NCBI GenBank assembly: GCA_024998815.1 | Contig: JACEUQ010000001.1 | Location: forward strand, 620,001-684,000 | DNA: 64,000 bases | From: Opitutus sp. | GTDB taxonomy: Bacteria; Verrucomicrobiota; Verrucomicrobiia; Opitutales; Opitutaceae | Direction of reading: 5' to 3' | Shown here: positions 1 to 64,000 of the stretch, one piece after another | Layout: each line of letters opens with the position of its first letter | Numbering within the stretch: position 1 is the stretch's first letter | The notes under the pieces: model-generated | Seen by the model: only the letters and a program-made list of their open reading frames with translations | Told to the model about the DNA's origin: nothing | The model's database searches: none | Translations under genes and position numbers: made by a program

Positions 1-722
1 GCGTTGCCCGGGCCGATCAACTCAACGACCGCCGTGGGCAGGTTGCGCTCGTTCTGCTTATAGGTCATCGCCATCGGCATAACCACCAGCTTGGCCCCGA
101 TGTCGCGGGTGGCCGGCGGGGGCGTGCTGACGTTGCCCAATTGTTCGCGCATCTGAATCGTTGCATTCGGGTAGTAGCTGCGGGAGACCACTCGGAAGGG
201 CAGGCGCTCGTGCTGGATCGGCTCGTTTTTAAGCAGGTGTTCGGCGGGGATGGCGACCACTTGGTCCCACTGCGGATCGGTGACGTCGGTGATGGCCAGC
301 TCGTTGTCACGGTAGCTTTCCGAGTAGTTGCGCGTCTGACCTTGATCGAGGCGCAGCTGGAACTCTTCCTGCCACAGGCCGGTGAGCAGTTCGCCCACGA
401 GCAAAATGATCAGGCCGGCGTGGGTGAGGAAAATACCGGATTTTTTCCAGCTAAACTTGAATCGGTACAGGTGCGAGGCGACCAGGTTGAGCAGGAGCAG
501 GCCGCCGATGAAGTAGCCGCCCGGAAACACCGGCACGGGGAAACCTTTGATGTCCCAGAGCACAAAAAAGGTGCGGAAATATTTCTCCTGCACCGCCCAA
601 ATGCCCAGGTTCACTTGGTCGAGGGTGGCCGCGAAGATCAGCACGATCGACAGCGCCAGCAGGACGACCGTCACTTGCAACGAGGTGAAAAACTTCACGA
701 ACGAATTCCAGATGTCGCACAT
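1..722 (-). CDS. ResB-like cytochrome c biogenesis protein, C-terminus cut by window edge
   Basis: About 240 residues are readable before the gene runs off the left edge. The protein starts MCDIWNSFVKFF and has membrane segments near residues 15-33, 70-84 and 96-113. The third carries a histidine in LTHAGLIILL, and a periplasmic-type domain follows. This matches the N-terminal half of the ResB/Ccs1 family, which with a CcsA partner delivers and attaches haem to c-type cytochromes on the outer face of the inner membrane. The start lies 3 bp after the stop of the upstream gene, so the two are probably co-transcribed. A ccsA partner would be expected just beyond the left edge. The family call rests on membrane topology and motif style, not a search. 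Confidence 0.72.
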   Translation of the reverse strand, partial: MCDIWNSFVKFFTSLQVTVVLLALSIVLIFAATLDQVNLGIWAVQEKYFRTFFVLWDIKGFPVPVFPGGYFIGGLLLLNLVASHLYRFKFSWKKSGIFLTHAGLIILLVGELLTGLWQEEFQLRLDQGQTRNYSESYRDNELAITDVTDPQWDQVVAIPAEHLLKNEPIQHERLPFRVVSRSYYPNATIQMREQLGNVSTPPPATRDIGAKLVVMPMAMTYKQNERNLPTAVVELIGPGN

Positions 723-725
723 GGC

Positions 726-1418
726 TCAGTTGGTTTTGAGGGTTTGAAGAAAGCCGATGAAGTCGGTTTTTTTGGCGGCCACAAAGGCGTCGGGACCGGT
801 TAACTTAAAGAACCAGGTCGAGCCCTTGACCGGCACGATGGCGCCGAGGACGCGTTTGCGCTCGGGGGCCTCGGGGCCGACGAGTTCGACCAGTTCCACG
901 TGAAGGGTGTTGATGTCGAGGTGGGTCAAGGTGCTGTGCAAGGCTGCGGCATCGACGGGGGCGAGTTGGAGCTGGCCGCGCCAGCGGTTCACGTTGGCGA
1001 GCAGGCCGCCGACGTCGCCGGGGAATGCGGTGACGGCGAGTTCAGCCTGTTCGCCGGCCGAGGCGCCTGTGAGGATGAAGGTGGCCTTGCGCATGGCGGA
1101 GGCGGGGCGGGTTTGCCAGGCGGCGGGGGCAGTCCACGAGAGATCGGCGCCGCTGGCGGTGGGGACGGCCGTGGAGGCCATGTCGGTGCCGCCGGGAGCG
1201 GTGGCAGGGCCGGAGCCGGGAGCCGGGGCAGCACTGGAGTTAACCGGCGGAATGCCCAGGCCGGCGTGGGGATCGTTCGCCGGCGCGGGAGTGGCGGCAG
1301 CTGCAGGGGGGCCGGCCTCCTTGGGGGTTTTATAGGTGACGATCTTGGCTTCGCGGCAGGCCGGGGCGGTCAGGAGCACCACGCAGACCGGTATAAAGTG
1401 GAGGAGACGTGACGACAT
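726..1418 (-). CDS. Exported Pro/Ala-rich protein of unknown function
   Basis: A 230-residue protein that starts at MSSRLLHF. A longer in-frame start at 1511 exists but would add a second hydrophobic stretch and overlap the divergent gene. Residues 1-20 look like a signal sequence ending in TAPAC, a weak lipobox that would make it a lipoprotein. A low-complexity Pro/Ala/Gly linker follows (about residues 35-85), then a folded C-terminal domain with no motif I recognise. It precedes the ResB-like gene by 3 bp, so a role in cytochrome c maturation or respiratory assembly is possible, from context only. Confidence 0.6.
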   Translation of the reverse strand: MSSRLLHFIPVCVVLLTAPACREAKIVTYKTPKEAGPPAAAATPAPANDPHAGLGIPPVNSSAAPAPGSGPATAPGGTDMASTAVPTASGADLSWTAPAAWQTRPASAMRKATFILTGASAGEQAELAVTAFPGDVGGLLANVNRWRGQLQLAPVDAAALHSTLTHLDINTLHVELVELVGPEAPERKRVLGAIVPVKGSTWFFKLTGPDAFVAAKKTDFIGFLQTLKTN

Positions 1419-1522
1419 AAGTATCGCGATTCCGATAGGCGTTAAAAAAACTGCAACCCAAACTGGTCGGATATTTTTCCCCAGCCTTGAGCTTTGCAGG
1501 TGGAGCCGCACAGTCGGCCGCC

Positions 1523-3199
1523 ATGCAATTGTTACCCCTAGGAGATTGCGCCATTTTGGTGGTGCTCACAGCGAAAACCCATGCCGCCGCGTTGGATGCG
1601 GTTGAGCGTTTGGCTTGGGCCTTGAATAACGACCCGCTTGTGGGTGTTTCCGACATCGTGCCTGCGTACACCACGGTGGTGGTGCATTATGATCCGGTTA
1701 AAGTGCCCCCCGGGCAGGGCGCCCCCTTTGAACGAGTGGAACGGTGGATCCAGGCCGCGCCCTCCGTGCCCTTGGCGACCAAACGACCGGCTGCGCGCGA
1801 GGTGGTCATTCCCGTGTGTTATGGCGGCGAATACGGGCCGGATTTGGCGGGCGTGGCGCAACATACCCGGTTAACCGAAGACGAGGTCATCCGGCTCCAC
1901 TCCAAGGGCGTTTACCGGGTCGCTGCGGTGGGCTTTTCGCCCGGTTTTCCCTACCTGTTGGGCATGGCCCAAAAACTGGCGACGCCACGTTTGCCCACGC
2001 CGCGTATGGCGGTGCCGGCGGGCAGTGTGGGTATCGGCGGGGTGCAAACCGGCGTTTATCCCTCGGCCACTCCAGGCGGTTGGGTGCTGATCGGGCGCAC
2101 CCCGGTTCGCCTATTCCGGCCCGAGGACGAGGCCGAGCCCACGTTGTTGAAACAGGGCGATACGGTTAAATTCACCGCTATCACGCCCCAGCAGGCAGCG
2201 AAACAGATGGAGCGCGTCGCGCCCTTGATTACCCCGAAGGTTTCCAAACAATCCGCCGCCTTCGAGGTGATCAAGGCAGGTATGTTGACCACGGTGCAAG
2301 ATCTCGGCCGCCCCGGACGTCAGCATCAGGGCATCTCGGTTGGCGGGCCGATGGATCGTACGGCCGCCCGCGTGGCGAACGTGCTGCTCGGTAATGACGA
2401 AAATGAGCCGTTGCTCGAACTCACGGTCAACGGGCCTGAGTTGCTGTTTTTACGCGACAGCTGGATCGCGGTCACCGGCGCCGAAGTCCGCGGTGTGCCG
2501 GGCTGGCGGCCGTGGAAGGTGGACGCGGGGCAAATCGTCGCGTTAACCGAATTGGTGCGCGGGGCCCGCGCCTACCTGGCGATTGCGGGCGGGTTGGAGG
2601 TGGCGCGGGTGTTGGGCGGCACGGGCACTATGCTAAGCACGGGCGTGGGTGGCTGGAATGGGCGGGCGCTGAAAACCGGCGACCGACTTGGTGTGCGGCC
2701 GGGCTTATTGGAAATGGAAGGACGTTGGAGCGCGTCGGCGGAGTTTCGCGCCACGAGCGCAGGCGAGGTTACGGTGCGCTTCATTGCCGGGCCGCAGTGG
2801 GAGTGGTTTTCGGCGCCTAGCCGTCGGGCGCTGTTGGCCGAGCCCTTTAAAATTACCGCCAAGTCGGATCGTATGGGGCTGCGCTTGAATGGTCCTGAAT
2901 TGGGTTTGGAGTCACCGTCACGGGAATTGTTGTCGGAGGGCATCGCTTTTGGCTCGGTGCAAGTGCCTCCCGATGGCCGGCCCATCGTGCTCATGGCCGA
3001 CCGGCAGACGGTCGGCGGTTACCCCAAAATCGCGCAGGTGATCGCCGTGGACTTGGCCAAGTTGGCGCAGGCGCGCACGGGCGACACGGTGCGGTTTGAA
3101 GAAGTGACGCTGGAGGAGGCGCAGGCGCTGTACCTTGAGCAGGAGCATTCGCTCGCGATGCTGGCGTCGGGGGTTCGCGCCAAGGTCAAACGGTCCTGA
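1523..3199 (+). CDS. pxpBC: 5-oxoprolinase subunits B and C fused (PxpB-PxpC)
   Basis: A 558-residue protein joining two families that are usually separate. Residues 1 to about 235 are the KipI/PxpB (allophanate hydrolase subunit 1-like) domain, with the conserved SPGFPYLLG stretch and the following glycine-rich GSVGIGGVQTG. Residues 250 to about 550 are the KipA/PxpC (subunit 2-like) domain, opening with TVQDLGRPGRQHQG. With PxpA it forms the ATP-dependent 5-oxoprolinase that opens pyroglutamate to glutamate, a damage-clearing reaction. I chose the ATG at 1523 because the family begins close to MQLLPLGD; the earlier in-frame ATG at 1487 would run into the divergent promoter region. pxpA follows after 2 bp. 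Confidence 0.9.
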   Translation: MQLLPLGDCAILVVLTAKTHAAALDAVERLAWALNNDPLVGVSDIVPAYTTVVVHYDPVKVPPGQGAPFERVERWIQAAPSVPLATKRPAAREVVIPVCYGGEYGPDLAGVAQHTRLTEDEVIRLHSKGVYRVAAVGFSPGFPYLLGMAQKLATPRLPTPRMAVPAGSVGIGGVQTGVYPSATPGGWVLIGRTPVRLFRPEDEAEPTLLKQGDTVKFTAITPQQAAKQMERVAPLITPKVSKQSAAFEVIKAGMLTTVQDLGRPGRQHQGISVGGPMDRTAARVANVLLGNDENEPLLELTVNGPELLFLRDSWIAVTGAEVRGVPGWRPWKVDAGQIVALTELVRGARAYLAIAGGLEVARVLGGTGTMLSTGVGGWNGRALKTGDRLGVRPGLLEMEGRWSASAEFRATSAGEVTVRFIAGPQWEWFSAPSRRALLAEPFKITAKSDRMGLRLNGPELGLESPSRELLSEGIAFGSVQVPPDGRPIVLMADRQTVGGYPKIAQVIAVDLAKLAQARTGDTVRFEEVTLEEAQALYLEQEHSLAMLASGVRAKVKRS

Positions 3200-3201
3200 C
3201 G

Positions 3202-3948
3202 ATGGCTTCGGTGGTCGACCTGAATTGCGATCTCGGTGAAGGCGGGGGCGATGACGCGGCGCTGCTGCCGTTGATCACTTCGGCCAACATCGCGTGCGGC
3301 GCCCACGCGGGCGACACCGCCATGATGCGGGCGACGGTGCGCGCGGCGCGGCAGCACGGCTTGGCCATCGGTGCGCATCCCGGGTTTGCCGATCGGGAGT
3401 TTTTTGGCCGCCGTGAGCTGGCGTTACCTCCCGCCGAAATCGACGCTCTGGTGTACGCGCAAGTCGTGGAATTGCGTGCGATCGCCATTAATGAGGGTGC
3501 TAAGCTCACGCACGTGAAGCCGCATGGGGCTTTGTATAATTTAGCTGCGCGGGATGTCGCCGTAGCGCATGCTGTGGCCGCTGCGGTGGCGCGGGTGGAT
3601 GCGGGTCTATGGCTGTACGGACTGGCGGGCGGGCAACTGCTCGCGGCGGGACGTTCGCACGGCCTACGGGTGGCGGCCGAGGTGTTTGCCGACCGCACGT
3701 ATCTGGCCGATGGCTCGCTCACGCCCCGCGATCGTCCGGGCGCGGTGATCGTAAATAGAGATGACGCGGTGACTCAGGTGCTGCGCCTGCTCTGGGAGGG
3801 GCGGGTGCGAGCGGTTACGGGCGAGGATGTGATCATCGCTGCCGACACCGTTTGCCTACATGGCGACGGGGCGGGCGCTGCGGTATTCGCCCGTGGGTTA
3901 CGCGCGGGGTTGCTTGGAGCAGGCGTGCAGTTGCACGCTTTGGGTTAG
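3202..3948 (+). CDS. pxpA: 5-oxoprolinase subunit A (LamB/YcsF family)
   Basis: A 248-residue protein of normal length for the family. It opens with VDLNCDLGEG and contains NIACGAHAGD, a GAHPGFAD stretch, THVKPHGALYN and CLHGDGAGA, the hallmark metal/substrate loops of LamB/YcsF proteins. PxpA works with PxpB and PxpC to hydrolyse 5-oxoproline in the cytoplasm using ATP. The gene follows the pxpBC fusion after 2 bp, so translational coupling is likely. Finding all three subunits together makes the oxoprolinase assignment firmer than either gene alone. Confidence 0.93.
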   Translation: MASVVDLNCDLGEGGGDDAALLPLITSANIACGAHAGDTAMMRATVRAARQHGLAIGAHPGFADREFFGRRELALPPAEIDALVYAQVVELRAIAINEGAKLTHVKPHGALYNLAARDVAVAHAVAAAVARVDAGLWLYGLAGGQLLAAGRSHGLRVAAEVFADRTYLADGSLTPRDRPGAVIVNRDDAVTQVLRLLWEGRVRAVTGEDVIIAADTVCLHGDGAGAAVFARGLRAGLLGAGVQLHALG

Positions 3949-4074
3949 GCACAATGCCTATACGTCATAACCAAAATAGAACTGATGATGAATTACGCTC
4001 GACTGCGGAGTTCAGCATTAAGGCCGTCGATCGATTCAACTAAGGCACGCGCCAAGTCAGGCGGGTGTGCGCAC

Positions 4075-5124
4075 TCAACGGGTTTTTGCCGTGGTGATGG
4101 CCAAGCCATAGGCGCGAACGCCTTGGGCCAAAGCCTCAGCCAAAGCGGCGCGGTAGGCGGGAGCGGCGATCCGGCGGGCTTCGTCGTTGTTGGACAAATA
4201 ACCGGCTTCGATCAGAACCCCTGGACTATCGACCATTCTTAGCACGGCGAAACGGGCCCGCTTAAATCCACGGTCTTCTGCGTGGAGCGCGTCGATGACC
4301 TGGTTGTGCATGTGATAACCCAGAAGAGCATTCCAGGGGTCGTAGCGATTGCCTGGGTTCCGGACGTTGTCGCTGGCATCGCGTTTCGCGCTACTGGTGG
4401 ATCGCTGGTATTGCGGGGTCATCACATAAGTCTCTGAACCACGCACGGTGGGTGAGCCGGCAACTGCGTTAAAATGAATGCTGATGAAGAGGTCGGCGCC
4501 TGCCTTGTTGGCGATCTCGGCGCGTCGGGGCAGCTCGATAAAGCGGTCGTCGGTGCGCGTCATGACTACCTTGTAGCCTTGTTGAACCAAGAGCGCGCGT
4601 AAGCGCATGGCTACGTCGAGAGTGAAAATTTTCTCGTCCAGTTTAAATGCCTTGTTTTGGGTCCCGGTATCCTGGCCGCCATGACCAGCATCAATCGCGA
4701 TTACGCGCAGCGCCGGCGGTGCTGGGCTGGCCACTGAGGACGGACTGAGAAGCGGAAGGAAGAGCTTTTCGGCGTCAATACGGCTGATGTAAATCGTGCC
4801 GTCACGCTCCACCGCAGGTTCACCCATGAGCACGCGCAGTCCGTTGATGTTAACATCGCGTTTATCGTCCTCGAGTTCGATACGGGACACGCTGGATTGC
4901 ATGCGCATCGATTGGCCTCGCTCGATCCACGTCGCTTTTAAGCCGAGACGGGCGAAAAAGGCGCGGGCGTCCAGATAGCTGACACCTGCAACCTGGATGG
5001 TGTTTCCGCTGCCGCTGATGGTCGTTTTGCTCGCTGCGTTGCCAGCCAGAGCGGATGAGCCCATCAACAAAATGAGCGCGGCAAAAGCCGCGCTCATGAG
5101 GGAAGTATGCCGTAACCGAACCAT
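4075..5124 (-). CDS. N-acetylmuramoyl-L-alanine amidase (Amidase_3)
   Basis: A 349-residue exported cell-wall hydrolase. Residues 1-28 form a clear signal peptide ending around SSALA. Residues 35-100 resemble the copper-amine-oxidase/AMIN-like N-terminal domain often found before these enzymes. Residues 135-340 are the zinc amidase domain: the His of DAGHGG, the Glu of DEKIF, the His of SIHFNAV and the catalytic Glu of IEAGYLSN are all present. It should cut the amide bond between N-acetylmuramic acid and the stem peptide in the periplasm during growth or daughter-cell separation. It lies 14 bp downstream of infC on the same strand, so read-through from infC is likely. Confidence 0.9.
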   Translation of the reverse strand: MVRLRHTSLMSAAFAALILLMGSSALAGNAASKTTISGSGNTIQVAGVSYLDARAFFARLGLKATWIERGQSMRMQSSVSRIELEDDKRDVNINGLRVLMGEPAVERDGTIYISRIDAEKLFLPLLSPSSVASPAPPALRVIAIDAGHGGQDTGTQNKAFKLDEKIFTLDVAMRLRALLVQQGYKVVMTRTDDRFIELPRRAEIANKAGADLFISIHFNAVAGSPTVRGSETYVMTPQYQRSTSSAKRDASDNVRNPGNRYDPWNALLGYHMHNQVIDALHAEDRGFKRARFAVLRMVDSPGVLIEAGYLSNNDEARRIAAPAYRAALAEALAQGVRAYGLAITTAKTR

Positions 5125-5138
5125 GCCCGGCTACTGGC

Positions 5139-5822
5139 TCAGGCCTTTGCCGGAACCTCGTCGTCGTTGGACTCTTCGTGTCCGTGGTCGGAACCGGTGT
5201 CGTCGATCGCTTGTTCGTCGGTCTCGAGGGTGTATTTCCGCTTGCGCTTATTTGCGGGTAAGGGAGTCAACATGACGTTGATCTGCTTGCCCATCAGGCG
5301 CGGGGTGGAATCGGGATGGCCCATGCCTTCGAGTTCGGCGAGTGCCTTCATCATGACGCCAAAGCCAATCTCGGTGTGCGCCATTTCGCGGCCGCGGAAC
5401 TTCAGGCGAAGCTTCACCTTGTTGCCGTGATCGAGGAATTCCTCGGCGTGACGGATTTTGGTGAGGAAATCACCGCCTGCGATACGCGGCGTGAACTCGA
5501 TTTCCTTGAGCTTGGTGGCGGTTGTCTTGGCGTGGCTCGCCTTCTTTTGCTCTTCGTAAATGTATTTGCCGAAATCCATGATGCGGCAGACAGGAGGCTT
5601 GGCGGTCGCCGCCATCTCGACGAGGTCGAGATTGAACTGCTGCGCCAAGGCCAAGGCACGCTCAGTCTGCATAATGCCGAGCTGTTTGCCTTCAGGGCTG
5701 ATGACGCGAATTTCGGGCTCTTTGATCCGCGAGTTACGGCGGATGTGTGCAAAAGGGTCGTTGTTACGACGCTGAAAGTAACCGGGGCGGTTGCCGCCCG
5801 AGGAGGGGAACGAGTTGGCCAT
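5139..5822 (-). CDS. infC: Translation initiation factor IF-3
   Basis: A 227-residue IF-3. The N-terminal domain begins at RRNSRIKEPEIRVI, with the linker at about KPPVCRIMDFGKY and the C-terminal domain around LKEIEFTPRIAGGD through KFRGREMAH. IF-3 binds the 30S subunit, prevents premature 50S joining and checks the start codon. It is longer than the usual 180 residues because of an N-terminal basic/Gly leader of about 30 residues and an acidic tail (DDTGSDHGHEESNDDE). I placed the start at the ATG at 5822; an in-frame ATG at 5888 would add 22 residues unlike the family. No clear Shine-Dalgarno sequence is seen. infC genes often use unusual starts, so the exact start is uncertain. Confidence 0.9.
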   Translation of the reverse strand: MANSFPSSGGNRPGYFQRRNNDPFAHIRRNSRIKEPEIRVISPEGKQLGIMQTERALALAQQFNLDLVEMAATAKPPVCRIMDFGKYIYEEQKKASHAKTTATKLKEIEFTPRIAGGDFLTKIRHAEEFLDHGNKVKLRLKFRGREMAHTEIGFGVMMKALAELEGMGHPDSTPRLMGKQINVMLTPLPANKRKRKYTLETDEQAIDDTGSDHGHEESNDDEVPAKA

Positions 5823-5991
5823 CAATAAGGAGGTTGCAGGATTAAAGCGGGTGCAGGTTTCTCCCAAGCTTGGATGGAAGACAATCACGAAGTGATTTTA
5901 TCGGGCAAAGACCCCAGCGGTCCTTTTCCGCCGGAGGTTCACCGCAGCCAAGCAACGACCAGGGAATCTGCGCCATCCACACGCCTTTTGC

Positions 5992-7590
5992 TTACCATAC
6001 CAGCAGGCCGCCGGCGAAGGTCAGGCCGGCGCCGACCGAGCAGAAAATGATTTTATCGTCCGGCTTAAAAATCCCCTCTTCAGCCGCCCAACCCAGCGCC
6101 ATCGAAACGGACGCGCCCGAGGTGTTGCCATACTTGGCAATGGTCACGACAAACTTCTCGAAGGGAATTCCCACGCGCTTGCCCACGGCGCGCAGGATGC
6201 GCTCGTTGGCCTGGTGCGGTACGATCCATGAAATATCCGCCGGCGTGAGGCCGTGACGCGTCATGGCGTTTTCGATCTCGTTGGCGAACGCGATCACTGC
6301 GCTCTTGAAGACAGCTCCGCCGTCCATCTGAAGGAAAAAGTCCCCGCGGTCACTGCCGTCGGCGTTGGGCATGAGCTGGCGAGCCCCGCCGCCGGGACGT
6401 TGAATGGCTTCGAACGCCGCCGCATCACCGGAAAGCGCCATGCGATGCAGTCGGTGGCCACCGGGCGCATCAGTGAGGATGGCCGCACCCGCGCCGTCGC
6501 CAAATAGGAAGGCGGTTTCGTGGTCGTTGGGGTTGGTGATTCGCGAAAGCAGCTCGGCGGTGACAACAATGACGTTTTTGGCGGTGCCGCCACGGATAAA
6601 GGCGCGGCCGACTTCCAGGGCGTAGAGCCATCCGGAGCAGGCGGCGTTGACGTCAAAGGCGAGCGCCTTGTTGCAGCCGAGGTGCTTGGCCAACGCACTC
6701 GCCATCGAGGGCACGGGCTGGTCGGGAATAATGGTGGCGAGAATAATGCCGTCGATCTGCGCCGCAGTCATGCCGGCCTGCGTCAGCGCGTGGTTGACGG
6801 CGATGGCGGCCAGACTGGTCGCCGAGGCGTCGGCGTCGGCGTAGCGGCGCTCTTTGATGCCGGTGAGTTTAAGCATCTCCGCCTCGGTGCGGCCGGGGAA
6901 CGCCTTTAAAATCTCGCTGGTGGCGCGGACGTTCTTGGGCACCGCATAACCGATGCCGGCGATGCAAACGGTCTCGGCGGGGGCCGATGTCGGTGCGCAG
7001 CTTTGGGCGCTGAGCGCTGCGAGTCCCGAAGCGGAAGCTGCGGGGCGGTTGGCGAGATAACGGGTGATGTCGTCGCCTGAGACGCGCCCGCCGGGGCCGG
7101 TGGCCTCGATACCGACGATGCTGGCGGGGTCGAGTCCGGCCTCTTGGGCGAGCTTGGCGGCGCGAGGCGTCCATTGGATGCCTGCTGCCGGGGAGGCGTC
7201 TTTTTGGACGGGCGTAGCAATAACTGCGGGAGACGCAACGGGTGCGACTGCTGCTGCAGGAGCGGACTTCGTGGCGGAAACCGCAGTGGCAACGGGCGTG
7301 GCGGCCCCCGCTTTGACCTGAAGATTTTTAAGTGAAATGTCCGTCGTGCTGATGCGCAGGAACGGCGAGCCGCTGGGCAGGATATCTCCCGCTCGGGCTT
7401 GCACCACCTCGATCACGCCGTCGCAAGGCGCCTCGAACTCGAAAACCGATTTGTCGCTCTCCAACTCAGCGATTTTATCACCCTTGGAAATACGCGCGCC
7501 GGCGGCGACCTTGATATCGATAACAGTGAGTTCGCTGACGGTCGCGCCCATGGAGGGAATCGGCACGTCGATGAGGAAGGTGTCCATCAA
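5992..7590 (-). CDS. Lipoyl domain, E3-binding domain and 3-oxoacyl-ACP synthase III in one chain
   Basis: A 532-residue protein with an unusual domain order. Residues 5-80 are a biotinyl/lipoyl domain with the modification lysine at K47 in ESDKS. Residues 95-137 are an Ala/Pro/Val linker typical of E2 subunits. Residues 140-180 are a peripheral subunit-binding (E3-binding) domain ending GPGGRVSGDDITRYL. Residues 207-532 are a complete FabH-type ketosynthase with C318 in NAACSG, H459 in PHQANERI and N489 in YGNTSGAS. The E2 acyltransferase domain that normally follows such an N-terminus is absent and a condensing enzyme takes its place. An acyl group made on the lipoyl arm by a 2-oxoacid dehydrogenase could be condensed directly with malonyl-ACP, but that is inference. 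A second ATG one codon downstream (7587) is an equal start candidate. Confidence 0.9.
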   Translation of the reverse strand: MMDTFLIDVPIPSMGATVSELTVIDIKVAAGARISKGDKIAELESDKSVFEFEAPCDGVIEVVQARAGDILPSGSPFLRISTTDISLKNLQVKAGAATPVATAVSATKSAPAAAVAPVASPAVIATPVQKDASPAAGIQWTPRAAKLAQEAGLDPASIVGIEATGPGGRVSGDDITRYLANRPAASASGLAALSAQSCAPTSAPAETVCIAGIGYAVPKNVRATSEILKAFPGRTEAEMLKLTGIKERRYADADASATSLAAIAVNHALTQAGMTAAQIDGIILATIIPDQPVPSMASALAKHLGCNKALAFDVNAACSGWLYALEVGRAFIRGGTAKNVIVVTAELLSRITNPNDHETAFLFGDGAGAAILTDAPGGHRLHRMALSGDAAAFEAIQRPGGGARQLMPNADGSDRGDFFLQMDGGAVFKSAVIAFANEIENAMTRHGLTPADISWIVPHQANERILRAVGKRVGIPFEKFVVTIAKYGNTSGASVSMALGWAAEEGIFKPDDKIIFCSVGAGLTFAGGLLVW

Positions 7591-7658
7591 AGTTTTGGTT
7601 TTAGGGTGAGGTTGGCGACGGTCTTGAGACGGTCAAAGGAAGGGCCGGTGCAGACCGC

Positions 7659-8456
7659 TTAAGCGCGGGCGAGTTTCCAGAAGGCGAGGCACTTTGCGAG
7701 GAGCGCTTCGAGTTCGGGGAGCGGCACCATGTTGGGACCGTCTGAGAGGGCGTTGTCTGGATCGGGGTGGGTTTCGAGAAAAAGGCCGTCGGCCCCGGCC
7801 GCGAGGGCGGCGAAAGCGAGCGTGGGCACGAACTCGCGCTGACCACCGCTCTTGCCGCCGGCGGCACCGGGAAGTTGAACGCTGTGGGTGGCGTCGAGAA
7901 TCGTTGGATACCCGTTGCGCGCCATGATCGGGAAGGTGCGCATGTCCACCACCAGATTGTTGTAACCGAAGGTGGCGCCGCGCTCGCATTGCCAGATTTC
8001 GGCGGCACCGCCGTGCTTCAATTTTCCAACCACATGCACCATGTCGTTGGGCGAGAGGAATTGGCCCTTCTTCACGTTGACCACCTTGCCGGTGGCAGCG
8101 GCGGCGAGGAGCAAATCGGTCTGGCGGCAAAGGTAGGCGGGGATCTGAAGGACGTCGCAAACCTCGGCGACCGGGGCGCATTGACCGGCGTCATGGACGT
8201 CGGTCACACAGGGCAGCCCGTAGTCTTTTTTAACCAACGCGTGCAGGGCGAGCCCCTCCTCGAGCCCGGTGCCGCGACCACCGGCGATCGACGTGCGGTT
8301 GGCTTTGTCGAAGGAGCCCTTGAACACCAAGTTGAGCTCGGGGTAACGGACGCGCAGCTCGACGAGTTTCTCGGCCACCGAGCGCACGACCTTCTCGTTT
8401 TCGAGTGAGCAAGGACCGGCGAGAACAAGGAGGCGCTTAGGATCGAAAAGTGGCAT
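7659..8456 (-). CDS. kdsA: 3-deoxy-8-phosphooctulonate synthase
   Basis: A 265-residue protein of standard length. It carries LAGPCSLE near the start, the KGSFDKANR motif with the catalytic lysines, [19 protein letters not shown], the [11 protein letters not shown] segment and the C-terminal [11 protein letters not shown]. The enzyme condenses phosphoenolpyruvate with arabinose 5-phosphate to give Kdo 8-phosphate for the LPS inner core, which shows a Gram-negative envelope. It sits between pyrG and the lipoyl-KAS III fusion on the same strand. The ATG at 8456 puts the conserved [12 protein letters not shown] directly at the N-terminus, as usual. Confidence 0.95.
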
Positions 8457-8465
8457 GGGGGGAGC

Positions 8466-8598
8466 GGAAGTAGCGAGTAGTGAGTAGCGATTAGTGGGGC
8501 AGTAGCGATTGGAGAGTAGCAGGTAGACGGAATCGGAAGCTAAACCGAGTAGTCGGAGTCCGAGCCTATTCGCTACCCGCTAGTCACTACGCGCTACT
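8466..8598. repeat. Inverted repeat H at the pyrG stop codon
   Basis: Units AGTAGCGAGTAGTGAGTAGCG on the left, in part, and CGCTACCCGCTAGTCACTACG on the right make an imperfect hairpin. The pyrG stop codon (8594-8596) lies in the right arm. Confidence 0.65.
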
Positions 8599-10240
8599 TC
8601 TTCTTTTTCTTTGCCTTGGGGGCGGCTTTGGCCGGCTTGGCCTTGGCAGCGGGTTTCATTTTGAGTGCGGCGCCGATGAAGGCGGCGAAGAGCGGGTGAG
8701 CCTTGTTGGGCTTGGACTGGAACTCAGGGTGGAACTGCACCGCGACGAACCACGGGTGATCCTTGAGTTCGACGATCTCGACCAGATTGCGGCGCGGGTT
8801 TATGCCGCTGATGATCATGCCGCCGCGCTGGAGTTGGCCGACGTAGGCGTTGTTAACCTCAAAGCGGTGACGGTGACGCTCGCGCACGTGGGTGGCTTTG
8901 TAGGCCTTGGCGGCGTGGGAACCGGGGGTGAGCGCACACTCGTAGCTGCCCAGTCGCATCGTCGCACCCTTATCGATGACGTTTTTTTGTTCCTCCATGA
9001 TGTTGATCACCGGATGGGGCGCGTTGGCGTCGAACTCGGTGGAGTTGGCCCCCTTCAACTTGAGGACATTGCGGCAGTATTCGATGACCGCGATTTGCAG
9101 GCCGAGGCAGAGACCGTAGTAGGGAATCTTGTTTTCGCGGGCGTATTTAGCCGCCGCGATTTTGCCCTCGGTGCCACGGTCGCCGAAGCCGCCCGGGACG
9201 AGAATGCCGTCGAGCCCCTTGAGAATGTTAAGCCCGTTTTTCTTTTCCAGGTCCTCGGCGTCAATGCGCACGATGTTAACGCGGGTGTTGTTGGCGATGC
9301 CGGCGTGGGTGATGGACTCGTAAACAGATTTGTAGGCGTCCTGGAGCTCGATGTATTTGCCGACTACGCCGATCTTAACCTCGTGGGCGGGGGTTTTGAT
9401 GCGGCGCACGATCTCGGTCCAGATGTTCTTCTCGGGGGCGGGATTTTTGAGCCCGAATAGGTCAACCACCAGATCGTCCATGCGCTCTTTTTGCAGCGCG
9501 AGGGGCAGTTCGTAGATCGAGTCCACATCGCCGCACTCGATCACGGCCTTGACTGGTACGTTGCAGAACATGGAAATTTTGTCGCGCAGGCCGGCCTCAA
9601 GCGGGTGGTCGCAACGGCAGACGAGGATGTCGGGTTGGATGCCGATTTCGCGCAGCTTGGCGACGGACTGCTGGGTGGGCTTAGTCTTAAGTTCCCCTGC
9701 CGCCTTGAGGTAAGGCACGAGGGTAACGTGGATAAAAATGCAGTCGTCCGGCCCGATTTCGAGGGCGAACTGGCGCATCGCTTCGAGAAACGGGAGCCCC
9801 TCGATGTCGCCCGTGGTCCCACCGATCTCAGTGATGAGGATGTCGACATCCTTGCCGCCGGCGTAGATGCGCTCTTTAATCTCGTTGGTGACGTGCGGGA
9901 TGACCTGCACGGTCTTGCCCAAGTAAACGCCGCGACGCTCCTTGGAAATGACGCTCTCATAGACCTGACCTGAGCTCAGGGAGTTGAGTTTGGAGAGTTT
10001 ACCGCTGGTGAAGCGCTCATAGTGGCCGAGGTCGAGATCGGTCTCGGCACCGTCCTCCAGCACATAGACTTCACCGTGCTGAAACGGGCTCATGGTGCCC
10101 GGATCGACGTTAAGGTAAGGGTCGAACTTCTGGATACGCACGGTTAGACCGCGCAGCTCCAAAAGCGCACCGAGTGCGGCAGCCGTGAGGCCTTTGCCCA
10201 ACGACGAGACCACTCCGCCCGTCACGAAGATGTATTTCAT
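8594..10240 (-). CDS. pyrG: CTP synthase
   Basis: A 548-residue enzyme that aminates UTP to CTP with glutamine and ATP. The N-terminal synthetase domain starts [16 protein letters not shown]. The C-terminal class I glutamine amidotransferase has its nucleophile in YGLCLGLQ and the His/Glu pair in VQFHPEF. An upstream in-frame ATG (10288) adds 16 residues outside the family and was rejected. The tail is an Ala/Lys-rich run of about 20 residues ending in five lysines, which is not part of the usual fold. The stop codon lies inside inverted repeat H (8466-8598), so the repeat may have reshaped the C-terminus. Confidence 0.96.
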
Positions 10241-10375
10241 CGGTGAGAAATAGGCGGCGCCGGGAAAGCCTGACAAGCAAAAGCTCACTCCATGTTGAAC
10301 ACAGGCCGCATCTTGGTTTTGGGATACCCCTGGTTGTAGCGGCTGTTAGGCGTGGATACCGTCGGGTAAACACCC

Positions 10376-10457
10376 TGAGCCCAGCTCAAGGCTTCAGGGA
10401 GTAATTTCACAAAGAGTCTGTTCGCAAAGCGTGTGGCCTTGAGCGTGAGCTCAAGGA
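10376..10457. repeat. Repeat B1 upstream of pyrG
   Basis: The right arm is intact (CCTTGAGCGTGAGCTCAAGG) and the left arm is diverged (CCCAGCTCAAGG). The joining part TTCGCAAAGCGTGTGGC matches B3. It lies between rsmE and pyrG. Confidence 0.75.
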
Positions 10458-10480
10458 TTTCGTAAACCTCACCTTGAACG

Positions 10481-11257
10481 CTAATGAGTATTACCAAGGC
10501 TCTTCGCCGCCATTGACTCGTAAGCCAGTACGGCAAGCGCCGCAGTCGCCGCCGTATCACAGCGCAGCACCAGCGGGCCGAGTGTTACTGGGATAAACCC
10601 TGCCGCCAGCGCGTCCTTTACTTCCGTCGCAGAAAAATCCCCCTCAGGGCCGACCAACCACACGGCCGATTCAGGCGTTTGTAAGTGCTTATCTTTAAAC
10701 CCAGCCAGTGCGGCCTTCAGCGACTGCGCGCCCGGATGCAGGCTGGCGATCAACTTGAATTGAGCCGTCCGCACGGTGCTACTGGAGAGGAATTCACCCA
10801 GCGATTGTACTCCGGTGATCTCCGGCAAAAACGGATTCCCGCACTGCTTGGCGGCCTCAAGGGCACCGATGCGCCATTTTTCAACCTTCTTGTCGGAGCG
10901 CTCGCCGTCGAGGTGGACCTGCGTGCGTTCTGTGGTCAGCGGCACGATGCGGGCTGCCCCCAGTTCGGTGGCGTGGCGAATAATGTCCTCCATGACCCCG
11001 CCCTTGGGCAGCGACTGGGCGAGTGTGATAGCACAGGGCAGGGGAGTGCGGGTGTGCGTAGCCGTGACGCGCAGGCTGACGCCGGACTTGCGGGCGTCGG
11101 TGAGTTCGCACGTCCACTCGGTGCCGTAACCGTCGAAGGCGATGACGGTATCGCCCGTGCGGGCACGGTTAACGGTGACCAAGTGATGCGATTCGCCCGC
11201 AGGCAGAATGATGGTGCCGTGGACGGACGCAGGAGCGAAAACACGGAAGTCGGACAT
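10481..11257 (-). CDS. rsmE: 16S rRNA (uracil-1498-N3)-methyltransferase
   Basis: A 258-residue SPOUT-family methyltransferase. It has an N-terminal PUA-like part (RVFAPASVHG, HLVTVNRAR) and a C-terminal trefoil-knot domain with LVGPEGDFSATE and LGPLVLRCDTAA, the SAM-binding knot. It methylates U1498 of 16S rRNA in the 30S subunit. The ATG at 11257 fits the usual N-terminus (MSDFRVFAPA); an in-frame ATG at 11287 would add ten residues. The upstream side faces tRNA-Leu on the opposite strand. Confidence 0.9.
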   Translation of the reverse strand: MSDFRVFAPASVHGTIILPAGESHHLVTVNRARTGDTVIAFDGYGTEWTCELTDARKSGVSLRVTATHTRTPLPCAITLAQSLPKGGVMEDIIRHATELGAARIVPLTTERTQVHLDGERSDKKVEKWRIGALEAAKQCGNPFLPEITGVQSLGEFLSSSTVRTAQFKLIASLHPGAQSLKAALAGFKDKHLQTPESAVWLVGPEGDFSATEVKDALAAGFIPVTLGPLVLRCDTAATAALAVLAYESMAAKSLGNTH

Positions 11258-11333
11258 GGCCGCGAGTGGATCGTTAGAGTTTTCCATTTACAAGCCCGAG
11301 GGTATTCCTAAGTTGCTGCCTCCTTCACGTCCT

Positions 11334-11421
11334 GCCCGGATGGCGAAATTGGTATACGCAGCAGACTCAAAATCTGCCGCCCTCTAAAGGCTTGTCGGTT
11401 CGAGTCCGACTCCGGGCACCA
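11334..11421 (+). tRNA. tRNA-Leu (anticodon CAA), CCA encoded
   Basis: An 88-nt class II tRNA. The acceptor stem GCCCGGA pairs with TCCGGGC (11411-11417), followed by discriminator A and an encoded CCA (11419-11421). The anticodon stem GCAGA/TCTGC encloses a loop with anticodon CAA, reading UUG. A long variable arm and the T-loop GGTTCGAGTCC complete the fold. A short T-run follows directly. Confidence 0.95.
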
Positions 11422-11872
11422 TTTTTATAAGTGGCCGTTTACGAAGGGGAGCGTGAGAACGAGTGGAGCCGAAACAGGCCGACTCCTAACACCATTGCCA
11501 ACGAGTACGGCACGGTTCGCGTCTTTGTTTAATGCGATTTCCGTCCTCTGCCGATCCTGTTCACGGTGCTCTGGTCGTTCGAATTGATTACACGGATGCG
11601 GGCAATTGGGGCTTCTGGTAACAAAGAGCGCAGCCCAATCCTCTTCAACTCGCGTCTGCCCACCCGCGTGTGTCTGGCTTTCTTTTGTATTCGAGGTTTG
11701 GGTATGAAGCGGGCGGATTTGAGTCTTTTGGCGCTCCCGCGCTTCGCTGCTTGAGGCTTGGTTTGCTCGGGTAGCAGAGGAGGAATTCATGCGCTGGAGG
11801 GGTATTGTGAATTGGTTGAAAAAACCGCTTGCGTCCAACTCGTGCGTCAGGCTTTCTGCACCTTCTTCAGTT
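11422..11872. other. Intergenic region between two tRNAs, no gene supported
   Basis: About 450 bp between the tRNA genes. A minus-strand reading frame of 137 codons (11425-11838) spans most of it, but it is Ser/Thr/Arg-rich without any recognisable fold and has no ribosome-binding site. It also contains a stretch of the GAACGAGTGGAG type related to repeat family F near 11452. I see no convincing gene. Confidence 0.5.
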
Positions 11873-11949
<77 letters not shown>

Positions 11950-12169
11950 TTTTCCCCGCCGCTTATGCGGTTAGATTCAGGGAAATAGCCAGAGGACATA
12001 GTGCGCAGCATAGTCCCGGCATTAACCCTCACGTTTACTGCGAGTTGTGGCTGCAGTTACAACCATTGCGCCCCGGGAATTACGTCCGACGGCTGGCACG
12101 TCACGCCTAGATTAGCGCGGGCGGTTTGTATGCCGTTGAGGGTCGAAAGGGTCGCGTCCGATTCAGACC

Positions 12170-15100
12170 TCAGTCGTTGGAAAACTTCTTTTTGCCGCCC
12201 CACTTGCGGTCGTCGGCGATTTCCAGGTGTTTGGTCTCAAGCTGCACCCCCGCCACCGCCGGGTGCTGGCGGAGCTCTTGGAACTTGGCCGGGGTCAGCT
12301 TCCAGCCAAGCGCCCCGCTCACCTCTGAAAACGCCGTTATGCGGTCCTCAAATACAAAACCGAGGCTCGTTTTGGTTTCGCCAGCCGCCTTGTCGAGCGT
12401 CGTTCGCAACGTATGCAGGAACTCGTTTAACTGCGGGTGGTGCGGGTGCAGCAGCCAGATTACGCGCCTCACGTTGGACATCACGTAGGCTTCCAGAGGC
12501 CGGCACTCCTTCACGTTGATACGTGGGCCTTCCTGGCCGACGATGATGTTGCCCAAAATCACCACCTGCGCGTTCTCGGCGAGGTTCATGGCAAACTTCG
12601 CCGTGGCGTCGGCAAACATGTTGAGCGGCATCGAGGCGCTGCGCGTCGACAGGGTGAACATGTACCAAGGCCGGTTGTCTTTTTTTGCCAGTCGTTTGAC
12701 CAAGTTGCTTGAGAGGCCGCAGAGGCGGAACTCGACGCGGTCGCCTAGGTTGAGCAGGTCGCCCGGCGCGCAGGTGTCGAGCGCATCGGCCAAGCCGATG
12801 TAGGCGTTCATCGGGTGGCCGGTGACGTAGAAGCCGAGCAGCTCTTTCTCAAACTGGAGGCGCTCGGTGGCGGTGAAATCGTCCTCCTCCGCGCTCATCG
12901 ACGTGAGCTTGGAGGTGGGCGCGGCGACGCGGGTTTTCTTCGGCGCGGGCTCCTCGGCGAGCATGTCGAAAAAGCCGCTCTGGCCGGAGGCGCGGTCGCG
13001 GGCGTTGGCGGCGGCGGTGGCCAGCGCGTTGTCGATGTTGTCGAAGAGCTTTTTGCGCGACGCTCCGGAAAAATCGAAGGCACCGGTTTTCACTAGGTGT
13101 TCGAGCACGCGCTTGTTGAGCGCCTTGGCGTCCACGCGGGTGACGAAGTCGTTGAAATCGACGAACGGACCGTTGCGTTCGCGCTCCTCGATGACCTTGA
13201 GCGCGGCGCCTTCGCCCACGCCTTTGATGCCGGCCATGCCGAAGCGGATTTTATCGCCGACGGGGGTAAACGCATCGCGCGATTCGTTCACGTCCGGGCC
13301 GAGCACGACCAGTCCCATGGCCTCGGCTTCGGCGACGAAGTGCGACACCTTTTCGGAGTTGCCCAGCTCGGCGGTGAGCACGGCGGCCATGAACTGCACC
13401 GGGTAGTTGGCCTTCAAAAAGGCGGTCTGGTAGGCGACGATGGCGTAGGCGGCCGAGTGCGATTTGTTGAAACCGTATTGGGCGAACTTGTTGAGCAGGT
13501 CGAAGATTTCGTTGGCTTTGACCTCGGAGATCTTGTGCAGGCGGCCGGCGCCTTCGACGAACTTGACGCGCTCCTTGGCCATGCCCTCGACGTCCTTTTT
13601 ACCCATGGCGCGACGGAGCATGTCGGCGCCGCCGAGGGTGTAGCCGCCGATCACCCGGGCGCACTCCATCACTTGCTCCTGGTAGACGATAATGCCGTAG
13701 GTTTCCTTCAGCACTGGCTCCAACAGCGCGTGCGGATAAACAATGGTGGAGGGGTCTTTTTTGCCGCGGGCGTAGTCGGGGATGAACGCCATCGGGCCGG
13801 GGCGGTAAAGCGCCGAGATCGCGTTGATGTCGTCAATGTTGGAAATACCCACCTGGCGCGACGCGTTTTGCATGCCGCCGGACTCCAGCTGGAACACGCC
13901 GACGGTTTTGCCGACGTTGAGCAGCTCGTAGGTTTTGGGGTCTTCGAGCGAAATGGTCTCGATGTCGAAGGTCGGGTTAACGGTGCGGCGGACGTTGTTC
14001 ACCGCGTCGGAGATGACGGTGAGCGTCTTTAGGCCGAGGAAGTCCATTTTGAGCAGCCCGAGCTTGCCGACGGCGTTCATGTCGAACTGCACCGTGACGT
14101 CGCCTTCTTGCAAGGTGAGAGGCACGAAGTCGTCGAGCGGCTGGTCGGTGATGATGATGCCGGCGGCGTGTTTGCCGGTGTTGCGCACCATGCCTTCGAG
14201 CACGCGGGCCGAGGTCATAATCTTTTTGGCTACCGGGTTGCGCTCGACCTCGTTGCGCAGATCGATCGACTTGGTGAGGGCGTCCTCCAGCGAGATGCCG
14301 ATTTCGTCGGGGATCATCGTGGTGAGGCGGGCGGCTTCGGCGTAGGGCAGGTTGTTTACGCGCGAGACGTCGCGGATGACCATCTTGGCGCCGAGCGTGC
14401 CGTAGGTGATGATGTTGGCCACGCAGTCGCGGCCGTATTTGTCGCGCACGTAGTTGATAACCTCTTCGCGGCGCCGCATGCAGAAATCGATGTCGAAGTC
14501 CGGCGGCGACACGCGCTCGGGATTGAGGAAGCGCTCGAAGAGCAGACCGAAGCGGATCGGGTCGACGTTGGTGATTTCCAAAAGGTATGCGACGAGGCAA
14601 CCGGCGCCCGAACCACGGCCAGGGCCGACGGGGATGTTCTGGACCTTGGCCCAGGCGATGAAATCCCAGACGACGAGGAAGTAGTCGACGAAGCCGGTGA
14701 CGTTGATGATGGACAACTCGTAGCCGGTACGCAGGACCAAGAGCTCTTCGGGTGAGAGGCCGGAGTAGTCGGGCGGCTGAGGTTTTTGGCCGGGGGGCAG
14801 GTCGACGAGTTTGGCCAGACGCGGGGCAACGTTGGGGTGGACTGCGACGGTGTCGTAGTCGAAGTGGTAGCGTTTTTTTAGACCCTCGATGCAGAGCTGG
14901 TGAACGTAACTGGCGGCCGTGTAGACGGACTTAATCTCGGGCGGCAGCGGGTAACGCGGGTAACGTTCGGAGCCTTTGGGGAACGGAATCGCGAGGTCGC
15001 ACATGTCGGCGACGAGGCGGGTGTTGGTCAGCGAATCCGGGCGCTCGCCGAAAAGCTTAAACATCTCATCGGCGGTCTTCAGGTAGAACTGATCGCCGGA

Positions 15101-15832
15101 GAACTTCATGCGGCTCTCCTCCTCGATTTTGGCGCCGGTTTGGATGCACAACATGGCGTCGTGGGGCGCGGCGTGTTCGTGGCGCACGTAGTGAACGTCG
15201 TTGGTGCAAATCACCTTCAGGCCGAACTCCTCGCTCAGTTTGAGCAGATCAGGGATGATTTTGAGCTGTTCGGGAATGCCATGGTCCTGGATCTCGACGA
15301 AGAAATTTTCACGGCCGAAGATTTCGACGAAACGCCCGCAGGCGGCACGCGCCGCATCGTAGCGGTCGTGGAGTAGGTGCTGAGGGACGATGGCGGCCAG
15401 GCAGCCGGTGAAGCCGATCAGGCCGTCGGCGTATTTGGCGAGGGTTTCCAGGTCAGCGCGCGGCTTGTAATAAAAGCCCTTGAGGTGGGCGTCGGAGACG
15501 AGTTTGAGCAGGTTCTGGTAGCCGGTGAGGTTTTTGGCCAGCAACCCCATGTGGTAATAATTTTTACCATCCTCCGATTTGCCGGCTTTTTCGAGGCGCG
15601 AGGTTTCGACGATGTAGATCTCGCAACCGATCAGCGGTTTGATGCCCTTGTACTTGGCGGCGTTGTAGAACTCGATTGCGCCAAACATGTTGCCATGGTC
15701 GGTGAGAGCCATGGCGTTCATGCCCAGCTCGCTGGCGCGTTCCATCAACCGATCGATCCGGCAGGCCCCGTCGAGCAGGCTGTAGTCGGTATGAACGTGG
15801 AGGTGGACGAAGTCTGAGGCGGCGAACGACAC
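12170..15832 (-). CDS. dnaE: DNA polymerase III alpha subunit
   Basis: A 1220-residue replicative polymerase of DnaE type. The N-terminal PHP domain begins HVHTDYSLLDGACRIDRL and contains TDHGNMFGAIEFY. The polymerase core has GPGRGSGAGCLVAYLL and the catalytic aspartates in PPDFDIDFCMRRREE. Fingers, a helix-hairpin-helix region around FGMAGIKGVGEGAA, and a C-terminal OB-fold and tau-binding-type tail follow. It forms the Pol III core at the fork. Length is normal for DnaE1 (about 1150-1220). It is transcribed on the same strand as, and downstream of, the rseP-dxr-cdsA-uppS group, about 80 bp after rseP. Confidence 0.97.
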   Translation of the reverse strand: MSFAASDFVHLHVHTDYSLLDGACRIDRLMERASELGMNAMALTDHGNMFGAIEFYNAAKYKGIKPLIGCEIYIVETSRLEKAGKSEDGKNYYHMGLLAKNLTGYQNLLKLVSDAHLKGFYYKPRADLETLAKYADGLIGFTGCLAAIVPQHLLHDRYDAARAACGRFVEIFGRENFFVEIQDHGIPEQLKIIPDLLKLSEEFGLKVICTNDVHYVRHEHAAPHDAMLCIQTGAKIEEESRMKFSGDQFYLKTADEMFKLFGERPDSLTNTRLVADMCDLAIPFPKGSERYPRYPLPPEIKSVYTAASYVHQLCIEGLKKRYHFDYDTVAVHPNVAPRLAKLVDLPPGQKPQPPDYSGLSPEELLVLRTGYELSIINVTGFVDYFLVVWDFIAWAKVQNIPVGPGRGSGAGCLVAYLLEITNVDPIRFGLLFERFLNPERVSPPDFDIDFCMRRREEVINYVRDKYGRDCVANIITYGTLGAKMVIRDVSRVNNLPYAEAARLTTMIPDEIGISLEDALTKSIDLRNEVERNPVAKKIMTSARVLEGMVRNTGKHAAGIIITDQPLDDFVPLTLQEGDVTVQFDMNAVGKLGLLKMDFLGLKTLTVISDAVNNVRRTVNPTFDIETISLEDPKTYELLNVGKTVGVFQLESGGMQNASRQVGISNIDDINAISALYRPGPMAFIPDYARGKKDPSTIVYPHALLEPVLKETYGIIVYQEQVMECARVIGGYTLGGADMLRRAMGKKDVEGMAKERVKFVEGAGRLHKISEVKANEIFDLLNKFAQYGFNKSHSAAYAIVAYQTAFLKANYPVQFMAAVLTAELGNSEKVSHFVAEAEAMGLVVLGPDVNESRDAFTPVGDKIRFGMAGIKGVGEGAALKVIEERERNGPFVDFNDFVTRVDAKALNKRVLEHLVKTGAFDFSGASRKKLFDNIDNALATAAANARDRASGQSGFFDMLAEEPAPKKTRVAAPTSKLTSMSAEEDDFTATERLQFEKELLGFYVTGHPMNAYIGLADALDTCAPGDLLNLGDRVEFRLCGLSSNLVKRLAKKDNRPWYMFTLSTRSASMPLNMFADATAKFAMNLAENAQVVILGNIIVGQEGPRINVKECRPLEAYVMSNVRRVIWLLHPHHPQLNEFLHTLRTTLDKAAGETKTSLGFVFEDRITAFSEVSGALGWKLTPAKFQELRQHPAVAGVQLETKHLEIADDRKWGGKKKFSND

Positions 15833-15913
15833 AGCGTTTAGGCAACACGGGCGGGCGCGCCCTTCGCAAGCACGCGTTGGAGCTAAATTTTGGGGCTGAG
15901 CGGACTGCGCTGT

Positions 15914-17326
15914 TTACTTGGCGGGGGCGGTCTGTTCGTGGCGCTCGGGGCGGGCGTCGCGGTTCCAGCGGCGCACGTCGAAGAAGGTCACGTAAATGAC
16001 CATCGAAAACAGTAGCACCATAAAAACGCTCTGGGCGGCGGCGATGAATTCGTGGGGCAGGGCGCGTCCGCGCAGCTTGCCAATCGTGGCGAAAAGCATG
16101 TGGCCGCCGTCGAGCACGGGGATCGGCAGCAGGTTAAACACCGCCAGGTTGATGTTCACCAGGATTGTGAACCAGAGCACGTAGCGGATATCCGACTGCG
16201 CGGCCATGTGGAAGACGCGCGCGATGCCGACCGGGCCGCTGAGCTTGGAAATACCCACGTCGGACTGCGGGTTAATCAGGCTGGCGAAGGTGTGGTAAGT
16301 CATGCCGAGAACGTCGCCGATTTGTTTGAACGGGTTCGGATACACCAGGCTCGTTTCGGTGGTAAAGCTGAGGCCGATTTCGGCCGCTTCCTTTGCGGAG
16401 GCCCTAGCGGGAATGAGCAGCGCGACGGTTGCGGTGCCGCGTTGAACGCTCGCGTTGACGGCACGGTCTGCGGAGCGCGAGAGGATTTCCGCGTAAGTCT
16501 GGATGTTGAAAATGGGCGTGCCCTCGAGGGCGACGAGGCGGTCGCCGGGCTTGAAGCCGGCGGTGGCGGCCAGGCCTGCGGGGGTGGTGGCGTGCACGAT
16601 GAGTTGATAACCGGGGGCGATGCCCACGCGGCGATCCTTGTCGTTGCCAGCAATCACCGGATACACGCGAAGGTCGATTAACGTGCCGTCACGCTCGATG
16701 GTGAACGTGGCTTCGCGCCGGCCTTCTAGGGTGCGCCCGGCGCTGGTGAAAAGCACCTGCATGAGTTCCTGCCAGGTCTCGGTTTTACGGCCATCGATGG
16801 CGCGGACGATGTCTCCAATGCGCAGGCCGGCTTCGCTGGCGGGGCTTTTAACGCGCTGGCCTTCGGAGGTGGTGAGTTGATCGACTACGTAGCCGATGCG
16901 GGTGGTGGCCTGCTCGCTGCTGGTAGGTAGCCCGGTCGTCCAGATGATGCAGGCAAGGGCGAGGGCGAAGAGGATGTTAAAAAACGCGCCTGCGCCGAAG
17001 ACGATCATGCGGGTGGCGTAGCCGGGAGCCGGGAGTTTTTGCAGGTCGGTGCGGGATTCGCCCTCGATGCTGCGCATGTCGGCGAGTTGGGGCAGGGCGA
17101 CGTAGCCGCCCAGCGGGAGCCAGGACAGGCGGTATTCGACGCCGTCTTTGCCCTTCCACGAAAAAATCTTGGGGCCGAAGCCGATCGAGAAACGCTCGAC
17201 GAGCACGCCGCGCCGACGGGCTGCGAGGAAGTGGCCGAGTTCGTGGACGAAGATCGATCCGCCAAAAAAGATCGCGATGAGGAGGATCGACCAGAGGTTG
17301 GAGGTGAGGGTGTTGAGGATATCCAC
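15914..17326 (-). CDS. rseP: Site-2 (RseP) zinc metalloprotease
   Basis: A 470-residue inner-membrane protease. The first membrane segment carries the zinc motif HELGH, PDZ domains lie near residues 150-300 with a GDRLVALEG-type loop, and the last membrane region holds the family NLLPIPVLDGGHM motif. It cuts transmembrane anti-sigma factors and signal peptides. I set the start at the GTG at 17326 (product begins VDILNTLTSNLWS). The longer frame from an ATG at 17461 would translate intergenic repeat I and add 45 residues unlike the family. It lies in the conserved uppS-cdsA-dxr-rseP order. Confidence 0.92.
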   Translation of the reverse strand: MDILNTLTSNLWSILLIAIFFGGSIFVHELGHFLAARRRGVLVERFSIGFGPKIFSWKGKDGVEYRLSWLPLGGYVALPQLADMRSIEGESRTDLQKLPAPGYATRMIVFGAGAFFNILFALALACIIWTTGLPTSSEQATTRIGYVVDQLTTSEGQRVKSPASEAGLRIGDIVRAIDGRKTETWQELMQVLFTSAGRTLEGRREATFTIERDGTLIDLRVYPVIAGNDKDRRVGIAPGYQLIVHATTPAGLAATAGFKPGDRLVALEGTPIFNIQTYAEILSRSADRAVNASVQRGTATVALLIPARASAKEAAEIGLSFTTETSLVYPNPFKQIGDVLGMTYHTFASLINPQSDVGISKLSGPVGIARVFHMAAQSDIRYVLWFTILVNINLAVFNLLPIPVLDGGHMLFATIGKLRGRALPHEFIAAAQSVFMVLLFSMVIYVTFFDVRRWNRDARPERHEQTAPAK

Positions 17327-17429
17327 GGGGAAATAGGGGATGCGGAGGGAGGCGGGCAGAGGGGGGGCGGTCAGAAGACAGATTTCAGCGGGCAGAGGTC
17401 GGACGAGGTCGGAAAGTGGGCGGAGGCGG

Positions 17430-17480
17430 AAAACGTTCAACGTCCAACATTCAACGTCCAACGCTCAAAGTTGAACGCAT
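17430..17480. repeat. Short repeats I upstream of rseP
   Basis: Units of type TTCAACGTCCAAC (about four) in the gap between dxr and rseP. A frame reading through them gave a false longer rseP start. Confidence 0.55.
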
Positions 17481-17519
17481 GATGTCGGCGCTCTTAGGAC
17501 AATGCGCATTTCAGGGGGC

Positions 17520-18680
17520 TCACAGTTGCGATGCGGCGATGCGGCGGGCTTCGGCATCAACCGCTAAGACGGTGGCCAGATCGTCGGGCTCGCTGGAGGG
17601 GAGTTTCTCCAGGGTTTGGGCCACAACGCGGGGGATTCCCACAAATGGCAGGCGTGCGTCGAGGAAGGCGGCCACGGCCACTTCGTTGGCGGCGTTATAG
17701 ATGGCGGGAGCGGTTCCGCCTGCATGCATGACTTCGCGGGCGATCCGCAGCATGGGGAAACGGCTTTCGTCGATGGGGCGGAACTCCAGCGAGAGCAGCC
17801 GACTGAAATCCAATGCGGTTTCAACGCCGGGCGCACGCTTCGGGTGGAGCAATGCGTGCTGAATGGGGAAGGTCATCGAGGGCGGGCAAAGTTGGGCGAT
17901 CATCGAGCCGTCGTTAAACCCCACCAGAGCGTGCACGATGCTTTGCGGGTGGATGACGGCGTGGCATTGCTCAGGGCGCAGGCCGAAGAGCTGCTGGGCC
18001 TCGATCAGTTCGAGCCCCTTGTTGGCGAGCGTGGCTGAGTCGACCGTGATCTTCGGGCCCATCGACCAGTTGGGGTGTTTGAGCGCATCGGCCACGGTAG
18101 CGTGGGCCAGGCGCTCGGCGGGCCAGTCGCGAAACGCGCCGCCGCTGGCCGTTAGGGTGATGCGGGCGACATCAGCGGACGCGTGACCCTGAAGGCATTG
18201 AAAAACTGCGTTGTGTTCACTGTCGACGGGGAGCAGTTGGGCCCCGCTGGCGCGTGCGGCGGCCATGACAAACTTGCCTGCCAACACGAGGATTTCTTTG
18301 GACGCGAGGGCGAGGTCTTTGCCGGCGGCGAGGGCGGCGAGTGCCGGGGCCAGGCCGGTCGTCCCCACAACAGCAACCAGCACGGTGTCGGCTTCGGGCA
18401 GGCGGGCCAAATCAGTGAGTCCGGCCAGACCACCGTGAAACTGGGTGCCGGGGGCAAACGCTCCGGAGTTACGTGCGGCGGCGAGCGCGGTGTCGTCGAA
18501 CAGGCCGACGTGGGGCACGCGGAATTGTTGGGCGATGGCGGCGAGTTTCTCCCACTGGCCACGCGCGGCGATTGCAACCAATTCCAGTTTGTCCGGATGG
18601 GCCGCGATGACGCGCAGGGTGTTTTCACCGATCGAGCCGGTGGCACCGAGCAGGACAACGCGTTTGCGGGGTGGATTCAT
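17520..18680 (-). CDS. dxr: 1-deoxy-D-xylulose 5-phosphate reductoisomerase
   Basis: A 386-residue enzyme of the MEP isoprenoid pathway. The NADPH-binding motif GATGSIGENTL is at the N-terminus. The metal and substrate residues appear in PVDSEHNAVFQ, TASGGAFRD and the stretch around MGPKITVDSATL. It converts DXP to MEP, the committed step to IPP and DMAPP. ispH in the same window (23.1-24.8 kb) supplies the last step of the pathway and uppS uses the product. The start at 18680 puts the Rossmann motif at residue 10, as expected. Confidence 0.96.
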   Translation of the reverse strand: MNPPRKRVVLLGATGSIGENTLRVIAAHPDKLELVAIAARGQWEKLAAIAQQFRVPHVGLFDDTALAAARNSGAFAPGTQFHGGLAGLTDLARLPEADTVLVAVVGTTGLAPALAALAAGKDLALASKEILVLAGKFVMAAARASGAQLLPVDSEHNAVFQCLQGHASADVARITLTASGGAFRDWPAERLAHATVADALKHPNWSMGPKITVDSATLANKGLELIEAQQLFGLRPEQCHAVIHPQSIVHALVGFNDGSMIAQLCPPSMTFPIQHALLHPKRAPGVETALDFSRLLSLEFRPIDESRFPMLRIAREVMHAGGTAPAIYNAANEVAVAAFLDARLPFVGIPRVVAQTLEKLPSSEPDDLATVLAVDAEARRIAASQL

Positions 18681-18700
18681 TTGGGGCGGGAAATGCGGGA

Positions 18701-18800
18701 TCTTTCTCGTTCTTCTTAATCGTTCTCTTTCGTCACGAGCAGGGGGGCGTTCAGCTCAGGTGGAGAAAGATTAAGATAAAGAGGAACGAGAACGAGTCGG
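18701..18800. repeat. Repeat F1 between cdsA and dxr
   Basis: Left arm TTTCTCGTTCTTCTTAATCG and right-arm units GATTAAGATAAAGAGGAACG and AACGAGAACGAG form an inverted repeat that ends three bases before the cdsA stop. Confidence 0.6.
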
Positions 18801-18802
18801 AG

Positions 18803-19627
18803 TTACAGCAGGCAGAAGATCAGGTAGCCGGCGGGCGCGGTCAGGATCAGGCTGTCCGATAAATCGAACATGCCGCCGATGCCCGGAATGGTGGTGCCGG
18901 AGTCCTTGGTGTTGGCACGGCGTTTGATAACTGACTCCACGAGGTCCGAGATGATGCCGAGGCCTGCAACGGGTAACGCGATGGCCGCCGCTACCCACGG
19001 CGTGAGTGTGGTCGGGTAATAACTGCCGAAGCCCCAGGCGATTCCGCCACCGAGCGCGGCCGAGGTTAGCAGGCCGCCGACCGCGCCTTCCCAGGTTTTC
19101 TTGGGGCTGATGACCGGCGCCATCTTGTGTTTACCCAGAGCCATGCCGGTGAGCAGTGCGCCCACATCGCAGAATTTGGATACAGCGATCAGCCACAGGA
19201 CGAGTGCGAGACCGTTTTGCGCATGCGGGCCTTCAAGCAGCAGGATGCGCACAAGAAACTGCAGCATGAACGGCACGTAGATCAGGCCGAAGAGCGTCCA
19301 GCCGAGGGACTCTACGCGGTTCTCGGAGTTACGCTCGCCGACGATGCGGATGGCAAAAAGAATGGCGGCGAGCGCGAGGATGTTTTCCGGGGTGAACAGC
19401 GGGGCGTTCGCCGAGAGCAGGGGGGCGACGGTGATCAGTGCGCCCAAGATCAGGCCCAGCTTGGCGAAGGGCGCGTGGCCCATGCGGGTGACCATCTGGT
19501 AAAACTCGCGCTGCGTGAAGGCACTCACCAAGACGGCGAGCACGATGCCGCCGTTGGTCTGGAAAAAATACATGGCCCCAAGGACGATGAGCCAAAGGGT
19601 GAGGGTGCTGAAGATGCGTTTGGCCAC
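18803..19627 (-). CDS. cdsA: Phosphatidate cytidylyltransferase
   Basis: A multi-pass membrane enzyme of about 274 residues making CDP-diacylglycerol from phosphatidate and CTP. The C-terminal family signature is visible as VISPKKTWEGAVGG and later ISDLVESVIKRRANTKDSG with PGIGGMFDLSDSL. The start is uncertain. The GTG at 19627 lies 14 nt after the uppS stop and puts KRIFSTLTLWLIV at the N-terminus, as in the family; an ATG at 19705 would overlap uppS by 65 bp and add a Ser/Asn/Pro-rich leader. I prefer the GTG. The stop abuts inverted repeat F1. Confidence 0.88.
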   Translation of the reverse strand: MAKRIFSTLTLWLIVLGAMYFFQTNGGIVLAVLVSAFTQREFYQMVTRMGHAPFAKLGLILGALITVAPLLSANAPLFTPENILALAAILFAIRIVGERNSENRVESLGWTLFGLIYVPFMLQFLVRILLLEGPHAQNGLALVLWLIAVSKFCDVGALLTGMALGKHKMAPVISPKKTWEGAVGGLLTSAALGGGIAWGFGSYYPTTLTPWVAAAIALPVAGLGIISDLVESVIKRRANTKDSGTTIPGIGGMFDLSDSLILTAPAGYLIFCLL

Positions 19628-19640
19628 GTTTGTTTGGGGG

Positions 19641-20390
19641 TTAGCGAGAGGCGTCGGGTTTGAGTTGTTCGCTGGTCTGGCCGAAGCGGCGCTCACGTTT
19701 GCCATAGGCCGCGACTGCGGCCTCCAAATCGGCGGGGCCAAAGTCAGGCCAGAGTACCGGAGTGAATACAAATTCGGCGTAGGCAGCCTGGAGCAGCATG
19801 AAGTTGCTGACGCGGTATTCGCCCGAGGTGCGGATGACTAAGTCGGGGTCGGGTAAATCGGCCGTGTAAAGGTGGCGGGCGAAGGTTTCCCAGGAGTTAT
19901 CGTCAGCTTGTATAGTCCCGGCGGCGATAGCTGCGGAGTAGGCGCGGGCGGCGTCGACCACCTCGGTGCGCGAGCCGTAGTTAAGCGCGAGCACCAGCGT
20001 ATAATCGGTGAAGTGGGCCGTGGCGGCGATGGTGGCGTCGAGTTGCCGCCGCACCGCTTCGGGTAGTTGGTCGGTGCGGCCGATGGTGCGCAGGCGGATT
20101 TGATCGCGCACCAGCGTGGTCAATTCTCGTTTCAGGAAAAACTCAAGCAGGCCCATAAGCGCGCCCACCTCGGATGCCGGGCGTTTCCAGTTTTCGACGG
20201 AGAAGGCGTAAAGGGTCAGGTAACGCACGCCGAGCGCCTTGGTGGCGTCGATCATGGTGCGCACGGTTTCTACTCCGCGCCGATGGCCCTCGATGCGTGG
20301 CAGGCCGCGTTGTTTGGCCCAACGCCCGTTGCCATCCATGATAATGGCGACGTGGTGAGGGATGGGGCCGGGCGTGTTGGGCATGGGCAA
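19641..20390 (-). CDS. uppS: Di-trans,poly-cis-decaprenylcistransferase (undecaprenyl diphosphate synthase)
   Basis: A 249-residue cis-prenyltransferase. The IMDGNGRWAKQRG motif holds the catalytic Asp. GHRRGVETV, TLYAFSVENWKRP and the C-terminal PDLVIRTSGEYRVSNFMLLQ complete the active site. It builds the C55 carrier lipid for peptidoglycan and O-antigen from FPP and IPP. It is the first gene of the uppS-cdsA-dxr-rseP run, an order seen in many bacteria. The start at 20390 keeps a short Pro-rich leader before HHVAIIMDG. Confidence 0.95.
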   Translation of the reverse strand: MPMPNTPGPIPHHVAIIMDGNGRWAKQRGLPRIEGHRRGVETVRTMIDATKALGVRYLTLYAFSVENWKRPASEVGALMGLLEFFLKRELTTLVRDQIRLRTIGRTDQLPEAVRRQLDATIAATAHFTDYTLVLALNYGSRTEVVDAARAYSAAIAAGTIQADDNSWETFARHLYTADLPDPDLVIRTSGEYRVSNFMLLQAAYAEFVFTPVLWPDFGPADLEAAVAAYGKRERRFGQTSEQLKPDASR

Positions 20391-20495
20391 AGGGGCGAGT
20401 TAGGTTGGGTCTGGGGGCTTTGACAAGCCGCCTTACAACGCGTTTTGCGATCAGGAGTGGCGGCCGGAAGGGTGAGTGGGCGGGGAGGTGTTCGG

Positions 20496-20521
20496 TTGTG
20501 GCCTTGAGCGTGAGCTCAAGG
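20496..20521. repeat. Single-arm repeat B2
   Basis: One arm only: TGTGGCCTTGAGCGTGAGCT followed by CAAGG, between uppS and the lipoprotein gene. Confidence 0.75.
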
Positions 20522-20580
20522 TCCAGGGCGGGGCCAGCGTTACAGGGCGGCGTTGGGCAGTGATCGGGACCTGTTTCGGG

Positions 20581-21375
20581 TTAAAACAGGCGCAAGAGCG
20601 AACGCGGCCCCACGTCGATGAACGCTCCGGTCGAGTCGCTCGCAGCGAGGGGAAGCGAGCGCTGCCATACCCCTTGGCGGTTAAACACCCCGATCGCCGC
20701 TTCTTCTCTCAATCGCAGGTAAAACTCGGCGGCGACAGAATCGTAAGCGAGCGAGCTCCGGTCCACGTTGCGATCAAGCGTAACGCAGCCGAGGCGTTTA
20801 CCCGTAAGATCGTGGGTGGAAATCTGCGCCGGTTCATCGCTGGCGAGGATGAGAAGGCGGTCCTTTTTCTGGTCGTAGGCGACGCCGGCGGGCGGCCCGG
20901 CCAGTGTGTCCAAAGTCAGGGTACGCACGAACTGACCGTAAAGCGTGCTTTCAACCACGGCCGGCAGGGTGGGGTGGGCAAAAAAGAGGTGGCGGTCACT
21001 GGAGCGGATCGCCAAGTCGCCGCTGCCCTCGGGCAAACCGGCGACAGAGAAACTGCGTTTAATTTTGCGCGCCGGACGGTCGATGACGCGGATGAAGTTG
21101 CCGGGATAAACGCGCAGGAAGAGGTGGTCGGTAAACGGGTCGTAGGCGATGCCGTAAAGGGTGTTGGAGGCAGACAGAAAAGTGGGGACGGGCACCGCGG
21201 GGTGAGCGGGTAGTAGGTCCATCACCGGATTTTCGGCCCGACTGGCAACGTAGGTGTGGTTAGGGCCGGGCGTGGCGCAACCGGCTAAACCGAGGACGAC
21301 GAGCCCGAGTCCGATTTGCCAGGTGCGGCTGATTCGCGTTGTCAACGCGAGGGCGGAGGGCGTGAGTCGATGCAT
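20581..21375 (-). CDS. Lipoprotein, beta-propeller-like repeats
   Basis: A 264-residue protein from an ATG at 21375 (MHRLTPSALALTT), with a signal sequence ending in the strong lipobox LAGC at about residue 34. The mature part has repeated motifs such as GIAYDPFTDHLFLRV, GVAYDQKKDRLLILA and LAYDSVAAEFYLRL, about 40-50 residues apart, which suggests blades of an NHL/YVTN-like propeller. I cannot name a function. In-frame ATGs at 21381 and 21390 are alternatives. The start overlaps the divergent phosphorylase start in the palindrome ATGCAT, so any promoter would lie inside the neighbouring coding region. Confidence 0.7.
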   Translation of the reverse strand: MHRLTPSALALTTRISRTWQIGLGLVVLGLAGCATPGPNHTYVASRAENPVMDLLPAHPAVPVPTFLSASNTLYGIAYDPFTDHLFLRVYPGNFIRVIDRPARKIKRSFSVAGLPEGSGDLAIRSSDRHLFFAHPTLPAVVESTLYGQFVRTLTLDTLAGPPAGVAYDQKKDRLLILASDEPAQISTHDLTGKRLGCVTLDRNVDRSSLAYDSVAAEFYLRLREEAAIGVFNRQGVWQRSLPLAASDSTGAFIDVGPRSLLRLF

Positions 21376-22075
21376 GGGCATCGCATTCATAAGTGGTACG
21401 AGCATCGTAAATTCGCCGCTGTTCGCGGCTTGGGAGGTGCGCCGCGTCGAGACAAAATACGGAGTGGTCACGTTTAAAACCGATGGCGCGAGGGTTTTAC
21501 TCAACCGCCATGGTTTCGGGGTTCCGCTGCCACCGCACGCCATCAACCATCGAGCGCATTTTCGCGCCATCGCAGACCTCGGTTGCCGAGATGTGGTTGC
21601 GCTCAACTCGGTGGGCTCGCTGCGTGCGGATTTGCCCCCGGGTTCGCTGGTGTCGTGTTCCGATTACGTGGCGCTGCAGCAGGGGCCGGCGACCTATTTT
21701 GACGACGAGCTCAAGGGCGGCGCGCCCGGCATCGCCAACAACTTGGTCCCCCTGCTAGTGGCGGAACTTGCCCCTGAGTTTCTGATTCAGACCGGCCAGG
21801 TGTATGTGCAGATGCGTGGGCCGCGGTTCGAGACGCAGGCCGAGATCCGCGTAATTCGCCAGTGGGGCGACGTGGTGGGTATGACCCTCGCCCACGAGGC
21901 CGATCTGTGCACCGAACTGGGGCTCAACTACAACTCGCTCGCCATCGTGGACAACTACGCGAACGGCCTAGTGGAGGGGGCTTCTATCGACTTCGCGCGC
22001 TTCAAGGACCTGGTGCGCGACAATCAGGCCCGGGTGAATGCCTTGTTTGCCAAGCTGCTGACGGTGTTGCGCTGA
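21374..22075 (+). CDS. Purine nucleoside phosphorylase / MTA phosphorylase family
   Basis: A 233-residue protein of the PNP/MTAP (PNP_UDP_1) family. It begins MGIAFISGTSIVNSPLF, with the phosphate loop region first, then NSVGSLRADLPPG, the signature YVQMRGPRFETQAEIR, GDVVGMTLAHEADLCTE and the late IVDNYANGL. It phosphorolyses purine nucleosides or 5-methylthioadenosine. I cannot decide the base specificity from sequence alone. At 233 residues it is shorter than the usual 260-290. The start was placed at 21374 because the family begins at this glycine-rich strand; a frame from 21254 adds 40 unrelated residues antisense to the lipoprotein. Confidence 0.85.
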   Translation: MGIAFISGTSIVNSPLFAAWEVRRVETKYGVVTFKTDGARVLLNRHGFGVPLPPHAINHRAHFRAIADLGCRDVVALNSVGSLRADLPPGSLVSCSDYVALQQGPATYFDDELKGGAPGIANNLVPLLVAELAPEFLIQTGQVYVQMRGPRFETQAEIRVIRQWGDVVGMTLAHEADLCTELGLNYNSLAIVDNYANGLVEGASIDFARFKDLVRDNQARVNALFAKLLTVLR

Positions 22076-22102
22076 GGAATCGCTCCCTTGTTTTTATCGG
22101 GC

Positions 22103-22179
22103 AAAAGTAGCGCAGACTGGAAGTCTTCATCGGCCGGATTCAATCCCTCCAAGCAGACCGAAAGTCTCCGCTACTTTTT
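22103..22179. repeat. Two-arm palindromic repeat A1
   Basis: A diverged copy of family A. The left arm begins AGTAGCGCAGACTGGAAG, the right arm is a changed CGCTACTTTTT arm, and about 30 bp lie between. It runs directly into the 3' end of the EamA gene on the minus strand, only a few bases after its last codons, so it is placed where a terminator would be expected. Confidence 0.8.
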
Positions 22180-23037
22180 CTGCCCTTCACCTGTTTTCCA
22201 TTCCGACACGACCACGGCCAGGATCAGCAGCGCGAGACTGATCAGCAGCCGAGGAATACTGGCTGGTTGATCGCCAAAAAAGATCAGCGAACAGGCAACT
22301 CCGAGGGGAACCTTGGCGTTGTTAAATACCGCCAGGGTGCCGGTGTTGACCCGTGTCGCCCCGTAATTCCATAGGAAAAAACCCACGCCCGACGCCAGCA
22401 TTCCGAGGTAGGCGAGCACGCCCCATTGGCTCGCGGTCGGCTGAAACGCGCTCCAATCCGTCATGAAGCCGGAGGTTAGCGCGGTTGCCACCAACGCACC
22501 GGCGCAGGGCCAGAAAAAGATGCCAGCGTCGCTCACGCCGGCCGGCAGGGTGGGGCGGATGCGTTTATAGGCGATCTGGCCTGCTGCGAAGCAGAGGTTG
22601 GCGCCCTGCACGATCAGGAAGCCGGTGATGATGGTGTCACTGGTGCGGTTTTTCCAAAGCAGCACCGCTGCGCCGAGCACCGCCAGCGCAGCCGCGATAA
22701 GGTGCCGCCAGCGGGTGCGGTTTTCCACCGCAGCATCGAGCAGAGCCACATATACGGGCGTGAGGATCGTGGCCAACGCGACCTCATGCGCCTTCAAGTA
22801 CCCGAATGCCGTGGTGTAGAGCACGTACATGAGGCCAAACTGAAAAACGCCGATCAGCGCCAGGGTGACCACGTCGCGCCGGGGCAGCGCCCTCGGCCGT
22901 AGAAAGGGGAGAAAAACCAGGGCCGCGAAGGCAATCCTGATGGTGCTCACCGCCACCGGATCAAGCCCCGCCAAGCGGCCCTTGATCAGGCCAAACGAAA
23001 ACGCCCACAGTAGCGAAACACTCAGTAGCGGGAGCAT
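22171..23037 (-). CDS. EamA/DMT-family transporter
   Basis: A 288-residue membrane protein with ten predicted hydrophobic segments arranged as two EamA repeats (about residues 1-130 and 140-280), the drug/metabolite transporter fold. Family-like features include the opening LLWAFSFGLIKG and the paired ANLCFAAGQIAYKR and ASGVGFFLWNYG stretches. The substrate is unknown; relatives export amino acids or metabolites. Its 3' end overlaps repeat A1, so the last residues (EGQKK) come partly from repeat sequence. ispH lies just upstream on the same strand with a 24-bp gap. Confidence 0.88.
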   Translation of the reverse strand: MLPLLSVSLLWAFSFGLIKGRLAGLDPVAVSTIRIAFAALVFLPFLRPRALPRRDVVTLALIGVFQFGLMYVLYTTAFGYLKAHEVALATILTPVYVALLDAAVENRTRWRHLIAAALAVLGAAVLLWKNRTSDTIITGFLIVQGANLCFAAGQIAYKRIRPTLPAGVSDAGIFFWPCAGALVATALTSGFMTDWSAFQPTASQWGVLAYLGMLASGVGFFLWNYGATRVNTGTLAVFNNAKVPLGVACSLIFFGDQPASIPRLLISLALLILAVVVSEWKTGEGQKK

Positions 23038-23061
23038 GGAAAGGGGGCGGTTTTCAGCTGA

Positions 23062-24813
23062 TCAACCGTTGCGCACTGCGGCGGCGGATTCGATGGCGGC
23101 CTGCACCTCGGTGATTGAGCGAAGTTGGTCTGCGGGAAACAGGCTGTTTATCCGGGTAATCACCTGTTGGATGACGCCGTCGGGGCACGATGCGCCCCCG
23201 GTAATCAGGATGCGTCTCGGCACCGGACTTACGCCTTCCGGCCAGAGTGCTTTAACCTCGCTGTGCCCGCCTTGCGCCGGGCCGGATGCAGGGAAAACAA
23301 AATGATCCACTTCAGCCAGCGAGAGGATGTCCGTTTCGCTTTGGATGAAGAACGCTTTGTCACCGAGTTTTTGCGCGCACAGGCGATACAGCTGGTAGGT
23401 GTTGGAGGAGTTTTTACCGCCGATAATGAAGGCCGCGTCGAGGGGCTCTTCGAGGGCGCGAGCCAGGGCGTCTTGGTTGACCTGCGTGGCGTAGCACAGG
23501 GTGTCGTTGCGACCGCTGCCGCCGATACGGGCCGGTGCATCGGGCTGGTCCGGGCCGAAGACGTTGGCGTAGGTCGCGCGCAGGTGGGCGATGATCGCCT
23601 GCGTCTCGTTCATGAGCAGGGTCGTTTGGTTAACCACCGCAACGCGGTCCAGCTCGACGACCACGTTGAGGCCTGGCGTGTGACGCTCGGCAAAAACGGT
23701 CTCGAATTCCCGCTGCGCCTTCTCGGCGTCGTGGCGGCCGAGGGCGATGATTTCGCCCAGTCGGCGGGTCTCGGCGAGGTCGCGCACGATCACGGCGGGG
23801 GCGTAGCGGCGGGTATTGGAAAAGGTTGCCTTGGTTTCCTCGTGCTCGTGTTTGCCGTGGATCACCACAGTGTACCCAGCCCGACCATAGGCGCGGGCCG
23901 CCTTCCAGACTTTTTCCACCAGCATGCAGGTCGCGTCGTACTGGCACACCGCGAGGCCCTTGCGAACCAGGCGTTTTTTATCTTCATCGGTCGCGCCGAA
24001 GGCGGGGATAATCACCACGTCGTCAGGTGTCAGGGTATCCCAAAGCAGCGGCAGTCCGGGGGACGCGCTGGCCTTCTGGCCGTTAACCGCGAAGGGCACG
24101 CCTTTCTCGGTTTGTAGATAACGCAGGCCGCGGCGCAACAGGTCCTCGTTGACGAAGGGATTATGGATCAGTTCGGAGAGCATAAACACGCGCCGACCGG
24201 GATTGGCGGCGAGTGTTTCGTAGGCGCGGTCGATGGCGTTTTTAACCCCAAGACAAAAACCGAAATGACTCGGGATGAGGTAATGCACGGAGCCGAAATC
24301 GAGCGGGATCGGCGCTGCCGCAATGCCCTCGCGGCGCCGCGCAATGGCCTTGATGGCCGTGCACAACGCCGACTGGTACAGGGCGCTGGTGTGACCGTCT
24401 TGCGAATACAGCGTGAGGTTACGGTCCTTCTCCGGGCGGAACTTGTAGATGAAGTCGTGCTCGCCGAGCTGCAGGTACGGAATGTGAATCAAATGCGGCT
24501 CAAGTGCAGGCAGCAGAGCGGCGAGTAGCGGGAACAGGGTGGACGGCGCCGATGCCAGCCATTCCAGCGAACGAAAAACCGCCCCGCCCGACTCGGGAGC
24601 GGCGCTCGAAAAAACGCGCCCGCTCTCGGCTGAGTCAGCGGTTTGGGCGAAAAACACGCGGTGCTGCACCTCGCCGTGTGCGAGGAAAAAAAACTCCCGC
24701 GGCTCGGTGTGGCCAACGAAGGCGGAGGCGGGCGCCGGTTCCCAACCGGCCGCGCGCGCCTGGACCGCGAGGCGGTTGTTGGAGTCAAAAACGAGCGTGA
24801 GGGAAACGCTCAC
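23062..24813 (-). CDS. ispH: 4-hydroxy-3-methylbut-2-enyl diphosphate reductase with long N-terminal extension
   Basis: A 583-residue protein in which the IspH fold occupies about residues 178-565. Cluster-binding cysteines are visible at C187 (GFCLGV), C296 (YDATCM) and C440 (NDTLCYATQ), with the VVNQTTL motif between. It reduces HMBPP to IPP and DMAPP, the last MEP step. Two features are odd. The first 175 residues form an extra domain with no motif I know, containing HIPYLQLGEHDFIYKF. The core also has extra sequence relative to the roughly 310-residue standard enzyme. The usual GASTP motif near the end reads GASCPD (C543). It follows a small acidic gene after 2 bp, suggesting translational coupling. 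Confidence 0.9.
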   Translation of the reverse strand: MSVSLTLVFDSNNRLAVQARAAGWEPAPASAFVGHTEPREFFFLAHGEVQHRVFFAQTADSAESGRVFSSAAPESGGAVFRSLEWLASAPSTLFPLLAALLPALEPHLIHIPYLQLGEHDFIYKFRPEKDRNLTLYSQDGHTSALYQSALCTAIKAIARRREGIAAAPIPLDFGSVHYLIPSHFGFCLGVKNAIDRAYETLAANPGRRVFMLSELIHNPFVNEDLLRRGLRYLQTEKGVPFAVNGQKASASPGLPLLWDTLTPDDVVIIPAFGATDEDKKRLVRKGLAVCQYDATCMLVEKVWKAARAYGRAGYTVVIHGKHEHEETKATFSNTRRYAPAVIVRDLAETRRLGEIIALGRHDAEKAQREFETVFAERHTPGLNVVVELDRVAVVNQTTLLMNETQAIIAHLRATYANVFGPDQPDAPARIGGSGRNDTLCYATQVNQDALARALEEPLDAAFIIGGKNSSNTYQLYRLCAQKLGDKAFFIQSETDILSLAEVDHFVFPASGPAQGGHSEVKALWPEGVSPVPRRILITGGASCPDGVIQQVITRINSLFPADQLRSITEVQAAIESAAAVRNG

Positions 24814-24815
24814 GG

Positions 24816-25088
24816 TCAGTCCTCTTGGTCTTCGGCGTCGACTTCGACCTCCGCTTCAGCTTCGTCGGCGAAGGAGTGGCCTGCGAAGCCGCCCTCAAAT
24901 ACGTTTTCTTCCTCCAAAAACGCCATGACCGCATCCGTCACAATTTTGCGGTCAGCCGGAATGATCCCGGAGTACTCGATAGCGATAAACTCGGTGAGCT
25001 CAGCCCGCGCTCGTGTGCGGTCGGTGATGCCTTTTAAGAAGTCTTCCGCCTGGCTGGCGATTTCGTCGATGATGGGCCTGAGATTCAT
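24816..25088 (-). CDS. Small acidic protein of unknown function
   Basis: A 90-residue protein that begins MNLRPIIDEIASQAEDFL, is mostly helical in appearance and ends in a strongly acidic tail (residues 73-90, mostly Glu/Asp/Ala/Val). No family is recognised. It is almost certainly real: it lies 2 bp upstream of ispH and 32 bp downstream of alkC on the same strand, and its base use matches its neighbours. It may be a partner of the extended IspH, but that rests on position alone. Confidence 0.65.
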   Translation of the reverse strand: MNLRPIIDEIASQAEDFLKGITDRTRARAELTEFIAIEYSGIIPADRKIVTDAVMAFLEEENVFEGGFAGHSFADEAEAEVEVDAEDQED

Positions 25089-25120
25089 AGCAAAAGTCGA
25101 TAGGTGGTTTTGGTGGGGAG

Positions 25121-26203
25121 CTATCCAGAAAGAGAAAACTCCCCGGCGGCAAGACGGCGACCGTTGATCTGCAATTCCACGCGGTGGCGCCCCGGGTGGT
25201 GGCGCCTTGTGGAGAAGTCGCGGATCACCTGCCGTTTGCTCAAAGTGACGCTTTCACCGGCGGCCAAGGTGAGTTGTTTCCACTTAAACACCTTCTCGGC
25301 CGAGGCTCCACCGGGCCGGGCGTAATGAAGCACGTAGTCGACAATCAACGACTGCGTGCGCGCGTGGGTGGAAACGAGGCTGGCGGTTAATGTCAGTGTG
25401 CCACCGAGCTTTAGGCGGGCAGGGCCGACTTTGAAGTGGGCATCAAGTTTGGGCGTGGCACCGGCGCCCATTAAAGCCAGCGCCTTGGGATGGCCGCGTT
25501 TGATCAGGGTGCGCAGGGCGTGGCGAACGATCCAAGCGGTGCGCGCGTCGGTGCGATCCCAGTTGGTCACGAAATCCAGCACCAATTCAGGGTGGTTTTT
25601 GGTGATGTCGTTGAGGTGGTTGGCGACCGACTTGCGCACGTAGAGGCTGGGATCGGCGCGCAGCGCAGTGAGAATCGGCAGGGTGGGGGACGGATCGGCG
25701 ATGAGCGCGGGCAGGTTTCCGCCCCACGGCAGGCGCGGACGCGAGCCCTCGCTGGCAAGGCGGCGTACGTGTTCATCGGCGTCACTGGCCCAGCGACGCA
25801 TTACCGCAATCGTTGCCTCCGGCGCGAGGATGATGAAGGGGCGAATGGCGAACTCAGCCGAACCGAACCGAGTGAAAAATTTGAGGGCGTCGAGTGCCGT
25901 CGCCGGGTCGTTAATACCGTGGGTGGTGACGTGAGCGCAGGGCCAGATTGCGACGAAACCATGGCCGATCTGAGGTGCGTGGGTGCGCAGGACGACGAGT
26001 TGCTCGGCGAACGGAACGGGCAATGCGAGGTGGAAAGCCTCAGCGGTGCGGTGCAGGCGGGCGAGCAGTTCACGGTCGGAAAGGCCGTCTAGTGCGTGGG
26101 TCAAAAAACGGACGGAGTCGAAGCGCGGGTGCAGCGCGGCGAGTTGCGCGGCGGTTTGGCGGTACCGCCCGGCGTCGAACAGATCCTTGAGCGCGTCGGC
26201 CAT
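25121..26203 (-). CDS. alkC: DNA alkylation repair glycosylase, AlkC type
   Basis: A 360-residue protein. Residues 1 to about 240 form HEAT-like helical repeats with the signature RRLASEGSRPRLPWG, and with LYVRKSVANHLNDI and the RTLIKRGHPKAL stretch. Residues 250-360 are a beta-rich domain ending RHRVELQINGRRL, matching the Ig-like domain that distinguishes AlkC from AlkD. AlkC excises N3-methyladenine from DNA without base flipping. The gene precedes the small acidic gene and ispH on the same strand, with no clear functional link. Confidence 0.85.
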   Translation of the reverse strand: MADALKDLFDAGRYRQTAAQLAALHPRFDSVRFLTHALDGLSDRELLARLHRTAEAFHLALPVPFAEQLVVLRTHAPQIGHGFVAIWPCAHVTTHGINDPATALDALKFFTRFGSAEFAIRPFIILAPEATIAVMRRWASDADEHVRRLASEGSRPRLPWGGNLPALIADPSPTLPILTALRADPSLYVRKSVANHLNDITKNHPELVLDFVTNWDRTDARTAWIVRHALRTLIKRGHPKALALMGAGATPKLDAHFKVGPARLKLGGTLTLTASLVSTHARTQSLIVDYVLHYARPGGASAEKVFKWKQLTLAAGESVTLSKRQVIRDFSTRRHHPGRHRVELQINGRRLAAGEFSLSG

Positions 26204-26219
26204 CGGAGGGACGGAGTTT

Positions 26220-26306
26220 TTTTACCGCTAATGGCCGCTAATAGACGCTAATTCAGAACAAGCCGATTTCCGTAATTAGCGTCCTTTAGCGTTTATTAGC
26301 GGTTAA
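26220..26306. repeat. Inverted repeat D between alaS and alkC
   Basis: An inverted repeat of about 87 bp built from short units of CGCTAAT/ATTAGCG type. The left arm TTACCGCTAAT pairs with ATTAGCGGTTA on the right. It lies in the gap between the start of alkC and the stop of alaS, so it could form a long imperfect hairpin in the alkC 5' region. One copy only in this window. Confidence 0.7.
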
Positions 26307-26322
26307 AAACTCGGTTCGGCGG

Positions 26323-29076
26323 TTACCCGAGTACCTCGGCCAGCTTGGCAACGTCTTTGCCGCCACCCATGGCGAAGTCGGGTTTGCCGCCGCCTTTGCC
26401 TCCGAGTTGCGCAGTCAGCGCCGAGATGATCTTGCCGGCCTGGTGGCCGGCCTTGATCGCCGCCGGCGAGGCGAAGGCGACCAGCGAAACCTTGTCGGCA
26501 CCAAACGCAGCACCGAGCACCACCACGCCTTCACCCAGCTTGGCTAAAACCTGCGAGCCGAGCTCACGTAGCGTCTCCGGCGCATCGACCGCGACCACGG
26601 CGGAAACGTAGGGCAGGCCATCTTTCTGGCCGGCCTTGGCTGCGAGGTCGGTGGCGAGAGCGGCGGCGGCGCGCTGTTCGTGGGCTTTGAGCTTTTTCTC
26701 GGACTCGGCCTTTTGGCTGAGGATCGAGTCGAGCTTTTGCTCCACCTGGGCCAACGGCACGCCCACTTTGACGGCGAGGGCGTTGAGCTTTTCTTCGTGC
26801 GAACGCACGTAGTCGTAGGCGGCCTGTCCGGCAACGGCTTCGATGCGGCGGGTGCCGGCAGCGACACCACCTTCGGAGATGATTTTAAAGAAGCCGATCT
26901 CGCCGGTCGTATTCACATGGGTACCACCGCACAGCTCCAAGCTGTAGCCGCCGATATCGACCACGCGCACGCGTTTGCCGTACTTTTCGCCGAAGAAGGC
27001 GAGGGTGCCCTTGGGCTTGGCGTCGAAGTCGGTTTCGTAGCCCTTGACCTCGGCGTTATCCAAAATGCGCCAGTTAACGATGCTCTCGATTTCGTGGAGT
27101 TGGGCCGGGGTGATCGCTTCGAAATGAGCGAAGTCGAAACGCATGCGGTCCGTGGCGTTGAGCGAGCCGGCCTGGCGCACGTGGGTGCCGAGCACGCGGC
27201 GTAGCGCAAAGTTGAGCAGGTGGGTGGCGGTGTGGTGGCGCTGGATGGCGCGGCGGTGAATCATGTTCACGCCCGCTTCGACCGTCTGGTTGACCAGGGA
27301 GTAAATGAACTCGTTGGTGACCGTGCGGGCTCCTCGCGGCGCATCGGGCAACAGGTTGCCTTCTACGTTGGAAACCTTGTGCAGGTAACGCCCGGACTTG
27401 TCCTTAATCGTGTCACTGATCTGCACGGCTTCACCGTGAGCCAGCAGCACGCCGCAGTCGCCCAGTTGGCCGCCCATCTCGGCGTAAAACGGGGTCTGAT
27501 CGAAGACTAAGTAGGTGTCGGTTTCGGTGCGCACCACCTCGGTGACGACCACGCCAAAGGATTGGGATTTCCCAATAACGTAGCCGATAAACGGCGTGGG
27601 TTTGGCCTCGGCGGCTTCGGCACCCTCGGTGGCGGCGACGACGATTTCTTTCTTGGTGGAGGCGCGGCCGCGGTTGCGTTGTTCCTCCATCAGGCGCTCG
27701 AACTCGACGTTGTCCACGGTCAGGCCGCGCTCGGTGGCGAGCAGTTGGGTCATGTCGAGCGGGAAGCCGTAGGTGTCGTAGAGTTCGAAGGCGAGTACGC
27801 CGCTGATTTGCTGGGCGCCTTGGGCGGCTTTGGTGAAAAGGCCCAAGCCGCGGTCGAGCGTGCGGCCGAAGGATTCCTCCTCGCTCTTGATCACGCGGCG
27901 GACGATTTCCTGGCGCTCTTTTAGCTCGGGGAAAACGTTGCCCAAGCTCTCGACGACGGGCGTGACGAGTTGCTCAAAGAAGCCGGTTTTGAGGCCGAGT
28001 TTGGTGCCGTAAAGAATGCCACGGCGCAGGATGCGGCGGATAACGTAGTTGCGGCCGTCGTTGCCCGGCATGATGCCGTCGGCAATGGCGCAGCTGATGG
28101 TGCGGGCGTGGTCGGCCAACACGCGGAAGGCGATGTCGGTGTTTTCCTGCTCGGTGAGGCCTTCGCGTTTGGTGGGAACCGTGCCGGTGTAGGTCTTGCC
28201 GGACAGCGCGGTGACCGTGGCGAACAACGGGGCAAAAACGTCGGCGTTGTAGTTGGACGGCTCAGGGGAAAAATCGGTGAAATTCTTCGTCGTGGCCATG
28301 ATGCCGGCGACGCGCTCGAAACCCATGCCGGTGTCGACGTGTTTGGCGGCCAGCGGCGAGAACGTGCCGTCGGCATTGGCGTTAAACTGGATGAAAACGT
28401 GGTTCCAGATCTCGATGCAGCGCGGCGAGGAGCTGTTCACACCCTTGCGGCCCTCGGCCTCGTCGTCGTTTTCCAAAAGATTAAAATGGATCTCGGAGCA
28501 CGGGCCGCAGGGGCCGGTGTCGCCCATTTGCCAGAAATTGTCCTTACGATTGCCGTGGACGATGTGGAGCGCGGGATCGAGGCCCTCGGCCTTAAAAAGC
28601 TCGGTCCAAATCGCGGCGGCTTCGTGGTCGAATTCGGACGGATCGCCGGGTTTGGGGGCGTAAACGGTGGCGTAGAGGCGCTTGGCGGGAATGCCCCAGA
28701 CCTTGGTCAACAGGTGCCAGCCCCAAGTGAGCGAGTCTTTTTTGAAGTAATCGCCGAAGGACCAGTTGCCCAACATTTCGAAGAGCGTGTGGTGGTAGGT
28801 GTCGTAGCCGACGTCCTCTAGGTCGTTGTGTTTACCACCGGCGCGAATGCACTTTTGGGTGTCGGCGGCGCGGGTGTTCGATGCGGCGCGGACACCGGCC
28901 CACTTGGAGACGTCGGCTTGTTTATCACCGAGGAAGATCGGCACGAACTGGTTCATGCCGGCGTTGGTGAAGAGCAATCCGGGTGAGTCCGGCAGCAGCG
29001 ACGACGAGGGCACGATCGTGTGCTGCTGGGCGTGGAAGAAATCGAGGAAGGACTGGCGGATTTCGGCGGAGGTCAT
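26323..29076 (-). CDS. alaS: Alanyl-tRNA synthetase
   Basis: A 917-residue class II synthetase. The catalytic domain starts at SAEIRQSFLDFF with PSSSLLP and FTNAGMNQFVPIF. The editing domain carries HHTATHLLN and CGGTHVNTTGEIG. The C-terminal domain ends with a Gly-rich region (LGGKGGGKPDFAMGGGKD). It charges tRNA-Ala and hydrolyses mischarged Ser or Gly. Length is slightly above the usual 870-880, with part of the excess in an Ala/Glu-rich stretch near residues 455-475. It is followed downstream by repeat D and alkC on the same strand. Confidence 0.97.
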   Translation of the reverse strand: MTSAEIRQSFLDFFHAQQHTIVPSSSLLPDSPGLLFTNAGMNQFVPIFLGDKQADVSKWAGVRAASNTRAADTQKCIRAGGKHNDLEDVGYDTYHHTLFEMLGNWSFGDYFKKDSLTWGWHLLTKVWGIPAKRLYATVYAPKPGDPSEFDHEAAAIWTELFKAEGLDPALHIVHGNRKDNFWQMGDTGPCGPCSEIHFNLLENDDEAEGRKGVNSSSPRCIEIWNHVFIQFNANADGTFSPLAAKHVDTGMGFERVAGIMATTKNFTDFSPEPSNYNADVFAPLFATVTALSGKTYTGTVPTKREGLTEQENTDIAFRVLADHARTISCAIADGIMPGNDGRNYVIRRILRRGILYGTKLGLKTGFFEQLVTPVVESLGNVFPELKERQEIVRRVIKSEEESFGRTLDRGLGLFTKAAQGAQQISGVLAFELYDTYGFPLDMTQLLATERGLTVDNVEFERLMEEQRNRGRASTKKEIVVAATEGAEAAEAKPTPFIGYVIGKSQSFGVVVTEVVRTETDTYLVFDQTPFYAEMGGQLGDCGVLLAHGEAVQISDTIKDKSGRYLHKVSNVEGNLLPDAPRGARTVTNEFIYSLVNQTVEAGVNMIHRRAIQRHHTATHLLNFALRRVLGTHVRQAGSLNATDRMRFDFAHFEAITPAQLHEIESIVNWRILDNAEVKGYETDFDAKPKGTLAFFGEKYGKRVRVVDIGGYSLELCGGTHVNTTGEIGFFKIISEGGVAAGTRRIEAVAGQAAYDYVRSHEEKLNALAVKVGVPLAQVEQKLDSILSQKAESEKKLKAHEQRAAAALATDLAAKAGQKDGLPYVSAVVAVDAPETLRELGSQVLAKLGEGVVVLGAAFGADKVSLVAFASPAAIKAGHQAGKIISALTAQLGGKGGGKPDFAMGGGKDVAKLAEVLG

Positions 29077-29130
29077 GGAGCAAAAATAAAGGGGATGACA
29101 ACAAGGCGAGGGAGCAGCGTTAGCAAGGCG

Positions 29131-31089
29131 TGAATCGGCCCCTCGGCAGGTCGGCAGCGCCGATTCATAGCGGGAAGTTTACCGAGGTAAGTGCGCGGAG
29201 CGCGCGACGGTCATGATTTTCGGACATGTGGGCGATAAAGTCGGAGGTATAAAGGTGGCGTTTTTTAGTTCGTTGACCGCGCCAGTGCATGAACAGGCTG
29301 TTGGCCCAGCGGTTGAACATGCCGTGGATGCGCACCGCGTTCGGGCGGCGTAATCGGCAGCGATCATCCTGGCGCGAGGCGTCGAGGCGGGCATGCAAAC
29401 CGGTCTTGATTCCCCAGTGCGCAATGTTGACCTCCAGCCATTGGGCGGGAGTCAACTCGGCGGCGGGGCGACTGGTGATCAGCGCCACGGTCTCGGTGGG
29501 CTTGCCGTGGCGTTTTCGGCAGATTCTCGCGGCTTGCGCCACCAGGGGGAAGCAGGCGCTTTCCGCGCTCAACTCGCGCGCCACCAGGGTGCGCGTCACG
29601 GGGTGCTTCTTTTCCTGGGTGGTACGTTGCTCGGCAGCGGGATCTTTTAACGGGTCAAAAAAGGGGCGCCCGGATCGGGCACTTGCGCTGCTACGATTTT
29701 CTGCAAGCCGGGCTGATTGCCTTTGACGGTGAACAGGTAGTCGCCGCCATGCTCCAGTACGATCGCCCGCGCGGTGTCCGCCTGGGTATGCAGGGCATCA
29801 AGGCTCACGAGTTTATCGACCAAATCGAGTCTCTCACACAGGGCGCGGGCGGCGGGAATCTCGTTACTTTTTTCGGCGACGACCTCGCTGCCGAGATAAA
29901 ACAAGCTCGGCGAGGTAACCGCGGTCACGACGTTTTGTCCGCCGCTGTGCTTGGGGACTTTGCCGTCGATGACCACGATCTCGGTGGCGGGAGGCTCGCC
30001 TCGCACCTGGCGTTGGTGGGCGAGTAAAACCTCCTCGATGCGCGCGGCCTGCACACGGGCGAACAGACGGCTGAAGGTGGGCTGGCTGGGAGCGCCGTAT
30101 TTGCCGCGGCGGCGGATCACCCCGAGGGCTTGGCGTTGGACCGGGGAGAGCCGGCGGGCGAAAGCGGCCAGGTCACGTTGGCCGCGGGGTGCTCCGGCCA
30201 GATAGGCCGCCGCCGTGATCGCCAGCAGCGCGTGCAAGGGATAGGCCCCGATGTAGGCGCGGTATTCAGGCACTTGCCGGAAGGCCTCCGCCAGGCTGAT
30301 TAAATCGGGGGCCTTCAGGGTACTTCGCACCGGAACTTTCGCCTCCACCGCAGCCAGCGAGGGTTTGATCTGCCCTGCCTGAAGAGCTCTCCGGGCCCGG
30401 GGCTCCAGCTCGCGCACAAACAAGCGCTTGGGCTTGGCGTGGTGCTCGTAGTAATCGCGCGACTTACGCGTGTTGCCCTTGGTCAGGCCCAACTCGGTCC
30501 ACCCGGATGCCTTGTATACACTTCCCGTAAAACGCTCGGGGTCGACGAAGGTTTCCACGACGAGCACGGGGTGCTCGTAACGCGACTGCCAGTCGGCACT
30601 GAGCCGGCCGAGCACCCGGCTCAAAACCGCCGAGCCCAAGTTGGGCACCGCCGGCTTGGGCAGCAGCAGGAACCGCACGTTGTTGACCACCAGCGCCAAT
30701 CGGCGTCGGCGCTGTTCTCCACTCCAGCCAATCCACGCCTCCCGGCCGCGCAGGTGCAGCGCCGCCGCCGCAAACACCAGCACCGCCACCCAGGTGCCCT
30801 GCGCATCGCTCACCGCGTACAGCAGCCGCTCGCCCACCGGTTTCACCGCGCCCAGATAGTGATGCTCCTCAAGCAGCCCCTGCGCTCGGGCGTTTAACTC
30901 GGGGCTGTCTAGCACCTGCACCTGCAAGTGGCGCAGCGAAATCACCTCCCCTTGGGGGTTCGACGGGTTCGTTTCGGCCGGCATCATTCACCCAGCCAAA
31001 ATGATTTCCTGGGGCTTGTCCCGCTTATTCCGCTCCTTTGTTAGTATTCAGGTGTTTAGCTGTTCAATGAATCGGCGGTGGCAGGTCGG
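29131..31089 (-). mobile_element. DUF4338-ISAs1 family transposable element, ends approximate
   Basis: The element holds one frameshifted transposase gene. Candidate ends: 29131-29154 and 31068-31089 share TGAATCGGC followed by GGCAGGTCGG in direct orientation. An inverted CGCCGATTCAT also lies at the left end (29158-29168), matching the right-end ATGAATCGGCG (31067-31077). No clear target-site duplication could be identified, so the ends are provisional. The element separates alaS from the CheB/CheR gene. Confidence 0.7.
29165..30987 (-). pseudogene. Transposase with DruA-like (DUF4338) N-terminus, frameshifted
   Basis: Two frames together make a protein of about 605 residues. The first frame (30987-29647, 446 aa) has a DUF4338 (DruA-like) domain at residues 30-215 with EEHHYLGAV, WIGWSGEQRR, VVNNVRFLLLP and VLVVETFVDPERF. 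An ISAs1-type DDE transposase follows from about 225 with VIDGKVPKHSG and VSLDALHTQ. The second frame (to 29165) supplies the C-terminus HWGIKTGLHARLD. They join by a -1 shift at a T6 run (A6 on the plus strand, 29657-29662), read T TTT TTG, which is a legal slippery heptamer. The Glu expected in the HWxIEN motif reads Lys here. Either the shift is programmed, or this is a decayed copy; the lost Glu favours decay. Confidence 0.75.
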
Positions 31090-31141
31090 TTTAATTTGGT
31101 GATATACTCGCGCCAAAAACGTCCATTAGCTGCGCCCACCA

Positions 31142-33820
31142 ATGGCCAAGCGTAAGCCCTCCCGTCCCGCACCCAAAAACGTCACTCCGGTTTCAGCTAA
31201 ACCCACCGTTAAACGTACGCCGGCGGCATCCCGCACTCCTGGCACTGCTGTAGCCCCAGCCAACACGCCCCCGAAGCGTGCCCTGACCCTCATCGGTGTC
31301 GGAGCCTCGGCAGGCGGACTTGAAGCGATCGATGCCTTTTTACGGTCAGTTCCCCTTGGCGCTAACTGTGCAATTGTGGTGGTGCAGCACCTTGATCCGA
31401 CGCACAAAGATTTCCTCCCTGAATTACTCCAGAAAGTGACGCCACTGAAGGTTCAACGTATTCAAGACGGCACCCGCGTCCGGCCTGATAACGTCTATGT
31501 GATCCCGCCAAACCGCGATGTCTCGATTAAGGCAGGGGTGTTGAAATTGCATGTTACGGACGGGGCGCAGGCCGTGCGCTTGCCGATCGACTTCTTTTTC
31601 AGCTCGTTGGCAGAAGCTCAGCAGGAACAGAGTATTGGGGTTGTCCTCTCGGGCATGGGCAGTGATGGAACGGCGGGGGCCAAAGCGATTAAAGAGCACG
31701 GTGGCGTGGTTCTTGTGCAGGACCCCACGCAGGCTAAATTCGCCAGCATGCCGAGCAGTGTTATCAACGCGGGGTTAGCTGATGTTGTGGCGCCCGTGGA
31801 GGGGCTGTTCGCGAGCCTAGAGCAATACTTGCAGCATGTTCCCCTGCTGCTTCGGCCCGTGACGGCCTATGAACCTACTGAGGAAAACTCGATGGAGAAG
31901 GTGGTGCAAATTTTGCGCAGCCACACCGGCCACGATTTCTCGCTGTATAAACGCAGCACGTTGTATCGGCGTATCGAGCGGCGCATGGCGTTGCACCAGC
32001 TTGAAAAGATCGAACGCTACGTGCGGTTCCTGAGCGAAAACCCGCAGGAAGTGGATCTCCTGTTTCGTGAGTTACTCATCGGTGTAACGCAGTTTTTTCG
32101 CGACCCCCTGCTGTGGGAAACGCTCAAGAGCCAGACCTTGCCCGGCCTGCTTGCCCGCGACGCTGGTTCGCCGACGTTGAGGGCGTGGATACCGGGTTGC
32201 TCGACGGGTGAAGAGGCTTACTCGCTCGCCATGGTGTTTAGGGAAACCCTCGACAGCTTGCCTGGAAAAAGCGCGTTGACCCTTAAAATCTTCGCCACCG
32301 ACATCGATCCCGATGCGGTCAGTAAAGCCCGACAAGGATTGTTCCCCGCCTCGATTACCGAGTCCGTGTCGGCGGAGCGCCTGAGCCGCTTTTTCACGAA
32401 AGAGCCCCGGGGCTATCGAATCGCCAAAGAAATCCGTGAGATGATCATCTTTGCGCCGCACAATCTGATCATGTCGCCGCCGTTCACCAAGTTGGACCTG
32501 TTGAGCTGCCGCAACCTGCTGATTTATTTTACGGCTGAGCTGCAAAAGAAACTCATCCCGTTGTTTCATTACTGTCTGAACCCCGGCGGAGTGCTTGTGC
32601 TGGGGAGCGCGGAGACAATCGGCAGCTTTACGGATTTGTTTAACCCCTTAGATGGCCCGGCGCGGGTTTTTCAACGACAAGAGAATTGGCTAACAGGACA
32701 CAGGTTGGAGTTCCCCTCCTCGTATGTAGCGGCCTCTTTAATACCTCCCCACCTGGAGAGTTCAGCGGACGTAGGGCATGACAACCTGCAACACCAGGCG
32801 GAACAATGGTTGCTCAAAAATCAGGCTCCCGCCGCAGTGCTCGTGACGACAAAGGGCGACATCCTTTATATCAGTGGGCGCACCAGCCGTTATTTGGAGC
32901 CGGTTGCGGGTAAGGCCAATTGGAACCTCTTCGCCATGGTGCGCGAGGGCTTGAGTTACCCGCTCCATCAGGCCTTCGAGAAAATCGCCGGCCAGACCCA
33001 CTCGATCACCACGCGTTCCTGTAAAGTGGATACCGGGGACTCGACCTGTTTTGTTAAAGCGACGCTGCAGCAGATCACCACCAAGGGTGCCTTGAGCGGG
33101 CTGGTGATGATCGTGTTCAGCGATGGGGTAGATCCGGCGCAACCGCAGGTGCAGCGTCGGGTAAAGAACGCCAAAGGCAGTGATCGCTTGCGTGAGCTCA
33201 CTCAAGAGCTCGCGCACATGCAGCAGCAGTTGCAAACCACGCGCGAGGACATGCAGACATCGCAGGAGGAACTCAAATCCGCCAACGAGGAGCTGCAGTC
33301 GGCAAACGAGGAATTACAGTCCACCAATGAGGAGCTCACCACCGCGCAAGAGGAGATGCAGTCGCTCAACGAAGAATTACAAACGGTGAACGGCGAATTG
33401 GAGGCGAAGTTAACCGCGCTGGCCTCTGCCAGCGAGGACATGGCCAACCTGCTCAACAGTACGCAAATCGCCACGCTTTTTCTCGATGGTAAGCTGCGGG
33501 TGCGCAGCTACACGCCGCACGCCACGGCGCTTATCCACCTCATCCCGAGCGATGTCGGCCGACCGGTCACCGACTTGGCCAGCCACCTGATTTACCCCGA
33601 GATGATGGCTGACGCACGCGAGGTCTTACGGACCTTGGTGCCGATTGAAAAGGCGCTGATCACCCAGGACGGCCGCTGGTTTGCGCTGCACGTGATGCCT
33701 TACCGCACCATGGATAATCGAATCGACGGCATCGTGATCACCTTCACCGACATGACCGGCGTGCGAAAACTCGAAAAGCAGTTGCGTGAGACGATGGGCA
33801 AAAAGAAATCGAAAGCGTAG
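31142..33820 (+). CDS. CheB-CheR fusion with coiled coil and PAS domain
   Basis: An 892-residue signalling protein. A basic Pro-rich leader (1-45) precedes a CheB methylesterase domain with S56 in GASAGG, H83 in QHLDP and D175 in GSDGT. A CheR methyltransferase domain lies at about 255-500, with VTQFFRD, the SAM-binding IPGCSTGEEAYS and FATDIDPDAV. A weaker PAS-like region, a Glu-rich coiled coil (about 675-760, repeated EELxSxNEEL units) and a terminal PAS domain (about 765-880, ending TFTDMTG) follow. No receiver or histidine kinase domain is present. Related proteins act in chemosensory-like or two-component circuits. It is not next to other che genes here; the flagellin array is about 3 kb away. 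Confidence 0.92.
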   Translation: MAKRKPSRPAPKNVTPVSAKPTVKRTPAASRTPGTAVAPANTPPKRALTLIGVGASAGGLEAIDAFLRSVPLGANCAIVVVQHLDPTHKDFLPELLQKVTPLKVQRIQDGTRVRPDNVYVIPPNRDVSIKAGVLKLHVTDGAQAVRLPIDFFFSSLAEAQQEQSIGVVLSGMGSDGTAGAKAIKEHGGVVLVQDPTQAKFASMPSSVINAGLADVVAPVEGLFASLEQYLQHVPLLLRPVTAYEPTEENSMEKVVQILRSHTGHDFSLYKRSTLYRRIERRMALHQLEKIERYVRFLSENPQEVDLLFRELLIGVTQFFRDPLLWETLKSQTLPGLLARDAGSPTLRAWIPGCSTGEEAYSLAMVFRETLDSLPGKSALTLKIFATDIDPDAVSKARQGLFPASITESVSAERLSRFFTKEPRGYRIAKEIREMIIFAPHNLIMSPPFTKLDLLSCRNLLIYFTAELQKKLIPLFHYCLNPGGVLVLGSAETIGSFTDLFNPLDGPARVFQRQENWLTGHRLEFPSSYVAASLIPPHLESSADVGHDNLQHQAEQWLLKNQAPAAVLVTTKGDILYISGRTSRYLEPVAGKANWNLFAMVREGLSYPLHQAFEKIAGQTHSITTRSCKVDTGDSTCFVKATLQQITTKGALSGLVMIVFSDGVDPAQPQVQRRVKNAKGSDRLRELTQELAHMQQQLQTTREDMQTSQEELKSANEELQSANEELQSTNEELTTAQEEMQSLNEELQTVNGELEAKLTALASASEDMANLLNSTQIATLFLDGKLRVRSYTPHATALIHLIPSDVGRPVTDLASHLIYPEMMADAREVLRTLVPIEKALITQDGRWFALHVMPYRTMDNRIDGIVITFTDMTGVRKLEKQLRETMGKKKSKA

Positions 33821-33845
33821 CGGATGGGGTGGGGCGGTTTATTCC

Positions 33846-33932
33846 GAAAAAGTAGCGCAGACTTCCAGTCTGCTTTATGCTGATCTCAATCGATCTCCGC
33901 TGAAGCAGACTGGAAGTCTGCGCTACTTTTTC
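33846..33932. repeat. Two-arm palindromic repeat A2
   Basis: A well-conserved copy of family A between the CheB/CheR stop and the convergent GspF-like gene. Both arms are intact: GCAGACTTCCAGTCTGC on the left and GCAGACTGGAAGTCTGC on the right. The right arm ends CGCTACTTTTT. In a convergent gap it could terminate both genes. Confidence 0.85.
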
Positions 33933-33949
33933 GAGCGGTGCCGGAGCCC

Positions 33950-35035
33950 TTACATTCCATTCATCAACTGGTTCAGGTTTCCGATATAGCCGGCGTAGGC
34001 TGAAATCACGATGCAGAGGACGAGACCGGCGACGGCAAAAAAGAGCACGCTGGGGTAGATCGATGCGGCGAGTTTGAGCTGTTTTTGGGCGAGTTCTTGG
34101 TGGGTGGCGGCCAGGTGCAGGAGGTTTTGGTCGAGATTGCCGGTGATTTCGCCGGTGCGGTACAGGGAAACGAAGGCCGCAGGGAACACGGGTTGGGCGT
34201 TGAGTAAGGTGCTCGGGGCTTCGCCGCGGTCGATCGCCGCGCAAATCGTCGTGGCGGCCGCCGCAATGCGCGGGCTGTTGGCAATCGTCCCCGCTTTGTT
34301 CCACGCGTTTCCAATGGGTGCGCCGGCTTCGAGTAGGTGGCCGAGGGCGAAGGCGAAGTCGGCGAGCGCCTGCTGGCGGCGGTACGCACCGATTGCCGGC
34401 AGCACGTTGAGCAAGCCGAGCGCAAACGGGTTGCGGCGGCGCACCAGTACGCTCAGCAGCACCACTGCACTCCAAAAGGGCAGGATAATCATCAGCACTC
34501 CGGCAATAAATCCGGGCGTGCTCCAGTGCAGGCCGGTTTCCCAATTCAGGAGGCGGAAATAAGCGAAAACGAGCGCGCCAAAATGCAGCACGCCGACCGG
34601 ATAAAGGCAGGCTTGCACCATGCGGCCTTGCTGGAGCCCGAGTTCCTCGTGTCGCACGGAGAGGTTTTGCAGGATGCGCGGAAGTCGGCCGGTGTCGGCT
34701 GCTGCGATGAGAAAGGGGCGATCGTCGGCGGGCAACCAGTCGCCGGCCGCGGTGAGGATGGCGGCGATGGGCTCACCGGCTTCGATGCGCTGCACCAGTT
34801 GGGCGCAGTCGTCGGCCGGTGCGGCGGAGCGATCAGCGAGGGCCTGCGCCAGAGTGAGGCCGGCACCGAGCTGCTGGCTGATTTGGAGGTAAAACGAGGC
34901 GAGTTTGGCGTGTGATAGGGGCAAGGCGTTAAACCAATGCAGGTGGCCGCTGGATGCGAGCGCGCAAAATGAGGGGGCGTTTCCAGTTCTAAAAAGCCTG
35001 CCGACAAGATTGCCGTGGGGGGGAAATCGACCCAC
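33950..35035 (-). CDS. Type II secretion/type IV pilus assembly inner-membrane protein (GspF/PilC family)
   Basis: A 361-residue protein with two T2SSF-type helical domains (about 45-165 and 230-350), each with the family pattern of a short [12 protein letters not shown] or [13 protein letters not shown] motif and a later TGRLPRIL or [10 protein letters not shown]. Three membrane segments lie near residues 150-170, 180-205 and 335-355. Such proteins are the membrane platform of type II secretion or type IV pilus machines. No ATPase or pilin gene is nearby. The first 40 residues are atypical, so the true start may be a non-ATG codon downstream. The annotated start lies 12 bp from the divergent purT start. 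Confidence 0.85.
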
Positions 35036-35047
35036 AAGGGAGGAATT

Positions 35048-36238
35048 ATGTTCACCCTTGGCACCTTCGCCCCGCCCGCCTCAGCCCGCGCCACGCGCGT
35101 CTTGCTCCTCGGCTCAGGCGAGTTGGGCAAGGAGGTTGCCATCGAGCTCCAGCGCTTGGGCTGCGAGGTCATCGCCTGCGATCGCTACGCTGGTGCCCCG
35201 GCCATGCAGGTTGCTCATCGTAGTCATGTGTTTTCGATGCTCGACGGGGCCGAGTTGCGCCGCGTCATCACGCTGGAAAAACCCGATCTGGTGGTGCCCG
35301 AAATCGAGGCAATCGCCACCGAGGTGTTGGTCGAGCTGGAGGCGGCCGGCCAACGCGTGGTGCCGACCGCCCGCGCCGCGCGTCTGACCATGAATCGCGA
35401 GGGCATTCGCCGCCTGGTCGCCGAGGACTTAAAAATGCCCACTTCGCCGTACCGTTTCGTGGGCACCGCCGAGGAGGCTAGCGCTGCGGGCGCACAGTTG
35501 GGTTACCCGTGCGTGCTCAAGCCGCTTATGTCGTCGAGCGGGCATGGCCAGAGTGTGGTTAAAACAGCCGCCGACATGGCCGCTGCGTGGACCTACGCCC
35601 AGGAGGGCGCGCGGGCCGGGGCGGGGCGGTGCATCGTCGAGGGGTTTATCCGTTTCGATTACGAGATCACCGTGCTGACCGTGGCGGCGAGTAACGGTAT
35701 CCAATGCTGCCCTGCCGTCGGCCATGTGCAAATCGACGGTGATTACCGCGAGAGTTGGCAGCCGTGCGCGATGTCGCAAAAGGCTTGGGAACAGGCGCAG
35801 ATCATCGCCAAGTCGGTGGTGGCGAATCTCGGTGGCTGGGGGCTGTTTGGCGTCGAGTGTTTTGTCTGTGGCGACGAGGTGATTTTCAGCGAAGTGAGCC
35901 CGCGTCCGCATGACACCGGCTTGGTGACGATTGGCAGCCAGCAGCTGAGTGAATTTGCGCTGCACGCACGGGCGATTTTGGGGCTGCCGGTGCCGCCGGT
36001 GGTGCTGCTGCGGCCGGCGCACAGCGTAGCATTACTGGGCCATGGTGAGGGAGTTCCGGTTATCTCCGGAGTTGCCGAGGCGCTGGCCGTGCCCGAAAGC
36101 CAGATCCGCTTGTTCGGCAAACCCGAGTGCCGCGGCCATCGCCGCCTGGGCGTCGCCGTGGCCACGGGAAATACCTCTGAAGAGGCCCGCGAGCGCGCCC
36201 GCGCCATGGCAGCGGCCATCACCATCACGGTGGGCTGA
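35048..36238 (+). CDS. purT: Formate-dependent phosphoribosylglycinamide formyltransferase
   Basis: A 396-residue ATP-grasp enzyme. The N-terminal fold has [19 protein letters not shown] and [13 protein letters not shown]. The ATP-grasp domain has [13 protein letters not shown] and, near the metal site, [23 protein letters not shown]. It makes formyl-GAR from GAR, formate and ATP in purine synthesis, bypassing PurN. A good ribosome-binding site GGGAGGAATT directly precedes the ATG at 35048, which decides the start over an upstream in-frame ATG at 35015. A perfect inverted repeat lies just downstream (36298-36323). Confidence 0.95.
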
Positions 36239-36297
36239 GGCGGGCGTTGGATAAATCCGGAGCGAAATCCCCCGCGTAGTTCCGCGCCAAATCCGCG

Positions 36298-36323
36298 ACT
36301 GGAATCCTCGTTGGGATTCCAGT
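36298..36323 (+). terminator. Inverted repeat after purT
   Basis: ACTGGAATCC pairs with GGATTCCAGT (10 bp perfect) around a short loop, 60 bp after the purT stop. No T-run follows, so it is a possible terminator or RNA-end stabiliser. Confidence 0.5.
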
Positions 36324-36568
36324 TGTCCGTCGCTTGGAGTTGCTTCTCCTTAGGGCCGAGCGGGTAAGGGGTTTTTGGCGCGCCCTTTTGGGCGTCTAGC
36401 CGTTGGTTTTTTCCCGCGCATTCAGCGGGACTTTAGCTTTTGGGTGGTTTTTTCTTTGGTTTTTTTTGGTCCTGTTTAACCCTATTTTGTCGAACGGGTT
36501 AGGGTGATTTCTTGGGGGGTTTGGCCGGCTTTTTCCTGATTATTTTTAAAAATAATTCAACTGCGCGC

Positions 36569-36595
36569 TAAAGTTTCCGCCGAAAGCGTCGTTAT
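36569..36595 (+). promoter_or_regulatory. Sigma-28 (FliA)-type promoter upstream of the first flagellin
   Basis: TAAAGTTT at 36569-36576 is identical to the FliA -35 consensus. After exactly 11 nt, GTCGTTAT (36588-36595) matches the -10 GCCGATAA at five of eight places. It lies about 100 bp before the first flagellin ATG. I found no equally good match before flagellins 2-8. Confidence 0.65.
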
Positions 36596-36655
36596 TAAAG
36601 GCATCTGAGGGAAACCCCTCAGCTGGATCGGCCCGAATCCTTCTTCGGCCCGTCG

Positions 36656-36684
36656 CCCTACGGACAGGGTCGTTTAATCAAGGA
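36656..36684 (+). promoter_or_regulatory. Flagellin 1 leader hairpin and ribosome-binding site
   Basis: CCCT/AGGG stem around the loop ACGGAC (36660-36665), then AAGGA at 36680-36684, 8 nt before the ATG. The stem differs fully from the other seven leaders but the ACGGA loop is kept. Confidence 0.65.
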
Positions 36685-36692
36685 AGAACATC

Positions 36693-37511
36693 ATGTCTGT
36701 CGTCATTAACACCAATTACGCGGCTACGGTCGCTTCGAATAACTTAGCCACGTCCAATAGCATGCTGCAGAAGAGCCTTAACCGGCTTTCTAGCGGCTCG
36801 AAGATCGTTTCCCCTTCTGACGATGCGGGCGGTCTTGCTGTATCCATGAAGCTCAGCGCCACGGCCAAGCGCCAGGGTGCGGTGAACAACAACATCGGCA
36901 ATGCGGTTTCCCTCCTGCAGACGCAGGACGGCGCATTAAAAGTCACCGGCAGCGTCCTGGCCCGCATCAGCGAGCTGAAGGTGCTCAACAGCGATGTCAC
37001 CAAGAGCTCGAGCGACAAGGATAACTATAACACCGAATTTGTGTCACTGCGCGCTCAGTTGACCGCGCTCACCAGTGAGAAGTTCAACGGTATCAGCCTG
37101 TTCGGTACCAGCACCATGGCGATCGCCACCACCGAGGACGCTTCGACCTCCTCCTCGGTCACGGTTGCCGCCCGCGATTTAGGCCATACTTCCTCCGGTG
37201 TCGGCGCCGTCGCCACCACCGCCACCAGCTTGACCGGCCTTCTGCTGACCGATGTCACCACCGCCTTGGAAAATGTCGCCAACATGCGCGCTTCCAACGG
37301 TGCCGAGCAAAGCCGCCTGGGCTTCGCTTCAGAACTGTTGACGATCAACAAGGCCAACCTCGAAGCCGCCACCAGTCGGATCACCGATGTGGATGTGGCT
37401 GAAGAATCTACCAATCTCGCCCGGTGGAATACGCTGGTCTCGGCAGGCACCTCGATGCTGTCGCAGGCCAATCAAAGCGCGCAGACCGCGCTCAAGCTGC
37501 TCCAGGGCTAA
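36693..37511 (+). CDS. Flagellin, first of eight tandem copies
   Basis: A 272-residue flagellin with only the conserved D0/D1 parts. N-terminal residues 1-140 include NRLSSGSKIVSPSDDAGG, C-terminal residues 190-272 include EAATSRITDVDVAEES, and a short Thr/Ser-rich middle (about 140-185) replaces the outer domains. Flagellins are exported by the flagellar type III system and polymerise into the filament. This copy is the most divergent of the eight (start NTNYAATVASNN, segment KVLNSDVTKSSSDKDNYN, extra final Gly). It is the only one with a visible sigma-28-type promoter, so it may lead the array and form the proximal filament. Confidence 0.95.
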   Translation: MSVVINTNYAATVASNNLATSNSMLQKSLNRLSSGSKIVSPSDDAGGLAVSMKLSATAKRQGAVNNNIGNAVSLLQTQDGALKVTGSVLARISELKVLNSDVTKSSSDKDNYNTEFVSLRAQLTALTSEKFNGISLFGTSTMAIATTEDASTSSSVTVAARDLGHTSSGVGAVATTATSLTGLLLTDVTTALENVANMRASNGAEQSRLGFASELLTINKANLEAATSRITDVDVAEESTNLARWNTLVSAGTSMLSQANQSAQTALKLLQG

Positions 37512-37733
37512 TAGTAACCTCCGCGTCCGCCGCCTTCGCTTCCGGCGAGGTCGAGCCGACGGGTGGATAGAGCGGTGGGTTTCCCACCTTGTCGGTTGCC
37601 GTGGGTGGTACCGCCACCCGGCACTATATAAATCCAAAAAAAAGGGCTTTGCCCCTGCATGGCCTGATCCGGACCCCTCCGGTTCCGTGACGACGACGGA
37701 TGTCGTGTAAAACTATCAAGGAAAGATAATCCC
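37512..37733 (+). other. Spacer between flagellins 1 and 2
   Basis: A 222-bp spacer, the only one without repeat A. It has hairpins GGTGGG/CCCACC (37574-37588) and GGGTGG/CCACCC (37603-37619), followed by the shared leader. The second hairpin is followed by an A-rich, not T-rich, stretch, so read-through into flagellin 2 is possible. Confidence 0.55.
37666..37722 (+). promoter_or_regulatory. Flagellin 2 leader: two hairpins and ribosome-binding site
   Basis: Stem 1 pairs GATCCGGA (37666-37673) with TCCGGTTC (37678-37685). Stem 2 pairs CGACG (37691) with TGTCG (37701) around loop ACGGA. AAGGA follows at 37718-37722. Confidence 0.7.
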
Positions 37734-38552
37734 ATGGCTGTTGTATTAAATACCAACTATTCAGCGACGATGGCGGCCAACAACTTGGCCACGTCGAGCT
37801 CGATGTTACAAAAGAGCCTCAACCGGCTCTCCAGCGGTTCAAAAATAGTAAACCCTTCCGACGACGCCGGCGGTCTGGCCGTCGCAATGAAGCTCAGCGC
37901 CACCGCAAAGCGCCAGGGCGCGGTTAATAATAACATAGGTAACGCCGTTTCATTACTGCAAACCCAGGACGGCGCCCTCAAGGTGGCCGGTAATATACTA
38001 GCCCGCATCAGCGAACTGAGAACGCTCAATGATGACGTGACCAAGAGCACCGGCGACAAGGCCAATTATAATACGGAATTCACCGCCCTGCAGTTGCAGC
38101 TCACCGCGATCACTTCGGAAAAGTTCAACGGGGTTTCAATGTTTGGCACCGCTTCAAATATGACGGTCAACGGCACGGAGGATGGTTCCACCAGCAGCCA
38201 GATCGCCATAGCGACCCGTGATTTGGGCAATACAGGCAGCGGCGTGGGGGCGGTTACCGCAGCCGCATCTCTCAGTGCAATCACTTCGGTTACAACCATT
38301 ACCACCGCTTTGGAGAACGTGGCCAACATGCGTGCCACCAACGGCGCTGAACTCAGTCGACTCGGGTTCGCCTCGGAACTTTTGATTATAAACAAAGCCA
38401 ACCTGGAGGCCGCGACAAGTCGGATAACCGACGTGGACGTGGCGGAGGAATCCACCCAGTTGGCACGTTGGAATACGATGGTCTCGGCGGGCACCTCGAT
38501 GCTCTCGCAGGCCAACCAGAGTGCGCAGACCGCACTCAAGTTGTTACAGTAA
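37734..38552 (+). CDS. Flagellin, second copy
   Basis: A 272-residue D0/D1-only flagellin starting NTNYSATMAANN. The middle reads FTALQLQLTAIT then GTASNMTVNGTEDGS, a sequence between the two central types seen in later copies. The rest matches copies 3 and 4 closely. The start is fixed by AAGGA 11 nt upstream. Downstream, repeat A3 carries a T-run in the right position for termination. The same N-terminal VVLNTNYSATMA is shared with copies 3 and 4, so these three form one subgroup. Confidence 0.95.
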   Translation: MAVVLNTNYSATMAANNLATSSSMLQKSLNRLSSGSKIVNPSDDAGGLAVAMKLSATAKRQGAVNNNIGNAVSLLQTQDGALKVAGNILARISELRTLNDDVTKSTGDKANYNTEFTALQLQLTAITSEKFNGVSMFGTASNMTVNGTEDGSTSSQIAIATRDLGNTGSGVGAVTAAASLSAITSVTTITTALENVANMRATNGAELSRLGFASELLIINKANLEAATSRITDVDVAEESTQLARWNTMVSAGTSMLSQANQSAQTALKLLQ

Positions 38553-38566
38553 TCAGGTTTTATACA

Positions 38567-38634
38567 AAAGTAGCGCAGGCTTCCAGCCTGCTGGTTTTAA
38601 ACTTCGGGCAGACTGGAAGTCTGCGCTACTTTTT
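38567..38634 (+). repeat. Two-arm repeat A3, possible terminator of flagellin 2
   Basis: The left arm is GCAGGCTTCCAGCCTGC and the right arm is GCAGACTGGAAGTCTGC, followed by CGCTACTTTTT. Each arm can fold alone as a 7-bp stem; the left arm differs by a paired GC-for-AT change, so its own stem is kept. Confidence 0.85.
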
Positions 38635-38691
38635 CGCACCTCTCGCGTTCAGCGATGATCGCTCCCCCTTATTTTAGATATAATAAAGCCT

Positions 38692-38747
38692 GATCAGGAC
38701 TCCTCCTGATCCGTGACGACGACGGATGTCGTTCAAACCATCAAGGA
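38692..38747 (+). promoter_or_regulatory. Flagellin 3 leader: two hairpins and ribosome-binding site
   Basis: Stem 1 pairs GATCAGGA (38692-38699) with TCCTGATC (38704-38711), a perfect 8-bp pair. Stem 2 is CGACG/TGTCG around ACGGA (38722-38726). AAGGA is at 38743-38747. A TATAAT-like sequence (about 38680) precedes it. Confidence 0.7.
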
Positions 38748-38758
38748 AAGATAATCCC

Positions 38759-39577
38759 ATGGCTGTTGTACTAAATACCAACTATTCAGCGACGATGGCG
38801 GCCAACAATTTGGCCTCCTCCAGTTCAATGTTACAAAAGAGCCTTAACCGGCTCTCCAGCGGTTCCAAAATCGTTAACCCCTCCGATGACGCCGGCGGTC
38901 TGGCCGTCTCGATGAAACTCAGCGCCACCGCCAAGCGACAGGGCGCGGTTAATAATAACATCGGTAACGCGGTTTCACCCCTGCAAACCCAGGACGGCGG
39001 CCTTAAAGTGGCCGGTAGTATTTTGGCCCGCATCAGCGAACTGCGCACCCTCAACGATGACGTCACTAAGAGCACGGGTGACAAGGCCAATTATAATACC
39101 GAGTTCGTTGCCTTATCGGCCCAGTTGACGGCCATTGCCTCGGAAAAGTTCAACGGGGTGTCCATGTTCGGCACCAGTTCGAGTATGACCGTCAACGGCA
39201 CGGAGGACGGCGCAACCACGAGCCAAATTGCCATCGCCGCCCGAGATTTGACACACACCAGCACGGGTGTGGGAGCGGTTACCGCCGCGACCGCACTGAG
39301 TATGATCACCTCGGTGACAACGATCACCACCGCACTGGAAAATGTGGCCAAAATGCGTGCCACCAACGGCTCAGAGCTGAGCCGGCTGGGTTTCGACTCC
39401 GAACTGTTGACGATCAACAAGGCTAATCTGGAGGCGGCGACGAGTCGGATCACCGACGTGGACGTGGCGGAGGAATCCACTCAGCTGGCGAGGTGGAATA
39501 CCATGGTCTCGGCGGGCACCTCAATGCTCTCCCAGGCAAATCAGAGTGCGCAGACCGCACTCAAGTTACTGCAGTAA
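38759..39577 (+). CDS. Flagellin, third copy
   Basis: A 272-residue D0/D1-only flagellin from the ATG at 38759, preceded by AAGGA. An in-frame ATG at 38726 would start inside the leader hairpin loop and was rejected. It carries several changes absent from the other copies: NAVSPLQTQDGGLK (Pro for Leu and Gly for Ala), AKMRATNGSELSRLGFDSELL. The middle is of the VALSAQLTAIASEK/GTSSSMTVNGTEDG type shared with copies 4 and 7. A proline in the long D1 helix might weaken filament packing, so this copy may be less functional. Confidence 0.93.
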   Translation: MAVVLNTNYSATMAANNLASSSSMLQKSLNRLSSGSKIVNPSDDAGGLAVSMKLSATAKRQGAVNNNIGNAVSPLQTQDGGLKVAGSILARISELRTLNDDVTKSTGDKANYNTEFVALSAQLTAIASEKFNGVSMFGTSSSMTVNGTEDGATTSQIAIAARDLTHTSTGVGAVTAATALSMITSVTTITTALENVAKMRATNGSELSRLGFDSELLTINKANLEAATSRITDVDVAEESTQLARWNTMVSAGTSMLSQANQSAQTALKLLQ

Positions 39578-39590
39578 GATTTGGAGATAT

Positions 39591-39658
39591 AAAGTAGCGC
39601 AGGCTTCCAGCCTGCTGGTTTTAAACTTCGGGCAGACTGGAAGTCTGCGCTACTTTTT
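39591..39658 (+). repeat. Two-arm repeat A4, possible terminator of flagellin 3
   Basis: Arms as in A3 (GCAGGCTTCCAGCCTGC, then GCAGACTGGAAGTCTGC), ending CGCTACTTTTT. It is almost identical to A3, including the loop sequence between the arms. Confidence 0.85.
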
Positions 39659-39717
39659 GGCTCTTCTCGCGTTCAGCGATGACCGCTCCCCCTTTTTTCA
39701 TAGATATACCATGGCCT

Positions 39718-39774
39718 GATCTGGACCTCTCCAGATCCGTGGCGACACCGGATGTCGTATTAAAAAATCAAGGA
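39718..39774 (+). promoter_or_regulatory. Flagellin 4 leader: two hairpins and ribosome-binding site
   Basis: Stem 1 pairs GATCTGGA with TCCAGATC (39730-39737). Stem 2 is CGACA (39743) and TGTCG (39753) around loop CCGGA; its closing pair is A-T, where copies 6-8 have G-C. AAGGA is at 39770-39774. Confidence 0.7.
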
Positions 39775-39785
39775 AAGATAATCCC

Positions 39786-40604
39786 ATGGCTGTTGTATTA
39801 AATACCAACTATTCGGCAACGATGGCGTCCAATAATTTGGCGTCCTCCAGTTCAATGCTACAAAAGAGCCTCAACCGGCTCTCGAGCGGTTCCAAAATCG
39901 TAAACCCTTCGGACGACGCCGGCGGTCTGGCTGTCTCGATGAAACTCAGCGCCACGGCAAAACGCCAAGGCGCGGTTAATAATAATATCGGTAATGCGGT
40001 CTCACTCCTTCAAACTCAGGACGGTGCACTTAAAGTCACCGGCAATATTCTGGCCCGTATCAGCGAGCTGCGCACCCTTAACGACGACGTCACCAAGAGC
40101 ACCGGTGACAAAGCCAACTATAATACCGAGTTTGTGGCATTATCGAGCCAGTTGACCGCCATTGCCTCGGAAAAGTTTAACGGGATCGCGCTATTTGGCA
40201 CCAGTTCCGCGCAAACGGTCAATGGTACGGAGGATGCCGCCACCAGTAGTCAAATTTCCGTGGCGGCACGTGATTTATCGCACACCAGCACGGGTGTGGG
40301 CGCGGTTACTGCGGCGACCGCACTGAGCATGATCACCTCGATTTCGACCATTACCACCGCACTGGAAAACGTGGCCAATATGCGAGCCACCAACGGTGCC
40401 GAGCAAAGCCGCCTCAGCTTTGCCTTCGAATTATTGACTATTAATAAGGCCAATTTGGAAGCCGCCACCAGTCGAATCACCGACGTGGATGTGGCGGAGG
40501 AATCCACCCAGTTGGCGAGGTGGAATACGATGGTCTCGGCGGGCACCTCGATGCTCTCGCAGGCCAATCAGAGTGCGCAGACCGCACTCAAACTGCTCCA
40601 GTAA
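39786..40604 (+). CDS. Flagellin, fourth copy
   Basis: A 272-residue D0/D1-only flagellin starting NTNYSATMASNN. The middle (GTSSAQTVNGTEDAAT, ARDLSHTSTGVGAV, ALSMITSIST) belongs to the same central type as copies 3 and 7. It has SFAFELL where most others have GFASELL, a Ser-to-Phe change in the D1 helix. The rest of both termini is standard. The start is set by AAGGA 11 nt upstream, and repeat A5 follows. Confidence 0.94.
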   Translation: MAVVLNTNYSATMASNNLASSSSMLQKSLNRLSSGSKIVNPSDDAGGLAVSMKLSATAKRQGAVNNNIGNAVSLLQTQDGALKVTGNILARISELRTLNDDVTKSTGDKANYNTEFVALSSQLTAIASEKFNGIALFGTSSAQTVNGTEDAATSSQISVAARDLSHTSTGVGAVTAATALSMITSISTITTALENVANMRATNGAEQSRLSFAFELLTINKANLEAATSRITDVDVAEESTQLARWNTMVSAGTSMLSQANQSAQTALKLLQ

Positions 40605-40617
40605 TCTGGTTGTATAT

Positions 40618-40686
40618 AAAAGTAGCGCAGGCTTCCAGCCTGCTGGTTTGTGAATTCAGGCAGACTGGAAGTCTGCGCTACTTTTT
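40618..40686 (+). repeat. Two-arm repeat A5, possible terminator of flagellin 4
   Basis: Left arm GCAGGCTTCCAGCCTGC and right arm GCAGACTGGAAGTCTGC, ending CGCTACTTTTT. The loop between arms has diverged slightly from A3 and A4. Confidence 0.85.
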
Positions 40687-40742
40687 CGCCCACCGCTCAC
40701 GGCGGTGACGGCTCCCCCTTATTTTTAGATAAACCCAGGCCT

Positions 40743-40799
40743 GATCGGGACCTCTCCCAATCCGTGGCGACTCCGGAAGTCGTATAACAAAATCAAGGA
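40743..40799 (+). promoter_or_regulatory. Flagellin 5 leader: two hairpins and ribosome-binding site
   Basis: Stem 1 GATCGGGA (40743) and TCCCAATC (40755) with one C-A mismatch. Stem 2 CGACT (40768) and AGTCG (40778) around CCGGA; the closing pair is T-A, a compensated change. AAGGA is at 40795-40799. Confidence 0.7.
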
Positions 40800-40810
40800 A
40801 AGATACCACC

Positions 40811-41632
40811 ATGTCAGTCGTACTTAATACCAATCAGACCGCAACGATGGCCTCCAACAACTTGGCCACCTCCAGTTCCATGCTGCAAAAGAGCCTCAAC
40901 CGGCTTTCCAGTGGTTCGAAAATAGTTAATCCCTCGGACGATGCTGGCGGTTTGGCCGTCTCCATGAAGCTCAGTGCCACGGCCAAACGTCAGGGCGCGG
41001 TTAATAATAATATCGGTAATGCCGTTTCATTACTACAGACTCAGGATGGCGCCCTGAAGGTTGCGGGCAAGATCCTCGATCGTATCAGCGAGCTGCGCAC
41101 GCTCAACGATGACGTCACTAAGAGCACCGGTGATAAGGCCAACTACAATACCGAGTTTACTGCTCTGCAGAGCCAGTTGACCGCGATCACCTCGGAAAAG
41201 TTTAACGGGATTGCCTTGTTCGGCACCTCAACCAGTACGGTCAACGCAACCGAGGATGCCAGCACCAGCACCCAGATTACGGTTTCGGGGCGCGATCTCG
41301 GTTCTACAACCACAACGGTGGGTGTGGGTAACATCACCGCAGCGGGCTCGCTCAGTGCGATCACCTCGATTGATACGATTAAAAACGCGATCGAGAACGT
41401 CGCGACGATGCGCGCCACCAACGGTGCCGAACAAAGCCGTCTCGGCTTCGCTTCGGAGTTATTAACTGTCAATAAAGCCAACTTGGAGGCGGCGACCAGC
41501 CGAATCACCGACGTTGATGTCGCGGATGAATCCACGCAGTTGGCTCGCTGGAATACGATGGTCTCAGCGGGCACTTCGATGCTTACCCAGGCCAATCAGA
41601 GCTCGCAGACCGCGCTCAAGCTCCTGCAGTAA
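40811..41632 (+). CDS. Flagellin, fifth copy
   Basis: A 273-residue D0/D1-only flagellin and the first of the second subgroup, starting SVVLNTNQTATMASNN, with KVAGKILDRISEL. The middle is FTALQSQLTAIT, GTSTSTVNATEDAST and SGRDLGSTTTT, a type shared with copies 6 and 8. Near the end it reads VADESTQLARW and MLTQANQSSQ where all others have VAEES and MLSQANQSAQ. The leader has AAGGA and an ACCACC before the ATG. Confidence 0.94.
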   Translation: MSVVLNTNQTATMASNNLATSSSMLQKSLNRLSSGSKIVNPSDDAGGLAVSMKLSATAKRQGAVNNNIGNAVSLLQTQDGALKVAGKILDRISELRTLNDDVTKSTGDKANYNTEFTALQSQLTAITSEKFNGIALFGTSTSTVNATEDASTSTQITVSGRDLGSTTTTVGVGNITAAGSLSAITSIDTIKNAIENVATMRATNGAEQSRLGFASELLTVNKANLEAATSRITDVDVADESTQLARWNTMVSAGTSMLTQANQSSQTALKLLQ

Positions 41633-41655
41633 ACTATATATAATGGGTTCGACCG

Positions 41656-41723
41656 AATAGTAGCGCAGGCTTCCAGCCTGCAGGTTTGAGGTCGGAGCAG
41701 ACTGGAAGTCTGCGCTACTTTTT
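41656..41723 (+). repeat. Two-arm repeat A6, possible terminator of flagellin 5
   Basis: Left arm GCAGGCTTCCAGCCTGC, right arm GCAGACTGGAAGTCTGC and CGCTACTTTTT. The loop (AGGTTTGAGGTCGGA) is shared in style with A7 and A8. Confidence 0.85.
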
Positions 41724-41807
41724 CGTGACCCATTAATTTCCTCACTTTCCCAATCCCGCTTTTGGCGGGGCTGGTTCCCACTTTAGGGCTTACGCCCCAA
41801 ACGGTTT

Positions 41808-41868
41808 GATCTGAGCCGCTCCTTTTCAGATCCGAGGCGACGACGGACGTCGCATTTATAATCAAGGA
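41808..41868 (+). promoter_or_regulatory. Flagellin 6 leader: two hairpins and ribosome-binding site
   Basis: Stem 1 GATCTGA (41808) and TCAGATC (41826) with a longer loop. Stem 2 CGACG (41838) and CGTCG (41848) around ACGGA; the closing pair is G-C. AAGGA is at 41864-41868. Confidence 0.7.
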
Positions 41869-41879
41869 AAGATACTACC

Positions 41880-42701
41880 ATGTCAGTCGTACTTAATACT
41901 AATCAGACGGCCACAATGGCCTCCAACAACCTGGCCACCTCCAGTTCGATGCTGCAAAAGAGCCTCAACCGGCTCTCCAGCGGCTCTAAAATTGTTAACC
42001 CCTCCGACGACGCCGGCGGTTTGGCCGTGTCGATGAAACTCAGTGCCACAGCCAAGCGCCAGGGTGCCGTTAATAGTAACATCGGCAATGCGGTCTCACT
42101 GCTGCAAACCCAAGACGGCGCCCTCAAGGTTGCCGGTAAGATCCTCGATCGTATCAGCGAGCTGCGCACGCTCAATGATGACGTGACCAAGAGCACCGGC
42201 GACAAAGCCAACTACAACACCGAGTTTACGGCGTTGCAGAGTCAGCTCACGGCGATCACCTCGGAGAAATTCAACGGCGTGGCCTTGTTCGGCAGCACCA
42301 CCAGCACGGTGTTCGCTACCGAAGATGCCTCCACTAGCAGCCAGATCGTTGTGTCTGGCCGTGACTTGGGGGCCACGGGCAGCGCTGGCGGTATTGGTTC
42401 TGTAACGTCCGCCAGTTCGTTGACCGGCATAGCTGCGATTTCAACCGTGACCACAGCGATCGAAAACGTGGCTACCATGCGCGCTCAGAATGGTGCCGAG
42501 CAGAGCCGGTTAAGCTTCGCCTCTGAACTGTTAACAGTGAACAAGGCGAACCTTGAGGCGGCGACCAGTCGGATCACCGACGTGGACGTGGCGGAGGAAT
42601 CCACGCAGCTGGCGCGTTGGAATACGATGGTCTCTGCGGGCACCTCGATGCTCTCGCAGGCCAACCAGAGTGCGCAGACCGCCCTGCGTCTGCTGCAGTA
42701 A
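41880..42701 (+). CDS. Flagellin, sixth copy
   Basis: A 273-residue D0/D1-only flagellin. The first half is nearly the same as copies 7 and 8 (VNSNIGNAVSLLQ, KILDRISEL). The middle is its own variant: GSTTSTVFATEDASTSSQ, RDLGATGSAGGIGSV, then SLTGIAAIST. It has MRAQNGAEQSRLSFASELL. The leader and about 120 bp upstream are practically identical to those of copy 7, showing a recent duplication of this unit. Confidence 0.94.
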   Translation: MSVVLNTNQTATMASNNLATSSSMLQKSLNRLSSGSKIVNPSDDAGGLAVSMKLSATAKRQGAVNSNIGNAVSLLQTQDGALKVAGKILDRISELRTLNDDVTKSTGDKANYNTEFTALQSQLTAITSEKFNGVALFGSTTSTVFATEDASTSSQIVVSGRDLGATGSAGGIGSVTSASSLTGIAAISTVTTAIENVATMRAQNGAEQSRLSFASELLTVNKANLEAATSRITDVDVAEESTQLARWNTMVSAGTSMLSQANQSAQTALRLLQ

Positions 42702-42731
42702 GTTGGTTCGTTATATAACAGGATCGACCGA

Positions 42732-42797
42732 GAAGTAGCGCAGGCTTCCAGCCTGCAGGTTTGAGGACGGAGCAGACTGGAAGTCTGCGCTACTTTC
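42732..42797 (+). repeat. Two-arm repeat A7, possible terminator of flagellin 6
   Basis: Same arms as A6, but the right arm ends CGCTACTTTCG, so the T-run is only three long and a terminator role is weaker here. Confidence 0.8.
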
Positions 42798-42889
42798 GAG
42801 CGTTCCATACTATTAAATTCACACACCATTTCGTCCCATTCCCATCGGAATCGGGATACCCACTTTAGGGCTTACGCCCCAAACGGTTT

Positions 42890-42950
42890 GATCTGAGCCG
42901 CTCCTTTTCAGATCCGAGGCGACGACGGACGTCGCATTTATAATCAAGGA
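42890..42950 (+). promoter_or_regulatory. Flagellin 7 leader: two hairpins and ribosome-binding site
   Basis: Copy of the flagellin 6 leader: stem 1 GATCTGA/TCAGATC, stem 2 CGACG (42920) and CGTCG (42930) around ACGGA, AAGGA at 42946-42950. Confidence 0.7.
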
Positions 42951-42961
42951 AAGATACTACC

Positions 42962-43780
42962 ATGTCAGTCGTACTTAATACTAATCAGACGGCCACAATG
43001 GCCTCCAACAACTTGGCGACCTCCAGTTCGATGCTGCAAAAGAGCCTCAACCGGCTCTCCAGCGGTTCGAAAATCGTCAATCCCTCGGACGACGCCGGCG
43101 GTTTGGCCGTGTCGATGAAACTCAGTGCCACGGCCAAGCGCCAGGGCGCAGTTAATAGTAACATCGGCAATGCGGTCTCACTGCTGCAAACTCAGGACGG
43201 CGCCCTCAAGGTTGCCGGTAAGATCCTCGATCGTATCAGCGAGCTGCGCACGCTCAATGATGACGTGACCAAGAGCACTGGTGATAAGGCTAACTATAAC
43301 ACCGAATTCGTGGCATTATCCAGTCAGTTGACGGCAATTGCCTCGGAGAAGTTTAACGGTGTAGCGATGTTCGGAACCAGCTCTGGTGCCACGGTCAACG
43401 CAACCGAAGACGCCTCCACTGCCAGCCAGATATCGATTTCGGCTCGTGACTTGACTAGCACCGCTACGGGTATGGGCGCGGTCACCGCAGCCACCGCGCT
43501 GAGTATGATCACGGCGATCTCCACGGTGACAGCCGCGATCGAAAACGTGGCCACCATGCGCGCCTCCAACGGTGCCGAACAAAGCCGTCTCGGCTTCGCC
43601 TCGGAACTGTTGACCGTCAACAAGGCCAATCTGGAGGCCGCGACCAGTCGGATCACCGACGTGGATGTGGCCGAGGAATCGACCCAGTTGGCGCGTTGGA
43701 ATACGATGGTATCGGCGGGTACGTCGATGCTCTCGCAGGCCAATCAGAGTGCGCAGACCGCGTTGCGGCTCCTGCAGTAA
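42962..43780 (+). CDS. Flagellin, seventh copy
   Basis: A 272-residue D0/D1-only flagellin that is a mosaic. Its N-terminal 120 residues match copies 6 and 8 (NTNQTATMASNN, VNSNIGN, KILDRISEL). From FVALSSQLTAIASEK to ATALSMITAIST the middle matches copies 3 and 4. The C-terminus returns to the copy 6/8 form (TAIENV-like AAIENVATMRASNGAEQ, TALRLLQ). This pattern is best explained by gene conversion between neighbours. Start fixed by AAGGA upstream. Confidence 0.94.
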   Translation: MSVVLNTNQTATMASNNLATSSSMLQKSLNRLSSGSKIVNPSDDAGGLAVSMKLSATAKRQGAVNSNIGNAVSLLQTQDGALKVAGKILDRISELRTLNDDVTKSTGDKANYNTEFVALSSQLTAIASEKFNGVAMFGTSSGATVNATEDASTASQISISARDLTSTATGMGAVTAATALSMITAISTVTAAIENVATMRASNGAEQSRLGFASELLTVNKANLEAATSRITDVDVAEESTQLARWNTMVSAGTSMLSQANQSAQTALRLLQ

Positions 43781-43809
43781 GCCGGGTCGTTATATAGTAG
43801 GATACGCCG

Positions 43810-43875
43810 AAAAGTAGCGCAGGCTTCCAGCCTGCATGTTTGAGGACGGAGCAGACTGGAAGTCTGCGCTACTTT
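43810..43875 (+). repeat. Two-arm repeat A8, possible terminator of flagellin 7
   Basis: Left arm GCAGGCTTCCAGCCTGC and right arm GCAGACTGGAAGTCTGC, ending CGCTACTTTCG with a short T-run, like A7. Confidence 0.8.
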
Positions 43876-43967
43876 CGCCTGTTCTATAATATATAAAACA
43901 CACCTCATTTCGTCCCATTCCTATCAGAATCGGATTGCCAACTTGGAGTTTATACTCCGAACGGTTT

Positions 43968-44028
43968 GATCTGAGCCGCTCCCTTTCAGATTCGTGGCGA
44001 CGACGGACGTCGCATTAATAATCAAGGA
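43968..44028 (+). promoter_or_regulatory. Flagellin 8 leader: two hairpins and ribosome-binding site
   Basis: Stem 1 GATCTGA and TCAGATT with one mismatch. Stem 2 CGACG (43998) and CGTCG (44008) around ACGGA. AAGGA is at 44024-44028. Confidence 0.68.
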
Positions 44029-44039
44029 AAGATACTACC

Positions 44040-44861
44040 ATGTCAGTCGTACTTAATACCAATCAGACGGCCACTATGGCCTCGAACAACTTGGCGACCT
44101 CCAGTTCGATGCTGCAAAAGAGCCTGAACCGGCTCTCCAGCGGTTCGAAAATCGTCAATCCTTCGGACGACGCCGGCGGTCTGGCCGTGTCGATGAAACT
44201 CAGTGCCACGGCCAAGCGCCAGGGCGCGGTGAATAGTAACATCGGCAATGCCGTTTCATTACTCCAAACCCAGGACGGCGCCCTTAAGGTGGCCGGCAAG
44301 ATCCTCGACCGTATCAGCGAGCTGCGCACGCTCAATGATGACGTCACCAAGAGCACCGGTGACAAGGCCAACTACAACACCGAGTTCGTGGCGTTGAAGA
44401 CCCAGTTGACCGCCATCACCTCGGAAAAGTTCAACGGGGTGGCCTTGTTCGGCACGGGCTCCAATACGGTGAACGCGACCGAGGATGCCAGCACCAGCAG
44501 TCAGATCACGCTGTCGGGAAGAGATTTAGGTTCCACCACCACCACCACCGGAGTGGGTAACATCTCGGCTGCGACCTCCCTCAGTGCGATCACCTCGATC
44601 GATATTGTGAAAACCGCGATTGAAAACGTGGCGACGATGCGCGCCTCCAACGGTGCCGAACAGAGCCGGCTGGGCTTCGCCTCGGAACTGTTGACGGTGA
44701 ATAAAGCCAACTTGGAAGCGGCAACCAGTCGGATCACCGACGTGGATGTTGCGGAAGAATCCACCCAGTTAGCGCGTTGGAACACAATGGTTTCTGCGGG
44801 CACCTCGATGTTGTCGCAGGCCAATCAGAGTGCGCAAACCGCGCTGCGGTTGCTTCAGTAA
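44040..44861 (+). CDS. Flagellin, eighth and last copy
   Basis: A 273-residue D0/D1-only flagellin. N-terminal half as in copies 6 and 7. The middle FVALKTQLTAIT, GTGSNTVNATEDAST and SGRDLGSTTTTTGVGN follows copy 5, with SITSIDIVKTAIENV. The C-terminus ends TALRLLQ. It is followed not by repeat A but by a strong intrinsic terminator (44893-44926), so the array ends here. No other flagellar gene is present in the window. Confidence 0.95.
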   Translation: MSVVLNTNQTATMASNNLATSSSMLQKSLNRLSSGSKIVNPSDDAGGLAVSMKLSATAKRQGAVNSNIGNAVSLLQTQDGALKVAGKILDRISELRTLNDDVTKSTGDKANYNTEFVALKTQLTAITSEKFNGVALFGTGSNTVNATEDASTSSQITLSGRDLGSTTTTTGVGNISAATSLSAITSIDIVKTAIENVATMRASNGAEQSRLGFASELLTVNKANLEAATSRITDVDVAEESTQLARWNTMVSAGTSMLSQANQSAQTALRLLQ

Positions 44862-44892
44862 TAACAGGCCCCGTCCTGGTTGGGTTCAAAGC

Positions 44893-44926
44893 AACCCCGC
44901 CCGCATTATGCGGGTGGGGTTCTTTT
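44893..44926 (+). terminator. Intrinsic terminator at the end of the flagellin array
   Basis: A 12-bp stem AACCCCGCCCGC / GCGGGTGGGGTT with loop ATTAT, followed by TTCTTTTTG. It starts 31 bp after the stop of the eighth flagellin. Confidence 0.9.
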
Positions 44927-44967
44927 TGTTTTTGTGTACCGGGATGGAAAGGCCGAAAAGGCGACGG

Positions 44968-45006
44968 ATGAGAGAACGAGTAGGAGTAAGAGAACGAGAA
45001 CGATTT
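44968..45006. repeat. Repeat F2 (GAACGAG-type units)
   Basis: Short repeated units GAGAACGAGTAGGAGTAAG and AGAACGAGAACGA between the flagellin terminator and the DUF721 gene. Related stretches lie at 18701-18800 and 51361-51545. Confidence 0.6.
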
Positions 45007-45034
45007 TGGACGGGGCGGCACGGCCGCTCTGACT

Positions 45035-45427
45035 TCAACCGGCGCGGATGTTCAGCTCGCGGACTTGGGCGCAGCCGGGGAGTTTTTGGATGCGTTCAAC
45101 GATCATCTTGCGGTGCAAAAACAGTTCGTTGCGCACCACGGCGTGTCCCGCCAGCACCGTTAACCGTCCGCGCGGATCGATCTGCACGGCGTGCGAATAG
45201 TGTGCATGCGCCGGCCCCACCAGTTCCTTCCAGTTGTCGCGAATCGTCTGCTCCGGCGACTCACGCCCAATTTGGAACTTCATCATCAGCTCCTCGACCA
45301 AGCCGGAGAGCTCCTTGGTGGGGCGCTTTTTCATGCGCTCCGGGGTCGTGTCGGGCACGCGGCGCAGCGCGGCGATGAGTTTCTCGGCCTGAAACGAAAA
45401 AACGGCGGGCTCCTTCTTCGTCGACAT
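45035..45427 (-). CDS. DUF721 (DciA-like) protein
   Basis: A 130-residue protein from the ATG at 45427. The DUF721 fold is seen from about residue 45: WKELVGPAHAHYSHAVQ, LTVLAGHAVVRNELFLHRKMIVERI, ending in a short beta strand (VRELNIRAG). DciA-type proteins help load the replicative helicase in bacteria without DnaC. The N-terminal 40 residues are basic and mostly helical. A longer in-frame start (45505) would run into the adjacent permease gene and was rejected. It is transcribed with the permeases upstream. Confidence 0.78.
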   Translation of the reverse strand: MSTKKEPAVFSFQAEKLIAALRRVPDTTPERMKKRPTKELSGLVEELMMKFQIGRESPEQTIRDNWKELVGPAHAHYSHAVQIDPRGRLTVLAGHAVVRNELFLHRKMIVERIQKLPGCAQVRELNIRAG

Positions 45428-45458
45428 GGTGGGCGGGCGGGGCTGCGCGTGGGGCGAC

Positions 45459-46379
45459 TCAGTCCTTGGCGGCGCGCACGTCCAGTGCGTCGCGCAGGCC
45501 GTCACCTAAGAAGTTGAGCGAGAACAAGGTGAGTGAGAAAATGGTGCCGGGGAAGATCAGCATCCAGGGGTATTCTTCCATACGCTCGGCGCCGTCTTTG
45601 ATGAGCACGCCCCAGGAACTCATGGGCGGTTGCACGCCGAGGCCGAGGAAACTTAAAAACGCCTCCAGGAGCATCACGCCGGGAATGGTCAGCGTGGTGT
45701 ACACGATGATGGGTCCGAGGATGTTGGGGATCATGTGGCGAAAAATGATGCGCGGGGTGCTCAGCCCGAGCGAACGGGCGGCCTCGATGTAATCCATGCG
45801 TTTGATTGACATGATTTGGCCGCGCACGATGCGCGCCATGGTGAGCCATTCGACCGCGCCGATGGCGACGAAGAGCAGCAGCAGGTTGCGCCCAAAAAAC
45901 ACCATCAGCAGGATCACAAAAATTGTGAAGGGCAGGGCGTAAAGGATGTCGACGATGCGCATCATCACGCGGTCGGTTTTGCCCCCTGCGTAGCCGGAAA
46001 TCGCCCCGTAAACCACCCCGATGGTGAGGGCGACAAAGGTGGCAACCAAGCCCACCATGAGCGAGATGCGCCCGCCGAAAAGCAGGCGGGTGAGCAGGTC
46101 GCGCCCGAGTTGGTCGGTGCCCAACCAGTGCTGAAACGAGGGCGGCGAAAAGGTGTTGTAGAGATCGGTTTGCTCGTAGCCGTAGGGGCTGAACCACGGG
46201 CCGATGACGCAGAGTAGCGAGAGCGTTATAAGGACGGCGCCGCCGAACACAGCGAGGTGGTTGCGGCGCAGGCGTTGCCAGGCATCGCGCCAGGGCGACA
46301 CGCCGCGTTCAGGCGCTGCGGACGGAGGCGCGGAGGCGGCGGGGGACGCGGAAGGTTTTTGGACGACGGGGGCGGACAT
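45459..46379 (-). CDS. Peptide-type ABC transporter permease (OppC/DppC family)
   Basis: A 306-residue inner-membrane permease. A Pro/Ala/Ser-rich cytoplasmic N-terminus (1-35) is followed by NHLAVFGGAVLITLSLLCVIGPW, the LGTDQLGRDLLTRLLFGGRISL motif of the family, and the EAA loop EAARSLGLSTPRIIFRHMIPNI that touches the ATPase. It forms a heterodimer with the OppB-type protein encoded 16 bp upstream. No substrate-binding protein or ATPase gene is next to them, so these components must be encoded elsewhere. Confidence 0.93.
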   Translation of the reverse strand: MSAPVVQKPSASPAASAPPSAAPERGVSPWRDAWQRLRRNHLAVFGGAVLITLSLLCVIGPWFSPYGYEQTDLYNTFSPPSFQHWLGTDQLGRDLLTRLLFGGRISLMVGLVATFVALTIGVVYGAISGYAGGKTDRVMMRIVDILYALPFTIFVILLMVFFGRNLLLLFVAIGAVEWLTMARIVRGQIMSIKRMDYIEAARSLGLSTPRIIFRHMIPNILGPIIVYTTLTIPGVMLLEAFLSFLGLGVQPPMSSWGVLIKDGAERMEEYPWMLIFPGTIFSLTLFSLNFLGDGLRDALDVRAAKD

Positions 46380-46395
46380 GGTGGGTGGGCGTGGC

Positions 46396-47316
46396 TTACT
46401 CGAATTTGAGTTTGGGGTTGAGCCACACCTGCACCACGTCGACGACGAGGTTCAGGCCGATGATGAGCACGGCGTAGAGGATAACGGTGCCGAGCACCAA
46501 GGTGTAGTCGCGGTTAAAGGCGCTATTAACAAATTCACGACCGAGCCCAGGGATTTGGAAAATCGTCTCGATGACAAATGAACCGGTGAGGATACCGGCG
46601 ATTGCCGGCCCGAGGAACGACACGACTGGCAGCAGGCCGCCGCGCAGGGCGTGGCGGAAGATGATGCGGGCCTCGGAAGCGCCCTTGGCTCGGGCGGTGC
46701 GAATGTAATCCTGGTGAAGGACTTCCAACATGCCGCCGCGGGTCAGGCGGGCGATGGAGGCGGCGTAGACAATGCCGAGGGTAAGCGAGGGCAGAATACG
46801 GTCGGGCCACTCGTACCAGCCGGAGGCGCTAAACCAGCCGAGTTTTATGGCGAAAATCAGCACCAGAACCGGCCCGAGCACAAAGGTGGGCACACAGATG
46901 CCGACCATGGAAAAGGTGGAGGTGAAGTAATCGATCTTGGTGTTGCGGTTCACGGCCGCGACGACTCCGGCGGTTAAGCCCAGGATGAGGGCGATTAACA
47001 GGGCAAGTGAGCCGAGTTGGAGGGACGCGGGGAGTTTGTCGGCGATGATCTCGTTGACGGTGCGGCTGGCGTATTTGGTCGAGCGGCCGAGGTCGCCGTG
47101 GAGAACCACCGCTTTGAGGTAGTTAATATACTGCTGGTGCAGCGGTAGGTTGAGGCCGTAGTAGGCTTCGAGATTGGCGCGGATTTCCGGGGTGGTGGCT
47201 TTCTCGCTATCAAAGGGGCCACCGGGCACGAACCGCACCATAAAAAAGGTGGCCGTGACGATGATAAGGAGGACGGGGATCGTCTCCAGAAGACGGCGGG
47301 CGATGAAGCGAAACAT
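46396..47316 (-). CDS. Peptide-type ABC transporter permease (OppB/DppB family)
   Basis: A 306-residue permease opening MFRFIARRLLETIPVLLIIVTATFF. It has the family's long first periplasmic loop (FDSEKATTPEIRANLEAYYGLNLPL), YLKAVVLHGDLGRS and the EAA loop TARAKGASEARIIFRHALRGG. Predicted membrane segments number six. It pairs with the OppC-type gene downstream, gap 16 bp. The substrate cannot be read from sequence; peptides, nickel or oligosaccharides are all handled by this family. Its promoter region holds repeat C1. Confidence 0.93.
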   Translation of the reverse strand: MFRFIARRLLETIPVLLIIVTATFFMVRFVPGGPFDSEKATTPEIRANLEAYYGLNLPLHQQYINYLKAVVLHGDLGRSTKYASRTVNEIIADKLPASLQLGSLALLIALILGLTAGVVAAVNRNTKIDYFTSTFSMVGICVPTFVLGPVLVLIFAIKLGWFSASGWYEWPDRILPSLTLGIVYAASIARLTRGGMLEVLHQDYIRTARAKGASEARIIFRHALRGGLLPVVSFLGPAIAGILTGSFVIETIFQIPGLGREFVNSAFNRDYTLVLGTVILYAVLIIGLNLVVDVVQVWLNPKLKFE

Positions 47317-47402
47317 GGTAAACTTTTGGGAATGGCGGAACGGCGGGTTAAAGCCAGTGAATCCTTTGTTCCACTCGAATTGTCGGATCGAACTGAGGCA
47401 GT

Positions 47403-47483
47403 TTGGCCGCGAAAGAACGCAAGGAGCGCAAAGAACAAACCCTGTATTTCTATGCGTTCTCTGCGTTCTTTCGCGGCTAAAAG
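47403..47483. repeat. Repeat C1, inverted copy of C2
   Basis: An 80-bp element that starts CCGCGAAAGAACGCAAGG and ends TTCTTTCGCGGCTAAAAGG, itself an inverted repeat at its ends. It is almost identical, in reverse orientation, to 53276-53356. It sits in the upstream region of the oppB-type gene. Confidence 0.85.
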
Positions 47484-47547
47484 GCTCTAAGTTTTCCGTT
47501 GATTTTAGAGGGCCGGCAGATGCGACAACTCAAATGTTACTGGCTGC

Positions 47548-48339
47548 TTAGATGTAGAGGTAAACGTAAAGGGCGAAGACGATCGCGATCAGGCCTGCGC
47601 CTGCGGCGAGGCTCCAGAGCAGGTTGCGCTGCTTGGCGGCCATCGCGAGGGTGCTGATAATCACACCCATTTGGGCGGCCAACATGCCGAAGAAAAAGCG
47701 CTTGCTGCGCTGGTGGTGGCGCTCCGCAGCGACATTGCTTTTTTGCACTTGCAGCTCGTACAGGCGGGCAAGGGTGGAGTTGAGCTGGGCTTCGTTATCG
47801 TAGCGGCTGGCGTTGAACCGCAGTCGCGCCACGGCGGGGGCGGTTTTCGCGATCTGTTTGATCAACGGGGAGGTGACCGCGTCGTAGGCGGCGGTTTGCG
47901 CTTTGGCGGTGCGTTGGGCGGCCAGAATATCGTCGAGCTTTAACGCGTTGAGGAGCGGGTTGAGGGTCTCGGCGGGGGCCTCGTCATGCAGCGCTTTGAG
48001 GGCGTTGGCGATGGCTTCGGGCAGGGGCGGGGCGGGGGCCGGGGCGGGCGCCTCTTCGGTGGAGGTGACGCCGCTCTGCGCCGAGAGCAGTTCATAGGTG
48101 TCGCGCTGCATCTGGCCGCGCAAGCGCTTGGCCTGGAAGAACGACCACTGGTCGCCCGCCTTGGATTGGATCTGCGCGGCGTAGGAGCGCTCATATTGCG
48201 CTTTGGTCATTTCGCTGGAGGCGAGGCCGGCCAACAGCGTGGCAATCACCGTCATGACGACGGGCGTAAGGCCGAGCATTTTGCCCCATTGGTTGTGCGG
48301 GAGATCGGCTTTGACGGATTCGGGAATTTTAACGGCCAT
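47548..48339 (-). CDS. DUF4337 domain membrane protein
   Basis: A 263-residue protein matching the DUF4337 style. A cytoplasmic N-terminus precedes a membrane segment near residues 25-45 (PVVMTVIATLLAGLA). The typical SSEMTKAQYERSYAAQIQSKAGDQWSFFQAKRLRGQM-type region follows and is predicted helical. A Pro/Ala linker lies near 90-105, then more helix, and two C-terminal membrane segments at about 215-262. Function is unknown in the family. It precedes the oppB-type gene by more than 200 bp and is not clearly linked. Confidence 0.75.
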   Translation of the reverse strand: MAVKIPESVKADLPHNQWGKMLGLTPVVMTVIATLLAGLASSEMTKAQYERSYAAQIQSKAGDQWSFFQAKRLRGQMQRDTYELLSAQSGVTSTEEAPAPAPAPPLPEAIANALKALHDEAPAETLNPLLNALKLDDILAAQRTAKAQTAAYDAVTSPLIKQIAKTAPAVARLRFNASRYDNEAQLNSTLARLYELQVQKSNVAAERHHQRSKRFFFGMLAAQMGVIISTLAMAAKQRNLLWSLAAGAGLIAIVFALYVYLYI

Positions 48340-48372
48340 AGGTTTTGGAACGGAGAGTGGGTTTTGGCGGAC

Positions 48373-49059
48373 TTAGGCCGCGACGGTCGGGACGCTCAGG
48401 CTGAGGCCGTTGTCCTTGGCACCGAGTTGGAGGATGAACGGGGCGGCAACGCGGGCCCAAGCCTCGGCTTTCGGGTAATGGGCGGCGTCTTCGCCGCAAC
48501 ATTGGCGGAGCATGTCGGTATCGGTCGCGCAGGGGTTAAGCGGCACCGCCGCCATACCTGCGGGCAATTCCTTGGCCAACGCCTGGGTCAGGCCCTCGAT
48601 GGCCCATTTACTGGCGCAATACGGCGCGACCTCGGGAGACACTCCGCGGCCCCAGCCGGAGCTCATGTTAACAATCACGCCCTTTTGGGCGGCGACCATC
48701 GCGGGCACGAACTCGCGAATGACGTTGGCCACGCCCGTGATGTTGACGTTGACCAGATTGGCAAACTCCTCGGCCGGCACCTTCCAGAGTGGCGCTGGGG
48801 TGTTCATGACGGCGGCGTTGTTGATGAGCAGGTCGGGGGTTTCACTGAAGGCGAGGGCGCGGGCGCCCCACATGCCGACCTTGGTGGCATTGGCCACATC
48901 GACCACGTCGAAACTGTGCGGCGCGCCGAATTTCATGCGCAGGTCGAAAATCCCCTCCGAGCCGCGCCCGCAGCCGATCACGGTGTGCCCGAGCCGGATA
49001 AACTCAGCGGTGAGCGCACGCCCCAAGCCACGGGTAACGCCAGTGATGATGATTTTCAT
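48373..49059 (-). CDS. Short-chain dehydrogenase/reductase
   Basis: A 228-residue SDR enzyme. The nucleotide-binding TGVTRGLG is at residues 6-13, NNAAVM at about 84, the catalytic Ser in VNMSSGWGRG, and YCASK carries the Tyr and Lys. It should reduce a carbonyl or oxidise an alcohol using NAD(P)H. Short length and the plain C-terminus give no substrate hint. It lies 33 bp upstream of the DUF4337 gene on the same strand. Confidence 0.9.
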   Translation of the reverse strand: MKIIITGVTRGLGRALTAEFIRLGHTVIGCGRGSEGIFDLRMKFGAPHSFDVVDVANATKVGMWGARALAFSETPDLLINNAAVMNTPAPLWKVPAEEFANLVNVNITGVANVIREFVPAMVAAQKGVIVNMSSGWGRGVSPEVAPYCASKWAIEGLTQALAKELPAGMAAVPLNPCATDTDMLRQCCGEDAAHYPKAEAWARVAAPFILQLGAKDNGLSLSVPTVAA

Positions 49060-49116
49060 GGGGTGGAGATGGGGCGGTGCTTCAGCGATATTTAAGCGCG
49101 TAAAAGCGGCTATCGT

Positions 49117-49449
49117 TTAGCCGATTTTGAGCAGTTCGACGTCGAAGATCAAAGTGGCGTTGGGCGGGATGGCGCCGGGGTAGCCGCCGGCTCCGTACCC
49201 CAACTCGGGCGGCAGGGTGAGTTTGACCTTGTCGCCGATCTTCATTGTGGCGACGCCGATGTCCCAACCGGAGATGACTTGGCCGGCGCCCAGAACGAAG
49301 GAAAACGGCGATCCGCTGTCTACGGAGGAGTCGAACTTCTTCCCCGTGGTTAACCAGCCGGTGTAGTGGACGGTAACGAGTTCGCCCTTTTTGGGGCTGC
49401 GACCGCTACCGACTTTGAGTTGCTCAATCTTGATTTCAGGTTTGGCCAT
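49117..49449 (-). CDS. FKBP-type peptidyl-prolyl isomerase
   Basis: A 110-residue single-domain FKBP without signal peptide, so cytoplasmic. Typical features are VTVHYTGWLTTGKKFDSS, the active-site FVLGAGQVISGWDIGV, and LTLPPELGYGAGG near the C-terminus. It speeds cis-trans proline isomerisation during folding. The length is that of a minimal FKBP domain. It lies upstream of the SDR gene on the same strand. Confidence 0.95.
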   Translation of the reverse strand: MAKPEIKIEQLKVGSGRSPKKGELVTVHYTGWLTTGKKFDSSVDSGSPFSFVLGAGQVISGWDIGVATMKIGDKVKLTLPPELGYGAGGYPGAIPPNATLIFDVELLKIG

Positions 49450-49515
49450 AAAGACCGCATAGTCAGTCGGTCAAACGCGCCGGGTCAAGGGGCGGGGTGG
49501 GGGAAGGAGAAATGA

Positions 49516-49638
49516 CCAAGGACCAATGCCCAATGCCCAAGGACCAATGCCCAATGCCCAAGGACCAATGCCCAATGCCCAATGGCCAATGCCCAATGTC
49601 CAATGCCCAAGGACCAATGTTCAATGCTCAAGGGCTAA
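49516..49638. repeat. Heptad tandem repeat G
   Basis: About 17 copies of a 7-bp unit of form CCAATGC or CCAAGGA in tandem (for example CCAAGGA CCAATGC CCAATGC). The period is clear and degenerates toward 49638. A reversed copy of the same units follows at about 49690-49720 (ATTGGGCCTTGGTCATTGGG). Confidence 0.9.
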
Positions 49639-49689
49639 GGTCCGACTAACGAGGACCACGGTTCAATAGGGGCCAATGGCTATCCGATC

Positions 49690-49720
49690 ATTGGGCCTTG
49701 GTCATTGGGAATTGGTCATC
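49690..49720. repeat. Reversed copy of repeat G units
   Basis: ATTGGGCCTTGGTCATTGGG then AATTGGTCAT is the reverse complement of the heptad units at 49516-49638. It overlaps the stop of the S4 gene and could pair with the array. Confidence 0.65.
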
Positions 49721-49952
49721 CCCCCACCTTCACCAGCAGCGTCTCATCGGCAAAACTCACGCGGTCGCCGCCCATCACCTTTTTGCGCTTCTGCGTCTCG
49801 ACGACGCCGTTGAGCAGCACTCGGCCTTCGCTGATAAACGCTTTGGCGGCACCGCCATTGCTGGCTAGTCCGGAGAACTTTAACAACTGGCAGAGCTCGA
49901 TCGGCTCGGCTTTGACAATAATGGTGCGGGGTGCGGTTTCGGCAGCAGACAT
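49716..49952 (-). CDS. S4-domain RNA-binding protein (YbcJ-like)
   Basis: A 78-residue protein that is one S4 domain: IELCQLLKFSGLASNGGAAKAFISEG then RVLLNGVVETQKRKKV, ending VSFADETLLVKV. Small S4 proteins of the YbcJ type bind structured RNA. Its stop lies in the reversed part of repeat G, and the CvfB-like gene starts downstream in the opposite direction of the operon, upstream on this strand by 23 bp. The two RNA-binding genes may be co-transcribed. Confidence 0.88.
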   Translation of the reverse strand: MSAAETAPRTIIVKAEPIELCQLLKFSGLASNGGAAKAFISEGRVLLNGVVETQKRKKVMGGDRVSFADETLLVKVGG

Positions 49953-49975
49953 GGTGGTTTTAATGGATTGTTAAA

Positions 49976-50848
49976 TTATTTCTTGGCAGCGGGTTTGGTC
50001 GCGTCCGCTAGTCGGATGCCGTGCTGCGTGATGACGATGCGGCGGTCTTTGAAGAGCGAGCCGATGGCTTGCTTAAACGCCTTTTTGCTCAGGCCGAAAG
50101 CGATGCGGATCTCCTCGGGCGAGCTGTTGTCGTGGAAGGGCAGGCGGCCGCCCGCTTTGGTCAGCGCGTCGATGACCGTGCCGGTGTTGGGCTCGATGCG
50201 GCGGTGGCCGGCTTGGTCGAGGCTCAGGTCGATCTTGCCGTCCTCTCGCGCCGCACGCACGTAGCCGTCCACGCGCAAGCCGGTGCCGAGAGGCGAACCG
50301 AGGTCGCTGTGATAAAGCAGGCCGAGGTGGGCGTTTTCCACGATGGCGTTGTAGCCCAGCGGCGACTCGCCGGTGATGAGCAAATTGACTTCTTGGCCCT
50401 CGGTGTAGGTCGGCAGCTGGGTGCTGAGGTGGCGTTTGAGACGCATGCTGGCGACGATGCGGTCGGTTTTGGCGTCGAGCATGACGTAAACCACCAGCCA
50501 ATCCCCTTGCTGCACGCCCTCTTTTTTGAGTTCGCGGATGGGTAGGAACAGGTCTTTCGCCAGCCCCCAGTCGAGGAACACGCCGAGGCCTGGGGCGACA
50601 CTGACAACGCGCAGGTAGGCAAACTCACCGACTTGGGCGTCAGGGGTTTCCGGGGTGGTGACGAGGCGGTCCTCGGAGTCGCGGTAGAGGAACACATCGA
50701 GGGTGTCGCCGATCTTGGCCCCTTCCGGGATGAGCACGCCGGGCAGCAGCAATTCGCCCAACGGGCCCCCGTCGAGGTAGAAGCCGGGCGGGGCGCTTCT
50801 GAGGACTTTGAGCTGATTGCGTTTACCAATAATGGCCATGTTGCCCAC
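49976..50848 (-). CDS. CvfB-like S1 RNA-binding protein
   Basis: A 290-residue protein of the CvfB/YitL type. S1-like domains lie in tandem: about 5-65 (GFYLDGGPLGELLLPG), 70-140 (GLGVFLDWGLAKDLFLPI) and 150-215 (EGQEVNLLITGESPLGYNAIV), then a winged-helix-like C-terminus with FGLSKKAFKQAIGSLFKDRRI. The family binds RNA and affects virulence gene expression in Gram-positives. Start alternatives are 50848 and 50839. It precedes the S4 gene by 23 bp. Confidence 0.9.
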   Translation of the reverse strand: MGNMAIIGKRNQLKVLRSAPPGFYLDGGPLGELLLPGVLIPEGAKIGDTLDVFLYRDSEDRLVTTPETPDAQVGEFAYLRVVSVAPGLGVFLDWGLAKDLFLPIRELKKEGVQQGDWLVVYVMLDAKTDRIVASMRLKRHLSTQLPTYTEGQEVNLLITGESPLGYNAIVENAHLGLLYHSDLGSPLGTGLRVDGYVRAAREDGKIDLSLDQAGHRRIEPNTGTVIDALTKAGGRLPFHDNSSPEEIRIAFGLSKKAFKQAIGSLFKDRRIVITQHGIRLADATKPAAKK

Positions 50849-50922
50849 ACCGTGACGATGCGGCGGCGGCGCGCAACCGAGGATTGCAGCGCGTGCAATT
50901 TCAGTCGTGGATGAGGGTTTTA

Positions 50923-51360
50923 ATGAAAGCCCGCGCCCGTATTCTCCTCGTCCTGTTTGCCTGTGCGTTGCTGTCGGGGTGCATGTCGCTGGAACGTAAA
51001 GTCGCCGCGCCCGGCCGTGATTTTAAGGGCGAGAAGCGGTTTTTCGTTCTGCGTAACCTCAAGGACAACCACGGGATCGAGGACCGGCTGGTGCGCACGC
51101 TGATAGCGCGTGGGTTCGAGGTTACGAGTGGTCCGGCGACGATGCAGCCAGACTCGGCGCAAGTGGTCATTGGCTATGACGACTACTGGGCGTGGGATTT
51201 TGGCGAGCACATGGTGATGCTGAAACTGACCGCGCGCGACCCACAGGCGGCGTTCCCTTACGTCACGGCCTCTTACGTGAAACACGTCGCGTTCTCGACC
51301 GATGCCGATCGCGTTGTCGGCCAGGTGGTCGACGAGCTGCTCGGCACGCGGAAGAAATAG
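50923..51360 (+). CDS. Small lipoprotein of unknown function
   Basis: A 145-residue protein from the ATG at 50923 with GAGG upstream. The signal sequence RILLVLFACALLSGC ends in a clear lipobox (LSGC), so it should be lipid-anchored. The mature part (KRFFVLRNLKDNHGIEDRL, IGYDDYWAWDFGEHMVMLKL, DADRVVGQVVDELL) resembles small outer-membrane DUF4136-type lipoproteins in layout, but I cannot name it. An upstream ATG at 50884 would break the signal sequence. Confidence 0.7.
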   Translation: MKARARILLVLFACALLSGCMSLERKVAAPGRDFKGEKRFFVLRNLKDNHGIEDRLVRTLIARGFEVTSGPATMQPDSAQVVIGYDDYWAWDFGEHMVMLKLTARDPQAAFPYVTASYVKHVAFSTDADRVVGQVVDELLGTRKK

Positions 51361-51664
51361 GGGGCGGGGCGTCTTTTCCTACTCCTGCGCTTACGCATTC
51401 TCTTACCTTTACGCCTGAGGTGATCGGAACGAGAGCGAGTAGGAGTAAGAGAACGAGAACGATTCAATCCATCGGTCCGCAGGCCTGAACTCCGTGGCCA
51501 CCTCCGAAGTCCGCATCGTTCTCCTACTCTTGCTCCTACTCTCTCCCGATGCCTTTTGCTCGCGTCCTGGTCTCGTGCATTCCCGATCGGACAACGCCCG
51601 CCCCAACGCCCACGCCACGCCCGGCCTTGCGCCCGGCCCCGGGCCGTGACTAACGTCCGCCCCC
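51361..51664. other. Intergenic region with repeat F3
   Basis: About 300 bp without a gene. It holds inverted units of the GAACGAG/CTCGTTC family (51384-51545), including GAGTAGGAGTAAGAGAAC and CTCCTACTCTTGCTCC, related to repeats at 18701-18800 and 44968-45006, then a C-rich stretch before the next start. Confidence 0.7.
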
Positions 51665-53221
51665 ATGCACCCCCTTTGGCTCGCCAATCAAGACCCCGCG
51701 TCCTCCTGGGCCCATCAAACGTGGAGCGATCTCGCCGCGCGCCACGATAAGGCCCTGACGGTCGTCGTGTTGCCCGTCCATGGGTTCGCCGATCACGCGC
51801 TGGGGCTGCCGCTCGACGTCGAGGAGGCGGTAGGTTCGGCGGTGCTGGGCGCCGCTCTCACAGCGGGCGCATTGCAACCGTACGCCCTCGTGCTGCCCCC
51901 GTTTTGCCTAGGCGCGGCGCCCTACGGGCATTGCCACTTCGGCGTGGATTGTGAAACCGCCCTCGATGCCTTGGCCGAGATCGCCGCCAGCGTGAAGGCC
52001 GCGGGCTTTTCCCGCCTGCTTTTTTTTAACACCAGCCCGTGGAACGCCGAGCTCGTCGCCACTGCCGCCATCGATGCCCGCACCGCCCTCGATCTGCGCA
52101 CTTACGTGATCGCTTCGGCCAACCTCGGCCTCGGCTTCCATCCGGCTGAAGCCCAACGGGTTCAGACCCAGGCCGTCGCCGCCCGTTTGTTGGGCCGCAC
52201 GCCCGTGCTGAGCGCGGCCAGCGCCGACGTGCGCGACACGGACTTCCGCCCCGGTTTTTTTGGCCAACCTGCACCGGTTGCCCCGGATTTTTCGTTGGAC
52301 GCAACGGCCGTGTTCAGCGCGGCGGCACGCAAACTGGCCGGTTTACTGGGAGAAATTGTCCTCCACGAGACCTCGGCCGCAGACGGCACGGGGGCGGTTA
52401 ACACCCCCACGCTTCCGCCGGTGGCCACGGCCATCGCGTTTCCTCAACCCGGCGAATCCTCCGCCGCTCTCCCGCGCGCCCTGACTGCGCTCACCGCCGC
52501 CGAACTCGCGGCGCTGCCGGACAAGGCGCGTGCGCTGGTCATCCTGCCCACCGGTGCCATCGAACAGCACGGCCACCACCTGCCGCTCGGCACCGACGCG
52601 ATGCTCGGGCGGCTTTGGCTGACCCACGCGTTGCCCCGACTGGCCGCGGATGCGCCCGTGTTTGTGGCCCCGCCGATCGTGTTTGGGAAAAGCAACGAAC
52701 ACCTCAGGTTTGCCGGCACGGTATCGATCTCGGCGCGCACCTTGCGTCGGCAGTTGCTCGCCCAGGTCGCCCACCTGCAGGCGCTCGGTTTCCGGCAGTT
52801 CGCGGTGTTAAACACCCATGGTGGCAACACCCCGGTTGTCGTGACCACGCTGCGGGAGATTCAGGCCATGGCTGGCGTGCGCGCCGGCATGTTGAGTGGG
52901 TATTATCAACCCGTGCAGGAGCCGCAGGAGGCGGCGTTTGGGTTTCATGCCGGCGAGTGGGAAACCTCGCTCATGCTGGCCGGCGCGCCCGAGTGGGTGC
53001 GTATGGACCGCGCAGTCTGCGAATACCCGGCTCAACTCGATGCGCCCGGCGGCCTGCGACCTGAAGGCGGGGCGGCGGTGTTTGCGTGGAAAACCGCGGA
53101 TATTTCCAAAAGCGGCGTGATGGGTGACGCCACCCGCGCGACGGCCGAAAAAGGCGCCCGTTGGCTCGACGAAGCCGCGGCGGCTCTCGCCCGCAAACTC
53201 ACGGCGCTACTCGCCGGGTAG
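51665..53221 (+). CDS. Creatininase-family protein with a tandem-duplicated domain
   Basis: A 518-residue protein made of two homologous halves. The C-terminal half (about 275-518) is a normal creatininase amidohydrolase: LPTGAIEQHGHHLPLGTDAM, NTHGGNTPVV and HAGEWETS carry the metal-binding Glu, His, Asp and His. The N-terminal half (about 1-235) keeps the fold cues but not the residues: LPVHGFADHALGLPLD replaces the EQHG motif and FFNTSPWNAELV replaces NTHGGN. It is probably a catalytically dead copy with a structural or regulatory role. Relatives hydrolyse amide bonds in creatinine or riboflavin/F420-type intermediates; the substrate here is unknown. Confidence 0.85.
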   Translation: MHPLWLANQDPASSWAHQTWSDLAARHDKALTVVVLPVHGFADHALGLPLDVEEAVGSAVLGAALTAGALQPYALVLPPFCLGAAPYGHCHFGVDCETALDALAEIAASVKAAGFSRLLFFNTSPWNAELVATAAIDARTALDLRTYVIASANLGLGFHPAEAQRVQTQAVAARLLGRTPVLSAASADVRDTDFRPGFFGQPAPVAPDFSLDATAVFSAAARKLAGLLGEIVLHETSAADGTGAVNTPTLPPVATAIAFPQPGESSAALPRALTALTAAELAALPDKARALVILPTGAIEQHGHHLPLGTDAMLGRLWLTHALPRLAADAPVFVAPPIVFGKSNEHLRFAGTVSISARTLRRQLLAQVAHLQALGFRQFAVLNTHGGNTPVVVTTLREIQAMAGVRAGMLSGYYQPVQEPQEAAFGFHAGEWETSLMLAGAPEWVRMDRAVCEYPAQLDAPGGLRPEGGAAVFAWKTADISKSGVMGDATRATAEKGARWLDEAAAALARKLTALLAG

Positions 53222-53275
53222 GTGTTACCCGTTGCCGCCATTAACATTCAAAAATCACTGGGATACTTCGATCCT

Positions 53276-53356
53276 TTTAGCCGCGAAAGAACGCAGAGAT
53301 CGCATAGAAATACATGGTTTGTTCTTTGCGCTCCTTGCGTTCTTTTGCGGCTAAAC
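53276..53356. repeat. Repeat C2, inverted copy of C1
   Basis: About 80 bp, nearly identical to the reverse complement of 47403-47483 with a few mismatches. It lies between the creatininase-type gene and the convergent LOG-family gene. Confidence 0.85.
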
Positions 53357-53397
53357 TGCCTTGGTGGAGTCAGGTTTGCCGTTACTACTCGCTCGGC

Positions 53398-53970
53398 TTA
53401 TTTCCAGATCGGGTCGGTCTGGTAGTCCTTGGGCTGGTTCAACAGCGGCCACACCTCGGCGACGGTCGGGGCGACGGCGAGCAGTTCGGCCAAGCCGTGT
53501 GACTTGAATTTCTCCTCCACCATGCGCTCGAAGAAGCGCAGCAAGTCATCGTAAAACCCATCCTGATTGAGCAACACCAACGGCTTCTGCGTGAGGTTGA
53601 GGTAACGCTCGCTCATGATCTCGGTCATTTCTTCGAGTGTGCCGATACCGCCAGGCAGGGTGAGGAACGCATGGGCGCGTTCCGCCATGATGCGTTTGCG
53701 CTCCCGCATGGTGGGCACGATCACCAGTTCGGTCGATTCGGCGTAGGCGAGTTCGCGCAACTGCATGAAGTCAGGGATCACGCCCACCACGACTCCGCCA
53801 GCCTCCTTCACGCTGCGGGCCACCGCGCCCATGAGCCCGACGTTGCCGCCCCCGTAAATCAAGCCCCAGCCCTCCGCCACCATTTCGCGCCCCAAACGTT
53901 CACCGACCTCGTAATACTTCGGGTCGAGCCGGGCGCTGGACGAACAGTAAACACACAGGAGCTTGGTCAT
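53398..53970 (-). CDS. LOG-family protein (TIGR00730 type)
   Basis: A 190-residue Rossmann-type protein with the LOG signature PGGIGTLEEMTE and the earlier YGGGNVGLMG. Family members include cytokinin riboside 5'-monophosphate phosphoribohydrolases and nucleotide 5'-monophosphate nucleosidases. Activity on AMP-type nucleotides is likely; a cytokinin role is not implied. The length is normal. It faces gluQ divergently, with 85 bp between the starts. Confidence 0.9.
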   Translation of the reverse strand: MTKLLCVYCSSSARLDPKYYEVGERLGREMVAEGWGLIYGGGNVGLMGAVARSVKEAGGVVVGVIPDFMQLRELAYAESTELVIVPTMRERKRIMAERAHAFLTLPGGIGTLEEMTEIMSERYLNLTQKPLVLLNQDGFYDDLLRFFERMVEEKFKSHGLAELLAVAPTVAEVWPLLNQPKDYQTDPIWK

Positions 53971-54055
53971 GGCTTTTTCTAACCTTTTTCAATCCGCCTT
54001 GGATAGCAATTAAGGCTGTTTTTTTTAACGAATTCGTGCCCAGTAGGCGTTCTTC

Positions 54056-54886
54056 GTGGTGAACTCCCGCTCCAGTTACCTTGGCCGTTTGGCACCTTCG
54101 CCAACTGGTCTCCTACACCTCGGCCATGCGCGCACCTTTTGGGTCGCCCACCAACGCGCCCAGGCCGCCGGGGGCCGTCTCCTCCTGCGCAACGACGACC
54201 TCGACGCCGTACGCATCCGCCGTGATTTCGTCGCCGCGATGCTCGAAGATCTGCGCTGGCTCGGCCTCACTTGGGAGGAGCCGATGATCACCCAAAGCGA
54301 GCGCCTGCCGCATTACCGCGCCGCCCTCGTTAAACTGCATGCAGCGGGGCTCATTTTCCCCTGCGCCCATTCGCGCCGCGAACTCGCCGAGGCGTCCGTC
54401 TCCGCGCCCCACGAAGGCGCGAACCTCGACGAGCCGCTGTATCCGCCCGCGTTTCGTCCGGCCGTGGGCGAGCCATTGCCACCCCTTGACGCCGCAGGGT
54501 GGGGCACCAATTGGCGTTTTCGTGTCCCCGACGGCGAAGTTTTATCGTTCACCGACGGGCATTTCGGCGCGCAGGAGGCGGTGGCAGGGCGGGATTTTGG
54601 CGACTTCTTGGTGTGGCGCAAAGACGGCGTTCCCAGTTACCAACTGGCCTGCGCGGTGGACGACGCGGAACTGGCCATCACCGAGGTGGTGCGCGGCGCC
54701 GACCTGATAAAATCCACCTTCCGCCAACTGCTGCTGATTCGCGCGTTGGGTCATGAGGTGCCAGCGTATCATCATTGTCCGCTGGTGTTGGACGAGCGCG
54801 GTGAGCGCCTAGCGAAGCGCCACGACGCGCTGGCCTTGCGAACGCTGCGCGCCCAAGGCGTCGCGCCCGCTAAGCTGCTCGCATGA
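54056..54886 (+). CDS. gluQ: Glutamyl-Q tRNA(Asp) synthetase
   Basis: A 276-residue, truncated class I synthetase with only the catalytic domain of GluRS. The HIGH motif reads HLGHA, then LLLRNDDLDAVRIR, and the KMSKS-like loop near the end reads LAKRHDA. It attaches glutamate to queuosine at position 34 of tRNA-Asp. The zinc-binding cysteines usual in this family are not kept as a CxC cluster (a single Cys at FPCAHSRRE). Start is a GTG at 54056, or the next codon at 54059. About 85 bp separate it from the divergent LOG gene. Confidence 0.88.
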   Translation: MVNSRSSYLGRLAPSPTGLLHLGHARTFWVAHQRAQAAGGRLLLRNDDLDAVRIRRDFVAAMLEDLRWLGLTWEEPMITQSERLPHYRAALVKLHAAGLIFPCAHSRRELAEASVSAPHEGANLDEPLYPPAFRPAVGEPLPPLDAAGWGTNWRFRVPDGEVLSFTDGHFGAQEAVAGRDFGDFLVWRKDGVPSYQLACAVDDAELAITEVVRGADLIKSTFRQLLLIRALGHEVPAYHHCPLVLDERGERLAKRHDALALRTLRAQGVAPAKLLA

Positions 54887-54923
54887 AGGCGGGAGGGTGA
54901 CCGCAAAGAGGCGCAACCGGCGC

Positions 54924-54950
54924 AAAAAGTAGCGCAGACTTCCAGTCTGC
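54924..54950. repeat. Single-arm repeat A9
   Basis: Only the left half of family A: AAAGTAGCGCAG then GCAGACTTCCAGTCTGC. The right arm is absent, although a complete copy (A10) lies 2.5 kb downstream beyond the intron. Confidence 0.75.
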
Positions 54951-55170
54951 TCACTGGAGTTTGGCCCCAAAACGAGTTGAGATCCCCCCCCCAGCTAAGG
55001 TAGAATCGTACCGCAGGTAGCAACGGCATGGGTTTCGATGAGTTCGTTGACGTGAGGGTGGCTGTTGCGAAGTCTGCGAAACTCTCCGGAGTGATCAGCT
55101 CAGATCGCCATACATGATGCGCAGCACCTGTATGGTTCTTGGCACGAGTTAAACCCGAACGCCGAAGTTT

Positions 55171-55305
55171 TAACCACGGAATTCACAGATGAGCACAGAT
55201 AACAGAGTGTTACTGAATTTGAAGACAGGATGAAAAAAAGGGAATCAAGCTGAGTCCGTTTACCTCCTAAGGGATTGTATCTGTGCAATCTGTGTAATCT
55301 GTGGT
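55171..55305. repeat. Inverted repeat E upstream of the intron
   Basis: The left arm ACCACGGAATTCACAGAT pairs with right-arm sequence ATCTGTGTAATCTGTGGT, about 90 bp apart, forming a long hairpin. The intron 5' end is about 25 bp further on. Group II introns of class C favour hairpins of this kind as targets. Confidence 0.65.
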
Positions 55306-55329
55306 TGGTTTGAACTTCGGAATTCAGGT

Positions 55330-57320
55330 GTGCGACCATGAAACTAACAACCATAACAGTGAAAGTCTGTTCGACCGAATTTAACGATTCGCGGTCGAAG
55401 GGCCCGGTCACGGATGCAGGCCGCGAGGCCTCGCCGGAAAGCACGACCGTGTGCCCGAACCAGTCAGCCGCAACGAAGGTGAACCCCATCCAATGAGCTC
55501 CGTTACCGAAACAACCGACGAGTCCAGCCGCTACCTGAACGGTGAAGCCTGCAAGGATCGGAAAAGGCAGTCTCGCAAAGACGTAGGACCTAAATCGTTG
55601 ATTTCCGATCAACACGTCGGCGGAGTCAGCGGGGGCGGCGGGGTGGGAAAGGTCGTTAGGTTAAGTGGTGAGACCTGCGGCGGTGGGGCGTCTTGCGATG
55701 CCTCAACCACCGGCACAAGCGCGGCAAAACCTCGTAAGGCCGGACGGGCCGTGGCAGGAGTCGGAGACCTCCATAGTAGTGATGATCTAGCGGACATTAA
55801 AACCGCCGGGGAGCGAAGGGAGGGCACTTGTTCCCACGCATCACAGAGCGGCAAAGGACCCGACGATGGCTGGGGTGATGAACTCTGGATAAAAACGTCA
55901 CCGAAGGTTCGGAAGCTGCAACGTGTGCTATATCGGAAAGCAAAAGCGGAGCCGCATTGGCGGTTCTATAGTTTGTATGGAGAGCTGTATCGGCAGGACA
56001 TTCTGTCGGATGCGCTCGATCAGGTGATCGCCAATGACGGCGTGCCGGGAGTGGACGGGTTCGAGGTGGAAACGCTCGTAAAGAACGAAGCCTATCGGGC
56101 GGCATGGCTGCTTGCGCTGGCGGAGGAAATGCGAACGAAAACCTACCGACCCAGTCCGGTCCTGCGCGTCTATATATGGAAGGATCAGGCCAGGACCAAA
56201 CGTCGTGCGCTGGGCATCCCCACGGTAAAAGACCGTGTGGTGCAAAGTGCGGCGGCGATCGTGTTGCAACCCATCTGGGAGGCGGACTTCCATGACCACT
56301 CCTACGCCTACCGGCCGAAACGCCGGACCCATCAGGCGATGGACAAAGTTAAAGAGGCCCTGCTGAGCGGAAAGGTGGAGGTGGTGGACGCGGATTTATC
56401 GAGCTACTTCGATATGATCCCGCACCGCGAACTCCTGCAATTGGTGGCCAAACGGGTGAGCGATGGGAGCGTGTTGCGTTTAATAAAAACGTGGCTGCGC
56501 GCACCCATCGTGGAAGAGGACCGGGACACGGGGTGCCGCAAGGTGAGCGCGAACCGGTGTGGCACGCCACAAGGCGGAGTTATATCGCCTCTGCTGGCGA
56601 ACCTCTACCTCAACGACCTCGATCATGCGGTGAATGAGAAGTGCGAACAAAAGCCGACGATGGTGCGTTACGCCGACGACCTCCTGATCCTGTGCAAACC
56701 GGGTCAAGGGGCGGGGCTGCAAACGCGACTGAAACGGTGGCTGGAGGCACGTAAGTTAAAGCTCAACGAAGAGAAAACCCGACTGGTGGATACACGAAAG
56801 GAAGGCTTTGAGTTCCTCGGTTTTTCCGTCGCATGGCGGCAAGGCATGAAGAGCAAACGAAGGTATCCGCACGTGGAACCCAGTGCGAAAAGTCTGGCCA
56901 AGTTACGCGACAAAGTGCGGATGGAGCTAGATGTGCGAACGCGCAACCAACCGGCGGTGGCGGTGGTCCGCAAGGTCAACCAAATCACTCGCGGTTGGGC
57001 GACGGCGTTTCATTACGGCAACAGCACGCACGTGTTTAGTAACCAGCAGGCTTTTGTGCGCAACCGGTTGCGGCGGTGGCTGTGGCGAAAGTATAGCCGC
57101 ACCCACGGACTCTTCGAGTTCTTCACCGACGACCGTTTGCATGGTCAATACAAACTATGGCACTGGCCGCTTGCGGCGGCTTGGAAGCAATGAACTCCGC
57201 TGAAACCAAACCGAAAGAATGGGGACTCGGTAAGCCGTGTGCGGGAAAACCGCTTGCACGGTTTGACGAGGGGGAGGGTCGCGCTGACGGGTTACCGACG
57301 CGCGGCTCTCTCTACTCTAC
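55330..57320 (+). mobile_element. Group II intron
   Basis: The 5' boundary is placed at GTGCGACC (55330), the usual intron start. The 3' part shows a typical domain V hairpin: AAGCCGTGTGCGGG, then GAAA-like loop, then CCGCTTGCACGGTTT (57230-57262). A domain VI stem and the 3' end CTACTCTAC (57312-57320) follow. The maturase gene lies inside. Target-side context: a long inverted repeat E directly upstream. Confidence 0.85.
55493..57193 (+). CDS. Group II intron maturase / reverse transcriptase
   Basis: A 566-residue protein, no endonuclease domain. The reverse transcriptase spans about residues 130-400, with YADDLL at the catalytic core, TPQGGVISPLLANLYL and the VVDADLSSYFD motif. The maturase X domain follows (VNQITRGWATAFHY, NRLRRWLWRKY). 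It splices the intron RNA and drives its retrotransposition. The first 120 residues are Gly/Ser/Lys-rich and probably come from translated intron domain RNA, so the true start may lie downstream of the ATG used here. A longer frame starts at 55451. Confidence 0.88.
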   Translation: MSSVTETTDESSRYLNGEACKDRKRQSRKDVGPKSLISDQHVGGVSGGGGVGKVVRLSGETCGGGASCDASTTGTSAAKPRKAGRAVAGVGDLHSSDDLADIKTAGERREGTCSHASQSGKGPDDGWGDELWIKTSPKVRKLQRVLYRKAKAEPHWRFYSLYGELYRQDILSDALDQVIANDGVPGVDGFEVETLVKNEAYRAAWLLALAEEMRTKTYRPSPVLRVYIWKDQARTKRRALGIPTVKDRVVQSAAAIVLQPIWEADFHDHSYAYRPKRRTHQAMDKVKEALLSGKVEVVDADLSSYFDMIPHRELLQLVAKRVSDGSVLRLIKTWLRAPIVEEDRDTGCRKVSANRCGTPQGGVISPLLANLYLNDLDHAVNEKCEQKPTMVRYADDLLILCKPGQGAGLQTRLKRWLEARKLKLNEEKTRLVDTRKEGFEFLGFSVAWRQGMKSKRRYPHVEPSAKSLAKLRDKVRMELDVRTRNQPAVAVVRKVNQITRGWATAFHYGNSTHVFSNQQAFVRNRLRRWLWRKYSRTHGLFEFFTDDRLHGQYKLWHWPLAAAWKQ

Positions 57321-57340
57321 TAAACGGCCAAACTCCAGAC

Positions 57341-57410
57341 CTTGAGCTCACGCTCAAGGCCACAAGGAGTGTGTTCGCGAAGCGTGTGGCCTTGAGCGTG
57401 AGCTCAAGGA
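57341..57410. repeat. Repeat B3, flanked by 14-bp direct repeats
   Basis: Two arms, each itself palindromic: CCTTGAGCTCACGCTCAAGG and CCTTGAGCGTGAGCTCAAGG, joined by GCCACAAGG...GTGTGGC. The same 14-bp sequence GGCCAAACTCCAGA lies on both sides (57326 and 57440), which looks like a target-site duplication. Confidence 0.8.
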
Positions 57411-57449
57411 TTCGGCTGATCTGCGTTCGACTAGTCAGGGGCCAAACTC

Positions 57450-57526
57450 CAGAGCGCAGACTTCCAGTCTGCTCAGGGTTTCCGAGCTGGGATTGAGTCA
57501 AAGCAGACTGGAAGTCTGCGCTACTT
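57450..57526. repeat. Two-arm palindromic repeat A10
   Basis: Left arm GCAGACTTCCAGTCTGC and right arm GCAGACTGGAAGTCTGC with a 35-bp spacer, ending CGCTACTTCC without a T-run. Confidence 0.8.
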
Positions 57527-57718
57527 CCTTCGCGAGCCTTCGCGGTTAAAGGGATCATTGCCCTCGTTTTGTGTCATTTGGTGTTTTTTGTGGCCAATGG
57601 ATTGGCGGTCGTCCCACCGAAATCGTCGCGGGCTCGTTTTGCGACTCCTGCGCTTTTTTGCGGCTAAATCATCCGGTTTTTATCCTGAAGGTACGCATTT
57701 TAAGGCCTGCTCCCCGCG

Positions 57719-57756
57719 AAAAAAAAGGCGGGCCAGCCCTCAAGGGCCTGCCCGCC
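57719..57756 (-). terminator. Intrinsic terminator for hsp20
   Basis: On the minus strand: GGCGGGCAGGCCC, loop TTGAG, GGGCTGGCCCGCC, then eight T. It lies about 180 bp after the hsp20 stop. The orientation is decided by the A8 run on the plus strand (57719-57726). Confidence 0.85.
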
Positions 57757-57934
57757 TTCGCTGGATCGCTGAGCGGTTTGTCTCCCACACGCCTACGCCT
57801 GCGGCACTCTTTTCAGGGTTAACTTTAACAACACCTTGCCCGCTGGTGCGGGGTCGTCGGTTGCGGCATTTCACGGGCTTCGCGTCCGTTGGTGGGGTGG
57901 GGGGGCGGGGGACACTCGCGTCGACCGGACGTAA

Positions 57935-58393
57935 TCAGGCGGCTTTGACGTCGATCTGTTTGGGCTTGGACTGTTCGGTCTTCAGCACTCGCACGTGAAG
58001 GATACCATTCTTGAAGTCCGCCGAAACGTGCTCGCCATCGGCATCATCGGGTAGGGTGAAACTGCGAACGAACGACCCGTAGGAGCGTTCAATCCGGTGG
58101 AACCGTTTTCCCTTCTCTTCTTTTTCGGCCTTACGCTCGCCGGAGATCGTCAGAACACTGCGCTCCAGCGTAACCTTGATATCATTTTTCTCCACCTCGG
58201 GCAGTTCCGCCTTGATGAGGTAGGCTTTGTCATCCTCGGCGATGTCGACCAACGGGGCCCATTCGCTACTGGTCATCAATTCGGACGACTCATCTTGTAT
58301 CGCAGGCAGGACCGACCGGCCAAAAAAAGGCGCTAGTCGATTCTGGAACTCATTCAATTCCCTCACGGGATCCCAACGGGTAATCGTTCTCAT
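57935..58393 (-). CDS. Small heat shock protein (Hsp20)
   Basis: A 152-residue alpha-crystallin-domain chaperone. N-terminal region MRTITRWDPVRELNEFQNRL, alpha-crystallin domain from about 48 (PLVDIAEDDKAYLIKAELP) to 140 with ISGERKAEKEE and the conserved FKNGILHVRV motif. It binds unfolding proteins and prevents aggregation. No CIRCE element is seen upstream; sigma-32-type control is possible but not visible. Transcription ends at the strong terminator at 57719-57756. Confidence 0.94.
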   Translation of the reverse strand: MRTITRWDPVRELNEFQNRLAPFFGRSVLPAIQDESSELMTSSEWAPLVDIAEDDKAYLIKAELPEVEKNDIKVTLERSVLTISGERKAEKEEKGKRFHRIERSYGSFVRSFTLPDDADGEHVSADFKNGILHVRVLKTEQSKPKQIDVKAA

Positions 58394-58919
58394 GGTGCGT
58401 GCTTCCTTGTCCGGGTAATCACTGGCTTTTCTCTGCTTCCGTTACCCGAGCCGGAGGCCGAGAGCGGCCGCGGGGTGCGGCCTGATCACAAGCTTGCATG
58501 GACAGTGCCACCGCCCCGCGGCAGGTGGGCGCGCAGTGCTTGTTATTTTTGCGCAAAGGGTAGCGGATTTCAGGGCTAAAGAGGCTCGCGCGGGGCTGCG
58601 CCGAGCTGCCACCTTTTGGCGCTAATCGGCGCCGCGCTGTCGCGCTTTGCGTCTCATTTTAGTGTGCCACCGCACGCGTTCACACCCCGGAGGGACGACC
58701 TCCGTCAAGTAGCGCAGACTTTCAGTCTGCCTCAGCTGCCTGCGTGTGCCGGCCCCAAAGCAGACTGGAAGTCTGCGCTACTTTTCCCGAGCCAGCCCAC
58801 ACGGAGGTGGGCCCTCCCTTGGTCGGCGAAACGGCCTCCGTGTCGTCCGAGTCTGCGTTCCTAAAAAAACGCGACGCTCCCCCTCGCCAACGGCGCCACA
58901 ACCTGTCCATCGTCTGCGC
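58394..58919. other. Intergenic region between hsp20 and the helicase, with repeat A11
   Basis: About 525 bp between divergent starts. Repeat A11 lies at 58707-58785. The remaining sequence is GC-rich without a supported gene. A frame from 58746 runs into the helicase but only translates repeat sequence. Confidence 0.65.
58707..58785. repeat. Two-arm palindromic repeat A11
   Basis: Left arm GCAGACTTTCAGTCTGC, one base changed from the consensus, and right arm GCAGACTGGAAGTCTGC ending CGCTACTTTTCC. It lies in the upstream region of the helicase gene. Confidence 0.8.
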
Positions 58920-60257
58920 ATGCCATTTTCCAAACTCGGTCTTTATTCCAGCCTCGTGCGCGGCGCCCAGGCCTTAGGTTACACCGAGCCCACGCCCATT
59001 CAAACCAAGGCGATCCCCGCCGTGCTCTCCGGCCGCGACCTGGTGGCATCCGCCCAGACCGGCACGGGTAAAACCGCCGCGTTTGCCCTGCCCATCCTCA
59101 ACCGGCTAGGCCCCCACCGCGATTCCGGCCCTCGGGTGCTCATCCTTGAGCCCACCCGCGAGCTCGCCATTCAGGTCGAACAAGCATTCATCGCCTTGGG
59201 CAAATTCACCGACTTTAAGTCTGTTGTCCTGCACGGTGGCGTAACTGTTGGGCCGCAGCGCAACGCCCTGCGCGCCGGCACAGACGTGGTCATCGCCACC
59301 ACCGGCCGCCTGCGCGAGTTCCTCGACACCAAGATGCTGCAACTCGACTCCATCGAGGTCCTCGTCCTCGACGAGGTCGATCGCATGTTGGACATGGGCT
59401 TCATCGAGGACGTGAAAGCCATCGTCAAAGCATGCCCGGCCCAGCGCCAAACCCTGCTGTTCTCGGCCACGATGCCGCCTAAGTTGGCCGAAGTCGCCCG
59501 CTTCGCCCTGCGCGACCCCCAACGCATCGCCATCGCCAGCACGCAGCCGGTGACCGATTCGGTTAACCACGCCATTCACGCGGTACTCGACCACCAAAAA
59601 ATCGAGCTCCTGCTGGAGTTGCTCAAGCGCGACGATTTTAAAAGCGTGATTATCTTCGCGCGCACCCGCCGAGGCGCCGATGCCATTGCCCACCAACTGC
59701 GCCTGGAAAACCACCCCGTTGGTGTCATCCACGCCGAGCGCAGCCAGTCGGAGCGGGTGGCCGCGCTGGAAGGCTTCCGCAAGGGCAAGTACGGCATCTT
59801 GGTGGCCACCGACATCGCCGCGCGCGGCATCGACGTGGCGGGCATTTCCCATGTGATCAACTTCGACGTGCCCCAGCACCCCGAGGACTACGTGCACCGC
59901 ATTGGCCGCACCGGGCGCGCCCAGGAAAAAGGCGACGCGATCATGCTGGCGACCCCGCAAGAGGCCAACGACGTCGTGGCGATCGAGAAATTCATCGGGC
60001 AAGCGATTCCCCTGCGCACGCTTGACGGCTTTGCCTACGAAGGCGGCCAGCCCCCGCGCATCGATCCGGGCAACGCGCAGGCCAGCTCCCCGCGCCGCGC
60101 CGGCCAGCAACGCCTTGGCACGGGTGGGCAACGCAAGGGCGAACGCGGCAAAAACCAGAGTTTTGAATCGAGCGGAAAACCCTTTGGTGGCGGCAATCCG
60201 AATTGGCATTCCAAGGGAAAACCCGGCGCCCACTGGCGCGACCGTAAGGGCCGCTAA
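58920..60257 (+). CDS. DEAD-box-type RNA helicase
   Basis: A 445-residue helicase. Q-motif region EPTPIQTKAIPA, motif I AQTGTGKT, motif Ia PTRELA, motif II reads DEVD instead of DEAD, motif III SATMP, later ARGIDVAGI and HRIGRTGRA. It unwinds or remodels RNA, for example in ribosome assembly. The tail (about 390-445) is Gly/Lys/Arg-rich (GGQRKGERGKN, GGGNPNWHSKGKPG), typical of RhlE-like RNA binding. The start at 58920 (MPFSKLGLYSS) matches the family; the in-frame ATG at 58746 lies in repeat A11. Confidence 0.92.
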   Translation: MPFSKLGLYSSLVRGAQALGYTEPTPIQTKAIPAVLSGRDLVASAQTGTGKTAAFALPILNRLGPHRDSGPRVLILEPTRELAIQVEQAFIALGKFTDFKSVVLHGGVTVGPQRNALRAGTDVVIATTGRLREFLDTKMLQLDSIEVLVLDEVDRMLDMGFIEDVKAIVKACPAQRQTLLFSATMPPKLAEVARFALRDPQRIAIASTQPVTDSVNHAIHAVLDHQKIELLLELLKRDDFKSVIIFARTRRGADAIAHQLRLENHPVGVIHAERSQSERVAALEGFRKGKYGILVATDIAARGIDVAGISHVINFDVPQHPEDYVHRIGRTGRAQEKGDAIMLATPQEANDVVAIEKFIGQAIPLRTLDGFAYEGGQPPRIDPGNAQASSPRRAGQQRLGTGGQRKGERGKNQSFESSGKPFGGGNPNWHSKGKPGAHWRDRKGR

Positions 60258-60313
60258 CGGCGCTAACCCCAGCGCCGGAGTCGGCAGTAACCGCTGAAGC
60301 GTCTCAAAAAACC

Positions 60314-60350
60314 GGGATGCGCCCGGCCACAAAGGGCGCCCGAGTTTTCG
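60314..60350 (+). terminator. Possible terminator after the helicase
   Basis: GCGCCC pairs with GGGCGC around GGCCACAAA, followed by CCGAGTTTTCG. About 60 bp after the helicase stop. Confidence 0.45.
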
Positions 60351-60510
60351 TTCGACTCGGTCACCATGAGGGGCAGTGTTTTTGTCGGCTTTGACCGGTT
60401 CCTGTTCTCTGATCTGACCTTTGTGCAAGGACTTCGCCCCAAGCGATAAATCGCACAATAAACATTATGTCTAATCAGGGTGCGGGGCAAAATCCCGCCG
60501 TTTACAGCCC

Positions 60511-62052
60511 TTGCGCGCCTTGACTCATCCTCTCTTCTCCTGGCTCCAAACACGCTCCTCCGGCGTTCTCCTTCACCCCACCGCGTTGCCCAACGATCAA
60601 GGCATCGGCGTTCTCGATGGTTCGGTTAATTCACTGCTCGGCTTCATGAAAGACGCCGGGATTCGCCAATGGCAGATTTGCCCGCTGGGGCCAACGGGTT
60701 ATGGGGATTCTCCTTATCAGTGCTTCTCGGCATTTGCCGGTAATCCTTACCTGATCGATCTGTACCCGCTTGTTCAGTGCGGTTTGCTCACGGATTCCGA
60801 CATGGATGACGTGCGCCAACTGCCCCGTGATCACGTGGATTACGGCTGGTTGTACGTCACCAAGTTCCCGCTCCTTTTCAAAGCGTTCAGCGCGTTTGTC
60901 TCCCAGGGGCGAAAAGCGGCCCTGCCCTACGGTGACTTTGAAGCGTTTAAACACGCCCATCGGTCCTGGCTTGAGCCTTATGCGCTGTTTTTGGGGTTAA
61001 AGGACCACTTTGAGGGCGCCGCTTGGTGGGAATGGCCCGCCGAGGTGCGGTTTTTCGCCAAAGCCAAGAAATCCGCGCTGGCCAAAACAGTCGCCGCACG
61101 CGCCGAAGCACATGCCTTTTTCCAGTACCTGTTCTTTGGCCAATGGGCTCGGGTCCGTGACCATGCAAAGTCACTGGGCATCGAGATTATTGGTGATGCG
61201 CCTATCTTTGTGGCCCGCGACAGCGCCGATGTCTGGGCTGCGCCACAGCTATTCCTTGTCGATTCCAAGACCGGCGTTCCGCTCGCGGTTGCGGGCGTGC
61301 CACCGGACTATTTCTCCGCCGACGGTCAGCTTTGGGGCAACCCGCTTTACGATTGGTCAGCGCATGCCGCAGAAGGCTTCGCGTGGTGGATCAGCCGCTT
61401 GAAGGCAAACTTCGCCCTGTGCGATATCGTGCGCATCGATCACTTCCGCGCCTTTGATACCTACTGGTCGATTCCTGCGACGGCCAAAACCGCCAAAACG
61501 GGTGAATGGAAACAGGGCCCGGGCCTCAAGTTCTTTGCCGCCGTCCACGCCGCCCTACCCGAGGCGCGCATGATCGCAGAAGACTTGGGCGACTTGTTTC
61601 AATCGGTTCGCGACTTGCGCGCCGCCACAGGGTTACCCGGGATGACGATTCTTCAATTCGCCTTCGGGGGCGACGCCAAGAACTGTTACCTGCCGCACAA
61701 CCTCACGGCTAACTCCGTTGTTTACCCGGGTACTCACGATAATAATACCACACTCGGTTGGTATCGGACGGCCTCCGAGAAGGAGTGCGATCATGTTCGC
61801 CGCTACCTGCATGTCACGGGCGACGAAATCGGCTGGGATTTTATCCGCACGTCTTACGCTTCGGTCAGCAATATGGCGATAATCCCGCTCCAGGATCTCT
61901 TCAGTTTGGGCTCCGAGGGCCGCCTGAATACCCCTGGGGAAGCGGCTGGCAATTGGCAGTGGCGTTATTCTGAGTCGCAACTTCGAGCGCTTCACTTTGA
62001 AGGCGGTGCGGCCTACCTGCGCGATCTCGGCGTCCTCTACGACCGCGTTTGA
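60511..62052 (+). CDS. malQ: 4-alpha-glucanotransferase
   Basis: A 513-residue GH77 enzyme. Key segments are ALPNDQGIGVLDGSVN, WQICPLGPTGYGDSPYQ, IGDAPIFVARDSADVW with a later PPDYFSADGQLWGNPLYDW, the catalytic region CDIVRIDHFRAFDTYW and MIAEDLGDL, and PGTHDNNTTLGW. It moves glucan segments between chains in maltose/glycogen metabolism. Two TTG codons (60511 and 60520) are the best starts; there is no ATG near the N-terminal THPLFSW. It stands alone, not in a maltose operon. Confidence 0.93.
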   Translation: MRALTHPLFSWLQTRSSGVLLHPTALPNDQGIGVLDGSVNSLLGFMKDAGIRQWQICPLGPTGYGDSPYQCFSAFAGNPYLIDLYPLVQCGLLTDSDMDDVRQLPRDHVDYGWLYVTKFPLLFKAFSAFVSQGRKAALPYGDFEAFKHAHRSWLEPYALFLGLKDHFEGAAWWEWPAEVRFFAKAKKSALAKTVAARAEAHAFFQYLFFGQWARVRDHAKSLGIEIIGDAPIFVARDSADVWAAPQLFLVDSKTGVPLAVAGVPPDYFSADGQLWGNPLYDWSAHAAEGFAWWISRLKANFALCDIVRIDHFRAFDTYWSIPATAKTAKTGEWKQGPGLKFFAAVHAALPEARMIAEDLGDLFQSVRDLRAATGLPGMTILQFAFGGDAKNCYLPHNLTANSVVYPGTHDNNTTLGWYRTASEKECDHVRRYLHVTGDEIGWDFIRTSYASVSNMAIIPLQDLFSLGSEGRLNTPGEAAGNWQWRYSESQLRALHFEGGAAYLRDLGVLYDRV

Positions 62053-62076
62053 CAACGGGATAAACCACCCAGGAGC

Positions 62077-62115
62077 TCACCCAGCGGCCTAGCCACAACC
62101 GGCTGCCCTGGGTGA
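62077..62115. other. Inverted repeat between malQ and the sigma factor
   Basis: TCACCCAG (62077-62084) pairs with CTGGGTGA (62108-62115) around a 23-nt loop. No T-run follows, so it could be an operator or part of a structured leader of the sigma gene rather than a terminator. Confidence 0.5.
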
Positions 62116-62164
62116 ATTCCCGTAGATCGCCAAACTCCCCAGCCCAATAACCCGAGGAAAAAAA

Positions 62165-62812
62165 TTGGGAACAATTCAAGATTACGCGCGTCAGACGAGC
62201 TCCGAACTTATGTCCACCAAAGCTCAGGAGGTCGCCTTGGATCGTCTGTTGGTTGATCGCTTTAAAAGCGGTGACGATGCCGCGTTTAATGAAATGGTGA
62301 GCCGCCACTGGGACCGCATCTATGGAATGGTCCATCAGCTCCTGCGAAACCAGCAGGATGCCGAGGAGGTCACCCAAGACGCGTTTATCCGGGCACATCG
62401 CGGGCTGGGGAACTTTCGCGGTGAGGCCGCGTTTTCGACTTGGCTGTACCAAATCGCCACCAACCTGGCGCGCAACCGCTACTGGTATTGGTGGCGGCGT
62501 CGGCGCGATCAGACGGTCTCGTTTGATCAACCGGTGAGCGACAGCAACAGCACGCCGCTTTCGGAGGTTTTCTCGACCGACATGGCCACCCCGGGTGACA
62601 TCACGGTGAACCAGGAACTCGTCGATCACATCGCTTTGGGGATGGAGAAAATTGGTGCCAAGCACCGTGAGGTTTTGATTCTCAGAAACGTCAAAAACCT
62701 ATCCTACGAGGAAATCGCCGCGGTTCTCGGCATTTCGGTGGGTACGGTTAAAAGCCGGATCGCCCGCGCCCGCGAAAGCCTGCGCGCGGCTATCGGAAAG
62801 GACTTCAAATGA
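62165..62812 (+). CDS. ECF-type RNA polymerase sigma factor
   Basis: A 215-residue sigma factor. Region 2 is at about 30-95 (FNEMVSRHWDRIYGMVHQLLRN, DAEEVTQDAFIRAHRGL, FSTWLYQIATNLARN) and region 4 at about 155-210 (LSYEEIAAVLGISVGTVKSRIARA). It has no region 1.1 or 3. Start: a TTG at 62165 is preceded by GAGGA with six nt spacing, a good ribosome-binding site; an ATG at 62210 would shorten the protein to 200. It overlaps the next gene at ATGA, so translation is coupled with the anti-sigma factor. Confidence 0.92.
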   Translation: MGTIQDYARQTSSELMSTKAQEVALDRLLVDRFKSGDDAAFNEMVSRHWDRIYGMVHQLLRNQQDAEEVTQDAFIRAHRGLGNFRGEAAFSTWLYQIATNLARNRYWYWWRRRRDQTVSFDQPVSDSNSTPLSEVFSTDMATPGDITVNQELVDHIALGMEKIGAKHREVLILRNVKNLSYEEIAAVLGISVGTVKSRIARARESLRAAIGKDFK

Positions 62813-63519
62813 ACGACCGCCGCTTTACCGAATTGCTCAACCTCTACCTTGATCATCAGATCACTGCAGCGGAGGCCGCTGAGCTCGAAGCCGCCGTGCA
62901 CAGTAGCCCCGCCCGGCGCCGGACCTACGAAGAATACTGCGCGCTTCAACGCGCTTGCAGTCAACTTGGCAGCAACGCCCGCGCCTGCGCCCCGATTGCG
63001 CCCCGCTTTGCCCGTTCAGTACAGGACGTGGAGCGCAAGATCACGGCCCCGCGCCGCGCTCACCGCTGGTATCCGCTTCAACTCGGCGGCCTTGCCACCT
63101 TGGCCATGGCGGCGGGTTTCGCGCTGGTCATCATCCTCAACCAAGCGCCCCAATCGGATCCGGCATCCGTGGCACGGAACCCAGCGCTGGCCGCAGTCCA
63201 ATCGGCACCGGTTTTGGTGGCTGCGGGTTCGCCTAGGCAGCCTGAAGTGGTGGTGGTAACGCCCTTCACTGTTCACCCTTCGCTCGTCGCAATTGGTTTA
63301 GCGGCAGCACAGAACGCGGACGATTCTCAAGTCGCCGGGCCTGACCGTGAGGCCCTTGAGTGGATGCAACGGGTTGACCAGCTTCCCCGCAGCACGCTCG
63401 TTCTCGACGAACAGGCCTTCACGGCACGCACCATGGTCCCGGTGGATACGCACGTGTTTAAGCGCCCCCATTCTCTGCAAAATTCCGCTGAGTTCACCGG
63501 GTTCCAGTTGTCGCGGTGA
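62809..63519 (+). CDS. Probable anti-sigma factor, membrane-anchored
   Basis: A 236-residue protein. The N-terminal 60 residues (FTELLNLYLDHQITAAEAAELE, EEYCALQRACSQL) look like the anti-sigma helix bundle, with a His/Cys pair of zinc-finger flavour. One membrane segment spans about residues 95-115 (LATLAMAAGFALVIILNQ), and the rest is an Ala/Val/Pro-rich periplasmic part. The start codon overlaps the sigma stop (ATGA), the classic arrangement for an ECF sigma factor with its inhibitor. RseP in this window could cut such a protein to release sigma, which is inference. Confidence 0.82.
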   Translation: MNDRRFTELLNLYLDHQITAAEAAELEAAVHSSPARRRTYEEYCALQRACSQLGSNARACAPIAPRFARSVQDVERKITAPRRAHRWYPLQLGGLATLAMAAGFALVIILNQAPQSDPASVARNPALAAVQSAPVLVAAGSPRQPEVVVVTPFTVHPSLVAIGLAAAQNADDSQVAGPDREALEWMQRVDQLPRSTLVLDEQAFTARTMVPVDTHVFKRPHSLQNSAEFTGFQLSR

Positions 63520-63667
63520 GGCGAGCCACTCGGGTCGTCGGACGCCGTGTACTAAGCGGCGTCCGGATTTACCGGCTGAAATTTAGCCGTTATACCCAAT
63601 CGCGTTCCCGACAGCTTAACGATGAAACCGGTTCTTTTTGGGGAGAGGAAAACCTCGACGTAAACTC

Positions 63668-63737
63668 CTTGAGCTCACGCTCAAGGCCACACCCTGCGCG
63701 AACACACTGCTCGTGGCCTTGAGCGTGAGCTCAAGGA
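63668..63737. repeat. Repeat B4
   Basis: Two arms CCTTGAGCTCACGCTCAAGG and CCTTGAGCGTGAGCTCAAGG joined through GCCACAC...CGTGGC, very similar to B3. It lies between the anti-sigma gene and the convergent GatB/YqeY gene. Confidence 0.8.
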
Positions 63738-63770
63738 TGCCCGAAACCTAAATTTGAACGCTGATGAGCA

Positions 63771-64000
63771 TCAGGGCAGTTTGGCCTGGATCAGCTTGCT
63801 GACGGCACCGAAATCGATGAGGCCTGCGTCGGGGTGCTGCTTGAGCGCGCCGATCACTTTGCCCATCTCCTTTTTGCTTAACGCACCGGTTGCGGCAATG
63901 GCCTCGGCGACGAGTGACTCCAGTTTGCCGGCGTCGAATCCCTTGGGCAGGTACTTTTCGACCAGGGCGATCTCCTTGAGGTTGGCCTCAATCAGGTCGT
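63771..64000 (-). CDS. GatB/YqeY-domain protein, N-terminus cut by window edge
   Basis: Only the C-terminal 75 residues are in the window. They read DLIEANLKEIALVEKYLPKG, later LVAEAIAATGALSKKEMGKVIGALKQHPDAG and end SKLIQAKLP, a clear YqeY-type C-terminal domain, as also found at the end of GatB. Such domains bind tRNA. Because only the tail is seen, a full GatB cannot be excluded, but the small size of YqeY proteins makes that more likely. Confidence 0.85.
   Translation of the reverse strand, partial: DLIEANLKEIALVEKYLPKGFDAGKLESLVAEAIAATGALSKKEMGKVIGALKQHPDAGLIDFGAVSKLIQAKLP

Follow-up and report, generated by a model that had tools for sequence, protein, structure and literature searches.

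What would a lipoyl domain do when the enzyme behind it is a ketosynthase III and not an acyltransferase? The question is raised by one gene in the window (the whole stretch of Opitutus sp. DNA that was analysed, 64,000 nucleotides). A sequence-only reading had seen in this gene the lipoyl and subunit-binding domains of a 2-oxoacid dehydrogenase E2 fused to a complete FabH, and had predicted an E1 partner that loads the lipoyl arm.

An E2-like front is fused to a complete ketosynthase III

The open reading frame at 5992-7590 (minus strand) is uninterrupted and comprises 532 amino acids counted from TTG, the count used for the residue numbers K47, C318, H459 and N489. Translation probably begins at ATG 7587, since the equivalent of MDTFLIDVP opens most of the aligned homologues. 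The features of the locus are as follows.

5992..7587, minus strand: lipoyl / E3-binding / ketosynthase III gene, 531 amino acids from ATG 7587 (frame open from TTG 7590)
7351..7569, minus strand: lipoyl domain, residues 8-80; Pfam PF00364 (Biotin_lipoyl), 48.7 bits, cut-off 22.1; model strands between residues 5 and 82
7450..7452, minus strand: K47 (ESDKS), predicted lipoyl-attachment lysine, invariant in 21/21 aligned members
7183..7305, minus strand: Ala/Pro-rich linker, residues 96-136, pLDDT <50
7066..7170, minus strand: E3 (dihydrolipoyl dehydrogenase)-binding domain, residues 141-175; Pfam PF02817, 29.3 bits, cut-off 23.7; model helices at 142-150 and 172-181
5995..6972, minus strand: ketosynthase III (FabH-like) domain, residues 207-532; Pfam, NCBIfam, PDB sequence and Foldseek matches
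6637..6639, minus strand: catalytic Cys318 (E. coli FabH C112), kept in 49/49 members compared
6214..6216, minus strand: catalytic His459 (E. coli H244), kept in 49/49
6124..6126, minus strand: catalytic Asn489 (E. coli N274), kept in 49/49
7659..8456, minus strand: kdsA-like gene on the same strand, 71 bp away from ATG 7587 (Pfam DAHP_synth_1; identified as kdsA by reading); synteny, outside the enzyme
8594..10288, minus strand: pyrG (CTP synthase, named by reading); synteny only

Pfam placed ACP_syn_III at residues 312-385 (87.5 bits) and ACP_syn_III_C at 444-532 (101.4 bits), with a weak overlapping match to Thiolase_N, and the NCBIfam KAS III model NF006829 spanned residues 207-532 at 307.4 bits (cut-off 249). 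The NCBIfam fabH model TIGR00747 scored the window protein at 280.7 bits, below its cut-off of 292.1, and the ordinary FabH of the same genome at 419.9 bits; some distant lipoyl-linked ketosynthases exceed that cut-off. The acyltransferase core of 2-oxoacid dehydrogenases (PF00198) was absent from the window protein in the Pfam scan. In an AlphaFold2 model (mean pLDDT 79.7) the lipoyl region is rich in beta strands, the E3-binding region shows two helices, and the ketosynthase forms a third part; the linkers between them, residues 96-136 and 185-205, have pLDDT below 50. The model's top Foldseek matches in the PDB are FabH structures (4ryb, TM 0.93 by target length). Among the 60 listed of 91 matched PDB sequences, none spanned both the lipoyl and the ketosynthase parts. 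C318, H459 and N489, like K47, are invariant across the 21 aligned members. The fusion, and the replacement of the acyltransferase by a FabH with its three catalytic residues, are therefore as the sequence-only reading had described them.

That reading had also proposed a search of related genomes, and the architecture was found at full length in 12/12 other congeners examined and in further genera, which rules out an artefact of assembly or fusion. Biotin in place of lipoyl on K47 was ruled out by reading the attachment motif, which is ESDKS/ESAKS or ESAKA, against the biotin attachment motif. A scan of 5000-11400 for promoters and terminators gave no signal clearly over chance. Elsewhere in the window, eight tandem flagellin-like genes lie at 36693-44861 on the plus strand, each of about 272 amino acids and with 79-82% identity to the first gene of the row; Pfam was run on four of them.

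Three arrangements occupy one slot in the Opitutaceae

A lipoyl-linked ketosynthase, whether fused, split or a fragment at a contig edge (as in G023 and G026), was found in 34 of 56 relatives: the window's genome, all 12 other members of its genus, most of the sampled family and one genome from another family (G042). Within a sample of 387 Verrucomicrobiota, to which G042 does not belong and in which the best three lipoyl-ketosynthase and best two E1 candidates were scored per genome, 21 genomes carry it, all from the window's family. Scores in this sample leave a clear gap between lipoyl-ketosynthases (E 1e-180 or better) and ordinary FabH (1.1e-105 or worse).

The slot beside pyrG and kdsA is occupied in three ways. 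Form a is the single fused gene. Form b, seen at ten loci (L054-L057, L135-L138, L140, L141), is an adjacent pair of a lipoyl-E3-binding protein of 155-199 amino acids and a ketosynthase. Form c is a lipoyl-E3-binding protein beside kdsA with no neighbouring ketosynthase, in genomes that carry the orphan E1 described below (14 loci: L139, L290-L302). Both domains were detected by Pfam in each of six stand-alone lipoyl-E3-binding proteins scanned. Across the 37 loci compared, pyrG and kdsA are both upstream in 33 (form c 14/14, form b 10/10, form a 9/13); the exceptions, all of form a, are L145, with pyrG only, and L044, L050 and L053, with neither. The sequence-only reading had foreseen neither the split form nor the genomes that lack a lipoyl-linked ketosynthase. 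One genome, G332, has two full-length lipoyl-ketosynthase copies (G332:C34:20494-22083 and G332:C66:12443-13978).

An E1 gene adjoins the ketosynthase in distant phyla

A shorter lipoyl-plus-ketosynthase form of about 440 amino acids occurs in MAGs named Chitinispirillaceae, Chitinivibrionales, Fibrobacter sp. and Sumerlaeia. It is present in 26 of 150 genomes from the phylum of G426 and is known from Fibrobacterota and one Sumerlaeota genome. The E3-binding domain (PF02817) gave no match in the four distant homologues scanned, and all six that were aligned have a gap at its position.

The 27 distant loci comprise the 26 matches from the 150-genome set and L060. At 26 of them a fused E1 alpha-beta gene lies directly upstream of the ketosynthase gene, with the E1 stop lying between -8 and +4 bp of the closest in-frame start of the ketosynthase; at the remaining locus (L216) the contig begins 22 bases ahead of the match. 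For the first six loci the upstream E1 was identified by reading, with three confirmed by Pfam. A gene resembling a branched-chain aminotransferase (by eye; L063:227-1246) lies about 1 kb upstream of one E1-ketosynthase pair; it was seen at one of 26 distant loci, whose flanks are of unequal length, a rarity that gives the branched-chain reading below no help, and was not used as evidence for it. On the 3' side of the ketosynthase, a RadC-like gene is found at 25/27 loci (L059, L061-L063, L071, L205, L209, L211-L228), probably as a merely conserved gene order.

E1 and the lipoyl-E3-binding unit are inherited together

The window's genome encodes a fused alpha-beta E1 of the same kind at G000:C2:1047407-1049545 (40% identity, E 3.7e-146 to a distant-operon E1), whereas identity to the distant-operon E1 is 31-32% for the E1-beta proteins of its PDH and its third E1 pair. 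This protein contains E1_dh, Transket_pyr and Transketolase_C domains and a GDG...NN stretch that we take to be the thiamine-diphosphate motif. It is an orphan: no E2 was found in the 20 kb around it, where rpiB (named by reading) lies nearby. The third E1 alpha/beta pair (G000:C2:297454-299351; L080) sits inside an apparent surface-glycan cluster (by eye), with no E2 seen alongside.

When E1 was counted at an identity of >=54% in the 56 relatives, 33 had both lipoyl-ketosynthase and E1, 21 had neither, one had the lipoyl-ketosynthase only (G006, 92% complete) and one had E1 only (G027, which retains a lipoyl-E3-binding protein). In the 387-genome sample, E1 is present in 21/21 genomes with a lipoyl-ketosynthase and in 14 more without one; two further matches (36% identity, internal stops) were classed as different. 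A search of 19 genomes recovered a stand-alone lipoyl-E3-binding protein in all 14 E1 genomes in which no lipoyl-ketosynthase was found, and recovered none in the four E1-less family members searched (G071, G318, G021, G022). In those 14 Opitutaceae genomes the acyl group must thus go elsewhere, which counts against the reading favoured below. Three genomes (G024, G332, G353) have E1 and the fusion on one contig at a distance of some 12 to 18 kb; for the most part, however, E1 lies away from the ketosynthase in Opitutaceae, a second point against that reading. Gene content thus appears to make E1 and the lipoyl-E3-binding unit the inseparable pair, with the ketosynthase as their usual, not universal, companion. 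Together with the gene pairing at the distant loci, this co-inheritance supports the predicted E1 partner.

Could this E1 serve a conventional E2? Two genomes with E1 and lipoyl-ketosynthase gave no PF00198 match, namely G042 (96% complete; threshold 1e-20) and G428 (threshold 0.001). G428 is one of six distant hosts; the four others with a full E2 search result gave 1 to 5 PF00198 matches, and in one of these four, G427, the match is only weak. G023 (67% complete) gave no match either and was not counted as evidence. The sequence-only reading had listed separate, normal FabH and E2 genes, combined with a lack of acyl transfer from the lipoyl arm, as an outcome that would refute it. Both kinds of gene do exist in the window's genome, but its two PF00198 genes belong to the PDH and OGDH operons: one adjoins the PDH E1 alpha/beta genes and passes TIGR01349 (460.5 over 445), and the other lies between SucA and Lpd. 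Their presence consequently does not refute the lipoyl-ketosynthase reading.

The ketosynthase keeps its catalytic residues and has lost CoA-site residues

We compared 49 members, made up of 31 fused sequences, 12 "split" rows (the ten true split loci, together with L033 and L052, which a contig end cuts) and six distant ones; the fused set leaves out G011, G019 and G025 (L016, L020, L026), and also L035-L045 and L048 as copies of counted genomes. In E. coli FabH numbering, Arg249, the ACP-docking residue, is conserved along with the Cys-His-Asn triad in 49/49 lipoyl-ketosynthases and in 21/21 ordinary FabH. Alignment to E. coli FabH gave the opposite picture for Thr28, Trp32 and Arg36, which occur in 0/49 lipoyl-ketosynthases and in 21/21 ordinary FabH from relatives. 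The same three residues occur in 0/35 lipoyl-ketosynthases and 37/37 ordinary FabH of a broader, overlapping set (16/21 Verrucomicrobiota FabH; many rows common to the 49-member comparison). According to the part of the FabH literature available to us (PMC4606726), the CoA adenine is sandwiched by Trp32 and Arg151 and hydrogen bonded to Thr28, and Arg36 lies on the pantetheine arm.

At the Trp32 position, Opitutaceae lipoyl-ketosynthases have Glu (one Ala) and distant ones Tyr. Arg151, the other half of the adenine clamp, is mostly His in the Opitutaceae forms and is retained by distant ones (6/6 in the first set, 10/14 in the broader set), which speaks against a lost CoA site there. Three FabH-like paralogues of distant hosts, outside the 37, keep Thr28 in two, Trp32 in one and Arg36 in all three; since two of them have F in place of Trp32, loss of Trp32 alone is not specific. 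The ordinary FabH of three form-c genomes, which have the lipoyl-E3-binding protein alone, retains Thr28, Trp32, Arg36 and Arg151. Phe304 is Val in 49/49 lipoyl-ketosynthases, yet Leu or Val also occurs there in other FabH, and no inference was drawn from it. A link between pocket residue 87 of ordinary FabH and the presence of a lipoyl-ketosynthase was dropped, as the 21 FabH showed no clean pattern. The pattern observed would fit a lipoyl arm that reaches the cysteine with no need of an adenine site, together with a malonyl-ACP that still needs Arg249.

A phylogenetic tree unites the fused, split and distant forms, by their ketosynthase domains, in a single group (support 100/99.8) that is distinct from the ordinary FabH compared. 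Approximately unbiased (AU) tests rejected placing the Opitutaceae lipoyl-ketosynthases with Fibrobacterota FabH (p 5e-6) or with Verrucomicrobiota FabH (0.005), the hypotheses having been picked after a quick tree; long branches meet at the lipoyl-ketosynthase group (treekit warning), and the tree omitted L254, L239, L065, L241, L242 and L104 (long or odd) and rows past nine per group. Separate origins in Opitutaceae and Fibrobacterota were rejected on the single group and the AU tests.

Proposed reaction, substrate and alternatives

We consider it likely that the protein is part of a 2-oxoacid dehydrogenase complex in which the ketosynthase replaces the CoA acyltransferase, and in which acyl-dihydrolipoyl would prime fatty acid synthesis, probably of branched chains. 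A dedicated E1, here the orphan, would decarboxylate a 2-oxo acid and reductively acylate the lipoyl group on K47. The lipoyl arm would then swing to the attached ketosynthase III and acylate C318, with no transfer to CoA, and the ketosynthase would condense the acyl group with malonyl-ACP to 3-oxoacyl-ACP, the first fatty acid intermediate. The cellular E3 (Lpd), which the E3-binding domain would recruit in Opitutaceae, would return dihydrolipoyl to its oxidised state. The net reaction would be 2-oxo acid + malonyl-ACP + NAD+ -> 3-oxoacyl-ACP + 2 CO2 + NADH. The comparative evidence supports the E1 partnership and points towards direct transfer from acyl-lipoyl to ketosynthase; the substrate is the least certain step. 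On balance we also favour, somewhat less firmly, CoA-independent fatty acid priming in Opitutaceae, Fibrobacterota and at least one Sumerlaeota, with the free lipoyl-E3-binding protein of some genera shuttling the acyl-lipoyl group to an acceptor that is not joined to it.

The likeliest substrates would be branched-chain 2-oxo acids derived from Val, Leu and Ile, leading to iso and anteiso fatty acids; they are proposed because of the fatty acids reported for the host groups, which are known at group level for strains not matched to the gene. In the parts of the published descriptions available to us, branched C15:0 is a main fatty acid in several Opitutaceae and in Chitinispirillum (PMC5303756, PMC12193912, PMC4814513). 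Iso-C15:0 makes up 33.3% and 48.6% in two Lacunisphaera species and 9.1% in a third (PMC5303756), Horticoccus has 34.9% iso-C15:0 and 29.0% anteiso, and Rariglobus has 31.1% anteiso (PMC12193912). The same partial sources give anteiso-15:0 for Chitinispirillum and straight chains for Chitinivibrio and Fibrobacter, with odd ones in Fibrobacter (PMC4814513). As far as the corresponding excerpts go, branched fatty acids also occur outside Opitutaceae, in Coraliomargarita (PMC10288369), in Puniceicoccus (PMC12193912) and in Akkermansia, for which a BCKDH-plus-FabH route has been proposed (PMC9328018); this occurrence outside the family weighs against the reading. In its favour we counted that several Opitutaceae have branched C15:0 as a main fatty acid, yet the window's genome has no PF00198 E2 outside its PDH and OGDH operons.

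Were the E1 of this same complex to use pyruvate or 2-oxobutyrate, direct transfer from acetyl- or propionyl-lipoyl would prime straight chains, even or odd. The top NCBIfam names for the E1 are pyruvate dehydrogenase, every score being far under cut-off, so either substrate could be used; the E1-beta half is closer to PDH E1 beta (1.1e-61) than to 2-oxoisovalerate E1 (7.3e-54), and Fibrobacter makes odd straight chains (PMC4814513, in the part available). The alpha half gives a mixed comparison: its match to the bacterial 2-oxoisovalerate E1 alpha 1qs0 is weak (1.2e-11), but the branched-chain E1 alpha of human (1dtw, 4.9e-27) scores above PDH E1 alpha (1w85, 1.6e-19). Moreover, the window's genome already has a PDH operon, acetyl priming is already covered by the ordinary FabH present there and in 12/12 distant hosts tested, and iso or anteiso C15:0 is a main fatty acid in several host families (same partial sources: PMC5303756, PMC12193912, PMC4814513). 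We regard straight-chain priming as rather unlikely. A specialised ketide (a pigment, signal or storage lipid) made from an unusual 2-oxo acid, and not a membrane fatty acid, would be in keeping with the KAS III-type enzymes of polyketide and quinolone pathways among the PDB matches (1mzj, PqsC). The conserved housekeeping setting, with pyrG and kdsA adjoining 33/37 Opitutaceae loci and housekeeping neighbours in the window too, suits core lipid synthesis instead and makes such a product very improbable.

The remaining alternatives concern the lipoyl unit itself. If the lipoyl-E3-binding protein were a general acyl carrier from E1 to several acceptors, its fusion to a ketosynthase would be mere co-localisation. 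That the fused gene, the split pair and the form lacking a ketosynthase share one syntenic locus agrees with this, as does the retention of the carrier in 14/14 E1 genomes without a detected lipoyl-ketosynthase, but co-localisation alone explains neither the 26/27 distant E1-ketosynthase pairs nor the loss of Thr28, Trp32 and Arg36, and we find this account quite unlikely. To a decorative or regulatory lipoyl domain, with a ketosynthase that takes acyl-CoA or acyl-ACP and an E1 that serves the PDH or OGDH E2, we give hardly any credence. The usual Cys-His-Asn ketosynthase fold, the other E2s in most genomes and the variable Trp32 of distant-host FabH-like paralogues (F in 2/3) are compatible with it; set against these are the invariance of K47 (21/21), the E1 adjacency (26/27), the G042 and G428 hosts with no PF00198 match, and the three missing CoA-site residues. 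Direct priming from acyl-lipoyl, probably of branched chains, remains the reading we consider likely.

Relation to known systems

The architecture is real, recurs in distant phyla and is linked to an E1. Among the PMC articles listed by the literature searches, covered at the level of titles and the starts of abstracts and with subscription papers and preprints outside their scope, no lipoyl-ketosynthase fusion was found described, in line with the sequence-only view that no enzyme of this design had been reported. If the proposed function is correct, a 2-oxoacid dehydrogenase complex would yield a C-C bond and not acyl-CoA, giving fatty acid synthesis a CoA-free start. It could explain branched fatty acids in bacteria such as this one, with no visible branched-chain E2, would be a natural channelling device for branched starters and would make membrane lipid type predictable from genome content. 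A handful of purified proteins would suffice for a direct test.

Like the E2 of PDH, BCKDH and OGDH, the protein has a lipoyl domain, an Ala/Pro linker, an E3-binding domain and, by gene pairing, an E1; unlike them, it has a ketosynthase III where the PF00198 core sits, and no acyl-CoA product is expected. With FabH and other KAS III enzymes it shares the fold, the Cys-His-Asn triad and Arg249, but Thr28, Trp32 and Arg36 are lost, a lipoyl unit is fused or adjacent, an E1 is paired with it, and it falls in a separate group. Branched-chain priming in Bacillus proceeds from the BCKDH complex through branched acyl-CoA to FabH. The expected input (a branched 2-oxo acid) and output (3-oxoacyl-ACP) are alike in the two routes, but the one proposed here has no E2 acyltransferase and would bypass free acyl-CoA. 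The H protein of glycine cleavage is a lipoyl protein that is not an E2, and we know of no ketosynthase partner forming C-C bonds for it or for LbpA. LbpA of sulfur oxidation is likewise a non-E2 lipoyl protein, according to the part of its description available (PMC6067878), and both are carriers outside an E2 core, as is the stand-alone form here. The lipoyl-ketosynthase looks E2-like up to the acyl-lipoyl stage and FabH-like after it, and departs from each in one defining feature.
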